Of a DNA stretch of 64,000 nucleotides, positions 1-64,000 are shown one piece after another. The position numbers were made by a program, and so were the translations under genes. The notes under the pieces are model-generated. The model had not been told where the DNA came from. It saw nothing but the letters and a program-made list of their open reading frames with translations, and ran no database searches. Every line of letters starts with the position of its first letter. The first letter of the stretch is position 1. The DNA comes from Onthophagus taurus. Its lineage: Eukaryota; Arthropoda; Insecta; Coleoptera; Scarabaeidae. The stretch lies in NCBI RefSeq assembly GCF_036711975.1, contig NC_091976.1:28768001-28832000 (forward strand). The letters are read 5' to 3'.

Positions 1-53
1 TAAATTAAAAAAATTAATTAAATTAATTAATTAATAAAAAAAAATCTTTTTAG

Positions 54-3000
54 TAACCGAAATTCCATTGGAATTAATTGATAACGTAACAATTCATATC
101 GAATCGAAAGAAATCGAAGCAATTTGTTCGGATAACAAAAAATTAAGCGAATTAAATAAAAACGTTGCCGTCGATTTAGAAAAATCCCTTAAAGAAGCTT
201 GTAACGACATCGATTGTTTCGTTAAAACCGAATCTGAATGCGAAGAGGTTTCGGAAAAAATTAAAAGGCAAACTCAAGAGACCCAAAAAAGAAAGAAGCC
301 GAAAAGGATTAAAGTCAAATTGCGATTAAACGCGAAAAATAAACCCAATAAAAGGAAGAAATTAAAAAGGATTCGAGATGATTTAAAAAATATTGAATCG
401 TTGAATGGTAATCCTGTTATTGCTATTAGATTTGAAGCTGGAACTATTATTTGTCCCGATGGGTGTGTTGTAAGAAAACAAAAATGTGGTAAGAAATTAA
501 ATATAGTAAAACAAGTTGCTCTATTCTATGTTTATAGATAAACTCGGGGTATTCCCCGAGAACTAGGACTATACCTAGAACTAGAATTATTTGCGTTTAG
601 ACTTTAGAAGGGTTTAGACTTTCCTTAGCAGTATTTAGTTTTCTGCAAGCAGTATCTATCCTTTCCTGTTGGAATCTAGTCCATTACTAACAGTATATAG
701 TCTTCCAGTAGCAGTATTTAGTGTTGTGCAAGCAATATTTAGTATTTTATAAGAAGTATCTAGTCTTCCATTTGCGGAATTTAATCATCTACAAGCAATA
801 TTTCATATTCTGCATGTATTAAATAAGCTTGTATTACAAGTGTGTGTGATTGATTTTCAATTATCAGTACCTAATCTTCTTTCACTAGTATTTTGCGCCC
901 CGCAAGCAGTATCTTGTTCTATTGAAGCAATATCTAGTCTTCTACAAGCAATATTTAGTCATTTACAACCTGTATCTAACCTTCTGTATGTATTAAGTTG
1001 TCTTGTATTACAAGTGTTGTGTCTGGTCTTCCATTAGCAATACCTAGTCTTTTTCCAGAAGTAGGTAGCCTTCTGCAAGACAGGTCTAGACTTTCCTTAG
1101 CAGTATATAGTTTTCTGCAAGCAGTATCTATCCTTTCCTGTTGGAATCTAGTCCATTACTAACAGTATCTAGTCTTCCAGTAGCAGTATTTAGTGTTGTG
1201 TAAGCAGTATTTAGTATTTTATAAGAAGTATCTAGTCTTCCATTTGCGGAATTTAATCATCTACAAGCAATATTTCATATTCTGCATGTATTAAATAAGC
1301 TTGTATTACAACTGTGTGTGATTGATTTTCAATTATCAGTACCTAATCTTCTTTCACTAGTATTTTGCGCCCCGCAAGCAGTATCTTGTTCTATTGTAGC
1401 AATATCTAGTCTTCTACAAGCAATATTTAGTCATTTACAACCAGTATCTAACTTTCTGTATGTATTGTCTTGTATTACATGTGTTGTGTCTGGTCTTCCA
1501 TTAGCAATACCTAGTCTTTTTCCAGAAGTAGGTAGCCTTCTACAAGAAAGGTCTAGACTTCCCTTAGCATTATTTAGTTTTCTGCAAGCAGTATCTATCC
1601 TTTCCTGTTGGAATCTAGTCCATTACTAACAGTATCTAGTCTTCCAGTAGCAGTATTTAGTGTTGTGCAAGCAGTATTTAATATTTTATATGAAGTATCT
1701 AGTCTTCCATTTGCGGAATTTAATCATCTACAAGCAATATTTAACTTTCTACATGTATTAAATAGTCTTGTATTACAAGTGTTGTGACTGATTTTCAATT
1801 ATCAGTATGTAATCTGCTTCCACTAGTATTTTGCGCGCTGCAAGCAGTATCTTGTTCTATTATAGCAATATCTAGTCTCCTACAAACAATATTTACAACC
1901 AGTATCTAACCTTCTGTATGTATTAAATTGTCTTGTATTACAAGTATTGTGTCTGGTCTTCCATTAGCAATACCTAGCCTTTCTCCTGACGTAGATAGCC
2001 CTCCGTAACAAGGATCTAGACTTTCCTTAGCAGTATTTAGTTTTCTGCAAGCAGTATTTATCCTGTTATGTTGGAATCTATTGCATTACCAACAGTATCT
2101 ACCATATTTGTTGATGCTCAGTTCCAAGTGAGATGGAAAAAAACGCCCATCAGCTATCTCTCTTCTGGAACTCTTCACTCTGTTTAATGATGTCGTTAGC
2201 CCTTAACTCATACATTCCATCTAAGTTAGCCGATAATGTCACGACTCTAAATTTTGTAGTAACATTTGTCATAGAGTGCGTCACATTATCAATATCCCCA
2301 CCATCCCCATTTCACAACGTCGTCGATTTCACAAATGTGGCTAATAATTTGAACCTTAATTGACCCATGTCTACCTTGTGAATCGACGATCAGCTTGACA
2401 CCGCTGGTGATAGTTTGGAATGTCATCTTCGAAGTTGCTCCCAAACATTCTGCAACTGGCCACATGTCCTTGAAAACAGATCGCTAACTGCTGGATGTCA
2501 CCTTACAACGTTCAGATTTGCTCACCAAGTCACATAGGCAGCAGACGTATTGTTGCTGCTTATCAACTCTTCCTCTTTTAGGAGCTCTTCTATTTGACAC
2601 CCATTTGATACATAGTTCTAAAAATATATACCGTCAGTAGGAATTATTTCCACATTTCGACATTACTGTAGCCCAAAATCAGTAATTTCATCGATATTTT
2701 CACTGGTCGCTTTTTAACAAGAGATAACGAAAACAACTGATGTCTGCCATGGTCACGCAATATTTAACTTTCTGCATGTACTAAATAGTCTTATATTGTA
2801 AGTATTATGACTTATTTTTCATTATCGGTATCTAGTCTTCTACCAGTAATACCTAATCTTCTGCAAGCAATATTTACCAGTATCTAACCTTCTGTATGTA
2901 TTAAGTTGTCTTGTATTACAAGTGTTGTGTCGATAATGGTGTTCCATTATCAGTACTTAGTCCTTTTCCAGCTATAGGTAGCCTTCTGCAAGCAGTATCT

Positions 3001-6000
3001 AGTCTTCCTTTAGTAGTATCTAGTTCTCTGCCAACACTATCTAAACTTCTGCCAACACTATCTCACTTCTGCTAACAGTATCCAGTAATCTGCAAACGCG
3101 CAGTCTTTTATTGCCTGTAAAAGTTATCCAGTAGTTATCCGTAGTCTTAAGACGCACTGTATATTATTATTATATTAAATATAATACATTTAATATTAAA
3201 AATGACGTTTATTATGACATTATAAATCAAAATTGACGTTTAAGAAGTGTCACATAGACATATCTCCAAAAATAATTAAAAATGTTTTTTTTTAAGTACG
3301 ATGTCCCCTTGGAACATTTCATAATAAAACGTCTCAAAGTTGCCAAAGTTGTGATTTGGGATCATACAACGATAAGGAAGCACAAACCCAATGTTTTTCA
3401 TGCCCTGAAAACAAATCAACAAAAAAATTGCATTCAAAATCAATAACAGCTTGTATTGGTTTGTTATAAAAAAATTTATCATTATTATTCTCAAAATAAA
3501 TCTTTTTCTTCCATAGAAAAATGCCCACCAGGAAAAATTGGCCGTAAAAGAACAATTCGACCGAGAAATTACCCAAATATAACAATAACAAGAGTAACCC
3601 TTCCCCCTTATTGCAAATCTTGCCCTCTCGGAACTTATCAATCAAATTACGGTCAACACGAATGTTTAAAATGCCCTCTTGGTTACACGACTAATTCTGT
3701 TGGAAGTAAATCGATTTATGATTGCGTTCCATCCGTTGACTTAATATGCACGAATCTTACAATATGTAATCAAGGAAAATGTATCGTTCAAGATAACTTT
3801 TATTACTCCTGCGAATGTAATCATTTATTTATCGGGTCGCATTGCGAAACTAAAATTAATACATGTTCGTATTCACCATGTCTTCATGGTGGAATTTGCA
3901 AATTAAAATCTGATGGTTTAGAATACTTTTGTTCATGCCCCGAAGGATTTTCAGGTCAAAATTGTGAAATTCCCGAAGAAAAATGCACATTAAAATGCGA
4001 AAACGGCGGGACGTGTTTGCATGATGATCAGGATGAGATTTGCGTATGCAAAGATAGATTCACAGGAAAATTATGTAACCAAAAAATATCTGATTATTGC
4101 ACCAATAGTTTTAAAATTTGCGAAAATAACTCGACTTGCATCAACGAAGGAAATTCAGTTAGATGTATTTGTCAACCCGGTTTTATTGGGAGACGATGTT
4201 CTTATCTTCCATGCGATTTTCAACCTTGCCCAAAACAATCAATTTGCGAAAACATTTATGCATCAAATGCAACAAGAAAAAGTTATGTTTGTCAATGTTA
4301 CGATGGTTTTACCGGAATAAATTGTACGGAAAGGGTCGATCCGTGTTTTAGAAATAAATGCAAAAATAATGGAAAATGTAGAGTTATCGGAAAATCTTAC
4401 ATTTGTGAGTGCCAAAATGATTTTTATGGCGAATTTTGCGATTTTGAAGCTAAGGAGAGATACATTTTAAGTTTTAATAGAGCCGGAGTTACAGATTCAG
4501 TACGATTAGGTGGATTCAAAGACAGTCTAAATGAAGTAAGTCAATTAATTAATTAAGTCATTAATTAATTTTTTTTTTATTAGATTTCAGTTTGTTCTTG
4601 GATTCACACTTTAGATAACTTCAATTATGGAACTGTTTTATCTTACGCCACAAGAGAACATGATAATGCTTTTACAATCACTGATTATGCGGGGTAAAAA
4701 TGTATTAATTTGTTTTAATTAATAATAAAGAAATAATTTTTTTGCAGGCTTGTTTTTTATATCAACAATAAAACGATTATTAGCGATATAAAACTAAATG
4801 ATGGATTTTGGCACTATTTCTGCTTTACATGGTCTGGATTAACGGGAACTTATCAGGTTTATGTCGATGGTAAAATTGCTCAAAAAGGAAATGAATTTGC
4901 TAAAGGAGAATATTTAGGAGGTAAAATAAAATGCCTAAATCAATCCTTGAATACTCTAATACAAGATTTGCCTTTCAAAAAGATAGTCTCCAAATAATAG
5001 AGTTCTGGTCATTAGCTTATTTGCAGCCGCAGTAGTAATAAGACGATTCAGGTTATCAGTGACTGTTAAATTGATCCTAGTTGGGTTGGGTCGGGTTTAG
5101 CTGCCCGATTCGTAAGGAAATTTCTACTGGATAAATTTTACTGGTTATAGAAGACTGATAGTGCTTGCAGAAGACTGGATACTGCTAGCATGAGTGAGAT
5201 TATGTTGGCAGAAGTTTAGATAATATTGGCAGAGAAGTAAATACTACTAAGGGAAGACTAGATACTGCTTGCAAAAGGCTTCCTACAGCTGGAAAACGAC
5301 TAATACAAGACAACTTAATACATACCGAATGTTTTATACTGGGTAAATATTGTTTGTAGAAGACTAGATACTGCTGCAATAGAAGAAAATACTGCTTGCA
5401 GAGTGCAAATACAGGTGGAAGAAGACTAAATACTGATAATGAAAAATCAGTCATAATACTTACAATACAAGACTATTTAATACATGCAGAAAGTTAAATA
5501 TGGCTTCTAGATGATTAAATTCTGCAAATGAAAGACTAGATACCTCTTATAAAATACTAGATACTGCTTGCAGGAAACTAGATACTCCTAAGCGAAGTGT
5601 TGGCACTTGTTGCAGAAGGCTACTTACTGCTGGAGAAGGTAGAGGTAGTGATAATGGAAGACCAGACACAACACTTGTAATACACGACTACTTAATACAT
5701 ACAAACGGTTAAATACTAGTTATAAATGAGTAAATATTGCTTGCAGAAGATTAGGTATTGCTTGTAGAAGACTATATACTGCTGCAATAGAACAAGATAC
5801 TGCTTGCAGAGTGCAAAATACTGGTGGAAGAAGATTAGATACTAATAATGGAAAATCAGTCACAACACTTGTAATACAAGCTTATTTAATACATGCAGAA
5901 AGTTAAATATTGCTTGTAGATCATTATATTCCGCTAATGGAATACTAGATGTGTCTTATAAAATACTAGATACTTCTTACAAAACACTATATACTACTGG

Positions 6001-9000
6001 AAGACTAGATACTGTTGGTAATAGACTAGATTCCAATAGGAAAGGATAGAAACTGCTTGCAGAAAACTAAATACTGCTAAGGGAAGTCTAGACTCTTCTT
6101 GCAGAAGGCTACCTACTTCTGGAGAAAGACTAGGTACTCATAATGGAAAATCAGACACAACACTACACAGTACAACGCAAGACCACAAGTACCATGACCA
6201 AAAATATGATGATTTAACTCAACTTATCAATACACAAAATTGCTTAGTTTAGCCCCTAGAGAACCTCAATGGATTTTATTCATTTTTTGGTCTTGCATTT
6301 GTATCAATAGACTACAGCTATTTGTGGAATAAACTCTAATTTCGAAAATTATAGGTTGCTTAAAAACTTTGTCACAATAAATTATGCATTCATATTTTTT
6401 TAACCCCCTTTACAAACACTATCATTCTTTTTTTTTCTGAGTAGTTACTTTAATTTAAAAACTATTTTCTCTCTTACAAAATTTCAGTTGGGTGAATGGT
6501 TTAGCCACAAAAAAATATTTTCTAAATCTCCACAAGCGCGAATGAGTGCTATAAGGTAACACTAATAACGTTTTTTTTTTTAATAGTTGGCTAGGTATAA
6601 TTAATTTTAAAAACAAAAACAGTTTGTCACTTAAACCTGACAGCGGTATTCCTATTTTTAGTCCTCTAGCAGCTAAACTAAGCAATTTTGTATATAGATA
6701 AGTTTAGTTAAACCATCATATTTTTGGTCAAGGTCTTGCGTTGTACACGTCATTTCGGGACACCTGTATAAGACAACTTAATACATACAGAAGGTTAGAT
6801 ACTGATTGTAAATGAGTAAATATTGCTTGCCGAAGATTAGGTATTACTTGTAAAAGACTGCTGCAATAGACCAAAATACTGCTTACAGAGTGCAAAATAC
6901 TGGTGATAGAAGACTGTATACTGATAATGAAAAATCAGTCATAATACTTACAATACAAGACTATTTAATACGTGCAGAAAGTTAAATATTGCTTGCAGAT
7001 GATTAAATTCCGCTAACGAAAGACTAGATACTTCTTATAAAATACTAAATAGTGCTTACACAACACTGAATACTGCCACTGGAAGACTACTAGAGATACT
7101 ATTGTTAATGGACTAGATTCCAAGAGGAAAGGATAGATACTGCTTGTAGAAAACTAAATACTGCTAAGGAAAGTCTAGACCCTTCTTGTGGAAGGCTACA
7201 TACTTCTGGAAAAAGACTAGATATTGCTAATGGAAGACCTGACACAACACTTGTAATACAGGACTATTTAATACTTACAGAGAGATAGATACTGCTGAAG
7301 ATAACTAAATACTGCTAATGGAAGACCAAATACTTCTGATAAAATACTGGATACTGCTAGAAGAACACTAAATACTGCTGGCAGAAAAAAGACCTGACAC
7401 AACACTTGTAATACAGGACTATTTAATACTTACAGAGAGGTAGATACTGCTGAAGATAACTAAATACTGCTAATGGAAGACCAAATACTTCTGATAAAAT
7501 ACTGGATACTGCTAGAAGAACACTAAATACTGCTGGCAGAAAACTATATGATACTGAAAGACTTGATGCTGTTGGTAATAGACTAAATACTGCTAAGGGA
7601 AGATTAGACACTGCTTGCAGAAGGCTAGGTTGCTGGCAAAAGACTAGGTACTGCTATAGAAGACCTAGGCTTTTTCATTGAACTAAAACTGGACTAACAC
7701 TATACCTAGAACTAGAATCATTCGGGTTTAGCCGTCTTTAGAGACGTGTGGCTAAACCCAAATGATTCTAGTTCTAGGTATAGAGTTAGTTCTACATAGT
7801 AACAGTGCAAGTATAAAACTAAAACTAACACTATACCTAGAACTAGAATCATTTGGGTTTAGCCATCTTTAGAGACGTGTGGCTAAACCCAAATGATTCT
7901 AATTATAAGGAAAGTCTAGACACTTCTTGCAGAAGACTACCTACTTCTGGAAAAGGACAAGGTATTGCTAATGGAAGACCAGACACAACACTTGTAATAC
8001 AAGACAAGATACTGCTTGCAGATGACTAAATACTGCTCTAATGGAAGACCAGATACTTCTGATAACATACTAGATACTGCTTGAAAAACACTAAATATTG
8101 CTGGCAGAAGACTAAATGATACTGGAAGACTTGTTGCTGTTGTTAATGGACTAAATACTGCTAAGGGAAGATTAAATACTGCTTGCATAAGTATACCTAT
8201 TGCTGGCAAAAGTTTAGTTACTGCTAATAAAAGCCCTGGGCTTTCATCTTTCCGAATCCCTCCGAGAAGTAGAGTAGAATTTATCCACTGTCTGTTCAGA
8301 ACTCTACCAACAGGATACAAGAAAATGGCATCTTACCTCTGCACTTCGAGCACTCAGCACCGTTAGATTGGATTCTGCTAAAATCAAAGTGTAGGACCCA
8401 ACCCAGAATTTCTCGAGTTATTTTCCTCGATTCGGACATAGCATAGTTTATAATTTATTTTTTTCATCATCTAGGATGTACTCCAAGAAGATATCTTTCT
8501 TAGCAACAAAAAATTGGTCTTAAATCGAAATTCTAGAACTGGTGTAGACTTACAACTGAAATAACTCTCTAATCACTTCCACATTGAATCTCTGACTTCT
8601 CTTAAATTCATTTTGTTTTTCTAAACCTTATTATTATTTCAGGAAATGGAACAATGATGATTGGTCAAGAACAAGATATAATGGGAGGAAGATTCAGCCA
8701 ATCCGAAGCATTTCTAGGAAAACTCTCCGAATTTGATATGTGGAGTAGAATCTTAGACATAAAAGAAATCAAATCGATTATGAATTCGTGCAATGGCCAG
8801 CCGTTTGGTGACGTTATTTCTTGGCCAATTTTAAAAGATTTCGTTTTCGGCCACGTCCAAGTATTTCGTCTTTATTTTAAATTGAGTCAAAATGAGTTTT
8901 GAATTTAATTTTTTAGATTGAGTCATCACCATTTTGCCAACAATGCAAACCGCCCAATCCCTTATACAATGGCCACATTGAAATCAAAAATAACACCGCT

Positions 9001-10212
9001 TTTTACATCTGCAACAAAGGATACACTTTAAATGAGGAATTGTATTTAAATGGAAGAAAATGTAATAAAGCTACTGAATGGGAAGATCGAATCGAACCTT
9101 TTTGTAGAAGTAAAATTTTTTTTTGATTATATTAATTAATTATTAATTAAATATAATATTTAGCTGTTTATTGTGGTTATCCGGGATATTTACGCCATGG
9201 AAGAATTTTAGGAAGGCGTTATTCATATCAAAGCGAAATAAAACATATTTGCAATCCAACTTATTCCTTAATAGGTTCCTCAATAAGGAAATGTACAGAT
9301 AACGGAACATGGTCTCCAGAACCTCCAAAATGCGAAGGAAAACGTTGCAAAGCTTTTAAGACTCCAAATAATTCAAAAATTACGATTTTTTCCGATTATA
9401 GTGACGAATACATCGAAGGCGTTGATAGTTTCGATATGGGAACATCAATAGAAATTTTATGCGAAAATGGAAGTAAATTAATCGGGGAAAATTATTTAAC
9501 ATGCAATGAAAATGGCCAATGGGATAATGAAATTCCCGAATGCGTTTCGACCAAACCAAAATTACCATGTCCTTTAGACCATATTCCGGCTCCACCTGAA
9601 AATGGGTTTATTGTAGAAAAAAGTAAAGAAGAAGCTTTTAATGGCACCGGAAATGTTATTCAATATAAATGTAATGATGGGTTTTTAATGGAAGGTGTTT
9701 CAACGTCAACGTGTATTATTGATGGGTATTGGAGTCAACCTAACGTTACTTGTAAAAGTAAGTAAAAAATTTACGAATGAATCGTTTTTAATTTTTTATT
9801 AGTTGCAGCAAAAAAGTGTCCTAATCCTCCAAAAATTAAAAATAGCAAAATAATGAAAGCTTTTGAGAAGAGCTTTTACGTAGTTGGGGATAACATCACG
9901 TTCGAGTGTTTACCCGGTTATAAATTGCTGGGTAACTCTATCGTTAGATGTATTGACCCTGGAAAATGGACAAGAATTAAACCAAAATGCATCAGTAAGA
10001 AAATATTTCACATCTCATTAAAAGTATTAATCTATTTTATTTTAACAGAAATTTCTTGTGGTAAACCAGACGTTGCGGAAAGTACCGAAATTTTAGGAGA
10101 GTCCTATTTATTCGATGATACGATAACTTTACTTTGCGGTGATAATAAAAACTATAAGTTAACTTGTGGTAGTTCGGGAAGTTGGATAGGAGATATAAAT
10201 AATTCTTGTTAA
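54..10212 (+). CDS. SVEP1-like secreted adhesion protein (EGF, pentraxin, sushi), 3' part, 10 visible exons
   Basis: Visible exons: 54-488, 3297-3458, 3517-4535, 4584-4693, 4748-4920, 8643-8860, 8917-9109, 9164-9757, 9803-9994 and 10049-10212 (stop TAA). All junctions are GT-AG and keep frame. Exon 1 begins after a splice acceptor, so the N-terminus lies left of the window; it encodes a Lys-rich linker. Next come two ephrin-receptor-like GCC2_GCC3 repeats (CPLGTY, CPLGYTT motifs), six six-Cys EGF domains in exon 3, and a pentraxin/LamG domain (exons 4-6: WHYFCFTW, YVDG, GQEQD..GG, FDMW). Six sushi domains follow and the protein ends in Cys with no membrane segment. This domain order matches the C-terminal part of SVEP1-type extracellular proteins. 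A matrix or cell-adhesion role is inferred from the family. Introns 489-3296 and 4921-8642 are swollen by repeats. Confidence 0.88.
560..3160 (+). repeat. Minisatellite array A, higher-order unit about 470 bp
   Basis: The array fills the first large intron of the SVEP1-like gene. The basic motif is about 20-30 bp (AGTATCTAGTCTTCtgcaagc and variants). It is organised into a higher-order repeat: the anchor GACTTTCCTTAG or a close variant recurs at 617, 1089, 1556 and 2019, giving periods of 472, 467 and 463 bp. The array is broken by unrelated sequence at about 2115-2760 and resumes to about 3125. Its open frames are repeat artefacts. Confidence 0.85.
2115..2760. other. Unique island inside array A
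   Basis: About 640 bp of ordinary-composition sequence interrupts the minisatellite array. I see no convincing protein, no clear terminal inverted repeats and no RNA gene. The open frame at 2133-2363 shows no family motif. It may be an eroded transposon or captured unique DNA. The array resumes at TATTTAACTTTCTGCATG. Confidence 0.5.
6171..6770. mobile_element. MITE with long terminal inverted repeats, inserted in array B
   Basis: The left end TACAACGCAAGACC...CATGACCAAAAATATGATG is matched inverted at the right end (CATCATATTTTTGGTCAAGGTCTTGCGTTGTAC). The pairing continues inward for about 85 bp in total (AAAATTGCTTAGTTTAGC inside). The right end runs on through TCATTTCGGGACACCTGTATA, a Tc1/mariner-like terminus, while the left outer end looks truncated. 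There is no transposase. The flanking array units show it inserted into the minisatellite. Confidence 0.72.
7692..7902. repeat. Two tandem foldback (hairpin) elements
   Basis: Copy 1 (7692-7792) and copy 2 (7817-7902) are near-perfect palindromes. The left arm CCTAGAACTAGAATCATT-(C/T)GGGTTTAGCC pairs with GGCTAAACCCAAATGATTCTAGTTCTAGG around a short loop with GTCTTTAGAGACG or a one-base variant. Copy 2 is nearly identical in arm and loop. Related full or half copies lie near 561-600, 12136-12240, 13408-13446, 19875-19905 and 59610-59670. No coding capacity is visible, so this looks like a small foldback/MITE family. Confidence 0.82.
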
Positions 10213-10440
10213 GATATATTTTTATAATATTTAACCTTCGAGCGGGCGCGCCCGATTTTATAACACGAGCGGGCGCCTATCATAAATTTTATGATTTAGG
10301 TCCGTATTAATAAGTATTACGTTATTTTTAATAAAACACATTTTGCTAGAGTAAAAATATTTAGTTTATATTAAACAATTGTTAAAAACATAAAATGAAA
10401 TCGATTCATTTTTGAAATCTAACAACATTTACAAACTACA
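10213..10440. other. 3' flank of the SVEP1-like gene with a piggyBac-type terminus
   Basis: Soon after the stop codon, TTAACCTTCGAGCGGGCG at about 10231 is followed by a second GAGCGGGCG motif. The TTAA start and GC-rich subterminal repeat resemble a piggyBac-like end, and the element at 54417 also begins TTAACCC...CGAGCGG. No matching right end was found, so this is a tentative transposon remnant. Confidence 0.35.
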
Positions 10441-10881
10441 TATAGTAGAAACCACGAGAGCTGGCAGTGACAGATCGCTTAAATATGATATGAATCAAGA
10501 TATGGACGTACGACTTAGATTATTTCACCACATACATTTAAATGTAGGTTATGTTAGTAATGGAGGTTATATGTCAAACATTGTCAAAGATATTATTTAA
10601 TGATTTTCCTTTCAAAGAAAACATTTTCGGTTTGTACACTAACAGATTCATGGCAACGCTCACAAGACGTTTCGATTTGAGGTTATAATTATAGAGTTAC
10701 ATCCCTTAGAAGAACAGACGTACTTTTTCGACGTGGCCATTTGAATTGTACAGCAGACATATTAAACTAATGCTATCTCGTTCTAACACACATTACTCTC
10801 TAGCGGTTTGTGAACTACGTATGGCATTTGTAAGAGCGGAAAATGATGATTTACTGCCAGCTCTCGTGGCGTCTACTATAC
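10441..10881. mobile_element. Non-autonomous MITE with 26-bp inverted ends
   Basis: The left end TAGTAGAAACCACGAGAGCT and the right end, read inverted, TAGTAGACGCCACGAGAGCT match over 26 bp with two differences. The flanks are TA on both sides, as for a TA-target Tc1/mariner-type insertion. The interior has no recognisable transposase. The open frames at 10412-10600 and 10746-10967 fall in or next to it and match nothing I know. Confidence 0.65.
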
Positions 10882-11224
10882 CGGGAATCACAGACTACTA
10901 CCAGACGGCCAACTCCATTGTAAAAGCGAGATCCAATATATACCGGTCTCTCTCACTCATCATGTAACACTTATGTAGATGGCAGTGAGAAGCAAAAATG
11001 CAATTGGCGCCAAATTCAAATCTTTTATTTAATTTAAAATTTGAATACAGAAATATTTTTGATCTAATGTGCTTTTTGTGGATCTATTAAGCTATATTTA
11101 GTTTGCGTAAGCCAAAATAAAATAATTACAGCTTAATAGACCAATAAAAAGCACCTCAAATCAAAAAGTTATAATTTTATAATTTCAATGTAAAAGAAAG
11201 AGAAATCTATTGGCGATTTAAAAT

Positions 11225-11440
11225 TTTATATTTAAATTACAATATAAGGTCGGGGAAAATCTGCAAGACAGACATTCAGCCTGGGACCTTGGGCAGCCGG
11301 ATAGTATGGGGTTGGAGCCCATCATTGGATCTCCGACCCACTAAAAACCCAATTCCTCGTCTTCTCCGGGATGACCCTCACAGGTTGGGTTGGGTTGGCC
11401 GTTTTCGTCTGTGGTTTTCAATTGATAAAGTACATATAAC
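11225..11440. repeat. GC-richer dispersed repeat, possibly a retroelement 3' end
   Basis: This is a block of higher GC with CAGGTTGGGTTGGGTTGG and a stretch resembling the untranslated end of a non-LTR retrotransposon. I cannot name the family and no protein is encoded. The remaining sequence from 10882 to 12130 shows nothing I can support as a gene. Confidence 0.3.
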
Positions 11441-12135
11441 AAACACCAACTGCTTCTTACCCTAAGTGACACGGTGTTATCAAAAATTTGAATACTTAAT
11501 TTGAATACTATTGAAATTAAAAATTAATATAATTAAAATACTAGCCTGTCCCTATTCTTGGGAAAACAAAATAATTTTCCAACTTCATCTTCGCTACATC
11601 CACACACAATGCAAAACATTTTTACAATAATTATTCTCGAAAATTATTCGTAAAAAATACAACGCAAAAATAGATAATAAGCACAAATAAGACAATAAAC
11701 GCAAAAGGACTGTGTGACATGTGACATACATAAAATGTCAAAACCGCTTAAACAAAGTCAACAGCTTTCTGTAATATTACTAACGACATGTACGCCATCT
11801 ACTAAGGATTTCTATCAAGATGACAAAGAGAAAATATCGGTATTATGATGTGATAATAAGAGATAGAGAATGGCCTATCATTTTCCCGGTGAGCTAACTA
11901 ACTCTCTGCCTTACTCTGTGCCGGGAATTTCATATAAGTCGCAATATATGAATGCAGTGACCATAGTTACGAAACTACTGTGCACTTGCACTGTAAAATG
12001 CAACAAAGCTTAATAGTACAGGCATTGGGTAGTTTTGCAGAGGAAAAGTTTTGCTTGGAAAAAAGTGACGTCCTTAGTTAAAAAAGTGACAACATAGTGA
12101 TTTCTTATGCTAACTAGCGCTACCTACCATTGTCA

Positions 12136-12240
12136 CTAGAACTAACATTAGACCTAGATCTAGAAACATTCGGGTTTAGCAGCACGTCTCTCAAGACTGC
12201 TAAATCCGAATGTTTCTAGTTCTAGGTTTTGTGTTAGTTT
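12136..12240. repeat. Foldback element, same family as 7692-7902
   Basis: The left arm has CTAGATCTAGAAACATTCGGG followed by TTTAGCAG, and pairs with CTGCTAAATCCGAATGTTTCTAG around a short loop. A half copy of the same arm (ACTAGAACTAACATTAGACC) lies at about 13408-13446. Between 12245 and 12650 there are further short palindromes built on CAATTGAGTTAACTCA-like words, probably more MITE debris. Confidence 0.75.
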
Positions 12241-12847
12241 AAATAGTACTGCTAGTTAGAGATGTGTAACACTGCGCTACGCTACGCAATTGAGTTAACT
12301 CAGTACAGTATGTTACATGCGCTGATACCCAATTTTAAAATGAGTCAACTCAATTGCGCCACCGTTGGCGTAGTATAGCACACCGGTGTGGCTTGAAGAT
12401 TTACAAATATGTATGTAAGTGAAAATTCCAGCCCTTAATCACGTATAAAATTTTCATTTGCTAGAACTTGGAACGAGGCAGTAGGCGATACCGGCGTAGT
12501 TGACCGGCGAGAGATAGATGTGATACGTCCAGCAACTGTGTTATGGCGCAATTGAGTTGATACATTGCGCTAACTCACTTAGGTGCGCTAATATCAGAGT
12601 GTCAGCGCAGCAAATTTTGCTACGTTACTCTGCACGACATGGCACTAGTATGACGTACTGTGCAATTAAGTGTAAGTAAGTGCAATGTCTTGTCAATTAA
12701 GTGCAGGTCAGAAAAGTGTGTAAACCGTGGTCGCAACGAACAGATTTTTATCAAAAAAAGTGTATAATATGTTGAGGTTATGTTAATGTCAAAAAAATAT
12801 AACTTTATAATTATAATTTTTTCTTTTTATAATAACTTTATTACAAC

Positions 12848-12976
12848 TTAAGCTATTAATATACAAACTTCACTAACAGCTTTAATTTTATCTTCTGCAC
12901 ATTTCGAGAAGAATTTGGCCTTAACAATGACGGGCTGATTTGGAATTCGTCCTTTGCCTAATAATTTATAATAACC
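12848..12976 (-). pseudogene. RpL27A: Orphan terminal exon of ribosomal protein L27a
   Basis: On the minus strand a splice acceptor (TTTTTTTAG) is followed by 42 codons and a stop: [20 protein letters not shown] followed by [22 protein letters not shown]. This is the C-terminal exon of eukaryotic eL15-family RpL27A ([21 protein letters not shown]). No upstream RpL27A exon is visible in the 1.8 kb to the right before the next gene. The last residues differ from the highly conserved VGGVCVL ending. The kept intron boundary means a genomic fragment rather than a retrocopy. It lies between GTGCA-rich repeat blocks (about 12640-12740 and 13200-13400). It is most likely a captured or duplicated fragment. 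Confidence 0.75.
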
Positions 12977-13569
12977 CTAAAAAAACAAATTAATATCTTA
13001 TTTATAGTCTGTTGTCCATTTATCTATCTACTATCTTGTCCATTTTCTATTGCTTCTACTGGGATTGAATGTACTGTGTTCTCTAATACAACAAATATTA
13101 ATTATTATAAGGTTTGATTTTTTAATATGTAATATTAATTATAACAAAACACGCTTTCAAATATTCCGCCATTTTCGTTACACTGAATTACACTGCACTT
13201 ATTGAATTTAATCGAAAGCAGGTGCAACAAAATCTGCACTAACTTGCACCAGCTGCACGAAGTTGCACTGCGCATGGCCCAACGAACAGTATGAGTGCAA
13301 CTGCACTAAACTACACTATCCCCAACGAACACACAACATCTGCACTAAACTGCTTAATGCAAGTAGTGTAGTCCCAATGAACAAAGCTATGGTTAGTGCT
13401 AGTGCAATACTAGAACTAACATTAGACCTAGAACTAGAAACATTTTATGTGTTTACAATATAGAGTATAAAATAACCCAGTAAACAAGAAACATCTATAT
13501 TCATATACCGGACAGATACGATTTTTACGAAACGTATTTAATTAAGCGCCTTTCACACGATCAATACAT

Positions 13570-14135
13570 ATTGTCAATAATCAGTCAGAGCCTGAATGCA
13601 CTTCACAATTCGAGCAAGTTATCATTGTTTTTGACCGTTTTTTACATATTATGAATTGCTTACATTTACAGCATTTTGTGTAGTATTGAGTTGGTTGTGT
13701 TTCGGACGTTCCGCAATCAGCAGCCATGTAGAACATTTGTAAAAACGCTCGAATATCCTTTGACAGCGTAATTATTTGAGCTCATAATTAGTTGCTCTTT
13801 CATTAAAGTAATTGCTAAATTACTTAAGAAAATTCTTCGTCGACACTGATTTCCCGCAGAATGTGAAATACAATATTTGCGAGTTTATTCGTTAGGCAAC
13901 GAACATCTTATCAACCGTATACGCGGGAATTTCACATTCTCTGAGTGACTATCATGTTCATTTTGAGCAATTTTTTCTTCTTCATCGGATATATCGCTGT
14001 CATCGATACTTTCCTTAGGTTCCTCTTCCAAAAATCTAACAATCCATCCATCAAATTATCATTTCCTGACATTCTGAATAAAAATAAAGAGATCATAAAT
14101 TTTCAGCGTTACTTTCGTGTTTTAAAAATAAAAAT
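13570..14135 (-). pseudogene. Internally deleted piggyBac-like transposase remnant
   Basis: On the minus strand, about 14130-13930 encodes an acidic stretch (ESIDDSDISDEEEKIAQNE) typical of piggyBac transposase N-termini. About 13735-13570 encodes a Cys-rich tail (YTKCCKCKQFIICKK, ITCSNCEVH) before a stop, like the C-terminal zinc-binding domain of that family. The DDE core is missing. I read it as a deletion derivative that kept both protein ends, but the assignment rests on short motifs. From 14160 to 14749 I see only AT-rich intergenic DNA. Confidence 0.5.
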
Positions 14136-14749
14136 TTAAAAATATTAACCTACCTTAATTTATTAAGAATAATACAAACAGGTGCGTATGAGTATTTTGT
14201 ACACAAACTTACTTAATCTCACTAATTTACTTTTTTTTTAATTTTTAAGCCTCTCTGCTAAAGAAAAGTTAATTTATCCGGAAATTACGTCACTCTACCC
14301 CTTAAACACAATTAATTATTAATAATAATTTATTCCAAGAACTACAGATGATTTTACAAAGCAGATTCTTTTATTGGAATTAATAGTACTATTTTTAAGC
14401 CAGAATGTTGTAATTCCAGTAATCATTCATACCTTAGAATGAGATGTTTCTTTTGAATAAGCAGGAACGTAGTATTTGTACAATGTTAGAATGTATTGAT
14501 GTTATGTTGGCATATGGAATGGACTGTTGAGAAGCAAAACACACCTTTTTCATTACAAAAAGTGCATAAAAAGATCATTATAGAGGTAAATATTTAATCT
14601 TGACCAAATTTGTATTAATTAAAATCAAACAAACCTTTATATCTCGTTAACAAATTATTTGTAAACACAATTAACCCAAAAAAACACCATATAAAACCAC
14701 ACCAACCCAAAAAAAATCCTCCTAAACCATTAATAACATCAAAAAAATA

Positions 14750-16552
14750 ATGAAATTTTCATTAACTTTTATATTAGTGACAAAATTTTCAAATTTACCA
14801 TTAATTTTTGGACTCAATCCCGATTTATTTCTTAAACCCGACTCGAAATTAATCGAAACGTTTAAAAAAATCATCTCAAACAACTTCAAAAATGACACCT
14901 TAATGTTTTACGGCTTGAAATGGGAGCAAGTTCCGAAGAAGAACGCGGTGATTCTAACTCAAAGTAAAATTCTTTTCAAACAAACGGATGAAATTAATAA
15001 ATTCAAATGGATCAGCAACAATCAAATGATAAGTGTGGTATTTTTTATTAAAAACGAAACCGACGTGTTGTTCTCGAAAAGATTACTTGCATCGAAATCG
15101 TTTTTGAAACGAAACGTTTTGGTGATTTTTAGAAATAAAAAATATTTAAATTCGAGTCAAGATGAAGTTGTGAGTGAATTGGTACGAATTTGTGGGCGAA
15201 ATGGTTTGTTTAAGATTGCGTTTGGTTATGTTAATGGAAGCAATTTTGAGTTATTTTCTTGGGAGCCGTTTGATGAGAGAAATTTTTGTGGTAAAAATTT
15301 TTATTTAAAGAAATTGGATTCTTTTGAGAATGTGTTTAAGGGGAAACGATATAACATGAAAGATTGTTCCTTAAAAATTACTTATGTAAGAGATGAAACT
15401 TTAATTACACATGTTAATAGAAAACATCCGGGTATTTTAATTTCTTTGTTTGAATTGATTCATAATTCAACTGGAATTAAGATGTTTTATGAAAATAATT
15501 TAAGTTTTCAAATTGAGTACAGAGATAAAGGAATTTTTACTTCTGCGTTAAATTATCTATCTAATGGGAGTACGGATGTGCTTTTAGGGCACCTTTTTAT
15601 GAACTTATCCCAGGAAAATACACAACCAGGTCCGCAATTATACACGGATGATATTTATTACACAGCGAATAAATCGAAGAAGTTATTGTATCGGAATATA
15701 ACGAGACCGTTTCATTTTTCAATTTGGGTTGCTATTTTATTGACTTATGTAGTTTTATTTTGGTTAAAAATTACTTTTAAAAAGTATTACTTAATTAAGA
15801 TTAATTGTACCCAATCAATTTTTGATATTTTCCGGTTATCTTTAAACATCCCTTTGAATAAGCTGTCAAAGAAAACTCCTTTAAAAGTTTTAATGATGTC
15901 TTATATCTTTTATTGCATCATTATGGATGCTATTTACCTCAGTAAATTGAGTAGTGTGTTTACAATACCAAAAGCATTCGTTCCAACAATCGAAACTCTT
16001 TATGTCAACGGTATTTATGTGAGTTTAACATCTTATGTTGATAAAATAACCAATTTATGCAACTTAATCACGAATGAAAACGTTAAAAAGTTTATTAAAA
16101 TCTATAATACAACTCAATATCAACTTTTAAAGAATACAGTTAACGCAAACGTTACTGGGTCGGTTCTTTTTAAATCAACTTTAAAAACATATCCCGCTGA
16201 ATCATATTTGGTGCACAGATTTACCACAAAAATGAGGGCTTTGTATTTGTGTTATTATTTAAGAAGATTTAACATCATCAACGAGCCAATTATTTATTGG
16301 ACAAACGAAGTTTTAGAAAAGGGGTTTTTAACCAAGTGGTGGTCAGATAAAATCTTACACACAACTAATTATACTTTATTAAGAATCAACTTAAAACCAA
16401 CTTACGTTGCTTTATCTTTGCAGCATTACGAAGAAGCAATTTTTATTTTAATCGTTGGATATGTATCGAGCGCAATTATTTTGTTGTACGAAATAGGATT
16501 AAATAAAATTTTGAACCGCATTTATAAAATGAAATATGTAATGCCTTTTTGA
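14750..16552 (+). CDS. Divergent ionotropic receptor (IR), single exon, 600 aa
   Basis: This is an intact intronless frame starting MKFSLTFILVTKF (signal-peptide-like). A ligand-gated channel core follows: TM1 at about 321-340 (FHFSIWVAILLTYVVLFWL), a short pore segment, TM2 at about 380-400 (VLMMSYIFYCIIMDAIYL) followed by the SVFTIP motif, a second ligand-binding lobe, and TM3 at about 561-583 (AIFILIVGYVSSAIILLY). The IR-typical segment FNIINEPIIYWTNEVLEKGF followed by LTKWW lies before the last TM. Length and lack of introns fit the large, lineage-specific divergent IRs often expressed in gustatory neurons. The usual glutamate-binding Arg/Thr/Asp-Glu set is not evident, so the ligand is unknown. 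A polyadenylation signal AATAAA lies at about 16597. Confidence 0.88.
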   Translation: MKFSLTFILVTKFSNLPLIFGLNPDLFLKPDSKLIETFKKIISNNFKNDTLMFYGLKWEQVPKKNAVILTQSKILFKQTDEINKFKWISNNQMISVVFFIKNETDVLFSKRLLASKSFLKRNVLVIFRNKKYLNSSQDEVVSELVRICGRNGLFKIAFGYVNGSNFELFSWEPFDERNFCGKNFYLKKLDSFENVFKGKRYNMKDCSLKITYVRDETLITHVNRKHPGILISLFELIHNSTGIKMFYENNLSFQIEYRDKGIFTSALNYLSNGSTDVLLGHLFMNLSQENTQPGPQLYTDDIYYTANKSKKLLYRNITRPFHFSIWVAILLTYVVLFWLKITFKKYYLIKINCTQSIFDIFRLSLNIPLNKLSKKTPLKVLMMSYIFYCIIMDAIYLSKLSSVFTIPKAFVPTIETLYVNGIYVSLTSYVDKITNLCNLITNENVKKFIKIYNTTQYQLLKNTVNANVTGSVLFKSTLKTYPAESYLVHRFTTKMRALYLCYYLRRFNIINEPIIYWTNEVLEKGFLTKWWSDKILHTTNYTLLRINLKPTYVALSLQHYEEAIFILIVGYVSSAIILLYEIGLNKILNRIYKMKYVMPF

Positions 16553-16639
16553 ACAAATTAAAATTGTTTAAATTTTATTGTTGCGTTATTGATCTAATAA
16601 ATAATTAATTAATCAAAAAATTTCGGATTTCGAGGTTAA

Positions 16640-17640
16640 ATTAGGGTGAAATATTAATTGTTATCACTTATCTGGTTTTAATTTAGGGTGAAACAAACAA
16701 TTTGGACCGGAAACTTGGTTGTGTCTGGATCAGGATCCTCTTCTTCTTTACAGGATAGGATGTTATTCAGGAGCTTCTTGGTAACAGGAACAGTTGTTAT
16801 TATTCAGGATTATTAAATTTAATGTTATGTGTACTTAACTCTCAATCTGGTTTTCTTCCATAAAATTTTGAGGTTATGTTAGAACTTTTTGATAAGTGAG
16901 GTTATAAAACCAGTTTTTTTTAACAAAACGACGTGTACGCTAAGACGTTGTTAAATCGACTGCCCCTCCTCCGAAAATTTCACTCTTTATATAGGATTTT
17001 CCTGAAACAAATGAAAAACGGTACCTCTGATTGGTTGAAATTTTCGATGGGTCATCCATTTTTTAATTTTACTGTTGTTTTGAGGTTATAAAATCAATTT
17101 AATTAAATTCTACTTTATTCCTTTGAATTTGCCCAAATAAAGATTTATTATTCTTTTCTTTCAGAATTGGCCAAAGGATTCGACGAAAATTTCACCCTAC
17201 GTTATGAATTTTTATGTGAAAACTTTGTAACTACGAAACGGATTTTCATCAACAAATAAATGTTATCAAGCTCCTAATTATCGTTAAACTAACTAATGAG
17301 TACCTTAATTATAATATTTAAGTGGTTTTAAGTCTTTTAATAACAAATTTAAATTATAATTGTCAAATTTAAACGTAAAGTTAGAATTTCAATTCTAAAA
17401 TTTATTTATTAAAAAAAAATAATAAAAATGTTGTAAAAAATAAAAAAAACGTTTATATAGTTATAAAACTTAATTAATTAATTAAAAAAGAATAAGTATA
17501 ATAAAAGAATTGTTTAATTTAGGCTAAATGAAGATTAGTTCAAATGATTTTTTTTTGATGTCAGCTGTCAAAGTCATTTTATGGTGGTTATGTAAAAATT
17601 AAATACATCAACTTCAAAAAAGTATTATTATTAAAACTGG
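16640..17640. other. Intergenic region upstream of NDUFA10
   Basis: About 1 kb between the IR and NDUFA10. It contains scattered AGGTTATGTT/GAGGTTATAAAA words common elsewhere in this window, and long A/T runs near 17400-17520. A possible exon-like piece after CTTTCAG at about 17163 was considered and not accepted. The last 100 bp presumably hold the NDUFA10 promoter, but no clear TATA box or initiator can be named. Confidence 0.4.
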
Positions 17641-17642
17641 TC

Positions 17643-19018
17643 ATGGCTTCTTTAATACGGATTACATTCACACGAATGTTAAATAATGCGAAAACATCAA
17701 ATATGGAAATTATAAGAAATATATCAGGAAAGACGATGCGAGCTACTCTTCCTGCACCCAAACCAAAACCTTACGATTACAACAACAAGAGTTACCCAAC
17801 GTATAAATTCTTCCTCGATAGAACAACCAGTAGATTCACCGAAAATACAAAGGTAAAATTAAAACGTTAAAACCAAAAATTAAATAATAATTAAGTTACA
17901 ATTTAGGTGATTGTGGTCGAAGGTCCATTAGCAGCTGGAAAATCAAAATTTGCTAAAGAATTAGCCGATGAATTAGAAATGAAATATTACCCGGAAGCAA
18001 ATTTAGATATGTGGTACATAAACGATTACGGATTCGACACCCGTACGTTAGACGACCAACTTCCTGAGTCTTGCAAGAGTTTCGACGTAAATAACTTCAT
18101 GTTGAACCCAAAACACCGTTTAACAGCACAATTTCAAGTAAAACAATACGCGGTGAAGTAAAAATTGCCCTAAAATACCCCAACAAAAAAAAAATCTAAC
18201 CTAAAAAAATTTAATTTTAAGGTTTTCCCAATACATTGATGCTTTAGCTCACTTATTAAGCACCGGACAAGGTGTAATTTTAGATCGTTGCGTTTATTCC
18301 GACTTTGTTTTTGTTGAAGCGATGTACAGCCAAGGATACATTTCAAAAGGAGCTCGTTCGTTTTATTACGATTTGCGTAAAAGTTCGATTGGGGAATTAT
18401 TGAGACCTCACTTAATTATTTATTTGGATGTACCTGTTGGTAAAGTATTAGAGAATGTTAAAAATCGTAACATTCCATACGAATGTAACTCTCCCGTTTT
18501 AAATGCGCAATACTTAACTACGATGGAGCAATTTTATAAGCAAAAATATCTTAAAGAAATGAGTGTAAGATCGGAATTACTCGTTTATGATTGGACCAAT
18601 GAAGGAGAGACCGAGGTTATTGTCGAAGATATTGAAAGAATGAAATTCGAGAATTACGATGATCAAAATCCGAAATTTGAGGATTGGATGGAAGGGAGCG
18701 ACGAAGCGTGGGCACTTTTAAGGCAAAAATATAGCGATACTAAAGGATCGTTAATGTACTTTCTTAATGTTCCGAGATATGATGTTCCTGAATTAATTAC
18801 AGATGCTGATGATTCTAAGGAATACAGGGATATAATGAATAATGTAAATTTATGTAATTTTATTATCTTAGCGTTGTTTAATGTGTTTAATTTTTTAGGC
18901 TCCTGGAAATGAGTATGTTAAGGGATATAATGCATCTTTGGGAGATGGTAGTTTGTGGTTTAAGACGAAATTACCACATCGTGAAACTTTACCTTTACGC
19001 GAAAGACGAATTTTTTAA
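17643..19018 (+). CDS. NDUFA10: NADH dehydrogenase 1 alpha subcomplex subunit 10 (complex I 42 kDa), 4 exons
   Basis: Exons 17643-17852, 17907-18157, 18222-18843 and 18899-19018 join in frame through 54-64 bp introns to give 400 aa. Residues 1-40 are a basic, Ser/Asn-rich mitochondrial targeting region. A deoxynucleoside-kinase-type fold follows, with a P-loop (EGPLAAGKSKF, residues 75-85), then DALAHLLSTGQGVILDRCVY-SDFVF, LIIYLDVPV and YLTTMEQFYKQKYL. The C-terminus is KLPHRETLPLRERRIF. These are hallmarks of NDUFA10/ND-42, an accessory subunit in the complex I membrane arm of the mitochondrial inner membrane. The length matches insect orthologues (about 400 aa). The start is the first ATG and gives the targeting peptide. 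The gene appears intact. Confidence 0.95.
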
Positions 19019-19276
19019 AATTACTAAATTGTTATTGTGTTAATAAAAGTAATTTAAAATAAAAAAGCATTTTTGTATGATTTAAGTCAAGGTTGAGTAA
19101 ACCTGCTGTTTTTATGAACGTATCCCTCCACAAAGGCCTTGCTGTGACGTCATTGGAAGAATTGACATTTCTATGTTTTTATTTATACAGGGTATTTCAC
19201 TTAAGAAGCAATATACAAAAATATTAAAAAAAAATAAAATTAAAAAGTATAAAGCGAAATATTAACGGTTATAATT

Positions 19277-19820
19277 TTATTATTGTTAGGTTATCCAACT
19301 TGACTCGGTTACCATGGTGATTAAGATCTAAATAATGCAAGTGCTTGTCAAAATTGAAATTGAATTTAAGTTTTTTTTAAGAAAAAAGTCTTATTTAATT
19401 GCTTTAAAAGGCTGTATTTAACTCAAAATTGGTTTATCTAGGGTATTATAAACAAGGTAAGTGGATTAAATCAAAAAATTTATTTCTCTTAATTAGAATC
19501 GATTTATATTAACTACAATTAACGAATTTGTTATGAATACCAGATAATCGTAAAGAATTCGAATTGTTTTAAAATTAATAAAAATTAGGTTAGAATTGAT
19601 AAAAAAATTGGAATAAAATTTTATTATTTTAAGGTTATCCAACTTGACTCGGTTACCATGGTGATTAAGATCCAAATATTGCAGTTGCTTGTCAAAATTG
19701 ACGTTGAATTTAAGTTATTTTAATGAAAAACGCGTAATTAATTGGATTTAAAGGTTGTATTTAATTTAAAATTTGTAAATGGATGAAATTATAAGCAAGG
19801 TAAGTGGATTAAATCAAAAA
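19277..19820. repeat. Tandem duplication, period about 343 bp
   Basis: Two copies of a block containing AGGTTATCCAACTTGACTCG followed by GTTACCATGGTGATTAAGATC (at about 19287 and 19630). Both copies end in AAGGTAAGTGGATTAAATCAAAAAA. They are diverged by scattered substitutions. No gene is encoded, and the open frame at 19493-19675 on the minus strand is in repeat sequence. Confidence 0.75.
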
Positions 19821-19974
19821 AAAAAGTTTTTAGATCAATTAAAATGTAGAAGAATTTAGGGTTAAATAACAATTAAAACTAGAACTAGAAAAGTCGGGTT
19901 TAGTCGTGAAAAAAACTTTCAGTTGTCAAAGTCAACTTTAATTTTATTATATTCGCAATCTTCATAAAATAACC

Positions 19975-20665
19975 TTTAAAGTCAGTCCAAACTTGACGCA
20001 TTTATCTCAAATAACCAGAAAGTTCGAACTTTCAACTTTTAATTTTGACATGTTTGTCAACTTTATAAAAAATCCTTTAAAATGAGTCCAAACTCGACAT
20101 ATTTAACTTTAATATTAATGGAAATACAATCACTTCCGGTTTGAAACGTCAACGTCAATTTTGACATATTTGTTACCTTCATTAAAAAAAACCTTTAAAA
20201 TGAGTCCAAAGATGACGCACTTATCTCAAAAAACAAGAAAGTTAGAATAAAAAATGTTAAAAACGAAGTTAGCAACAATGAAGATAGCAATTTAATTATT
20301 AAATATTAATACCAACCTTAATTTTTACTTTTTTTTGTTGTATTTTTGTTTTTGTGATAAATTTTAAAACATTTTATAAAAATTAAAAATTTGTCAAAAT
20401 GACATGGTCATTTCAAACCGGAAGTTGCTTATATCTCGAGTAATATTGGAATTAAACGTATCATGTTTGGACTCATTTTAAAGGATTTTTCACAACGATT
20501 ACAAATATGTCAAAATTGACGTTGACATTCTTAACCGGAAGTTGATCATAACTTCATTAATATTGAAGATAAATATGTCGTGTTTGTACTCATTTTAAAG
20601 GATTTCTAATGAAGATTACAAATATGTCAAAATTGAGGTTGACATTTTAAATCTGAAGTTAGTTA
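19975..20665. repeat. Foldback region built on AATGAGTCCAAACTCGACAT repeats
   Basis: The left half (19975-20260) carries several direct copies of CCTTTAAAATGAGTCCAAAC followed by TTATCTC-like sequence. The right half (20400-20660) carries the same words inverted (GTTTGGACTCATTTTAAAGG), together with inverted CTTCCGGTTTGAAA / TTTCAAACCGGAAG. The halves could pair over about 250 bp with mismatches. The same core also occurs in the array at 27110-30290. Confidence 0.7.
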
Positions 20666-20800
20666 TCATATAATAGACAAATGAACAACTTTATGGTGTT
20701 CTTTCATGATGTATTCTTAATTAAAAAATAAGTACCAACCTTAATTTTTTTTTTTATTATATTTTTGTTTTTGTGATTTAAGCATAAATTAATTTAAAAA

Positions 20801-20962
20801 AACATGACGTTTCATAAAATTGACATTTAATTTTGACAAATTGTTGTGAAGTTGATTACAGTTGGTAACATTGAATTTATAAACATGACGTTTCATAAAA
20901 TTGACATTTAATTTTGACAATTTGTTGTGAAGTTGGTTACAGTTGGTAACATTGAGTTTATG
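20801..20962. repeat. 81-bp tandem duplication
   Basis: Two nearly identical 81-bp units start ACATGACGTTTCATAAAATT, at about 20802 and 20883, each ending GTTACAGTTGGTAACATTGA. They are non-coding. Between 20963 and 21530 I see no gene; the open frames there have no recognisable content. Confidence 0.75.
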
Positions 20963-21529
20963 TCACATAACTTTATTCAAAAAATTATTTAAAAAAATAA
21001 ATTTACCCAATTCATTATGAAAATTAAATTTTACATGTCTTTCTGATATTATGTAACGTAACTTTTTTTATAACTAATGATGTAATTAATTCCATTACCT
21101 ACCTACAAATTTATAAATTGACATTTGTCACTAATAGAATAAGTCAAATTTTGAACAAAAATTGCTTTTTCAATTAAATTAGATAAAATTTTGTACTTAT
21201 TTTGTAATTTGCTTCCGGTTAATTGCTGCTGGATTGTGTTGGAACTATAATATAAATCAATCGGGTTTCCACTAGACGTACAATACAGCAATTATTACGT
21301 CACTGAGATTATCCTGCTTTTATTAGAGTTGAGTACCGTTTAATTGCATCGCAATAATGCCACGATGTAACCTTAGTTATCATATTACTTGGTAACAACG
21401 ATCATAACCAACGTTGTACTTACTACAAAGAGAAAATGATTATGCAAAAATATTGCTTACTATATTGCAGTCAGATTAAGTAACCGATAATGCATAGAAT
21501 TAAAATAAAAATCACTTTTTTTGTTGTTT

Positions 21530-24500
21530 TAAATCTTTTGATTTTTCTGGAAAACATTCCCATTAACTTTTTTCACCTTTTTCGTCATTGTTAAGTACCC
21601 TGTAAATGTTTTGAATTGATTTAAGACATTTTGACACACACGAACCTCCTTTACTATTTCCTGGTAACTTTGAAACACTATCAGAAGAGACCACAATAAT
21701 TTTTTCAACCCAATCATCCGCGTTGAGTATCACCATTCATATTTTGATTCACTCCTATCACCTTTTCCATTAATCTAAATCCTTTGAATTTTTTGGGAAA
21801 CATCCCCATTAACTTTTTCTCAACCTTGAAAAATTTTTCAAAGACACCAAATTCATTTTTTTCATCAAATCAACTTCTTTTAGTATCTTTGAGTTGTTTC
21901 TAAGTGATTAGAAGGAATTTGATTCACACCAATCAGTTTTTCCTATATTTTAAATTCTTTGGGTTTTCAGGAAAACATCCCCATTGCATTTTTTAACTGT
22001 TTTCTTCTTTTCCAAGTAATCTGAAATCATTTTCAATTGATTTAAAGTATTTTGACGCATATCAATCAAGGATTCCACTTGCTTACTATCTTTGAAACAA
22101 TCCCAAATCACACCAAAATCATTTTTTTAATCCAATAAACTTCTTTTAGTATCTTTGAGTTGTTTCTAAGTGATTAGAAGGAATTTGATTCACACCAATC
22201 AGCTTTTCCCATATTCTAATCGTTTGGGTTTTCAGGAAAACATTACTATTACATTTTTTATCTTTCTTCACCCTTACCAAGTAATCTGAAATCATTTTCT
22301 ATTGATTTGAAGTATTTTAACACACACCAATCAAGTTTTTCTCTTTCTTACTATCTTTGAAACATTCTAAAATACACCAAAATCATTTTTTTTAATCAAA
22401 TCATCCTTGTTAAGTATCCTCGAGTTGTTTTTAATTAATTAGAAGCTTTTTGATTCACTCCAATCGCCTTTTTCATTATTTCTAAATGCTTTAATTTTTC
22501 TGGAAATCATCCCCATTAATTTTTTTTAACTTTTTTCGTCTTTTGCAAGTAATCTAAAATCATTTTCAATTGATTTAAAGTATTTTAACACACACCAATC
22601 AAGTTTTTCTCTTTCTTACTATCTTTGAAACATTCCCAAAATACACCAAAATCATTCTTTTTAATCAAATCATCTTTGTTAACTATCCTCGAGTTGTTTT
22701 TAATTAATTAGAAGCTTTTTGATTCACTCCAATCGCCTTTTTCATTATTTCTAAATGCTTTAATTTTTCTGGAAATCATCCCCATTAATTTTTTTTAACT
22801 TTTTTCATATTTTCCAAGTAATCTATAATCATTTTCAATTGATTTAAAGTATTTTAACACACACCAATCAAGTTTTTCTCTTTCTTACTATCTTTGAAAC
22901 ATTCCCAAAATACACCAAAATCATTCTTTTTAATCAAATCATCTTTGTTAACTATCCTCGAGTTGTTTTTAATTAATTAGAAGCTTTTTGATTCACTCCA
23001 ATCGCATTTTTTCATTACTTCTAAATGCTTTAATTTTTCTGGAAATCATTCCCATTAATTTTTTTTAACTTTTTTCATCTTTTCCAAGTAATCTAAAATA
23101 ATTTTCAATTGATTTAAAGTATTTTAATACACACCAATCAAGTTTTTCTCTTTCTTACTATCTTTGAAACATTCTAAAATACACCAAAATCATTTTTTTT
23201 AATCAAATCATCCTTGTTAAGTATCCTCGAGTTGTTTTTAATTAATTAGAAGCTTTTTGATTGACTCCAATCGCCTTTTTTATTATTTCTGAATGCTTTA
23301 ATTTTTCTGGAAAACATCCCCATTAATTTCTTTTACCTTTTCTCATCTTTCCCAAGTAATCTAAAATCATTTTCAATTAATTTAAAGTAGTTTAACACAC
23401 ACCAATCAAGTTTTTCTCTTTCTTACTATTTTTGAAACATTCCCAAAATACACCAAAATCATTTTTTTTCTCAAATCATCCTTGTTAAGTATCCTCGAGT
23501 TGTTTTTAATTAATTAGAAGCTTTTTGATTCACTCCAATCGCCTTTTTCATTGTTTCTAAATGCTTTAATTTTTCTGGAAAACATCCCCATTAATTCTTT
23601 TTAACTTTTTTCATCTTTTCCAAGTAATCTGAAATCATTTTCAATTGATTTAAAGTATTTTAACACACACCAATCAAGTTTTTCTCTTTCTTACTATCTT
23701 TAAAACATTCCCAAAATACACCAAAATCATTTTTTTTATCAAATCATCCTTGTTAAGTATCGTCGAGTTGTTTTTAATTAATTAGAAGCTTTTTGATTCA
23801 CTCCAATCGCCTTTTTCATTATTTCTAAATGCTTTAATTTTTCTGGAAAACATCCCATTAATTTTTTTTAACATTTTTCATCTTTTCCAAGTACTCTAAA
23901 ATCATTTTCAATTGATTTAAAGTATTTTAACACACACCAATCAAGTTTTTCTCTTTCTTACTATCTTTGAAACATTCCCAAAATACACCAAAATCATTTT
24001 CTTTTATCAAGTCATCCTTGTTAAGTATCCTCGAGTTGTTTTTAATTAATTAGAAGCTTTTTGATTCACTCCAATCGCCTTTTTCATTATTTCTAAATGG
24101 TTTAATTTTTCTGGAAAACATCCCCATTAATTTTTTTTAACTTTTTTCATGTTTTTCAAGTAATCTAAAATCATTTTCAATCGATTTAAAGTATTTTAAC
24201 ACACACCAATCAAGTTTTTCTCTTTCTTACTATCTTTGAAACATTCTAAAATACACCAAAATCATTTTTTTTATCAAATCATCCTTGTTAAGTATCCTCG
24301 AGTTATTTTTAATTAATTAGAAGATTTTTGATTCACTCCAATCGCTTTTTTCATTACTTCTAAATGCTTTAATTTTTCTGGAAAACATCCCCATTAATTT
24401 TTTTTAACTTTTTTCATCTTTTCCAAGTAATCTAAAATCATTTTCAATTGATTTAAAGTATTTTAACACACACCAATCAAGTTTTTCTCTTTCTTACTAT

Positions 24501-24780
24501 CTTTGAAATATTCCCAAAATACACCAAAATCATTCTTTTTAATCAAATCATCCTTGTTAAGTATCCTCGAGTTGTTTTTAATTAATTAGAAGCTTTTTGA
24601 TTCACTCCAATCACCTTTTTCATTATTTCTAAATGGTTTAATTTTTCTGGAAAACATCCCCATTAAGTTTTTTTAACTTTTTTCATCTTTTCCAAGTAAT
24701 CTAAAATCATTTTTAATCGATTCAAAGCATTTTGACACACACTAATCACTTCTTTCTATTTCACCATAACCTTGAAACAT
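21530..24780. repeat. Satellite array, unit about 268 bp, roughly 12 copies
   Basis: The marker CCTCGAGTTGTTTTTAATTA (or a one-base variant) recurs at about 22419, 22687, 22955, 23226, 23493, 23760, 24028, 24297 and 24566, a period of 267-271 bp. Each unit also has TTTTTCTGGAAAACATCCCC, CACACACCAATCAAGTTTTT and AATACACCAAAATCATT. Copies left of about 22200 are more diverged and shorter, as expected at an array edge. The array stops about 80 bp before the stop codon of the polycystin-like gene. Confidence 0.9.
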
Positions 24781-24862
24781 TGTCTAAAGACTAAAAAATT
24801 TTTTTTAATAAAACCACACCAAAATTTTAAATCTTTTAGTTATCATAGAAGTAAATACAACA

Positions 24863-27800
24863 TTAATTATCGCCTAAAAGTTCTTCTAAAGCCTCATTTA
24901 AAACATTTAATTGAAAAAATAAGTCATCTAATCTCTTTAATGTTCTTGTATCTGTAATGTTTTCTTCGAAATCATTCCACGAATCCTTTTTTTCTTCCCC
25001 AATGTCTTCGTTTCCTTTAAAAGTTAGCATCCTATCAACAATTATTTCCATTACAGCTAATCGGTTATTAGAAATAAAATGTTTTTTTCCTCGCCTACAA
25101 TCTTTGTAATAAACAATTTCGATTGAATCGTTCCTTTTCATGTAACTTTCGCATATTCCCAACATAACTGAAACATCGACGTGGTTAAGGGGCCGATTTT
25201 CTTTCAAGAATTTCGTGAACAAGTATCCAAAAACGATGAAACGGATCGCTTCAAGTCTAGATTCGCGAATTACGAAGCTGCCACAAAATCTTTTATTATT
25301 TGCTCGGATATAAACTTTTTTGCACCCCCCACCAGGTAATCTTAATTTTTTAATGTTCCTTTTTGAGTATTTTCCATAAAACATCGCTTTATCGATCAAA
25401 TAGTCCCAAGTTGAGTAGTTATTGCACCTCCATAACTTCGCTTTCTCTTTTTCTTTGAAGTAATTCGTAAGAAAATAAGAGACGTAAAAGGAAAACAATA
25501 AAAAGAGGGATAACGCGTATAAAAAGGTGTAATAAGGGAGTGATTTTGAGCACCCCATGATTTCGTACGAATTCATTTCGCGCAAATGTTTCAAAATTAA
25601 CACGTTTTTGATTATTTCATTGATTGAGGCGAAATTTTTTGAGTACAAAATGTAACTTGTTGAAGAAAAAGTAATGGTGAATAAGAAATGGATGAAGAGA
25701 TAATTCAAAAATTTTTTTGAAAAAGTTAATTTTACGCAGACCTCTATTGGCACAAATTTTAAATAAAAAATTAATCCAAAAATTAAAATCGAAATCAATA
25801 AGCTCATCAAAACCCGGCAATTTTGAGTTGAATGAAACGTTTCGTAACTCATAAAATCGTCGTCAATTTCGAAAATTATCTCAGAATCATAACTTTGTAA
25901 CTCATAAAACACAAAAGCCCCAATTGTTGCGAACACAACAACAAAATCTAACATTTTAAGACGTTTCCAAATCGTTTTTGTTATAACCATATTTCGCGTT
26001 GTGATAATAATATAAATTAAAACGATCAAAATCAAAAAATAAACCGAAATTTTCATAAAAAGGATTTGTTTAACTTCTCTGTAATTTAAACTGTTCGAAA
26101 TGATTCGAATCGAAGGAATTGTTAAACCAGTTGGGCTCCTTTCAATAATTATTTTTATATCGCTAAATAAATTAACGTTGTTGTTATAGGTGAAAAATTC
26201 GATAAAAATTGCTCGTGTAAAAGATTCCATCCACCATTCTTTCCCTTTTTGTTTAATTAAATTTGTATCCGTTTCATTTACGTTTAAAGAAGTCATAAAT
26301 CCTCCTCCAGGGTAAGTATTTAAATCCCCCGAATAACTTTTGCGTTTACTATCATTTGAGAAAAAGTAACTCGAATTAGATTGATTCAAATTTTTGATTT
26401 TTTCAAAATAAATTGAGTACTCGGAATAAATTTTTGTGACGTTAAATTTTTTCGAAACATTACTCGCCTTTCTACCTCGCACAATTATTACCCTAATCGT
26501 TGGAGATCCAAGATATTTCGTATTAAAATCTGTAATAAGATGATTATCAACAACTTCGAACTCGCCATACCAAATTTTGGATTGCAAAGTATTCATTAAA
26601 ACGTAAATGTAACTTTGAAAGCTAAAAATTAAAATGATTAACTTGATTTATGTAATTATAAATCAATTATTACTCTTTTAAGGTGTTTATATCCAAGAAA
26701 TTTCTTCCGTTGTTATTATTAATTAAACTCGTTAAATGCTCATTATGTTTTTGGATTAAATCATTTCGATTTGAGGTTATTATTAAATGTAGGAGAAAAA
26801 CGCATGTTATTAAAAAGAGGATGTAACGAAATGAGTTTTCGATTGTTGTTAATCTTGCAATGAAACATCTTTTAAACTGGAAAGAAAAATTTGATTTTTT
26901 GTAATAAAAAATATTTATGTTACCGTTATAACATCGACTCCTAAAGGTTTATAGAGATGTAAAAGATATGGGCGGAGATTGGAAATATCGTCAAATATTC
27001 TTGATATCATTGCTCGTTGTTGTTCTCCTTCAGAAATGATTCGATTGTAAAAATACCATTTTTTTATTTCCTTAAATCGTTTTTTCTTTTTTTTAATTAT
27101 TCTTTTTAATCAAAATAGATGTTGGAAAATGAAAGAAAATTAAAAATGCTTTAAAATGAGTCCAAACTCGATATATTTATCTTTAATTGTTGCTGAGATA
27201 TCAATTAAATTAAAAAAAATTTGACAGTTGACAATTCTTAACCTAACTTTTTTTTTAATTTTTAACGAAAATTTGTCGAGTTTGGTATTAAATTAAAGGA
27301 TTTTTAATTATCTTTAAGATTACGCTTTTTTATGTCCTTAAATCGTTAGTTTTATTAATCAATTTTTTGTTATAAAAATAGATGCTGAGAAATGAAAGAA
27401 AATTAAAAATGTTTTAAAATGAGTCCAAACTCGGCGTATTTATCTTTATTTGTTGCTGAGATATCAATTAAATTAAAAAAATTTGACAGTTGACAGTTCT
27501 TAACCTAACTTTTTTTATTTTTAACGGAAATATGTCGAGTTTGGTATTAAATTAAAGGATTTTTAATGATATTTAAGATTACGTTTTTTTTATGTTTTTA
27601 AATCGTTGGTTTCATAAATAATTTTTTTAAAATCAAAATAGATGCTAGGAAATGAAAGAAAATTAAAAATGCTTCAAAATGAGTCCAAACTCGATGTATT
27701 TATCTTTATTTGTTGCTGAGATATCAATTAAATTAAAAGAAATTTGACAGTTGACAGCTCTTAACCTAAATTTTTTAATTTTTAACGGAAATTGTCGAGT

Positions 27801-30800
27801 TTGGTATTAAATTAAAGGATTTTTAATGATCTTTAAGATTACGTTTTTTATGTCCTAAAATTGTTAGTTTTATTAATCTTTTTTCTTTAAATCAAAATAG
27901 GTGCTGGGAAATGAAAGAAAATTAAAAATGCTTCAAAATGAGTCCAAACTCGGCGTATTTATCTTTATTTGTTGCTGAGATAAATAATAATAGATAAAAT
28001 AAAAAAAAATTTGACAGTTGACAGATCTGAACCTAACTTTTTTGATTTTTAACGGAAATATGTCGAGTTTGGTGTTAAATTAAAGGATTTTTAATGATCT
28101 TTATGATTATGTTGTTATTTTCAATGAATTTTAATAAAAAAAAATTTCGGTAAATCTTTAAGGAAGAAAGTAATAGAAATTACGTTTTTCTGTACGAAAT
28201 TCAATAAGATATCAGCAAATAATTTGAATCGACTCCAAACACGACCCATTTATCTCAAATTATTTCCAAGATAGACAGTTTTAGTAAAAAATTGATTTTT
28301 CGTTTGACATTTGACAGTTCTTAACCTAACCTTTTTGATTTTTAACGGAAATACGTCATGTTTGGTATTAAATTAAAGGATTTTTAATGATCTTTATGAT
28401 TACGTAGTTATTTTCAATAAATTTTAATAAAAGAAATTTTTGGAAAATCTTTGGGGTATTAAATAATAGAAATTACATTTTTCTGCACGAAATTCGATAA
28501 GATATCAGCAAATAATTTGAATCGATTCCAAACACGACGTATTTATCTCAAATTATTTCGAAGATAGACAGTTTTATTAAAAAATTGATTTTTCGTTTGA
28601 CATTTGACAGTTTTTAACCTAACTTTTTTTATTTTTAACGGAAATATGTCATGTTTGGTATTAAATTAAAGGATTTTTAATGATCTTTATGATTACGTAG
28701 TTATTTTCAATAAATTTTAATAAAAGAAATTTTTTAAAATCTTTGAGGTATTAAATAATAAAAATTATATTTTTCTGCACGAAATTCGATAAGATATCAG
28801 CAAATAATTTGAATCGACTCCAAACACGACCTATTTATCTCAAATCGTTTCCAAGATAGACAGTTTTAATAAAAAATTGATTTTTCGTTTGACATTTGAC
28901 AGTTTTTAACCTAACTTTTTTGATAGAAATATGTCGAGTTTGGTATTAAATTAAAGGATTTTTAATGATCTTTATGATTACGTAGTTATTTTCAATAAAT
29001 TTTTATAAAAAAAATTTTGAAAAATCTTTGAGGTATTAAATAATAAAAATTACATTTTTCTGTACGAAATTCAATAAGATACCAACAAATACGTTGAATC
29101 GACTCCAAACACGACCTATTTATCTCAAATTATTTCCAAAATAGACAGTTTTATTAAAAAATTTATTTTTCGTTTGACATTTGACAGGTTTTAACCTAAC
29201 TTTTTTTATTTTTAACGGAAATATGTCATGTTTGGTATTAAATTAAAGGATTTTTAATGATCTTTATGATTATGTAGTTATTTTCAATAAATTTTAATAA
29301 AAGAAATTTTTGGAAATGTTTGAGGTATTAAATAATAAAAATTAAATTTTTCTGCACGAAATTCAACAACATATTAGCAAATTATTTGAAACGACTCCAA
29401 ACACGACCTATTTATCTCAAATTGTTTCTTAGATAGACAGTTTTAATAAAAAATTGATTTTTCATTTGACATTTGACAGATTTTATCCTAACTTTTTTGA
29501 TTTTTAACGGAAATATGTCATATTTGGTATTAAATTAAAGGATTTTTAATGATCTTTATGATTACGTCGTTATTTTCAATACATTTTAATAAAAGAAAAT
29601 TTTGGGAAATCTTTCAGGTATTAAATAATAAAAAATACATTTTTCTGCACGAAATTCGATAAAATATCAGCAAATAATATAAATCGACTCCAAACACGAC
29701 CTATTTATCTCAAATTATTTCCAAGATAGACAGTTTTATTAAAAAATTGATTTTTCGTTTGACATTTGACAGTTTCAACCTAACTTTTTGATTTTTATCA
29801 GAAATATGTCATGTTTGGTATTAAATTAAAGGATTTTTAATGATCTTTATGATTACGTAGTTATTTTCAATAAATTTTAATAAAAAAAATTTTTCGGAAA
29901 AATCTTTGAGGAAGTAAATAGTAAAAATTACATTTTTCTGCACGAAATTCAATAAGATACCAACAAATAGTTTGAATCGACTCCAAACACGACCTATTTA
30001 TCTCAAATCGTTTCCAAGATACAGTTTTAATAAAAAAATTGATTTTTCGTTTGACATTTGACAGTTTTTAACCTAACTTTTTTGATTTTCATCGGAAATA
30101 TATCGAGTTTGGTATTAAATTAAAGGATTTTTAATGATCTTTATGATTACGCTGTTATTTTCAAAAAATTTTAATAAAAAAAATTTTTCGTTTAACATTT
30201 GACAGTTTTTAACCTAACTTTTTTAATTTTTCACCAAAATATATCGTGTTTGGTATCAAATTAAAGCATTTTTCATTTTCTTTCCAAATTTTCCACTTTC
30301 TTTGACATTAAAGTTAAATTAAAACCTCCACAATTTATTTACCTTCCTTTTTAAGTTCGCAATTTTAATCAACGTTATTAATAAGAACTCCCAAATAAAA
30401 ATAATCCATAATATCGACATAAAAATTAATCCATAAATTATTAACGAGTTCTCAAATGAAATGTGTAGGCTAAATATGAAAATATTTAAAACGTTTCCTA
30501 CGATTCCAATTTCTAATAAAATCCTGAATAAGAAAAGGAAATATTATTTGGTTTTTTTAAATAAATCAGGAACTTTCCATGTTATAAATCTGAATTTTTT
30601 TGAAAAAACGTTGGGTTGGTGCACGTAAAGTTCTCTTCTCGTTAAGCTAGATAATCGAAATGTTAAGATAAACGGTAAATTAACTAGATAAGTTATCGCT
30701 GATGATTGGAAAGTGGTACTCGTTATGAACCCAATGTTAATGTTCTCTAATTTTCTTGGAGCAGTGTTGATACAAATTATTATTGTTAACGAACAAATCC

Positions 30801-31693
30801 AAATGATTTGTGAACAAATTATTGTTAATTTTTCTGTGCAAGTATAAAATCTAGAACTAAAACAACTTGATTACTTAAAATCATTTAAAAAAAATTACCT
30901 TGAATGCCAAAAATTCCAAGTATGTTGTGCGTTAAAAGATGGCAATAATAATCTACATCGGATCTTCTTTTTTAAACTACTTGGTGTAGCCCACACTTTT
31001 AAGCAATAATGATTCTTTTTATCGATAGTTAACCAATTATTAACAATAAACAACCACCAATGTTTAGTTTGAAGGTCGCAAATTCGAATTTGATCGCAAT
31101 TCCTTAAAATAAAATGAAATTTAATTAATAAAAAATAATTTTATTTACCATTTTGGTTCAATTGAAATGAAATCGATCCATAATTGAATAAAAATTAATT
31201 CCCCAAGATGTTTTTCTGTTGTTACAATAAAATAATCTTCACCATTATATCTCAACAATCTTAAATCGGGATCGGGATAATTAACAACGTGGGCTCGACT
31301 AATTCCTGTTGATCCAAATATTTTAATCGTTACGTTTGAAGTTGTTCCCGAACCACTTTCCATCCCCGTTTTTATTTCTAATAAATAAGCGAATCTATCA
31401 TCTTTGTGGTTATCACTTAAAAAATAAATGCATTGCTACAAAAAAAGTGTTCAATTGATTAATTTTTTTTTATATCAATAAATTATTACGGGAAACAAAT
31501 TTTTGTGCGATAAAATCCATAACAAACAATATAAACAAAGAGTGACCAAAACTGGGATGTAAAGCAATAAATTTATGTCTAAATTGTTTGTATCATCGAG
31601 TTTAAATTGGAGATTATTTATTGTTTTATTGTTATACGATGTGTTTTGATTCGTCGAGGAAATTAACTTACTTTTTACGTTCAAAATCGACAT
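24863..31693 (-). CDS. Polycystin-1-like protein: TM1, PLAT domain, PKD channel; 8 visible exons
   Basis: Exons, in order of transcription: 31693-31490, 31435-31149, 31102-30899, 30850-30574, 30523-30343, 27070-26924, 26876-26674 and 26621-24863, about 1,080 aa. Order of parts: short Asn-rich N-terminus, TM1 (INLLLYIPVLVTLCLYCLLW), PLAT/LH2 domain (YLLEIKTGMESGSGTTSNV, YFIVTTEKHLGEL, IRICDLQT..WWLF), then several TM segments. The long last exon begins with the extracellular polycystin loop (YPGGGFMTSLN, FFTYNNNVNLF, GLTIPSIRI) and continues through the C-terminal TM bundle to a coiled acidic tail. PLAT followed by a PKD channel defines the polycystin-1/PKD1L group of membrane proteins. All visible junctions keep frame except exon 4 to exon 5. 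The N-terminal GPS/REJ ectodomain usual in the family is not seen; an in-frame stop lies 21 bases before the first ATG. Confidence 0.8.
27110..28130. repeat. Intronic tandem array, unit about 262 bp
   Basis: Located in the intron 27071-30342 of the polycystin-like gene. The marker AATGAGTCCAAACTCG recurs at about 27155, 27418, 27679 and 27938. Each unit also has GTTGCTGAGATA, TTTGACAGTTGACAG and TGTCGAGTTTGGTATTAAAT, so it carries the AGTCCAAACTCG word and its complement CGAGTTTGG in one unit. Confidence 0.85.
28200..30290. repeat. Intronic tandem array, unit about 292 bp, 7 copies
   Basis: The marker AAAGGATTTTTAATGATCTT recurs with GG at about 28378, 28671, 28956, 29248, 29540, 29831 and 30125. 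Each unit pairs ACTCCAAACACGACCTATTT with the inverted ATGTCATGTTTGGTATTAAA, so every unit can fold on itself. It is related to, and directly follows, the 262-bp array. Confidence 0.88.
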
Positions 31694-32460
31694 AAATGTT
31701 TCGACATTGACTTAACTAATTTTTTTTTAACAAACATTTTCAAAGCAACCAATTTTATTTTATTTAAATTTTTAACGACTTATAACATTAAAAAAGTTTT
31801 TTAATAGACCACCTAGATATTTAAATAATGCTGATGTAGTAGTACACGTGGTAAAGTGTACTTGTATCGTTATAAACCACGTGGAAGCTTCTGAAGGGTC
31901 ATTGTTGTATTCATCGTTCTCTCTACATCTACAATCTTGTGACGGTAAAGGACAGTTTTAAGTATCATTTTTAAGGATCACTTTTACCGAAAGGAAAAAG
32001 AATCGAAAATTCAAATTCGGGTAACGTTTCGGTGATTTGGAGGCATCTCGATATTTCTCAGTAACGAATGTAGTTTATTGTAATTATTTCTCTGAAAATT
32101 GAAACCGGAGTAATGAGAAACGTTCGCGATTCGAGCGGATTTCGTGATGAAACGCGCGCATATTCTGCGACACCGTGATATATATTCGACGTCTTTCAAA
32201 ATTTTCAGTCCAATTTAACCGGCGCCAGAGTCAATATCTGCAGGAATTGTATCAATTTGTCTATTTTATTCTTTTTTAAGTGAAAAGTTAGGATAAAAAT
32301 TTAAAAATAAGATGGGGTTAAATGCAGAATTAAAAAATTAAGGTAAGATTTAAAAAATAATTGTAAAAAAGTTTTCTGAATTTGAAACACTCAATATGTA
32401 TGTTTTTTTAACAACTTTGCAATATTTATTTATATCTGTTTTATTATTTAGAGATACTAT
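31694..32460. other. Gap upstream of the polycystin-like gene
   Basis: The stretch 31820-32240 is GC-richer than its surroundings and could be the promoter or a 5' untranslated exon of the polycystin-like gene. A 62-codon frame on the minus strand at 32011-32199 has no recognisable domain. From 32280 the sequence becomes AT-rich and grades into the next array. Confidence 0.35.
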
Positions 32461-35400
32461 CGATATTAATAATTCATCGTTTCGAGATTTAAAAAATTGT
32501 TATTAAACACAACGTTCATCTGGGAATTTTCACAAATCTAAAGAAACCTTTATAATCTCAAAAAATTAGTAAACAATTTTATTTACCATTTACATCACCA
32601 GATGTGTCAAATAAATAAGTGATTTTTAAAATTTTATATTAAATAAAGTGGTCATCTCAGAATCTTATAACTTCCTATAACTCAACATGCAACGTTAATT
32701 TATAACCTCAAAAAATTTCGTTTCTTAATTTCTAACCGTTTTGGAAATATCTTCAAAACACTAATTCTTTATTTTGGAAACTTAAAATTTGGTGTAACAT
32801 AACCTTCAACATTACTTTATAACCTCAAAAAGTTTCGCTTCATCAATCTTAACCAAATTATTGAAGAAAATAATTTTTTTATCTTCAATGTCATTTTTAC
32901 AAACGTCAAATTATTCGGTGATTCTGTAATTTTATAAAAAATAAAGTAATCGTTCTGTAAGGTTATAATTTGTTATAACTCAGCCTCAAACGTTCCTTAA
33001 TAACCTCAAAAAGTTTCATTTCTTAATTCCTAACCGTTTTGGAAAAACATTATTTTTTGTATTAACCTCACTTTCAAAAAACGTCAAAGTAAATCGATGA
33101 TTTTTAAAAATCAATATAAAATTAATTCTTTATCTTGGAAATTTAAAATTTGATGTAATCTTACATCAGATGTTCCTTTATAACCTCAAAAAGTTTCATT
33201 TCTTATTTCCTTACCATTTTCGAGAAAAAAAACGTTTTTATCTTTAACCCCATTTTTACAAATGTCAAATTAGTATTTAAAAATTGCATATAAAATAAAA
33301 TAATCATTCTATAAGGTTATAATTTGTTATAACCCAACCTCAAACGTTCCTTTATAACCTTAAAAAGTTTCACTTCTTAGTTTCTAACCGTTTTGGAAAA
33401 ACATTATTTTTTGCATTAACCTCACTATCAAAAAGCGTCAAAGTAAATCGATGATTTTTAAAAATCGATATAAAATTAATTCTTTATCTTGGAAATTTAA
33501 AATTTGGTGTAACTTTACCTCAAATGTTACTTTATAACCTCAAAAAGTTTCATTCCTTATTTCCTAATTGTTTTTGAGAAAACAACGCTTTTATCTTTAA
33601 CCCCATTTTTGAAAATGTCAAATTAGTATTTTTAAAATTGTATATAAAATAAAATAATCATTCTATAAGGTTATAATTTGCTATAACCCCACCTCAAACG
33701 TTCCTTAATAACCTCAAAAAGTTTCACTTCTTAATTTCTAAGCGTTTTGGAAAAATATAATTTTTTGCATTAACCTCACTTTCAAGAAACGTCAAAGTAA
33801 ATCGATGATTTAAAAATCAATATAAAATTAATTCTTTATATTGGAAACTTAAAATTTGGTGTAACCTCACCTTAAATGTTCCTTTATAACCTCAAAAAGT
33901 TTCATTTCTTATTTCCTAATCGTTTTGGAGAAAACAACGTTTTTATCTTTAACCCCATTTTTGCAAATGTCAAATTAGTATTTTTAAAATTGTATATAAA
34001 ATAAAGTAATCATTCTGTAGGGTTATAATTTGTTATAACCCAACCTCAAACGTTCCTTAATAACCTCAAAAAGTTTCACTTCTTAATTTCTAACCGTTTT
34101 GGAAAAATATTATTTTTTGCATTAACCTCACTTTCAAGAAACGTCAAAGTAAATCGATGATTTTTTAAAATCGATATAAAATTAATTCTTTATCTTGGAA
34201 ATTTAAAATTTGGTGTAATCTTACATCAAATGTTACTTTATAACCTCAAAAACTTTCATTTCTTATTTCCTTACCGTTTTGGAGAAAACAACGATTTTAT
34301 CTTTAACCCCATTTTTACAAATGTCAAATTAGTATTTTTAAAATTGTATATAAAATAAAATAATCATTCTGTAAGGTTATAATTTGTTATAACTCAGCCT
34401 CAAACGTTCCTTAATAACCTCAAAAAGTTTCACTTCTTAATTTCTAACCGTTTTGGAAAAATATATTTTTTTGCATTAACCTCACTTTCAAGAAACGTCA
34501 AAGTAAATCGATGATTTTTAAAAATCGATATAAAATTAATTCTTTATCTTGGAAATTTAAAATTTGGTGTAACCTTACCTCAAATGTTCCTTTATAACCT
34601 CAAAAAGTTTCATTTCTTATTTCCTAATCGTTTTGGAGAAAACAACGATTTTATCTTTAACCCCATTTTTACAAATGTCAAATTAAATGGGTATTTTTTA
34701 AATTTTATATAAAATAAAGTAATCATTCTGTAAGGTTGTAATTTGTTATAACGCAACCTCAAACGTTCCTTAATAACCTCAAAAAGTTTCACTTCTTAAT
34801 TTCTAACCGTTTTGGAAAAATATTATTTTTTGCATTAACCTCATTTTCAAGAAACGTAAAAGTAAATCGATGATTTTTAAAATCGATATAAAATTAATTC
34901 TTTATCTTGGAAATTTAAAATTTGGTGTAACTTTACCTCAAATGTTACTTTATAACCTCAAAAAGTTACATTTCTTATTTCCTAATCGTTTTGGAGAAAA
35001 CAACTTTTTTATGTTTAACCCCATTTTTGAAAATGTCAAATTAGTATTTTTAAAATTGTATATAAAATAAAATAATCATTCTGTAAGGTTATAATTTGTT
35101 ATAACTCAGCCTCAAACGTTCCTTAATAACCTCAAAAAGTTTCACTTCTTAATTTCTAACCGTTTTGGAGAAACATTATTTTTTGGATTAACCTCACTTT
35201 CAAGAAACGTCAAAGTAAATCGATGATTTTTAAAAATCGATATAAAATTAATTCTTCATCTTGGAAACTTAAAATTTGGTGTACCTTTACCTCAAATGTT
35301 ACTTTATAACCTCAAAAAGTTTCATTTCTTATTCCCTAATCGTTTTGGAGAAAACAACGTTTTTATCTTAACCCATTTTTACAAATGTCAAATTAAATGG

Positions 35401-36050
35401 GTATTTTTAAAATTTTATATAAAATAAAGTAATCATTCTGTAAGGTTATAATTTGTTATAACCCAACCTTAAACGTTCCTTAATAACCTCAAAAAATTTC
35501 ACTTCTTAATTTCTAACCGTTTTGGAAAAACATTATTTTTTGCATTAACCTCACTTTCCAGAAACGTCAAAGTAAATCGATGATTTTTAAAAATCGATAT
35601 AAAATTAATTCTTTATCTTGGAAACTTAAAATTTGGTGTAACTTTACCTCAAATGTTACTTTATAACCTCAAAAAGTTTCATTTCTTATTCCCTAATCGT
35701 TTTGAAGAAAACAACTTTTTTATCTTTAACCCCATTTTTGCAATTACCAAATTAAATAGGTATTTTCAAAATGTTATATAAAATAAAGTAATCATTCTGT
35801 AACGTTATAATTTGGTATAACCCAACCTCAAACGTTCCTTTACAACCTCAAAAAGTTTCACTTATTAATTTCTAACCGTTTTGGAAAAACATTATTTTTT
35901 GTATTAACCTCACTTTCAAGAAACGTCAAAATAAAAATCAATATAAAATTAATTCTTTATCTTGGAAACTTAAAATTTGGTGTAACACCATCTCAAATGT
36001 TCCTTTATAACCTCAAAAAGTTTTATTTCTCAATTCTTATCCGTTTTGGA
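32460..36050. repeat. Satellite array with two-part unit of about 355 bp
   Basis: Two related half-units alternate. One has TAATAACCTCAAAAAGTTTC-ACTTC, the other TTATAACCTCAAAAAGTTTC-ATTTC. The first type recurs near 33706, 34054, 34415, 34771, 35125 and 35486 (steps of about 350-360 bp). Other fixed words are AACGTCAAAGTAAATCGATG and ATTCTTTATCTTGGAAA. Early copies (32,460-33,300) are more diverged. The open frames within it are repeat artefacts. Confidence 0.88.
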
Positions 36051-36202
36051 GAAAACTGTATTTGTTAATAACCCAAATTACGCTAAAGTATCGTATATTA
36101 ATCTAAATATTTTTATTTATTATTATTTAGATGGTTTAATTTTTACTATTAAGAAAAAAATCACAAATTACTTATTAAACAAACAGGTATCATTTTATCA
36201 TT

Positions 36203-37197
36203 TCAGAAACAATTATCATCGTCGTCTTGTTCGTGTTTTAAATGACACAAACATTCGGGATTATCACATTGTTGTAATCTTGTGTCAGAATCGTGTTCAT
36301 AATCCATATTATAGGGCACATCATCTACAAAAACAAAAAATTTTTATAAAAATAATCAAGAAGTAACTCAATTTTTTCACCTTGTTGTTCTTGATCTTGA
36401 TCGCCATCCCGTTTCTCATTTTCCTTTTTGGTTTCGTTCGATTTATTATCATTTTGATTGTTAACTTCTCCACTACAACGATTAGTATCCGGATCAACCG
36501 GCTCGGGAGAACCACGTTTTTGAGTATCCTTATTCGGCTTGCGCAATTTCCGCTCAATTTTGATGTGTTGCGATGGTTTTTTCGATTTCGAACGTGGCTT
36601 ATCGATTTTTTTAAATTTACTAGCGTTATAAACTTTTCGTTTCGTCCGACCTTGAATTTTTATTTCCGATCCTGGTTCATCCGGCGTTTGAGATGTACTT
36701 CGAGATTTCTTGTCGCTTTGCATCCCGCTTGTTTCGGAACTTTTATTTGAAAGGTCGTGTCTTGGGCATGGTTTTCTACGTCTTCTATATCTTCGTCGTC
36801 TATTTGGGGTTCTACATCTTCTTGGTTTTGGGGGTATGCATTTGTTATCGCATCTTCGTTTTCTTCTGCCGCATGTTTGGTCTTGAGGGGGCGATTTTTT
36901 TCGGTCTTTATCGTCGACGTCGTTTGTTGCGTTTGTTAGGTTGTTACCGAATGTTAATTTATATTTACCGGCTTTATGTTCAAGAACGCCACTGTTGATG
37001 CCGTGACGGAGAGCTTTTTGAACTTGCATTGCGATATTTTTCGATCTACATATTTGATTTTTTCCGAGATGCGTTTGAATTTGATCTATAATCGTTTTTA
37101 TGTTTGATCCTCTTATATCGCGAAGATCTAAAATCGCTTGAAGAACGTCCGCGAAGATTCGCGGATGGTGAATCGCCCGGCGTTTTTTAACATACAT
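36203..37197 (-). CDS. Linker-histone (H15) domain protein with Arg/Cys-rich tail, 2 exons
   Basis: Exon 1 is 37197-36381; a 56-bp intron (donor GTGAAA, acceptor TTTTTGTAG) joins it in frame to exon 2 at 36324-36203, giving 312 aa. Residues about 10-85 form a winged-helix H15 domain (HHPRIFADVLQAILDLRDIR, SKNIAMQVQKALRHGINSGV, KYKLT). The middle is protamine-like, dense in Arg with regularly spaced Cys (GRRKRRCDNKCIPPKPRRC, RRRRYRRRRKPCPRH). A Lys/Ser-rich segment follows, and exon 2 adds an acidic, Cys-containing end (QCDNPECLCHLKHEQDDDDN-CF). Replication-dependent H1 genes are intronless with Lys/Ala/Pro tails, so this looks like a germline or sperm-chromatin H1 variant (inference). A divergent promoter may be shared with the GABA receptor gene, 176 bp away. 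Confidence 0.78.
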
Positions 37198-37373
37198 TTT
37201 TGGGTGAAATCCTTTCGATATGATTATTTTAGCTTCTCTTTTTGATTTAACGTAAAATCACATTGTTTAGGAGGTTTAACATTTTATCTTTCAATTTTGA
37301 CAAATCAATAAAAAATTTTGTTCTCCAAGAATATATGATTATGAAAATTAATACCTTAATTTTTGGTTTGTAG
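37198..37373. promoter_or_regulatory. Short divergent intergenic region, linker histone / GRD
   Basis: Only 176 bp separate the linker-histone ATG (minus strand) from a likely splice acceptor (TTTGGTTTGTAG, ending at 37373) of the GRD gene (plus strand). Part may therefore be an upstream GRD intron rather than promoter, in which case the histone gene would sit inside the GRD gene. No TATA box can be named with confidence. Confidence 0.4.
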
Positions 37374-37426
37374 ATGATGAGAGTGTTGGAGGGATGATTT
37401 GTAATGTTGCACCTAAAGATTCTTTA

Positions 37427-40400
37427 ATGTTTCATCTGCGGATAATATCCGTGGGTGTTTTATATTTTTTAAATGGATCGGATGGGTTGCGAAATAACCC
37501 ACAACACAATAACCACAAAAATATTTCTATCCTTCTTGATAACTTATTACGGGGTTACGATAATAGTATTAGGCCAAACTTTGGGGGTTCCCCCGCTATA
37601 ATTGAGGTAGATATAATGGTGCGAAGTATGGGACCAATTTCGGAGATTGATATGGTAAAAAATTTTAATGTATGCAAATAGATCAAGTGCATGAATATTT
37701 AGTCATCCTGAAAAATAATGAGTGCTTAAAGCTTAAAAACAAGTTTATGGGTTAACTTTTTTTTAGACCTACTCCATGGATTGTTATTTTCGCCAATCTT
37801 GGATTGATAGAAGATTAGCCTTCACCGGTGGCGACAAAGATACCTTAGCTTTAAGTATTTCAATGCTCGCTAGAATTTGGAAGCCGGATACCTACTTTTA
37901 CAACGGCAAACAGTCGTATTTGCACACCATCACGACCCCAAATAAGTTCGTTCGACTTTATCGAGACGGACGTGTTCTTTACTCATCCAGGTAAAAGCAA
38001 ATTTTTTTTATTTATTCTCCATTCAACCTTATTTTTATTTATCCGTGTTAAATTAACCTTATCTTAATATTCGGAACGTTCCTAACGACCGTGTAAGGGA
38101 AATTAGAAATGAGACAAGATTGATTTCCAATCGTGTTCATTTGAAAATTAGCAAGTATCATTACTTTACCCCTAAATTCAGGTTACAAACCTTGTAATTA
38201 AACCGGGTAAGGTCCACTCCAACCCTTCATTACCATTAAAAAGAGCCTACGTCAACTAACTTTCCTATTTTCTCTTAACTAATACAGGCTCACTATTAAA
38301 GCTGGCTGTTTAATGAATCTCGAAGATTTTCCTATGGATATTCAACGATGTCCCTTAAGATTTGGATCATGTAATTATTAAAACTTTTTTTTGTACTTCT
38401 CAATGATTAAGTATATAAAATTTTATTAATCAAGGGATATTTAGTACACTTTCACACAAGCCAGCAGTCGCTTGGGGAACGAATCCAACTCAATAACTTT
38501 TAAATACATTCTTTTGTCGAAAGTCATATACATCTCTATACTAAGTAGCTAACAGATTTGATTTCGTTATAATGATTTTCTAGTGATAAAGCAAAAATCA
38601 CCAAAATGTTAAAATTGAGTGCTTTTGGTATTAAAATAGATCATAGCTCAAAAATTAAAGGTGATGGAGAAAAGTTTATTTGAAATAAATTGTTTATTAT
38701 GAACTAAAAAAACATCATCCATAAACAAATTTAGTTTAGGTATAATGATTTTCTAGTGATAAAGAAAAAATCACCAAAATGTTAAAATTGAGTACTTTTG
38801 GTATTAAAATATATAGATCATAACTCAAAAATTAAAGGTGATGGAGAAAAGTTTATTTGAAATAAATTGTTTATTATGAACTAAAAGGACATTACTCATA
38901 AACAAATTTAGTTTAGATGTTATGATTTTCTAGTGATAAAGAGAAAATCACCGAAATATCAAAATTGAGTATTTTTGGTATTAAAATTGATCATAACTCA
39001 AGGATGAAAGGTGATGGAGAAAAGTTTTTTAGAAATAAGTTGTTTATTGTCAACTAAGAAGACATCATCCATAAACAAATTTAGGTTAGATGTAATGATT
39101 TTCTAGTGATAAAGAGAAAATCCCCAAAATGTCAAAACTGAGTACTTTTGATCTTAAAATCGATCACAGCTTAAGAATGAAAGGTGATGGAGAAAATTTT
39201 TTTAGTTATAAATTGTTTATTATGAACTAAAAAAACATCATCCATAAACAAATTTAGTTTAGGTATAATGATTTTCTACTGATAAAGAAAAAATCACCAA
39301 AATGTCAAAATTGAGTACTTTTGGTATTAAAATAGATCATAACTCAAAAATTAAGGGTGGTGGAGAAAAATGTATTTGAAATAAATTGTTTATTATGAAC
39401 TATAAGGACATTACTCATAAACAGATTTGGTTTAGTTATAATGATTTTCTAATGATAAAGAGAAAATCATCGAAATATCAAAATTGAGTATTTTTGGTAT
39501 TAAAATTGATCATAACTCAAGGATGAAAGGTGATGGAGAAAAGTTTTTTAGGAATAAGTTGTTTATTGTCAACTAAGAAGACATCATCCATGAACAAATT
39601 TAGTTTAGATATAATGATTTTTTAGTAATAAAGAGAAAATCCCCGAAATGTCAAAACCGAGTCCTTTTGATCTTAAAATCGATCATAACTTAAGAATGAA
39701 AGGTGATGGAGAAAATTTTTTTAGGAATAAATTGTTTATTATGAACTAAAAAAACATCATCCATAAACAAATTTAGTTTAGGTATAATGATTTTCTAGTG
39801 ATAAAGAAAAAATTGCCAAAATGTCAAAATTGAGTACTTTTGGTATTAAAATAGATCATAACTCAAAAATTAAAGGTGATGGAGAAAAGTTTATTTGAAA
39901 TAAATTGTTTATTATGAACTAAAAAGACATTACTCATAAACAAATTTAGTTTAGATGTAATGATTTTCTAGTGATAAAGAGAAAATCCCCAAAATGTCAA
40001 AACTGAGTACTTTTGATCTTAAAATCGATCATAGCTTAAGAATGAAAGGTGATGGAGAAAATTTTTTTAGGAATAAATTGTTTATTATGAACTAAAAAAA
40101 CATCATCCATAAACAAATTTAGTTTAGGTATAACGATTTTCTAGTGATAAAGAAAAAATCACCAAAATGTCAAAATTGAGTACTTTTGGTATTAAAATAG
40201 ATCATAACTCAAAAATTAAAGGTGATGGAGAAAAGTTTATTTGAAATAAATTGTTTATTATGAACTAAAAAGACATTACTCATAAACAGATTTGGTTTAG
40301 TTATAATGATTTTCTAATGATAAAGAGAAAATCACCGAAATATCAAAATTGAGTATTTTTGGTATTAAGATTGATCATAACTCAAGGATGAAAGGTGATG

Positions 40401-43400
40401 GAGAAAAGTTTTTTAGGAATAAGTTGTTTATTGTCAACTAAGAAGACATCATCCATAAACAAATTTAGGTTAGATCTAATGATTTTCTAGTGATAAAGAG
40501 AAAATCCCCAAAATGTCAAAACTGAGTACTTTTGATCTTAAAATCGATCATAGCTTAAGAATGAAAGGTGATGGAGAAAATTTTTTTAGGAATAAATTGT
40601 TTATTATGAACTAAAAAAACATCATCCATAAACAAATTTAGTTTAGGTATAATGATTTTCTAGTGATGAAGAAAAAATCACCAAAATGTCAAAATTGAGT
40701 ACTTTTGGTATTAAAATAGATCATAACTCAAAAATTAAAGGTGATGGAGAAAAGTTTAGTTGAAATAAATTGTTTATTATGAACTAAAAGGACATTACTC
40801 ATAAACAGATTTGGTTTAGTTATAATGATTTTCTAATGATAAAGAGAAAATCACCGAAATATCAAAATTGAGTATTTTTGGTATTAAAATTGATCATAAC
40901 TCAAGGATGAAAGGTGATGGAGAAAAATTTTTTAGGAATAAGTTGTTTATTGTCAACTAAGAAGACATCATCCATGAACAAATTTAGTTTAGATATAATG
41001 ATTTTCTAGTGATAAAGAGAAAATCCCCAAAATGTCAAAACTGAGTACTTTTGATCTTAAAATCGATCATAGCTTAAGAATGAAAGGTGATGGAGAAAAT
41101 TTTTTTAGGAATAAATTGTTTATTATGAACTAAAAAAAACATCATCCATAAACAAATTTAGTTTAGGTATAACGATTTTCTAGTGATAAAGAAAAAATCA
41201 CCAAAATGTCAAAATTGAGTACTTTTGGTATTAAAATATATAGATCATAACTCAAAAATTAAAGGTGATGGAGAAAAGTTTATTTGAAATAAATTGTTTA
41301 TTATGAACTAAAAGGACATTACTCATAAACAGATTTGGTTTAGTTATAATGATTTTCTAATGATAAAGAGAAAATCACCGAAATATCAAAATTGAGTATT
41401 TTTGGTATTAAAATTGATCATAACTCAAGGATGAAAGGTGATGGAGAAAAATTTTTTAGGAATAAGTTGTTTATTGTCAACTAAGAAGACATCATCCATG
41501 AACAAATTTAGTTTAGATATAATGATTTTCTAGTGATAAAGAGAAAATCCCCAAAATGTCAAAATTGAGTACTTTTGGTATTAAAATATATAGATCATAA
41601 CTCAAAAATTAAAGGTGATGGAGAAAAGTTTATTTGAAATAAATTGTTTATTATGAACTAAAAGGACATTACTCATAAACAGATTTGGTTTAGTTATAAT
41701 GATTTTCTAATAATAAAGAGAAAATCACCGAAATATCAAAATTGAGTATTTTTGGTATTAAAATTGATCATAACTCAAGGATGAAAGGTGATGGAGAAAA
41801 GTTTTTTAGAAATAAGTTGTTTATTGTCAACTAAGAAGACATCATCCATAAACAAATTTAGTTTAGATATAATGATTTTTTAGTGATAAAGAGAAAATCC
41901 CCAAAATGTCAAAACTGAGTCCTTTTGATCTTAAAATCGATCATAACTTAAGAATGAAAGGTGATGGAGAACATTTTTTTAGGAATAAATTGTTTATTAT
42001 GAACTAAAAAAACATCATCCATAAACAAATTTAGTTTAGGTATAACGATTTTCTAGTGATAAAGAAAAAATCACCAAAATGTCAAAATTGAGTACTTTTG
42101 ATATTAAAATAGATCATAACTCAAAAATTAAAGGTGGTGGAGAAAAATGTATTTGAAATAAATTGTTTATTATGAACTAAAAGGACATTACTCATAGACA
42201 GATTTGGCTTACTTATAATGATTTTCTAATGATAAAAAAAGAAAATCATCGAAATATCAAAATTGAGTACTTTTGGTATTAAAATTGATCATAACTCAAG
42301 GATGAAAGGTGATGGAGAAAAATTTTTTAGGAATAAGTTGTTTATTGTCAACTAAGAAGACATCATCCATGAACAAATTTAGTTTAGATATAATGATTTT
42401 CTAGTGATAAAGAGAAAATCCCCAAAATGTCAAAACTGAGTACTTTTGATCTTAAAATCGATCATAGCTTAAGAATGAAAGGTGATGGAGAAAATTTTTT
42501 TAGGAATAAATTGTTTATTATGAACTAAAAAAACATCATCCATAAACAAATTTAGTTTAGGTATAATGATTTTCTAGTGATAAAGAAAAAATCACCAAAA
42601 TGTCAAAATTGAGTACTTTTGGTATTAAAATAGATCATAACTCAAAAATTAAAGGTGATGGAGAAAAGTTTATTTGAAATAAATTGTGTATTATGAACTA
42701 AAAAAACATCATCCATAAACAAATTTAGTTTAGGTATTATGATTTTCTAGTGATAAAGAAAAAATCACCAAAATGTTAAAATTGAGTACTTTTGGTATTA
42801 AAATATATAGATCATAACTCAAAAATTAAAGGTGATGGAGAAAAGTTTATTTGAAATAAATTGTTTATTATGAACTAAAAGGACATTACTCATAAACAGA
42901 TTTGGTTTAGTTATAATGATTTTCTAATGATAAAGAGAAAATCACCGAAATATCAAAATTGAGTATTTTTGGTATTAAAATTGATCATAACTCAAGGATG
43001 AAAGGTGATGGAGAAAAGTTTTTTAGGAATAAGTTGTTTATTGTCAACTAAGAAGACATCATCCATAAACAAATTTAGGTTAGATGTAATGATTTTCTAG
43101 TGATAAAGAGAAAATCCCCAAAATGTCAAAACTGAGTACTTTTGATCTTAAAATCGGTCATAGCTTAAGAATGAAAGGTGATGGAGAAAATTTTTTTAGG
43201 AATAAATTATTTATTATGAACTAAAAAACATCATCCATAAACAAATTTAGTTTAGGTATAACGATTTTCTAGTGATAAAGAAAAAATCGCCAAAATGTTA
43301 AAATTGAGTACTTTTGGTATTAAAATATATAGATCATAACTCAAAAATTAAAGGTGATGGAGAAAAGTTTTTTAGGAATAACTTGTTTATTATCAACTAA

Positions 43401-46400
43401 GAAGACATCATCCATGAACAAATTTAGTTTAGTTATAATAATTTTCTAGTGATAAAGAGAAAATTCCCAAAATGTCAAAACTGAGTACTTTTGATCTTAA
43501 AATCGATCATAGCTTAAGAATGAAAGGTGATGGAGAAATTTTTTTTTAGGAATAAATTGTTTATTATGAACTAAAAAAACATCATCCATAAACAAATTTA
43601 GTTTACTGCTGCTCCGTATGTGATCATAGGTCTAACTACAGTCACATAGAGCCAGTACAGTGTTTCAGAAGTAAGACCCCAATTTTTTCCACAAAGACCA
43701 CAAGGATAGTCTAGCTTTGTGCAAAATTCCCTGCAAATGTCAATTTCATGACAAGGTTTTGTCTAGGATTACTCCTAGATATTTGACTTCCTTTTAGAAA
43801 GGAATTCCTTCAAAAGGTATCGTATCGCCGTCGAGTGAAGTAGAAACTATTCTATTATCAAGCATATTGCGGATCCAGCCCGTTATAGTTGCTTCCACTC
43901 CCCTGTCAAGAGCAACTCTTTCAAGAGATTGTGATATTGCTTTCTTGAACGATCCTTCTACAATATTGGAAAAAAGTAGAGCAACTTTTAATTTTTTTTA
44001 TATTAATTTTTATGTTTTTTTACATTACTATGGCAATGTGTATTATGTAGTAATTGTGTAGCCGAAATTTGACAAAGATAGCTTTATTTTTATAGAAATT
44101 AAACAGAATTTCAAAAGTTGAGTTGGAAAAAAGTAGAATAACTTAACAATTTATAGGTAAATAACAGTTAAATTGAATAAAAAGCAAAGATTTTTTAGTA
44201 CTTAATACAATCTCCTTTATTATTAATGTCATCGTGATACATTCGTGTCATTGAGTGTCAATGGTTTTTTCGATATTTTAGTTTTTCCTCCATGTTTTAA
44301 TGTTCGCTGCATGTACTTAGAAGTCAGCTTTTTTCCTATTGGACCCCTCACATATTGCACTCCATCACTTTTAAATAAGTTAAGCTATGATTCATCACTC
44401 TTGATGGGTGCGTGCAAATAGTAGTCTTGCGGTTTTATTTTTTTTTTTGTAGAATTTTTTTTTTCGCTGGTCTTCGGGCAAATAGTTTATTTTCAATTAA
44501 TCTATTACGTATTGTACGTGTTGACACCTCCAAATTGTGTATTTCTTGTAACTCCTCAGCCTTAATTTTGGCTGAAGAATAAAATTGATATTTTTTAGCT
44601 GTTCTTACAATTATTCTATCAAGGCATCCATTGGTTTTTCTGGAACGTCCAGACTTTTTTTTCAAGTCTACAAGTTCCGTTTGACGATATTGTTTAATAA
44701 TTCGTTATACTACACATTTGTGTGAAGAGAATTTGCGTTTAAAATCATTTTTTCATAGTTTTGCAAACAGCTACACCACGAGGTATGTTTAAGACTGGTT
44801 TTATCGAATGTATCTTATCAAAAACTCGTTCTTATTTGCCATATGTTTGTATTTCTTAGCAAAGTTGTTTTATTTTTTTCCAACCCAAGTTTTATAATTT
44901 TATTTTATTTCTAATAAAATAAGGCTAGCTTTGTGAAATCATAAATTTTATATAATATACACTACCATAGTAATGCTATAATAGTTGCTCTACTTTTGTC
45001 CAATACTGTATATCCAGAAACGCACAAACCAAGATTTCTTTATCCTGCAGCGTCCTGGATACTCTACCAACTAAGTTGTGTAGAGCCAATTCTGCTGATT
45101 TTCCAGCTTCACGTCAGTCAGTGGACCAGATGCCAATGGCACCGCACGGATATAACTTTTTCAAGGGCTTTCAACAGAAATGACGTTACACTGATGGGGC
45201 GAAAGGCATTAGGCGACATTTTTCTTGATGTAAAAAAGCAGGAAAAAGCAGCTTAGACATTTGAATCGCCTGGTCCACGGATGTGCAAGTGACGATTTTT
45301 CTAGTCCGTATTTGAGGGGCGCTTTGCCTTGCAGGAATAGCCCGCTGTGGCATTATCAGCCCTCATCATCAAGCTTCCTGGGAAGTGAGTCTGCATGAGA
45401 AGCTCTAACGAGGCTCTGCTAGAATCCGTAAAATTCTTGCATTTTGTTTTGTTACATTTTGATGCTACGAAGCTCCAAATGATGTTTGATGATCATATGC
45501 ACAGATATTCAGCTCCTTAACCATTTTACTCAGACTCCTCTTGGAATTCTGGCAAACTTTATCCCAGACATACTTGACTATGGTGAGAGTCTTTGGATTT
45601 CCAATTATGGGATGATCCTCGATGCTATTGATCTCTCAATAATGACAGATTATGCATTAGATGCCTCTAGGGGAAACTTTTCCTGAGTCACCCCGGCCTA
45701 GATTAACCTCAAAATCATGGCACAATTAACGCACAAAGTTAGAACATCGCAAAGTTAAGCTTCCGGATTTTTGTGACACTCTTTTAGTCCCATATTTTTT
45801 GATAAATCTCCAAACTAAGTTATAACCATGATAAATGCGAATTTATATTAAGTTCTTTCCAAACAAAATTAAATAGGTTTTAACTAAAACAAAAAAGATC
45901 ATTGAGAAGTACAAAAAATATAACGATAAAATTAACAGTATAACTTTTTTAGTTGGTTATACAACGCGTGATGTGATTTACAAGTGGAATAGAGCTCGTC
46001 AAATCGTAACAGCGGAAGATATGAAGTTGTCCCAATTTGATTTGATTGGCACTCCAACCGCAAATTACACAGACGCAATAACTGGTGGTGACACTCTATC
46101 AGATGTTACAACCAACAATAGTTAGATAATAAAATATTCAATATTAAAATCGTTAAATTTCATTGTTTTAGCCGAATTTTCGATGCTTTTGGTCAGTTTT
46201 CACCTTCAAAGGCACATGGGAAACTTTTTAATCCAAGTTTACGGACCTTGCGTGCTCCTCGTCGTGTTATCTTGGGTTTCTTTTTGGCTTAATAGAGAAG
46301 CGACGGCCGATCGAGTTTCTTTGGGAATCACGACAGTTCTTACAATGACTTTTTTAGGTTTAGAAGCAAGAACTGATTTACCTAAGGTCCCATATCCGAC

Positions 46401-47035
46401 AGCTTTAGATTATTTTGTTTTTGTATCGTTCACGTTTATATTTGCAACGATTATTCAAGTAATTATTTATTTTAATTCACTTTAAATATTTAATTTTTGT
46501 TTATAGTTTGCAGTGGTGCATTATTTCACTAAATACGGTTCAGGCGAATGTTATTTTAATGCGGAAATGTTATTTGATTCGAGTAGCGAGGAAGAAGATT
46601 GCAATTCTGAAATATGTAAATGTATTTCGACTTCAGCTACAACATCGGTGAGGTAATATGTTTTATTTCGAATTTAAATAATTTTGTTTGATTTTGTAGG
46701 AAGTTGGTCAAAACGATTTTTTAATCGAGGTAATTCCGTTAACTCCTTGTACTTTACCGAGTAAATCAGGAAATCGGATGAATCGAAATTGGCATTGTTG
46801 GATGAATTCGTCAAAAGAAACCAATGTTTCTTCCATATCGAAACCAATGACTCAAAAAGCTCCGAGTACATCTCATCGGGAGCATTGTAAGAGGAAGAAG
46901 AAAAAAGCAACTCCGAGGTTTAATTCGGTCTCGAAAATTGATAAATTTTCCCGGATTGTTTTTCCCATGCTTTTTTTAGCGATTAATATTTTTTATTGGT
47001 ATAGTTATTTATCGCGGACTAAACGAGTGAGATAA
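37427..47035 (+). CDS. Grd: GABA-gated ion channel subunit, GRD type (Cys-loop receptor)
   Basis: Coding exons: 37427-37654 (open upstream to an acceptor at 37373), 37767-37990, 38288-38370, 45953-46120, 46172-46458, 46507-46647 and 46700-47035; all join in frame. The ATG at 37427 gives a signal peptide ([20 protein letters not shown]); ATG 37394 is the alternative. The extracellular domain has [22 protein letters not shown] and a Cys-loop ([15 protein letters not shown]). M1 to M3 follow, with M2 reading [20 protein letters not shown] and M3 [20 protein letters not shown]. The short M3-M4 loop is acidic then basic, and M4 is [20 protein letters not shown]. These features match insect GRD. 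GRD with LCCH3 is reported to form GABA-gated cation channels. It replaces the PAR motif of anion channels before M2 by TAD, and has Ser at the M2 2' position. Confidence 0.9.
38560..43605. repeat. Satellite array in a GRD intron, monomer about 176 bp, about 28 copies
   Basis: The monomer marker ATGATTTTCTAGTGATAAAG (with variants TTAGT/CTAAT) recurs every 174-180 bp across 5 kb. Three monomer subtypes mostly alternate. A has AAAGAAAAAATCACC and TATTTGAAATAAATTG. B has AAAGAGAAAATCACCGAAAT and TTGTCAACTAAGAAGACATC. C has AATCCCCAAAATGTCAAAAC and ATCTTAAAATCGATCATAGC. A higher-order unit of about 530 bp is thus repeated, with local skips (for example two A-type units near 42530-42880). It ends abruptly at a LINE fragment. 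Confidence 0.92.
43606..43958 (-). mobile_element. Non-LTR retrotransposon reverse-transcriptase fragment (3' piece)
   Basis: Read on the minus strand this encodes RT/linker motifs of Jockey-like LINEs: [15 protein letters not shown], then YLGVIL-like and [18 protein letters not shown]. At least one frame break is visible (after the region encoding FEGIPF). It continues on the far side of the Tc1-like insertion at 45011. It sits in the GRD intron, directly against the satellite array. Confidence 0.72.
43961..45008 (-). mobile_element. Tc1-like transposon with inverted/direct repeat ends, defective
   Basis: The ends CAATATTGGAAAAAAGTAGA and, inverted from the right, CAGTATTGGACAAAAGTAGA match over 26 bp with three differences and are flanked by TA on both sides. 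Inner copies of TTGGAAAAAAGTAGA near 44126 and TTTTTTTCCAACCC near 44872 suggest IR/DR-type termini of about 200 bp. Inside, 44665-44435 on the minus strand encodes a Tc1-type paired HTH region ([40 protein letters not shown]). The catalytic DDE domain is absent and frames are broken upstream. It is inserted within the LINE reverse transcriptase. Confidence 0.85.
45011..45710 (-). mobile_element. Non-LTR retrotransposon fragment (5' piece of the same LINE)
   Basis: The minus strand encodes the reverse-transcriptase entry motif [19 protein letters not shown] and then [15 protein letters not shown] and [16 protein letters not shown], which meets the Tc1-like insertion. Farther upstream LMQTHFPGS matches the LL.THFPG motif preceding the RT of Jockey-type LINEs. 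In-frame stops show that it is dead. Remaining sequence to 45950 is intron. Confidence 0.72.
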
Positions 47036-47216
47036 ACGTAACGATAAAATGTATTTAGAATGTTTTAAAAAAGTTAATAAAGACCATAAATATTTCAATA
47101 TAATTTATTTCTTGTATGTAACAAAAAACTTTATTAAAGGTGATCACTATTTGAATAGGAAACTGAAACAAAAATCGTATTAAAAAAAATAATAATAATA
47201 TAAATAACATAATTAA

Positions 47217-50200
47217 TTACCTATAAGGGTAACCTTGTGTCTTCGATCTAAACACCGACAATATTAAAGAAAAGAAAACTGTAATCAAAATCAACCCAGC
47301 GATCGCTAAAATTTTCCGCTTTTTCGGATCCCGCTTTGTATTTCCAGATTCCGTTAATAAAATCATTCCCAATACGATAGCAGCATCTAAACAAATTAAT
47401 TTTAAAACAAATTTACTCTTCCCATCTCTTACTTACTAAGAATCATAACTATATAAGTTTCTAAAACAAATTGAGCTTGTGATGATCCGTGTATATAAGC
47501 AATTTGTCCGTTGGCCCCTTTATGTAAAAAAGGGGGACCGCGAATGTGATTCCACATCTGCCCAGAAACCATACTAAAGCAGAAAAATAATGCTCCAGTT
47601 GCCCACATATTCTTGTTATAAAGAAACTCCAAGTTATTTCTTCGCAAATATAAAATAGCAGCAACCAAAGCGAAAAGAATCACCAATGCTAAAGTTCCGG
47701 AATAATTTGGTGGACGGAATACACGAATCTAAACAAAATTACGTTAAATTTAATTATTATTATATAGGGGTGTCTTCGAAATGCGTGTACAACGGAAGAC
47801 TTGACTCCTTGGCTCAAAATAGGTCGATTTAATTTAAGTTATTATTTAAGTTTTCCTAAGTTATTTGCTTGTAGTTTTACAGTTCGCGGTACTAAACCGG
47901 TATTGACGTACATTTTCTTTATTGTATTTAAAGCCTCTTCTTTTTCTATGGATATTAACTTATACGTACTTTTAGTAACATCTAAATATATAGACATAGT
48001 TTATTAGCGTTTATCATTAACTTTCATTTGTACTGGTAATAATTTTTTCTGGTGATTCTTTTTTTGTAATTTGTCAAGTGCTACACTTATAGGTTTTAAG
48101 ATATTCAAATAATCTTCCGCTGAGCGTTTGAGACCAATGTTTGAAACTTTTTTGTATATTGGCGTATCACACAATTTCTCCCATTGGCTTACACATACTT
48201 CCAAACACTATTCCACCTCACATCACTTCACAGCACTAATGCTTTTCCATCAAGGTGTCTGTATTTGGCCCTAGCTAATTGGTTCTTTCTAAAATATTTT
48301 ATAATTTATGTAACGTGCTCTTTGATATTTGTTACTTCTAAATCTTTGCAAGGTAGGTTTAGAAGGTGAGCTGAATATCCATAAGTTATCACTGAAACAT
48401 ATATATGTTTCAACACTATATGTATTTAGGAACAATGATTAATAATTTTCAAATTAAGGCGTTTATTTCTTCTGGATTCGCGGAAAAGCAGGCTGAACCG
48501 GCCGCAGCACTTTTACCTCAGCAGATTTTGTACGTAGTTCCCTCTTTTGGTCAGCATTAGGGTCTTTCCAGCCATATTACCTTGGAGGCAAAGGCTAGAA
48601 TTTGTGCTGCCCCGATTCTACTCATGCGAATCTGGATATCTCCAAAAATGGATAACCTTAATATTTGGAGGGCCACGCAGTCGCATAGAATGTGTTCCGC
48701 CGATTCCTCCTCCTCGCCGCATCCTCTGCAGATGTTGGTGTCACTTATTCGCATGTTCAGTAAGTGCTTCTGTAGATGCCAGTGTAAAGTGATTAAACCT
48801 ATAACCAAACGTAGGTTCTTCCTGGACCTCATAAATAAATCTGTTCGTTTAGGGTCAGGGTACATCAGAACCTCTTTGGCTAGGCGACATCCTGGTGTCC
48901 TGTGCCAGTAAGTTAGAAACTTCTTACGTGTTTCCTCTTTTTGAAGCTCTATTAAAGACCTTATTGTTGGGGCGATAAATAGTTCTGGCGATCCCGGAGG
49001 TTCGCCTTCAGCTTTCCTTGTCAGTTTGTCCTCCATGTCATAAAGCTTATTTCCCGAATGACCCTTTGTTCAGCAGATCGTAATCTCATTGCTAGCGGCT
49101 GCCTCACAAAGATTATTATGGCAGTCCTCAAGCAACGAGGATGGACAGTTTCCCTACGAGATCTGTCCACCCATAATTGGAGGACAGTTTCGTCTTTTCT
49201 GGCAGTTCTTCAATACACCAGAAACCATGCCTAATGGTTTAAAATGCGGTCATCATTTCAGGTTTTTTTAGAATTGACTATTTCAATTACTACTTCTCCA
49301 TCGTCCATTTCTACATCCTTTTGGTTTTCATGGTCTTTTACCAATTCTATTATTTCACCATCAGTGGGATAATCGGTCACGATTACTTCCTCATCTACCG
49401 CTAAATACTCCATAAAGCTTATAGTATTCTTATTATATTCTCATTTATTGCAGCGTTGTAAAATATAGCAGATCAAGTTATTGATCATTGCAGATCAATA
49501 ACTTTATCAATGGGCTTTCTTAGGATATCTTATTATAATCGTAATTCACTTCTAACGATTCCTTAAAGCACCTCGACTCCTTGCTTTTTCCTATTACTAA
49601 AATTCTTCTTTTCCAGTCCTTTTGACGCACACTACTAGTTATCCGTTCTTTACTGTTTTTACCACCAAAACATTTATCATCTTTAAATGCCAATGTCTTA
49701 TTTAGACATTGGCCACATTTAGTCCACATTCGTCCATATTAACCATATCATCAGGCTAATAATCTTCTAATATCGACAGCAATTTGGGTTTCAATTGATC
49801 GCAAGTCGTTTCTGGTCCCCCGATACAACTTTTTGACATATTCCGTGTCGTTTTTTAAATTTGTTCTACCATCCTGAACTTGAAAAGCAGCAAGACCTAA
49901 TCATCAATTGCTTTCTCTTTAATAAATAGTTACCCAATTAAGCACTGCTTCGTCTATAGAATTAAAAGTGCAGTGTTTTAACTTTTTTCTTCCTTCTCCT
50001 CCACCGTCGCCCCTACTTACAATGGTTTTTGAATTTTTTATTATTGTCGACAGCGTACTTGAAGGAATCATATTATGCTTTTGCGCTACAAGTTCTTTCT
50101 GCATGCCACAGTCGACATCCTTTAAAATGTTAATTTTGTCAGCGACACTTTTCGCTTAGACATCGCGAAAAATGAAATCACAGTAAAAGTTCTATCTCTA

Positions 50201-52789
50201 CTGAACGCAGCCACGCCGATCAGGTATCGATAGACCAACCATCAATAGATATGTTTACGCCACACCCAGAAAGACTTCCACAACATTTACATCTAAAGTT
50301 GCTGTTTGTCTATTTCTAGTTCTAGTGTTAGTTGTAGTGATAATGCTAGTGTTAGTACTAGTTTTAGTTTTATTTATCTGTCAACATGAAATGAGGTTAA
50401 GATTCTCTCTCGGGTAAAACTTTGTCCCAATTTTTCCTTCATCAAATAATAAAGTTAGGGTAAGAAGTGATTGCGTAAACCGTTTGTTGAATTTCCATCT
50501 GATAACGGCTGCACAAGGCCTTAAAGTGGGGCGATTTTGAGGTGATTTAAATGTAGTGTGTCGTTTCTTATTTTTTTTTTCTCTTATTATCAACATATCG
50601 GCGAACTAAACACTAAAACACGGTTTATGATATAGAAAAGACCTAACGTTCCAACCGTGTTATTAGTTTTTCGCTATCGTTCTAGATAACGAAAATATTG
50701 GCCCGAAGAATACACAGAAATACAAGGGAAAAGTTTGTTGCTATGCTGAAAAACGATTGTGCAAACGTGTGATTGAGATGTGTTATATATACCGTTGAAA
50801 AGAGCAGAAAATTTCCCATAAGCTGAATATAGTTGTAGAGTTTTCTCCCTGTCTGTTCTGTATTTGCGTGTTTTCATCGATAGGGGCTTTTTCAGGTGCG
50901 TTTTTCTTACAGGCGCTGATAGATATTGGCGGACCAAAACTCGGAATAAGATAGCCAAGGTTAGCTCTTTCCGAATATGTAAACCATTCGTTGAATTTCT
51001 ATCTGATAACGGCTGCACAAGGCCGTGAAGTTTGGTAATTTTGAGGTAATTAGAATGCAGTGCGACGTTTCTTATTTTTTTTTTGCTGTCATTATCAACA
51101 TAGCAGAGGAAAACGGTTTAGGATAGAGAAAAGACCAAGCTTTCCAACCATGTGCTTAATTTTTCGCTATCTTCCTAGGTAACGAAGATATGGGCCCGAG
51201 AAATAGTAGTTTGTTGCTATCGTCTCGCCGCTTTGTTTAAATAGTGGCAAAACACCGGTTTTATGATGATAATTACAAAAAAAATACGCAATAAAATATA
51301 GGATTTAAAATAACGACCTTTTACCTTTAACTAAATTAATTTCTATGTTACTTGGTCCAAGGTCTTCTCCATCAGATATCCTGAGCTTGCACTTCTCATG
51401 GTGTTCTTTCAACCTTTGAACTAGTCCTTGTAAATTTTTTTCGCAATTTTTACAAATTGCTCTTCTTTCCCATTTCCACTGTTTCTAAGTAATAATTCCA
51501 AATTGCCTTTTTTTCTTCTGCACATTTTATTTTACTCACTTCACCTTTACAGTTTATTTACACAGCCCAAGACTTTAAGTAAACACGACACAACACTTTT
51601 TATATGTGAAGAACAAACAAAAAACCGAAACCTTCGATTTTATTAAAGGTTCGTCGCGACACGTAACGTATTTCGTCGCGACGATTGTCCCGACTTCGAT
51701 ATAAAAAAAATATATCGAGGTTTTTTAACTGCAGAGATATAAACAAGGCTTGCAGATATTTAATAGCACCTTTTTTTTGGCATTTTTTTTTTAAATGGGC
51801 TATTCAGAAATTATAATAATATAATTATTATTATTTGTGTTTCTAAAATTATATCAAAAACCATAAAAAGACGTTAATTGAACCTCTAAAAAATGGTTTA
51901 ACTTGATTTACGCGTTTTCAAGTAATAAAAAATAAAAAAGAATTTTTTTTACTAAATTTGAAATCCTCTACTTAACTTAAATCGACCTATTTTGAGTCAA
52001 AGAATCCGTAGTCTTCCATTGTACACGCATTTCTTTCATCTAAAACTCATTACATTAATATCTGTCCTTTCATTAATCCATTTTGATATTGATTCCGCTT
52101 GAAAACCTATTCTTTGTATATCCATTGTGTCAAGAGCTTTCGGTTTCCCCTTTGGCGGGAAATGAATAAAAACTGGGGCAGTATTTAAACGCATTTGCTG
52201 AAACACATCCGATCCCTCATCAAAATCAACAATGGCGAAAAATAATTTATTCGAGTAAACTTGGGAGTAACGGAACGAATTTGCAACTATAACAAATTCA
52301 TCGTGAGCGTGTTTACAGATTACACATTGTCTGTGAGGAGCCAAGGCGGTGAACATTACGATAATTGAATAATTTCTAGGAGTCGCTTTAACGTAATCCC
52401 TGAATTTATTTCCATTAAACTTTAAAACAGCTCTGGAGTTGGTCATTTCTGTTAATTGTTGTACTCTTTCAGCCATTGACAAACTCTAAAGCAAAAAAAT
52501 TCATCAAATTAATTATGAACATAACCTCAAAATCATTTTTATAAATATATTAATTTTAAATTACAAACAATTAAGTTTGTTTATAATTAAAACCTCAAAT
52601 AAGCCTTTATTTGATCAAATTGAGTTAGATAAATGCTTTAAAAGCTGTTTATTTAATATTTTTGACATGTTTGAGGTTAGAATTATTTGGGACCATAAAA
52701 TAAAACTTTACCGATTTCCGAGCTTGCCCATCGGCTCCAAAAATATAAATTGCACATATTACAAGTGAAGATAAGACTAGAATTCGCAT
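47217..52789 (-). CDS. MAGT1: MAGT1/TUSC3 (OST3/OST6) oligosaccharyltransferase subunit, 4 exons
   Basis: Exons 52789-52712, 52485-52054, 47728-47437 and 47386-47217 join in frame to 323 aa. A signal peptide ([20 protein letters not shown]) precedes a lumenal thioredoxin-like domain whose CVIC (residues 80-83, family CxxC) is the redox motif used to hold acceptor cysteines. Four membrane segments follow: [40 protein letters not shown] followed by the conserved [21 protein letters not shown] loop; [20 protein letters not shown]; and [20 protein letters not shown]. The protein ends [10 protein letters not shown]. It is an ER-membrane oxidoreductase subunit of STT3B-type OST complexes. Intron 2 (47729-52053) is almost wholly a transposon. 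It is head-to-head with mRpL28 and tail-to-tail with Grd (181 bp between stops). Confidence 0.93.
48004..48204 (-). pseudogene. hAT-like transposase scrap
   Basis: A 66-codon minus-strand frame encodes [20 protein letters not shown] followed by VALDKLQ, which resembles the segment of hAT-type transposases before the dimerisation region. The match is short and no ends are identifiable, so the family is tentative. Confidence 0.4.
48557..49260 (-). pseudogene. LINE ORF2 C-terminal fragment (RNase H end and CCHC-like tail)
   Basis: On the minus strand [20 protein letters not shown] corresponds to the end of the RNase H domain of I/Jockey-type LINEs. It is followed by [15 protein letters not shown] and the zinc-binding [18 protein letters not shown]. 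The 159-codon frame is open, but frames upstream (to about 49260) are broken. It is inserted inside the Tigger-like element. Confidence 0.75.
49520..50160 (-). pseudogene. Tigger/pogo-like transposase, degenerate
   Basis: Minus-strand reading: 50160-49919 encodes a CENP-B-type N-terminal HTH ([39 protein letters not shown]). About 49770-49520 encodes the first part of the DDE_1 catalytic domain ([13 protein letters not shown], then [20 protein letters not shown] and [14 protein letters not shown]). Several frame shifts and stops separate the parts, and the C-terminal catalytic residues are missing. It is the internal gene of the element at 47780-52032. Confidence 0.75.
50480..51215. repeat. 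Diverged direct repeat, about 230 bp, spaced about 500 bp
   Basis: A block starting TGAATTTCCATCTGATAACG at about 50487 recurs at about 50992 (TGAATTTCTATCTGATAACG) and includes GCTGCACAAGGCC, CGTTTCTTATTTTTTTTT and TTTTTCGCTATC...TAACGAA. It is non-coding. It lies inside the Tigger-like element and may be its duplicated subterminal region. Confidence 0.65.
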
Positions 52790-53074
52790 ATTTTTGATAA
52801 AAATACGGTTTTTAAAGATACCGGACGAATTGTTGTCTTTAACTTGTCAACGTGTAGAAAATTCGGTTTGAAGTTAGCTACAATTTAACAATAATTTATA
52901 TTTTTATAATTTATGTTTTGAAATTTAATTAATAACAATTTAATAATAAATAGATATAAAATTTTAATTAAATTAATAATAATTTAATTTTATTTTGGTA
53001 GGCTGTACTCATTGACGTGAAATTAGCTCATTACGCGAATATATTTTGAGGTTATAGTTGTTCATAAATTTGCT
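52790..53074. promoter_or_regulatory. Bidirectional promoter region, MAGT1 / mRpL28
   Basis: 285 bp separate the divergent start codons of MAGT1 (minus) and mRpL28 (plus). It is AT-rich with no clear TATA box. The organisation suggests shared housekeeping control, which is an inference from spacing alone. Confidence 0.6.
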
Positions 53075-54083
53075 ATGTCGTCAAAAGCAGTTCAAACATT
53101 AGGACTTTTCCAAAAAGCAACGAAATTTGATAAAGGAATAGGCGCCTGTTTACCCGAGGGGTACAAAAAATTCTATAAAGAATGGAAACACACAGAACCT
53201 GCTGCTGTTCATTATATACCCGAAGAAGGCAGATATCGACGTGATGAAGTTACAGGAGAAGTGTGAGTTTATAAATAAATTAATATTAAAAATATAAATT
53301 TGATTCAAATAAGAGCTGTCAATAAAAAACTTCATTTATAGATTTCCAATACAAAACATACCACTGCCATTGAAATATCCTCTCGAATATAATGATCAAA
53401 TGTGGGGAGGAGAAGCTGTTGTGCAAGGTTTTCAAAAAAGAGATCATTATGCAAGAAGAGTTCCTAGATTTTGGGTGCCTGCATTAAAACGTACTGTTGT
53501 TTACAGTGAAGTTTTGGACAAATACATTTCTGTCATTGTAACAAATAGATTGTTAAATTTGATTCATTCTAATTATGGGTTTGATCATTATATTTTAAAA
53601 GTATACTAATTTTTATTTATAAAACGAATTTTTATTCATATAATTTTTAGACACCAGCTTGTGATTTAAAATCGCTTTTACCACTGGGGATAAAACGGAA
53701 AATTTTACAAGAACTCTCTAAAGGTTGCCCAACTTACACAGATAATCAAACAAAACAACAAGAAATTATGGAGCAATACAGTCAATATTTATCCGCTGTA
53801 AGCTAATTAAATTTGATTAATAATTTAATTTAAAAAAATCATTTAGTACACAGATGAAGAAATTGAATGGTATGGGTATTCATTTAACCAAGCCTGTAAA
53901 AAATTAAAAGACTCAATGGATGCAGCTAACCAACCAACACCTTTAAAACACGTTTATAGGGCCCAATTAATAGAAAAGTTAAAAGCTGCTAAATTAGAGG
54001 GTAACAAAAGTGATGTAGAGATGAGTCAATCAAGTTCATGGATTCAAAGAATTAATCCCTTTGGTAAAAAACACGAGACATAA
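53075..54083 (+). CDS. mRpL28: Mitochondrial ribosomal protein L28, 4 exons
   Basis: Exons 53075-53262, 53342-53600, 53651-53797 and 53847-54083 join in frame to 276 aa. Family features: the N-terminal KGIGACLPEGYKKFYKEWKH and AAVHYIPEEGRYRRDEVTGE, then NIPLPLKYPLEYNDQMWGGE. A central bL28 core follows (VPRFWVPALKRTVVYSEVLD-KYISVIVTNRLLNLIHSNYGFDHYILKTP), with a C-terminal extension containing EEIEWYGYSFNQACKKLKDS and KHVYRAQLIEKLKAAKLEG. It is a component of the large mitoribosomal subunit. The first ATG fits the family start. An AATAAA-type polyadenylation signal (GAAATAAAAC) follows at about 54113. Confidence 0.94.
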
Positions 54084-54150
54084 TGAGAAAGTGTTTTTGT
54101 TTAGTATAAAAATGAAATAAAACTATTTAGAACAATTATTTTTATTTAAT
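54084..54150. terminator. Shared 67-bp convergent 3' region, mRpL28 / PhK-alpha
   Basis: Only 67 bp lie between the two facing stop codons. It contains AATAAA at about 54115 for mRpL28 and, on the other strand, AAATAAAAATAA at about 54137-54148 for PhK-alpha. The 3' untranslated regions are therefore likely to overlap. Confidence 0.65.
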
Positions 54151-57100
54151 TTAGCTTATAGAACAATCTAATTCTCCGTGTTTTGGTACAGAATCCAAAT
54201 TTGCTATTAAAGCTTTTGTTATATAAGTCATGGTACCAAAACAACCACTTGGAGCACTATCATAAAAATGTTGGCAAATATAAGCAGCACCACCACAAAG
54301 TAAACTTCCTGTTCTTGAGAGTTCGCGTTGTTCCTTTGGTTTTGCACAACATAAAGTTGCATCTCCATCACATTTCATCTAAAAAAAATAAAATTTTAAT
54401 TAAAACATTTTTTTTTTAACCCAAATACGAGCGGCCAAAAATTTTCGTACCCGACGTCATATTGCAATATGCAAATCGCGCATTGTGTTGCATACTTGCA
54501 ATGATGACGTTGGGTAGGATAATTAATTAATACAGTGTACTTTTAGGCTTTTTATGAACACGTTCAGACACGAATTTTGAGAAATTTGTACGAAGTGGAG
54601 GATAGTTGAAATGTATCTTATTGTAATAGAGACCAGTTAGAAAGAGAAGACGAGTTAGAAAATATTATTTTGCACGTTAATTCGGAAGAGGAATATTTTT
54701 CCGAATCGAAATTGGAGATAAACTTAGCATAATGAAAAGGTTGAACCAGAATATTAAAAACTTCAACCGAACAAACGGTAAAGACTACTCTTCTCATGGA
54801 CTTCCCACAATTTTATGCCATTCGGATATTCGAACTGACGCTCTAAGTGAAAATTCTTCCGAAAAAGATTTCTTTTTGTGTTTTTTATCGCGTGACATTG
54901 TAAACCTAATAGTGCAAGGAACAAATGTCTATTATGCAAAAGTTGTAAAAAGAGTTAGACTTCAAAGCTGGAATGATGTAAATGAAAACGAGGTGTATTT
55001 ATTCATAACAGTGTCAAGGATGATGAAACTGAAAATAAATGAATATTGGAGTCATGATGCCCTTATACACACTCCAATATTTTCCACATTGTTGTTGAGA
55101 AATCGTTCTATGTGCAGAGAATAGAGAACAAGGCCAATAAATTTACAAAAATTCAATCATTTCTCGACAATATAAGAAAAACAGTGTATTGATGAATCTG
55201 TAGTTGAGTTCAAAGGTAGAGTAAGCTTCAAGCAATAACGAGTAAAATAAATTGTCTCGCTTAACGATCGATATTTCGCATAAAGAGTGACACGCATAGG
55301 GGAAGTCCCTTATTCTTGTCACTCGGTTGTGCGTTGAAGCTTTCGTCGCTAGTGCATTATCTGTCATCAACGATTTGCACTATCCTCAAGAACAAGGATT
55401 AGATTAAAGAGGTAGATACATCAAAGGGGCTAACAAGAAATTCTACGGTTACGAATTCTCAACGATGTTCATCAACGGCCGAAGAAACAGTATTTAAAGT
55501 TAGTTGTGGGATGGTTCGAAAAGTTTAAAACAAGAACCGGCATCCACAGCGATGAAGCTGCAAGTTCTGACAAAAGGCTGCCGAAATTTTCATGGATGAC
55601 TTCAAAAAGCTTGTACATACTAACGGCTATCTCCTACAACAAGTATTTAATTGCGACGAGACGGGTCTTTTCTGGAAAAAGATGTCGAAGCGAACGTGGA
55701 TAACAGTAGAAGAAAATGCGGCGATTTAAAAATTAAACCACTAGTTGTTTACCACGCAGAAACTCAACGAACCTTAAAAAAATAAGGCTTGGGGATACGA
55801 GATATTTTCACTGACTGGATCAATAAAATGTTTGGTCCTTCTGTGAAAAAATATTTGTTAGCGATGAATTTGCCCCTCTAAGCCTTACTTGTAATGGATA
55901 ACGCACCTGCCCATCCTCCAGGCCTACAAAACGAGTTCCTTAAAGAATTTAATTTCATCAAAATCCTTTTTCTGCCTCCCAATACCACTCCGTTACTTCA
56001 GCCTATAGACCAGCAGGTTATTTCCAATTTTAAAAAACTTTACACTAAAATACTCTTCAAACGTTGTTTTGAGGTCACTGAAGAGACAAAGCTGACTCTC
56101 AGAGAGTTCTGAAAATATCACTTCAAATATTATTGCCTGTCTCAAAATGAAAATTTCGGACTGGAAAAAACTTTGGTCGGAGAGCGTTGTTGAATGTCAT
56201 TCTGAGAAGGTTGACACACTAGATGTAGAGCCTCTAATCAACGAGATTGTATCTTATTGATGAACTTGTGGAAGAGCATAATCAAGAGTTCACCACCGAA
56301 GAACTTACGGAATTGCTCTGTCTATCACAGCAAGAATATGTGGAGAATAGTGTTTCAGACAACAAATGGTATAAAACTTTTTTTTCGTTGTTGTTTCGAA
56401 ACGGGCTATGTTTTGGATTTGATTGTGTACTGTGGAAAAGCACAGATATCCAGGAAATTCCCGATTTAGGAATATCTAACAGTGTAGTCACAAAGCTTTT
56501 GGAATCATATATGTTGACAACTGGTACACTAGTCCAATATTATTTGACACAGTCAACCAACAAACAACTAATGCTTGTGGTACAGCAAAAAATAAAAAAA
56601 GGCGAAAGTGAGAGCTTCTGTACGGAAACAGAAACAGAGAAAACTGTTTGCAGCTGGTTGACAAATCAGACATGATGCTGAGCAGACTAAAGAGCACGAG
56701 AAAAAATGTTAAGTGATACAAAAAATTAGCATTCCATTTCTTTGACATTATGTTGCTAAATGCTCATGTGTTATATCTTACGTAAACTGGAAAGAAATCT
56801 TCCTTGGCTGATTTCCAGTCAGCAATCCTCCATTTTTATTACGGAATATGAAAGGGGATCTTTTTCTGAATCTAGTACACTCAATATTAATATTGGTTAC
56901 ATAAGAAAATTTTCGAGAAAAATTACTTTAAAGATTAATTTCTTCAAATTTACTTGACATGATAAAAATAGCAGTAGCCACGAGTAACTATGGTAACAAA
57001 TGAAATAGACTGCCTAACTCTGACGTCACAGAGGTGGGCGGAGCTTATACTGACTCCAAACAATTTCGTTGCTAAGATAAATCGCCAAAAAATGTCATTT

Positions 57101-60100
57101 GAAATGTCATCACTTAGTTTATTTTATTTTACTTTTATTTTATTAATAATTGCATATTTATGGTGATTTATCGTTAGCAACACAGTTAGCAACGAAAATA
57201 TTTGGAGTCAGTATAAACTCCGCCCATCTCTGTGACGTCAAGGCTTAGGTTGTCTATTCCCTGAGTGTCAAAAACTGATTTAGTAAAGCTATTTAGTAAA
57301 GCCATTGGAATTTAAGTGGGACAACATTATTATATCATTTTGGAAAAATCTAAATATCTCCCTACAGTTAAGGTTTCCTCAAAAAGTAAGAACTCAGGAC
57401 AGTATCACTCCATACATTGATTTTTTGCAGATATTGGATGTGCAACTTTCTTGCCTAATGGGGATTTAGGCTAACTCAATACCGACAAATCGGAAAAAAA
57501 TAGGTTTTCGACAAAGTCTTCGTTATCGCTGCAAAATTGTTGTTGGAAAAATTACGACTCATTGCTCGTGAATGAGGTTTACTTATAGGAATAATATTTT
57601 GCGGTTTTTATTATGTAATTTTATGAATCGTTGATTTACTAATGTCCAAATTCGTCCCAATACTTCTGACACTAACATAAGGGTTTCTTTCCCCAGCCAA
57701 AACCAAGTTTTGTTGAACCTCCCCTGAAACACTGCTTTTTAAATTTAGCCACAGCTAGGCTTACCATACTAATGAGTTAAGCAGTTTTTGATCAGGAAAT
57801 GTTGCAACTACTTACTAAATCTTAGAAAATTGTTTAAAATAATTGGTTACCATAGTTACTCATGGCTATTGACTGTGTTTTTAAACCAGGAGGAGTAAAC
57901 GCGAAAGTCAGATTTACACTAGGAAAAATCACCAGAAAATATCACTAGATATTTTGGCGGTAAATTTAAATTAATAATTATTATTATTTATTTATTTACT
58001 TATTATTGTATTTATTTTCGTTTGTTATCGTCAACACTAAACATACAAATTAACATTGAAGTTATGAGTGTATTTATTTCAAAATATAATAAAGAAGGGT
58101 TTAAAGCCGTGTGTCCACTACCAAGTTTTCTTGCGGAAGTTGCTTTCAGAAGTTACTTGCAGCAATTATGTGGAAACACGTGTTTGTTGCTTGCTGGAAG
58201 TAACTTGAACGACTTGCTGTGAACTACAAGTGTTTTGAAGACTTGCAGAAGAAGTCGGGTATACGTGAGTAAACGGTTTGTGGTATTCTCTTCTGTTTTC
58301 AGTTTTGTTTTGTTTTTTTTTGAGTTCTTTTCAAAATTTATAAAAATGGACAAAAATAAATTCGTTTGGAGTAGTGAAAAAACACATTTGGTAATTGAAA
58401 AACAAGAAAGTTATCCTGAATTATGGGACACGTCCTCAAAAGACTATAAGAATAAAATTAAAAAACAAAATGCTTTGAAGAGTAACTAAAAGCCGGTCTT
58501 TGGGAGGTATAGCCAATCTCATTTTAGTATCCTGCTTTTGAATACTTGTTTGAATTAAAGATAAAATGTATTCAAAATCATCATTAGACATTCTCAGGAA
58601 ATTTTTCAGCTGCATGGAGTCTTCGGTCCGCAATTCTTCAAGTAACGTATTTTGGAAACTTAAATATACGCGCCGCAGCACCCAATTTCTCACCCAAACA
58701 CTTCTTTTTGTTTTTTTTTTAATTTGTTTCTTTTTAATTAAATATGCTGCGATGGCAGCTGCCAATCTTATTTTGCCACAAGACATTTTTATACTATCAT
58801 TCGTAAAAAAAGCAAACTGTACTCACATTGTGTGGAAACACGTCTGCAATTTCTTGCAGCAAGTTCGTCGTGATAACTTCTACAAACTACTTCTGGAAGC
58901 AGACTTCCGCAAGTTTCGGTTTGAGTGGAAACACTTCAGCAAATACTTGCAGAAGTTCTTCCGCAAGTGACTTGCTAGTGGACACACGGCTTAAGAACAC
59001 AAAATTTACAATAATGACACGAAACTGTCGAATTGTCAATAACCTAACCTTCAAATTCAAAATTGCCTGTGTGTGAACCTTCCTCGCATTCAACCAATCA
59101 CGTGCAAGGTCAATCTGGTGACAAATTTAAAATACTCCTCCTGGTTTAAAAACAGAGTATAATTGCCAAAGAAAACTTCAAGGTATAATTAATGTTTGTA
59201 AACAAAACTAACCTTACCTAACATTCCTTCACGCTATAATTGACATTACAAAAGAAAACTTCACGCTATAATTGCCATTACTAATTGCCAAAGAATACTT
59301 CATGGTATAATTAATGTTTGTAAACAAAACTAACCTTACCGAACATTCCTTCACGCTATAATTGACATTACAAAAGAAAACTTCACGCTATAATTGCCAT
59401 TACTAATTGCCAAAGAATACTTCATGGTATAATTAATGTTTGTAAACAAAACTAACCTTACCCAACATTCCTTCACGCTATAATTGACATTACAAAAGAA
59501 AACTTCACGCTATAATTGCCATTACTAATTGCCAAAGAATACTTCATGGTATAATTAATGTTTGTAAACAAAACTAACCTTACCTAACATTCAGCGTCTG
59601 AAGACACAGGGCTAAACCCGAAACTTAAAAATATACAACTTAGCGCTGAATAACAATTAAAACTAGAACTATACTCTGTTTTTAAACCAGGAGGAGTAAA
59701 CGCGAAAGTCAGATTTACACTGGAAAAAATCACCAGAAAATATCACTAGATATTTTGGCGGTAAATTTAAATTAATAATTATTATTTATTTATTTACTTA
59801 TTATTGTATTTATTTTCGTTTGTTATCGTCAACACTATACATACAAATTAACATTGAAGTTATGAGTGTATTTATTTCAAAATATAATAAAAAAGGGTTT
59901 AAGAACACAAAATATACAATAATAGGTTTGTTCCAACCAGCGGTTTGACTCGTCGTGGACTCGTCAAATGCAATCGCACAGTTGAATAATGCAATGAAAT
60001 CCGCTGAAATGTGACATTACTTGACATGTGCGACTGCATTTGACGAGTAACGGACGAGTCCGATCGCTTGTTGGAACAAAGCTATTGACACGAAACTGTC

Positions 60101-63100
60101 GAATTATCAATTACCTAACCTTCAAATTCAAAATTGCCTGTGTGTGAACCTTCCTCGCATTCAACCAATCACGTGCAAGGTCAATCTGGTGACAAATTTA
60201 AAATACTCCTCCTGGTTTAAAAACAGAGTATAGATTTAAAAAAAAACCTCTTTCATATTCCGTAATAAAAATAGCGGAAAAATTCGAATTTAAATCTTTA
60301 GACCCGTTTCAGAGATTTTTCCATAAACCGTTTATAATGATTTTATCGCCTATAGCTGTTACTTTACGGACACACTGTAGAATTATTAATACTAGGCATC
60401 CAATGGATTAATAGTTATCATTGAGGTCTTATATATAATCTAGAGTGCGTATGCTGTTGTCACCACCCAAGGTTTATATATTAAAGGTTGTCTAAGTTCC
60501 TATACTGCAATACTTTGATTTTAGTTTGTTGGCGAGGGGCAAGAGCAGGAGTGTTTCGTGACGTAAGCGATCACGGATTGCGCACGCAACCTCATGGCCA
60601 TATGGCGCTCCATGCATTTGTTTAATTTGAATTGCTTGGCGGTATTATTTTCCACATGTGACGTAATGCGCAGTATGGTTGCGTACGAACCTAGACAACC
60701 TTTTATATATAAACCTTGGTCACCACCACGCCTAAAATGAAGCCAGAAAGGTCGCCATGTTAGATGTACCAACTTAGCGGGAAATTCGAAATTCTTATAT
60801 ATACTTATACAAGAATTTACATTATTATAAACTGGAAAGACAGAAAATAATAACCAAAACAAAACATTAATTTTGTTTTGATAAATAATTATTAATTATA
60901 TGATATTTTAAAAGAACTTAATAATTTTTAGCCATAACCCTTATAATTAATATAAACTAAGAAGAAAATATTTAAAGCAATTCTGATTGATCACGTTAAC
61001 CTATGCTTATAAATAATTGTTTGTTTATTAAAAAAAAACTGAACAGTCCTTAATAATAAACTTTACTTGAACTTCAATTATTAATTCTAAGTCAAGTAAC
61101 CAGAAACATTTTATGGACTGTTATAAATAATCGTCCAACCTACCAAATTATAAAAACATGTGTGAAACGAAAAGAATTCGAAAACTTTCAACAAAAATCC
61201 AATTTTAATAAAAATAACAATATGTTTATGAGAATTGTGAGGTTATAATTGTAGGTACAATAGAGACTTGAAACTATAGCTAAGTTCAGGTCGGTACATC
61301 CAACATGTCTGACTTTCTGATTACCCCCACCACCACCACATACGCTCTCTAGATTATATATAAGACCTCAATGATAGTTATACCTGATCATCTAAAAATA
61401 ATTCATTTGCAAAATGAACGAGATGTTCAATTTGAATTATTTTTCCTATAGATGGGGCGATATTATATTCGGCCACTAAGGTTAAAACCATTAAAGTTTC
61501 AACTACTAATTGTCTGTATTCTGGTTGAGGGATTGAATTTAAAACGGTTTCCACAGCTAAAGCAAATTTAAGTTCGCCAGAAGTCATTTCTTGGGTTAAA
61601 CTTTGTGGGAGGACGTTTCCAGCTATATCAATTCCATGACACTGCAAATAAAAGAAAATAAATACTTAGTTCTTCTTTAAAACCTCTTTAAAAGACACCT
61701 TTTCTAAAACCCTCCAAACCCTTGTATAAAAATCCCTTGGTACTCTGTTTAAAGCACCATCTAATCGGCGTCTTCTAAGCCATTGTCCTTGTTTATCTGG
61801 TTCTATTTGTTCGTCAAGGGACGATGAATCTAAACTAATATGACTCTTTTTGCTTATTTTACTTGATTTTTGACTAATAATTGAAAAATTTCCTCTTCCC
61901 ACTAAATTACAAATTATTTATTATAAAATAAAAATTTATTAATAATAATTACCACTACTAATTGCAAACTCTTTCCCACTAATAATATGATGTAATAAAT
62001 TTTTCATTTCAAACGGACTCAAATTTAATAAATGTTCTGATGCATCTTCAGAATCGCATATTAGGGTCCTTGATAATTCCGTGGCCATAACTTGGATGAT
62101 TAATCCAATTCTTAATCGAAGCATTTCTAAAAATAATTGAGGTTCAGTTCGAATAAACATTGCCAAATAAACCAATAATTCTTGAGTTAGCATTGCTGAA
62201 CTGTCATCGCCTCCGTAAGCTTCGTGAATTAACATTCTTAAATCGCTTTCAGGTAGAGGTGCGGTTATTGTATGCTCGTTATGAGGCGGCATCCCAATGG
62301 TGATTTGTTTTTGTCGTACTAATAAATCGGTGATTGCTTTAGCTAAATCTTCGACGCGTTTTCCCAACATTCCCGCAGCGTGTCTTACGAGGCCCCAAAG
62401 TTTTTGTTGGCACGCTTTTTCGTATAATCCTTTTAATAAGTCTCGAACGGTAACAACTTTTCCGTATTCTAACATTCCCGTGTTAAAATCTAATCCTTTC
62501 GTATCCACTAAATATTGGAGAATATCGCCTTGTTCTTCTAAAGATTCCGATTCACGCAACATTGCGAAAAGTTCATCTTCTTCTGTATCCGCGTAAGAAG
62601 TTTCCGTGTTTAATCTTTGTCTTGGTTTGCAATCTTCGGAGTTAATTTGTTTGCGGTTAATTTCCGGGGAGGGTGATCGCGTTTCTGCGTGTATTGAATG
62701 ATCAACTTGGTCTGAATTTTTTCTATCACCTTCCATCCCTAAGATATCCGCTAAAAAAATTATTTTTTTAATAAATTCAAATTACTGCAACAATTTTTTA
62801 CCATCAATCGTAATCGATCTTGTTTTTCTAACAGCACCTTTAATCGACATCCTCCTTCTCACGAATCTCCTCCTATTAGTTCCATGCGTTATTAAAAGAC
62901 TCGATCGATTTGACGATAACGATTTTACAAGATGATCTTCTAAATAGTGTTGAACTTGGGGGTTTAACTCTACAAGAAAATCCGCGAAATAATCACATTT
63001 TTGTTTGTTAAGAAAAAAATCGTTACTATCTGGTAATCCATCTTCTTGACAACCAAGAAAACTTAAATTTGTGATACAACTTGTGCTTAGAAATTCGTTT

Positions 63101-63191
63101 AAGCATCCCAAAGTCACTCTGGTTCCATTTATGTAACCGGATTTTAATTTTTTCATCGTTGTTATCATTGCGAGAGGAATTTTTCCTTGAT
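54151..63191 (-). CDS. Phosphorylase b kinase regulatory subunit alpha, C-terminal five exons
   Basis: Exons, in order of transcription: 63191-62802, 62750-61953, 61901-61699, 61641-61384 and, across a 7-kb intron, 54378-54151; phases agree throughout. The gene starts right of the window, since the first exon here begins after an acceptor. Family sequence includes [80 protein letters not shown] and [20 protein letters not shown]. The last exon carries [20 protein letters not shown], the conserved PHKA C-terminus that fixes its membership. The protein ends LDCSIS, a CaaX box matching the known farnesylation of PHKA. The subunit regulates glycogen phosphorylase kinase. Between 61901 and 62802 the gene is compact; the last intron is swollen by transposons. 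Confidence 0.9.
54417..55250 (+). mobile_element. piggyBac-like transposon fragment with broken transposase
   Basis: A TTAACCC terminus (54417) followed by CAAATACGAGCGGCC and short inverted words (ATTGCAATATGCAA) looks like a piggyBac left end. The frame at 54732-55124 encodes the N-terminal half of the DDE_Tnp_1_7 domain ([60 protein letters not shown]). A degraded continuation near 55185-55235 gives [16 protein letters not shown] with the first catalytic Asp. The remainder and the right end are missing. It begins about 38 bp inside the last PhK-alpha intron. Confidence 0.78.
55490..56690 (+). pseudogene. Tigger/jerky-like transposase, degenerate
   Basis: Plus-strand pieces in several frames: [40 protein letters not shown] followed by [11 protein letters not shown] (first catalytic Asp), then MDNAPAHPP and [20 protein letters not shown] (second Asp region), then [20 protein letters not shown]. 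These are in the order of a CENP-B/DDE_1 transposase, but separated by stops and shifts, so it is inactive. The N-terminal HTH is not seen. Confidence 0.78.
57015..57250. mobile_element. Short MITE with about 65-bp inverted ends
   Basis: TGACGTCACAGAGGTGGGCG followed by GAGCTTATACTGACTCCAAA pairs with the inverted TTTGGAGTCAGTATAAACTC and CGCCCATCTCTGTGACGTCA. The pairing extends to the AGCAACGAAA/TTTCGTTGCT words. The loop is about 90 bp of AT-rich sequence. No coding content. Confidence 0.75.
57560..57800 (-). pseudogene. Transposase HTH fragment (Tc1/mariner superfamily)
   Basis: On the minus strand [23 protein letters not shown] matches the helix-turn-helix of IS630/Tc1-mariner-type transposases. 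It is preceded by an out-of-frame [17 protein letters not shown]-like stretch and followed by a stop. Only this small part is recognisable. Confidence 0.5.
57871..59157. mobile_element. MITE copy 1, split by a PIF/Harbinger element
   Basis: Inverted ends TGTTTTTAAACCAGGAGGAG (57875) and CTCCTCCTGGTTTAAAAACA (about 59135-59154) enclose sequence nearly identical to MITE copy 2 at 59671-60231, except for a clean insertion at 58105-58991. No transposase of its own is present. Confidence 0.85.
58105..58991. mobile_element. PIF/Harbinger deletion derivative, TAA target duplication
   Basis: The element starts AGCCGTGTGTCCACTA and ends TAGTGGACACACGGCT, with direct TAA on each side. The uninterrupted site GGGTTTAAGAACAC is present in MITE copy 2, proving the boundaries. 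Subterminal regions are rich in ACTTGCAGAAG words. Two convergent gene remnants remain: a MADF domain start on the plus strand (58346-58489, [39 protein letters not shown]) and a HARBI1-type nuclease N-terminus on the minus strand (58786-58480, [36 protein letters not shown]). The rest of both genes is deleted. Confidence 0.88.
59166..59590. repeat. 122-bp tandem repeat, about 3.4 copies
   Basis: TAATGTTTGTAAACAAAACT recurs with an exact step of 122 bp (AATG at 59191, 59313, 59435 and 59557). Units are almost identical, indicating recent amplification. It lies between the two MITE copies. Confidence 0.9.
59671..60231. mobile_element. MITE copy 2, uninterrupted at the Harbinger site
   Basis: The ends TACTCTGTTTTTAAACCAGG and CCTGGTTTAAAAACAGAGTA are inverted and flanked by TA. 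The internal sequence matches copy 1 (57871-59157) closely but lacks the Harbinger insertion. It carries a different insertion at about 59924-60083. Confidence 0.85.
59924..60083. mobile_element. Palindromic MITE nested in MITE copy 2
   Basis: GGTTTGTTCCAACCAGCGGT near the left pairs with GATCGCTTGTTGGAACAAAG at the right, and GACTCGTCAAATGCAATCGC pairs with GCGACTGCATTTGACGAGT. It interrupts the copy-1-like sequence ACAATAATGACACG. About 160 bp, no coding content. Confidence 0.75.
60410..61380. mobile_element. MITE with about 40-bp inverted ends abutting a PhK-alpha splice donor
   Basis: The left TATCATTGAGGTCTTATATA followed by TAATCTAGAG and the right CTCTAGATTATATATAAGAC followed by CTCAATGATA are inverted copies. 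The right end stops at about 61380, only a few bases inside the intron after the donor at 61383. It contains a nested MITE at 60468-60718. The remaining interior is AT-rich with no gene. Confidence 0.8.
60468..60718. mobile_element. Nested hAT-type MITE with 8-9 bp target duplication
   Basis: It begins CAAGGTTTATATATTAAAGG and ends with the inverted CCTTTTATATATAAACCTTG. It is flanked by direct GTCACCACC on both sides, fitting the 8-bp-class duplications of hAT elements. The minus-strand open frame at 60521-60862 crosses its boundary and is not a gene. Confidence 0.78.
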
Positions 63192-63399
63192 CTAATTAAA
63201 AAAAATTGGTTAATTTAAAATTATTTGTAATGTATTAACATTTTTTGGGCAACCGAAAATCAAGAATTGAACTGGAGAGTTTTATTATTATGAAGTTATG
63301 TTGGGTAATCTATATGGTGAAAGATAAAGAGATGTTTTAAGTAAATGATGACCAAATTTAATGGCGAAATTACATAAAAATCTTCATGGGTCTCTACGT

Positions 63400-63660
63400 A
63401 GCAGAAAAAACCGAACTAATAAGTAATGATGGCGAATTTAAAAATGTTTCTGCCACCCAATTGTACTCCACTTATCCAACCTATGGATCAAAATGTAATT
63501 AGTTTAACCAAAGTGTATTATCGGAAAAGTCTCTTAGAACACGTTCTCTCTATAGAGGAAGACGATATTTCCAAAACACTGAAGAACATTTCTATTAAGT
63601 ATGATGTGTTCATGCTTGCTAATGCTTGGGGCAAGCTCGGCTAATAGAGAAATGTATATG
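63400..63660 (+). pseudogene. Tigger/jerky-like transposase fragment
   Basis: The plus-strand frame has MFLPPNCTPLIQPMDQNVIS followed by YYRKSLLEHVL, the second-Asp region of DDE_1 transposases of the Tigger/jerky type. Upstream and downstream frames are broken. It lies in the next intron of PhK-alpha, right of its exon 63191-62802. Confidence 0.75.
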
Positions 63661-63779
63661 GACAACCAGATGAGGAAGAGGACCCTGATGACGACGTCAA
63701 TTCTAAAAAAATAAATGGATGCCGGTTCAAAAAACAGAGCAAGCTGACCAAGAATTAAAAGAAATCGGTATTATGCTCC

Positions 63780-64000
63780 AGCAAATAAATAGCAATTGAT
63801 GTAACATTAGGTGGAAAGAAAAGCACAAAGACATTTCCATCGGCAAACCTTAGAATTGCTTCATTGGGGTGAGAGCGAGCATTGTCCAGAAGAAGAAGGC
63901 CCTTCTTCTTTGAGGTAACTTTTTCTACTTCAAATACGTCTTTACTTCGGGAATAAATTTCTTATGAAACCAATCTTGGAAGATGTCACAAATTATTCAA
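63780..64000 (-). pseudogene. Second Tigger/jerky-like transposase fragment, opposite strand, runs off the window
   Basis: On the minus strand, with frame shifts, the sequence gives SKKKGLLLLDNARSHPNEAI and VFVLFFPPNVT, again the LLDNA..H / PPN.T region. It faces the plus-strand fragment at 63400-63660. Two different members, or an inverted duplication, are therefore juxtaposed. Confidence 0.65.

Follow-up and report, generated by a model that had tools for sequence, protein, structure and literature searches.

The window analysed here, a stretch of 64,000 nucleotides from Onthophagus taurus, contains an SVEP1-like gene in which two long introns, 489-3296 and 4921-8642, flank four exons. The introns carry arrays A and B, respectively, of one diverged 21-bp minisatellite family. 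Of the domains expected in order in an SVEP1-like gene, the Ephrin-receptor-like, EGF and pentraxin domains are identified by Pfam, and putative sushi-like repeats, recognised by eye, come after 8917. The features are:

53..488, plus strand: exon upstream of array A, with AG at 51-52 and GT at 489-490; ends in phase 1
489..3296, plus strand: intron with array A, 2808 nt, GTAAGA...TTTAAG
561..600, plus strand: half palindromic unit on the outer border of A, 85% to 7692-7731 and 90% to 7823-7862
606..2101, plus strand: main block of array A, 46 plus monomers of 21 bp, higher-order period 467-472
2102..2753: insertion interrupting array A, a fragment and a dispersed repeat of ~90 bp
2754..3134, plus strand: exon-facing block of array A, 10 plus monomers
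3297..4920, plus strand: bracketed region, four exons, 1464 nt, phase 1 to phase 1
3297-3458, 3517-4535, 4584-4693, 4748-4920, plus strand: the bracketed exons
4921..8642, plus strand: intron with array B, 3722 nt, GTAAAA...TTTCAG
5124..6164, minus strand: exon-facing block of array B, 28 minus monomers of 21 bp
6165..6764: element nested in array B, ~600 bp, with terminal inverted repeats of ~90 nt
about 6765..7690, minus strand: second block of array B, 25 minus monomers
7692..7914: two palindromic units in array B, spaced 131 bp, with a 91-nt dyad
7914..8230, minus strand: outer block of array B, 12 minus monomers
8643..8860, plus strand: exon downstream of array B, with GT at 8861

Joining 488 to 3297 keeps the open frame continuous, and exon 8643-8860 carries the frame on from 4920 as well as from 488, staying open in either joining. 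The four bracketed exons are separated by introns of 58, 48 and 54 nt and encode the Pfam domains Ephrin_rec_like, EGF and the first part of Pentaxin. A sequence-only reading of this DNA had numbered these exons 2-5 and placed half of the pentraxin domain among them. There are indeed four, but an acceptor-like AG also precedes the exon that ends at 488, so that this may not be the first exon. The half is approximate: by residue numbers, the bracket takes in about 115 of the 185 residues of Pentaxin. A circle of 3297-4920 would have 1464 nt and an open frame, with no ATG in that frame. The bracketed region gave a single match in the genome search, and an Rfam scan of positions 1-9000 gave no matches at the gathering threshold.

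Array A was said to begin at 560, but its monomers start at ~606 and the half palindromic unit occupies the preceding positions. Tandem Repeats Finder describes the main block of A as 3.2 copies of a 472-nt period with 92% matches. The sequences that interrupt the arrays are themselves dispersed: the fragment in 2102-2753 has five other partial copies at 77-82% (40 of 81 candidates scored), and the nested ~600-bp element has 39 other relatives at 72-90% (40 of 127 scored). The palindromic unit yielded 1535 first-look candidates, with 170 matches from the 40 that were scored.

That one repeat family lies in opposite orientation in the two introns is borne out by a whole-window scan (score 9) with a 21-bp monomer model trained on arrays A and B themselves. 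The scan found 58 plus-strand monomers, 56 of them in A, one at 6652 in the nested element and one at 37693, while all 65 minus-strand monomers are inside the blocks of B. No monomers were found on either strand in 9001-20000 at this score. BLAST comparison of the two introns returned 113 HSPs at E<=1e-5, of which 111 are inverted; the two direct HSPs are the palindromic unit. Inverted arms are up to 243 nt long, at 87%. At a loose cutoff of E<=1, comparison of 126-nt windows of A with B gave seven matches in the wrong orientation. The whole window has 99 inverted pairs (>=60 nt, <=20 kb apart), and all of the 25 listed join A and B; the best inverted HSP in 9001-64000 is 176 nt at 83% with the low-complexity filter on. 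Tandem arrays are difficult to assemble, and one of the two could in principle be misoriented or collapsed. This is extremely unlikely given that A and B carry private nested insertions and differ by 7-25% per 126-nt window, and that among strong HSPs direct homology is confined to the palindromic unit.

A and B are each other's closest relatives among the sequences compared. Their alignment scores 1196 bits, while the next best match among 14 other array stretches is 265 bits for A and 224 for B, and a genome search with A gave 679 bits in B against a best of 266 outside both introns (40 of 686 candidates scored). Their exon-facing ends are also homologous, up to 3134 and 5124, where the alignment stops. 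The likeness and the shared ends are directly visible, with one and the same array end pointing at the exons from each side. They suggest that a local inverted duplication placed the two arrays in two introns of the SVEP1-like gene, or that conversion has homogenised the arms. The string CTGGATAAATTTTACTGG was considered as an element end; it occurs exactly at 5127 and with two mismatches at 3114, which is where the arrays have their shared ends, and with four mismatches at 8271. It was not taken as a family end; three further four-mismatch matches lie far off in the window, and the other fetched array stretches contain one four-mismatch match, at C3:5155474.

The 21-bp family is dispersed genome-wide. 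With up to 3 mismatches allowed, a 31-mer from it matches the genome 516 times forward and 558 times in reverse, compared with 0 and 0 for the control, and the family is found in association with a palindromic repeat whose units are spaced 131 bp. A second inverted array pair, at C3:27.953-27.956 Mb, has arms identical at 355 of 363 positions and is younger than A-B; for the core between its arms, the scored candidates included no second match. Other neighbours in opposite orientation occur by chance. At C3:4.23 Mb neither array is among the other's four best matches, and at C11:30.40 Mb the neighbour is the best match of the small array, but at only 106 bits against 82 for the next, and the large array scores 848 bits against C1. 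Since these neighbours are not close kin, opposite orientation alone is no sign of local copying. Close kinship also occurs between the arrays at C5:11.200 and C5:11.188 Mb, which are 91% alike over 378 nt. It is conceivable, though rather unlikely, that the 21-bp family and its palindromic partner form a module which, without classic transposon ends, comes to flank single-copy host DNA again and again. If so, locally copied, mutually homogenised arms would plant ready-made hairpins that cause host exons to be circularised or skipped.

Alternatively, a single transposon of the foldback or Rehavkus type, or a composite, may have moved or captured the intervening DNA, with A and B as its terminal inverted repeats. 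The foldback element Tetris of Drosophila virilis has inverted arms that contain tandem repeats, with related satellite-like arrays elsewhere in the genome (PMC4079207), and long inverted arms with internal tandem repeats are what is found here. Rehavkus-1_TC of Tribolium castaneum likewise has satellite arrays (TCsat23) in its inverted termini, although its unit is 164 bp rather than 21 bp and the likeness is one of description (PMC10218199). The arm-middle-arm layout recurs in the C3:27.953-27.956 Mb pair. The middle of A-B, however, does not belong to an element, but consists of host exons that share an uninterrupted reading frame with the remainder of the gene and have one match in the genome. 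No 8-mer is shared by the outer flanks of 66 and 75 nt, nor was one found when A alone, B alone or the C3 pair was tried, and the 9-bp target-site duplication of Rehavkus, which is MULE-like, is thus not seen at the A-B flanks; decay could hide a duplication. A transposition step therefore lacks support, and we consider this origin improbable. The transposon-like TCAST elements of T. castaneum are similarly dispersed inverted satellite pieces, some in introns, but each of them is a single element, at most 1181 bp long, with a common non-satellite middle (PMC3411249), whereas the arms of A and B lie in two introns.

The pair is best read as a dispersed repeat that was copied locally and in inverted orientation, much like foldback arms. 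This reading is probably correct, and the strong potential for circularisation and skipping that comes with it is probably a by-product. The premise that the pre-mRNA could form a long imperfect duplex between A and B holds in silico. The minimum free energy (MFE) fold of 489-8642 is -3199.5 kcal/mol, with 1608 of its 2925 pairs joining the two introns, as against -1896.7 kcal/mol and 167 A:B pairs with the B array flipped and -1809.6 kcal/mol and 510 A:B pairs with it dinucleotide-shuffled. The inverted arrangement is thus worth about 1300 kcal/mol in silico, from one fold of each control and with the reservation that MFE folds of 8-kb RNAs disregard kinetics and proteins. Uninterrupted A:B helices of at least 21 pairs number 18, the longest having 34 (G-U allowed). 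The last ~140-180 nt of the A block 2754-3134 pair with 5124-5303, and this exon-facing duplex (2957-3134:5124-5303) has a predicted energy of -245 kcal/mol, whereas 50 mononucleotide shuffles average -60. The acceptor is 162 nt and the donor 203 nt away from this duplex, and the folded stem would be expected to bring acceptor 3296 near donor 4921.

Such a stem would promote some back-splicing of 3297-4920 into the circle as well as a degree of in-frame skipping that joins 488 to 8643, and could be a substrate for adenosine editing or for Dicer and siRNA production. These effects would most likely be by-products of a repeat resembling foldback arms rather than an evolved regulatory device. Selection could instead have kept the pair for circular RNA, in-frame cassette regulation or hairpin siRNAs, as might be suggested by the symmetric phase 1-1 cassette, the open frame of the circle and the stable predicted stem. 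Phase 1-1 modules are, however, common in such extracellular proteins, and both arrays have tolerated nested insertions. Selection for the stem is unsupported because transitions keep and break pairing equally, with 80 wobble-keeping and 89 pairing-breaking changes in 1778 non-redundant aligned A-B columns (p=0.54), and we regard it as very unlikely. Mammalian repeat dimers at circRNA loci likewise showed no specific selection (PMC8516420).

It is also possible that the pair is a pure bystander, with co-transcriptional splicing removing intron 489-3296 before B is made and no detectable effect on the RNA. B is transcribed 1.6 kb after that intron, which may by then have been spliced, and the 48-58 nt length of the three introns between the arrays suggests efficient intron-definition splicing in this gene; the absence of mutational support for selection on pairing agrees with this. 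Nevertheless, the pairing potential is very strong and close to the exons. In the nematode, complementarity between introns drives both back-splicing and skipping, and a 13-nt match matters in zip-2 (PMC8330042); in the fly, it drives back-splicing, and scarecrow needs intronic complementary sequences (PMC12060249). A complete lack of effect is therefore doubtful, though it deserves some weight.

Alu pairs are inverted intronic repeats that promote circRNA formation, and they typify the well-known circularising pairs in introns, which consist of single interspersed repeats. What A and B have in common with Alu pairs, fly laccase2 and scarecrow, and the nematode cases is complementarity in both flanking introns near the splice sites. 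The predicted pairing of A and B exceeds the flip and shuffle controls. They differ in that the known pairs are single interspersed copies, whereas the arms here are 21-bp minisatellite arrays with higher-order repeats over about 1.5 kb. Among the titles and opening abstract lines listed in literature searches, none describes such a minisatellite intron pair, which is not proof of its absence from print, and repeat strings of the family matched no paper. A minisatellite that flanks host DNA with inverted arms of close kinship would supply circularising pairs from a different source, and its arms could lengthen by tandem amplification. The locus would offer a clean natural test, combining in one gene arms that face the exons with the same end first and an in-frame cassette of four exons, with a younger pair in the same genome.

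The window spans C11:28768001-28832000. A partial gene in its first 10 kb encodes ephrin-receptor-like, EGF and pentraxin domains, a set consistent with an SVEP1-like protein, and its seven joined exons (53 to beyond 9000) give a single stop-free frame. Four of these exons (3297-3458, 3517-4535, 4584-4693 and 4748-4920), separated by introns of 58, 48 and 54 nt, are bracketed by long introns of 2808 nt (489-3296) and 3722 nt (4921-8642), most of which are made up of minisatellite arrays A and B, respectively. The repeat features of the two introns are as follows.

606-2101 and 2754-3134, plus strand: array A
561-600: half palindromic unit at the outer edge of array A
2102-2753: insertion breaking array A, with other genomic copies
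5124-6164, about 6765-7690 and 7914-8230, minus strand: array B
6165-6764: element of about 600 bp with terminal inverted repeats of about 90 nt, nested in array B, with 39 other scored relatives (72-90%)
7692-7914: two full palindromic units with 131-bp spacing and a 91-nt dyad, inside array B

The sequence-only reading held that the two introns carry one repeat family in opposite orientations, which is borne out by monomer strands and by direct comparison of the introns. With a monomer matrix trained on array A and the reverse complement of array B, all 56 monomers of array A fall on the plus strand and all 65 of array B on the minus strand, and 111 of the 113 HSPs from BLAST of intron against intron are inverted, the two direct ones both being the palindromic unit. 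The matrix also matched the plus strand at 6652, within B's nested element, and at 37693, and gave no matches over 9001-20000. With the cut-off relaxed, seven wrong-orientation matches in B were found for 126-nt windows of A. In array A, Tandem Repeats Finder detects 21-bp periods together with a higher-order unit of 472 bp (3.2 copies, 92% matches); array B is resolved into units of 21, 42 and 155 bp. The best ungapped A-B arms run to 243 nt (87%), 199 nt (90%) and 170 nt (92%), and the longest 25 of the 99 inverted pairs at most 20 kb apart within the window are all A-B.

The further proposal that a duplex between the arrays loops out the bracketed exons, possibly as circular RNA, is physically plausible and unproven, as judged from predicted folds. 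Folded as one 8154-nt RNA, 489-8642 reaches an MFE of -3199.5 kcal/mol, and 1608 of its 2925 pairs connect the two introns. The figures become -1896.7 and 167 intron-intron pairs when array B is flipped and -1809.6 and 510 when it is shuffled (one fold each). The predicted stem includes 18 uninterrupted helices of at least 21 pairs, the longest being 34 (G-U counted). The exon-nearest duplex (2957-3134:5124-5303) has its arms 162 nt upstream of the acceptor and 203 nt downstream of the donor; its energy is -245 kcal/mol, where 50 mononucleotide shuffles average -60. In C. elegans, back-splicing as well as skipping is promoted by complementary sequences in introns (PMC8330042), and intron complementarity promotes back-splicing of fly scarecrow, for which pair orientation matters (PMC12060249). 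By these precedents, A:B pairing should yield some circle and some skipped mRNA from the gene. The bracketed exons sum to 1464 nt, a multiple of three, with both borders in phase 1; the frame stays open if they are skipped, as computed by joining the sequence, and the predicted circle has an open frame that is without an ATG in that frame. Kinetics could cancel both outcomes, since 1.6 kb remain between the completion of intron 489-3296 and the start of B.

Maintenance of the stem by selection gained no support from a comparison of transitions in 1778 non-redundant aligned A-B columns (83% identical), in which those keeping a G-U pair numbered 80 versus 89 that break pairing (p=0.54), the test being a weak one as tandem homogenisation blurs history. 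Any effect of the pair on RNA is instead probably a by-product, a reading which fits the result for mammalian repeat dimers at circRNA loci, for which PMC8516420 describes no specific selection pressure.

In the genome (290.8 Mb, 33 contigs), matches to a 31-base pattern of about one and a half monomers, allowing at most 3 mismatches, number 516 in forward and 558 in reverse orientation, and the reversed control has none, indicating that copies of the 21-bp family are scattered through the genome both ways round. Array A as the query gave 191 matches from 40 scored of 686 candidates; among the matches listed, those outside the window have 63-86% identity, or 63-70% if longer than 300 nt. In a comparison of 16 array stretches, A and B proved to be reciprocal best matches at 1196 bits, the next best being 265 bits for A and 224 bits for B. 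Identity between A and B is 75-93% per 126-nt window, while windows from A's first 1.2 kb are 90-99% identical to another A unit, so the A/B split, on these identities, probably predates the latest amplification within A. Homology between A and B extends to the exon-facing ends at 3134 and 5124, where the alignment ends.

In its arms the pair is like several satellite-armed elements: foldback elements, which have tandem repeats in inverted arms and can seed satellite arrays (PMC4079207); Rehavkus elements, which are near MULEs and have 9-bp duplications and a minisatellite (PMC6446971), with satellite arrays in the inverted termini in T. castaneum (PMC10218199); and TCAST transposon-like elements, in which satellite pieces are inverted (PMC3411249). 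However, the middle is a block of exons in frame with the gene and with one match in the genome, and the outer flanks (66 and 75 nt), where a target-site duplication would lie, share no 8-mer; the pair is therefore not classed as a foldback transposon.

A second pair lies on contig C3 (27953072-27953434 and 27955352-27955714), where inverted arms of the 21-bp family are identical at 355 of 363 positions. The search of the intervening DNA covered 1250 bases (27954033-27955282): the first 1091 had no match but themselves among the candidates scored (40 of 142), and the remainder is a dispersed repeat of about 130 bp. At two of the places examined, then, DNA that appears single-copy is framed by inverted arms closely related to each other, which adds, at the level of the family, that the 21-bp minisatellite builds such arms around host DNA. 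Related inverted arms are not universal, since neighbouring arrays of opposite orientation have little or no special kinship at C11:30.40 and C3:4.23 Mb.

The palindromic unit is dispersed and in places tandem genome-wide (1535 first-look candidates, 40 scored); it adjoins other 21-bp arrays at C3:4.23, C5:11.195 and C5:11.200 Mb and, by eye, lies beside the array at C3:27.95 Mb. Right before the first monomer, a segment with GGCGCTGTATTTGATATAT is common to four other array loci, L014, L025 and L028 (C5:11.18-11.20 Mb) and L023 (C3:27.95 Mb); L014 and L028 also have the inverted motif GGCGACCTCGGCG upstream. It is possible that this segment is an element end; neither A nor B has a match to it in its flanks. 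Part of the insertion in A (2102-2525) has five other partial genomic copies (77-82%), three on C6 and two, with identical match statistics, on C8.

Elsewhere in the window are further large tandem arrays at 20361-20660, 21840-24762, 27059-30188, 32762-36063 and 38568-43605, with units of about 117, 135/269, 260-293, 180/354 and 173 bp, respectively. Judged by eye, the product of a plus-strand open frame of 608 codons (14726-16549) is similar to an insect ionotropic-receptor-like membrane protein.
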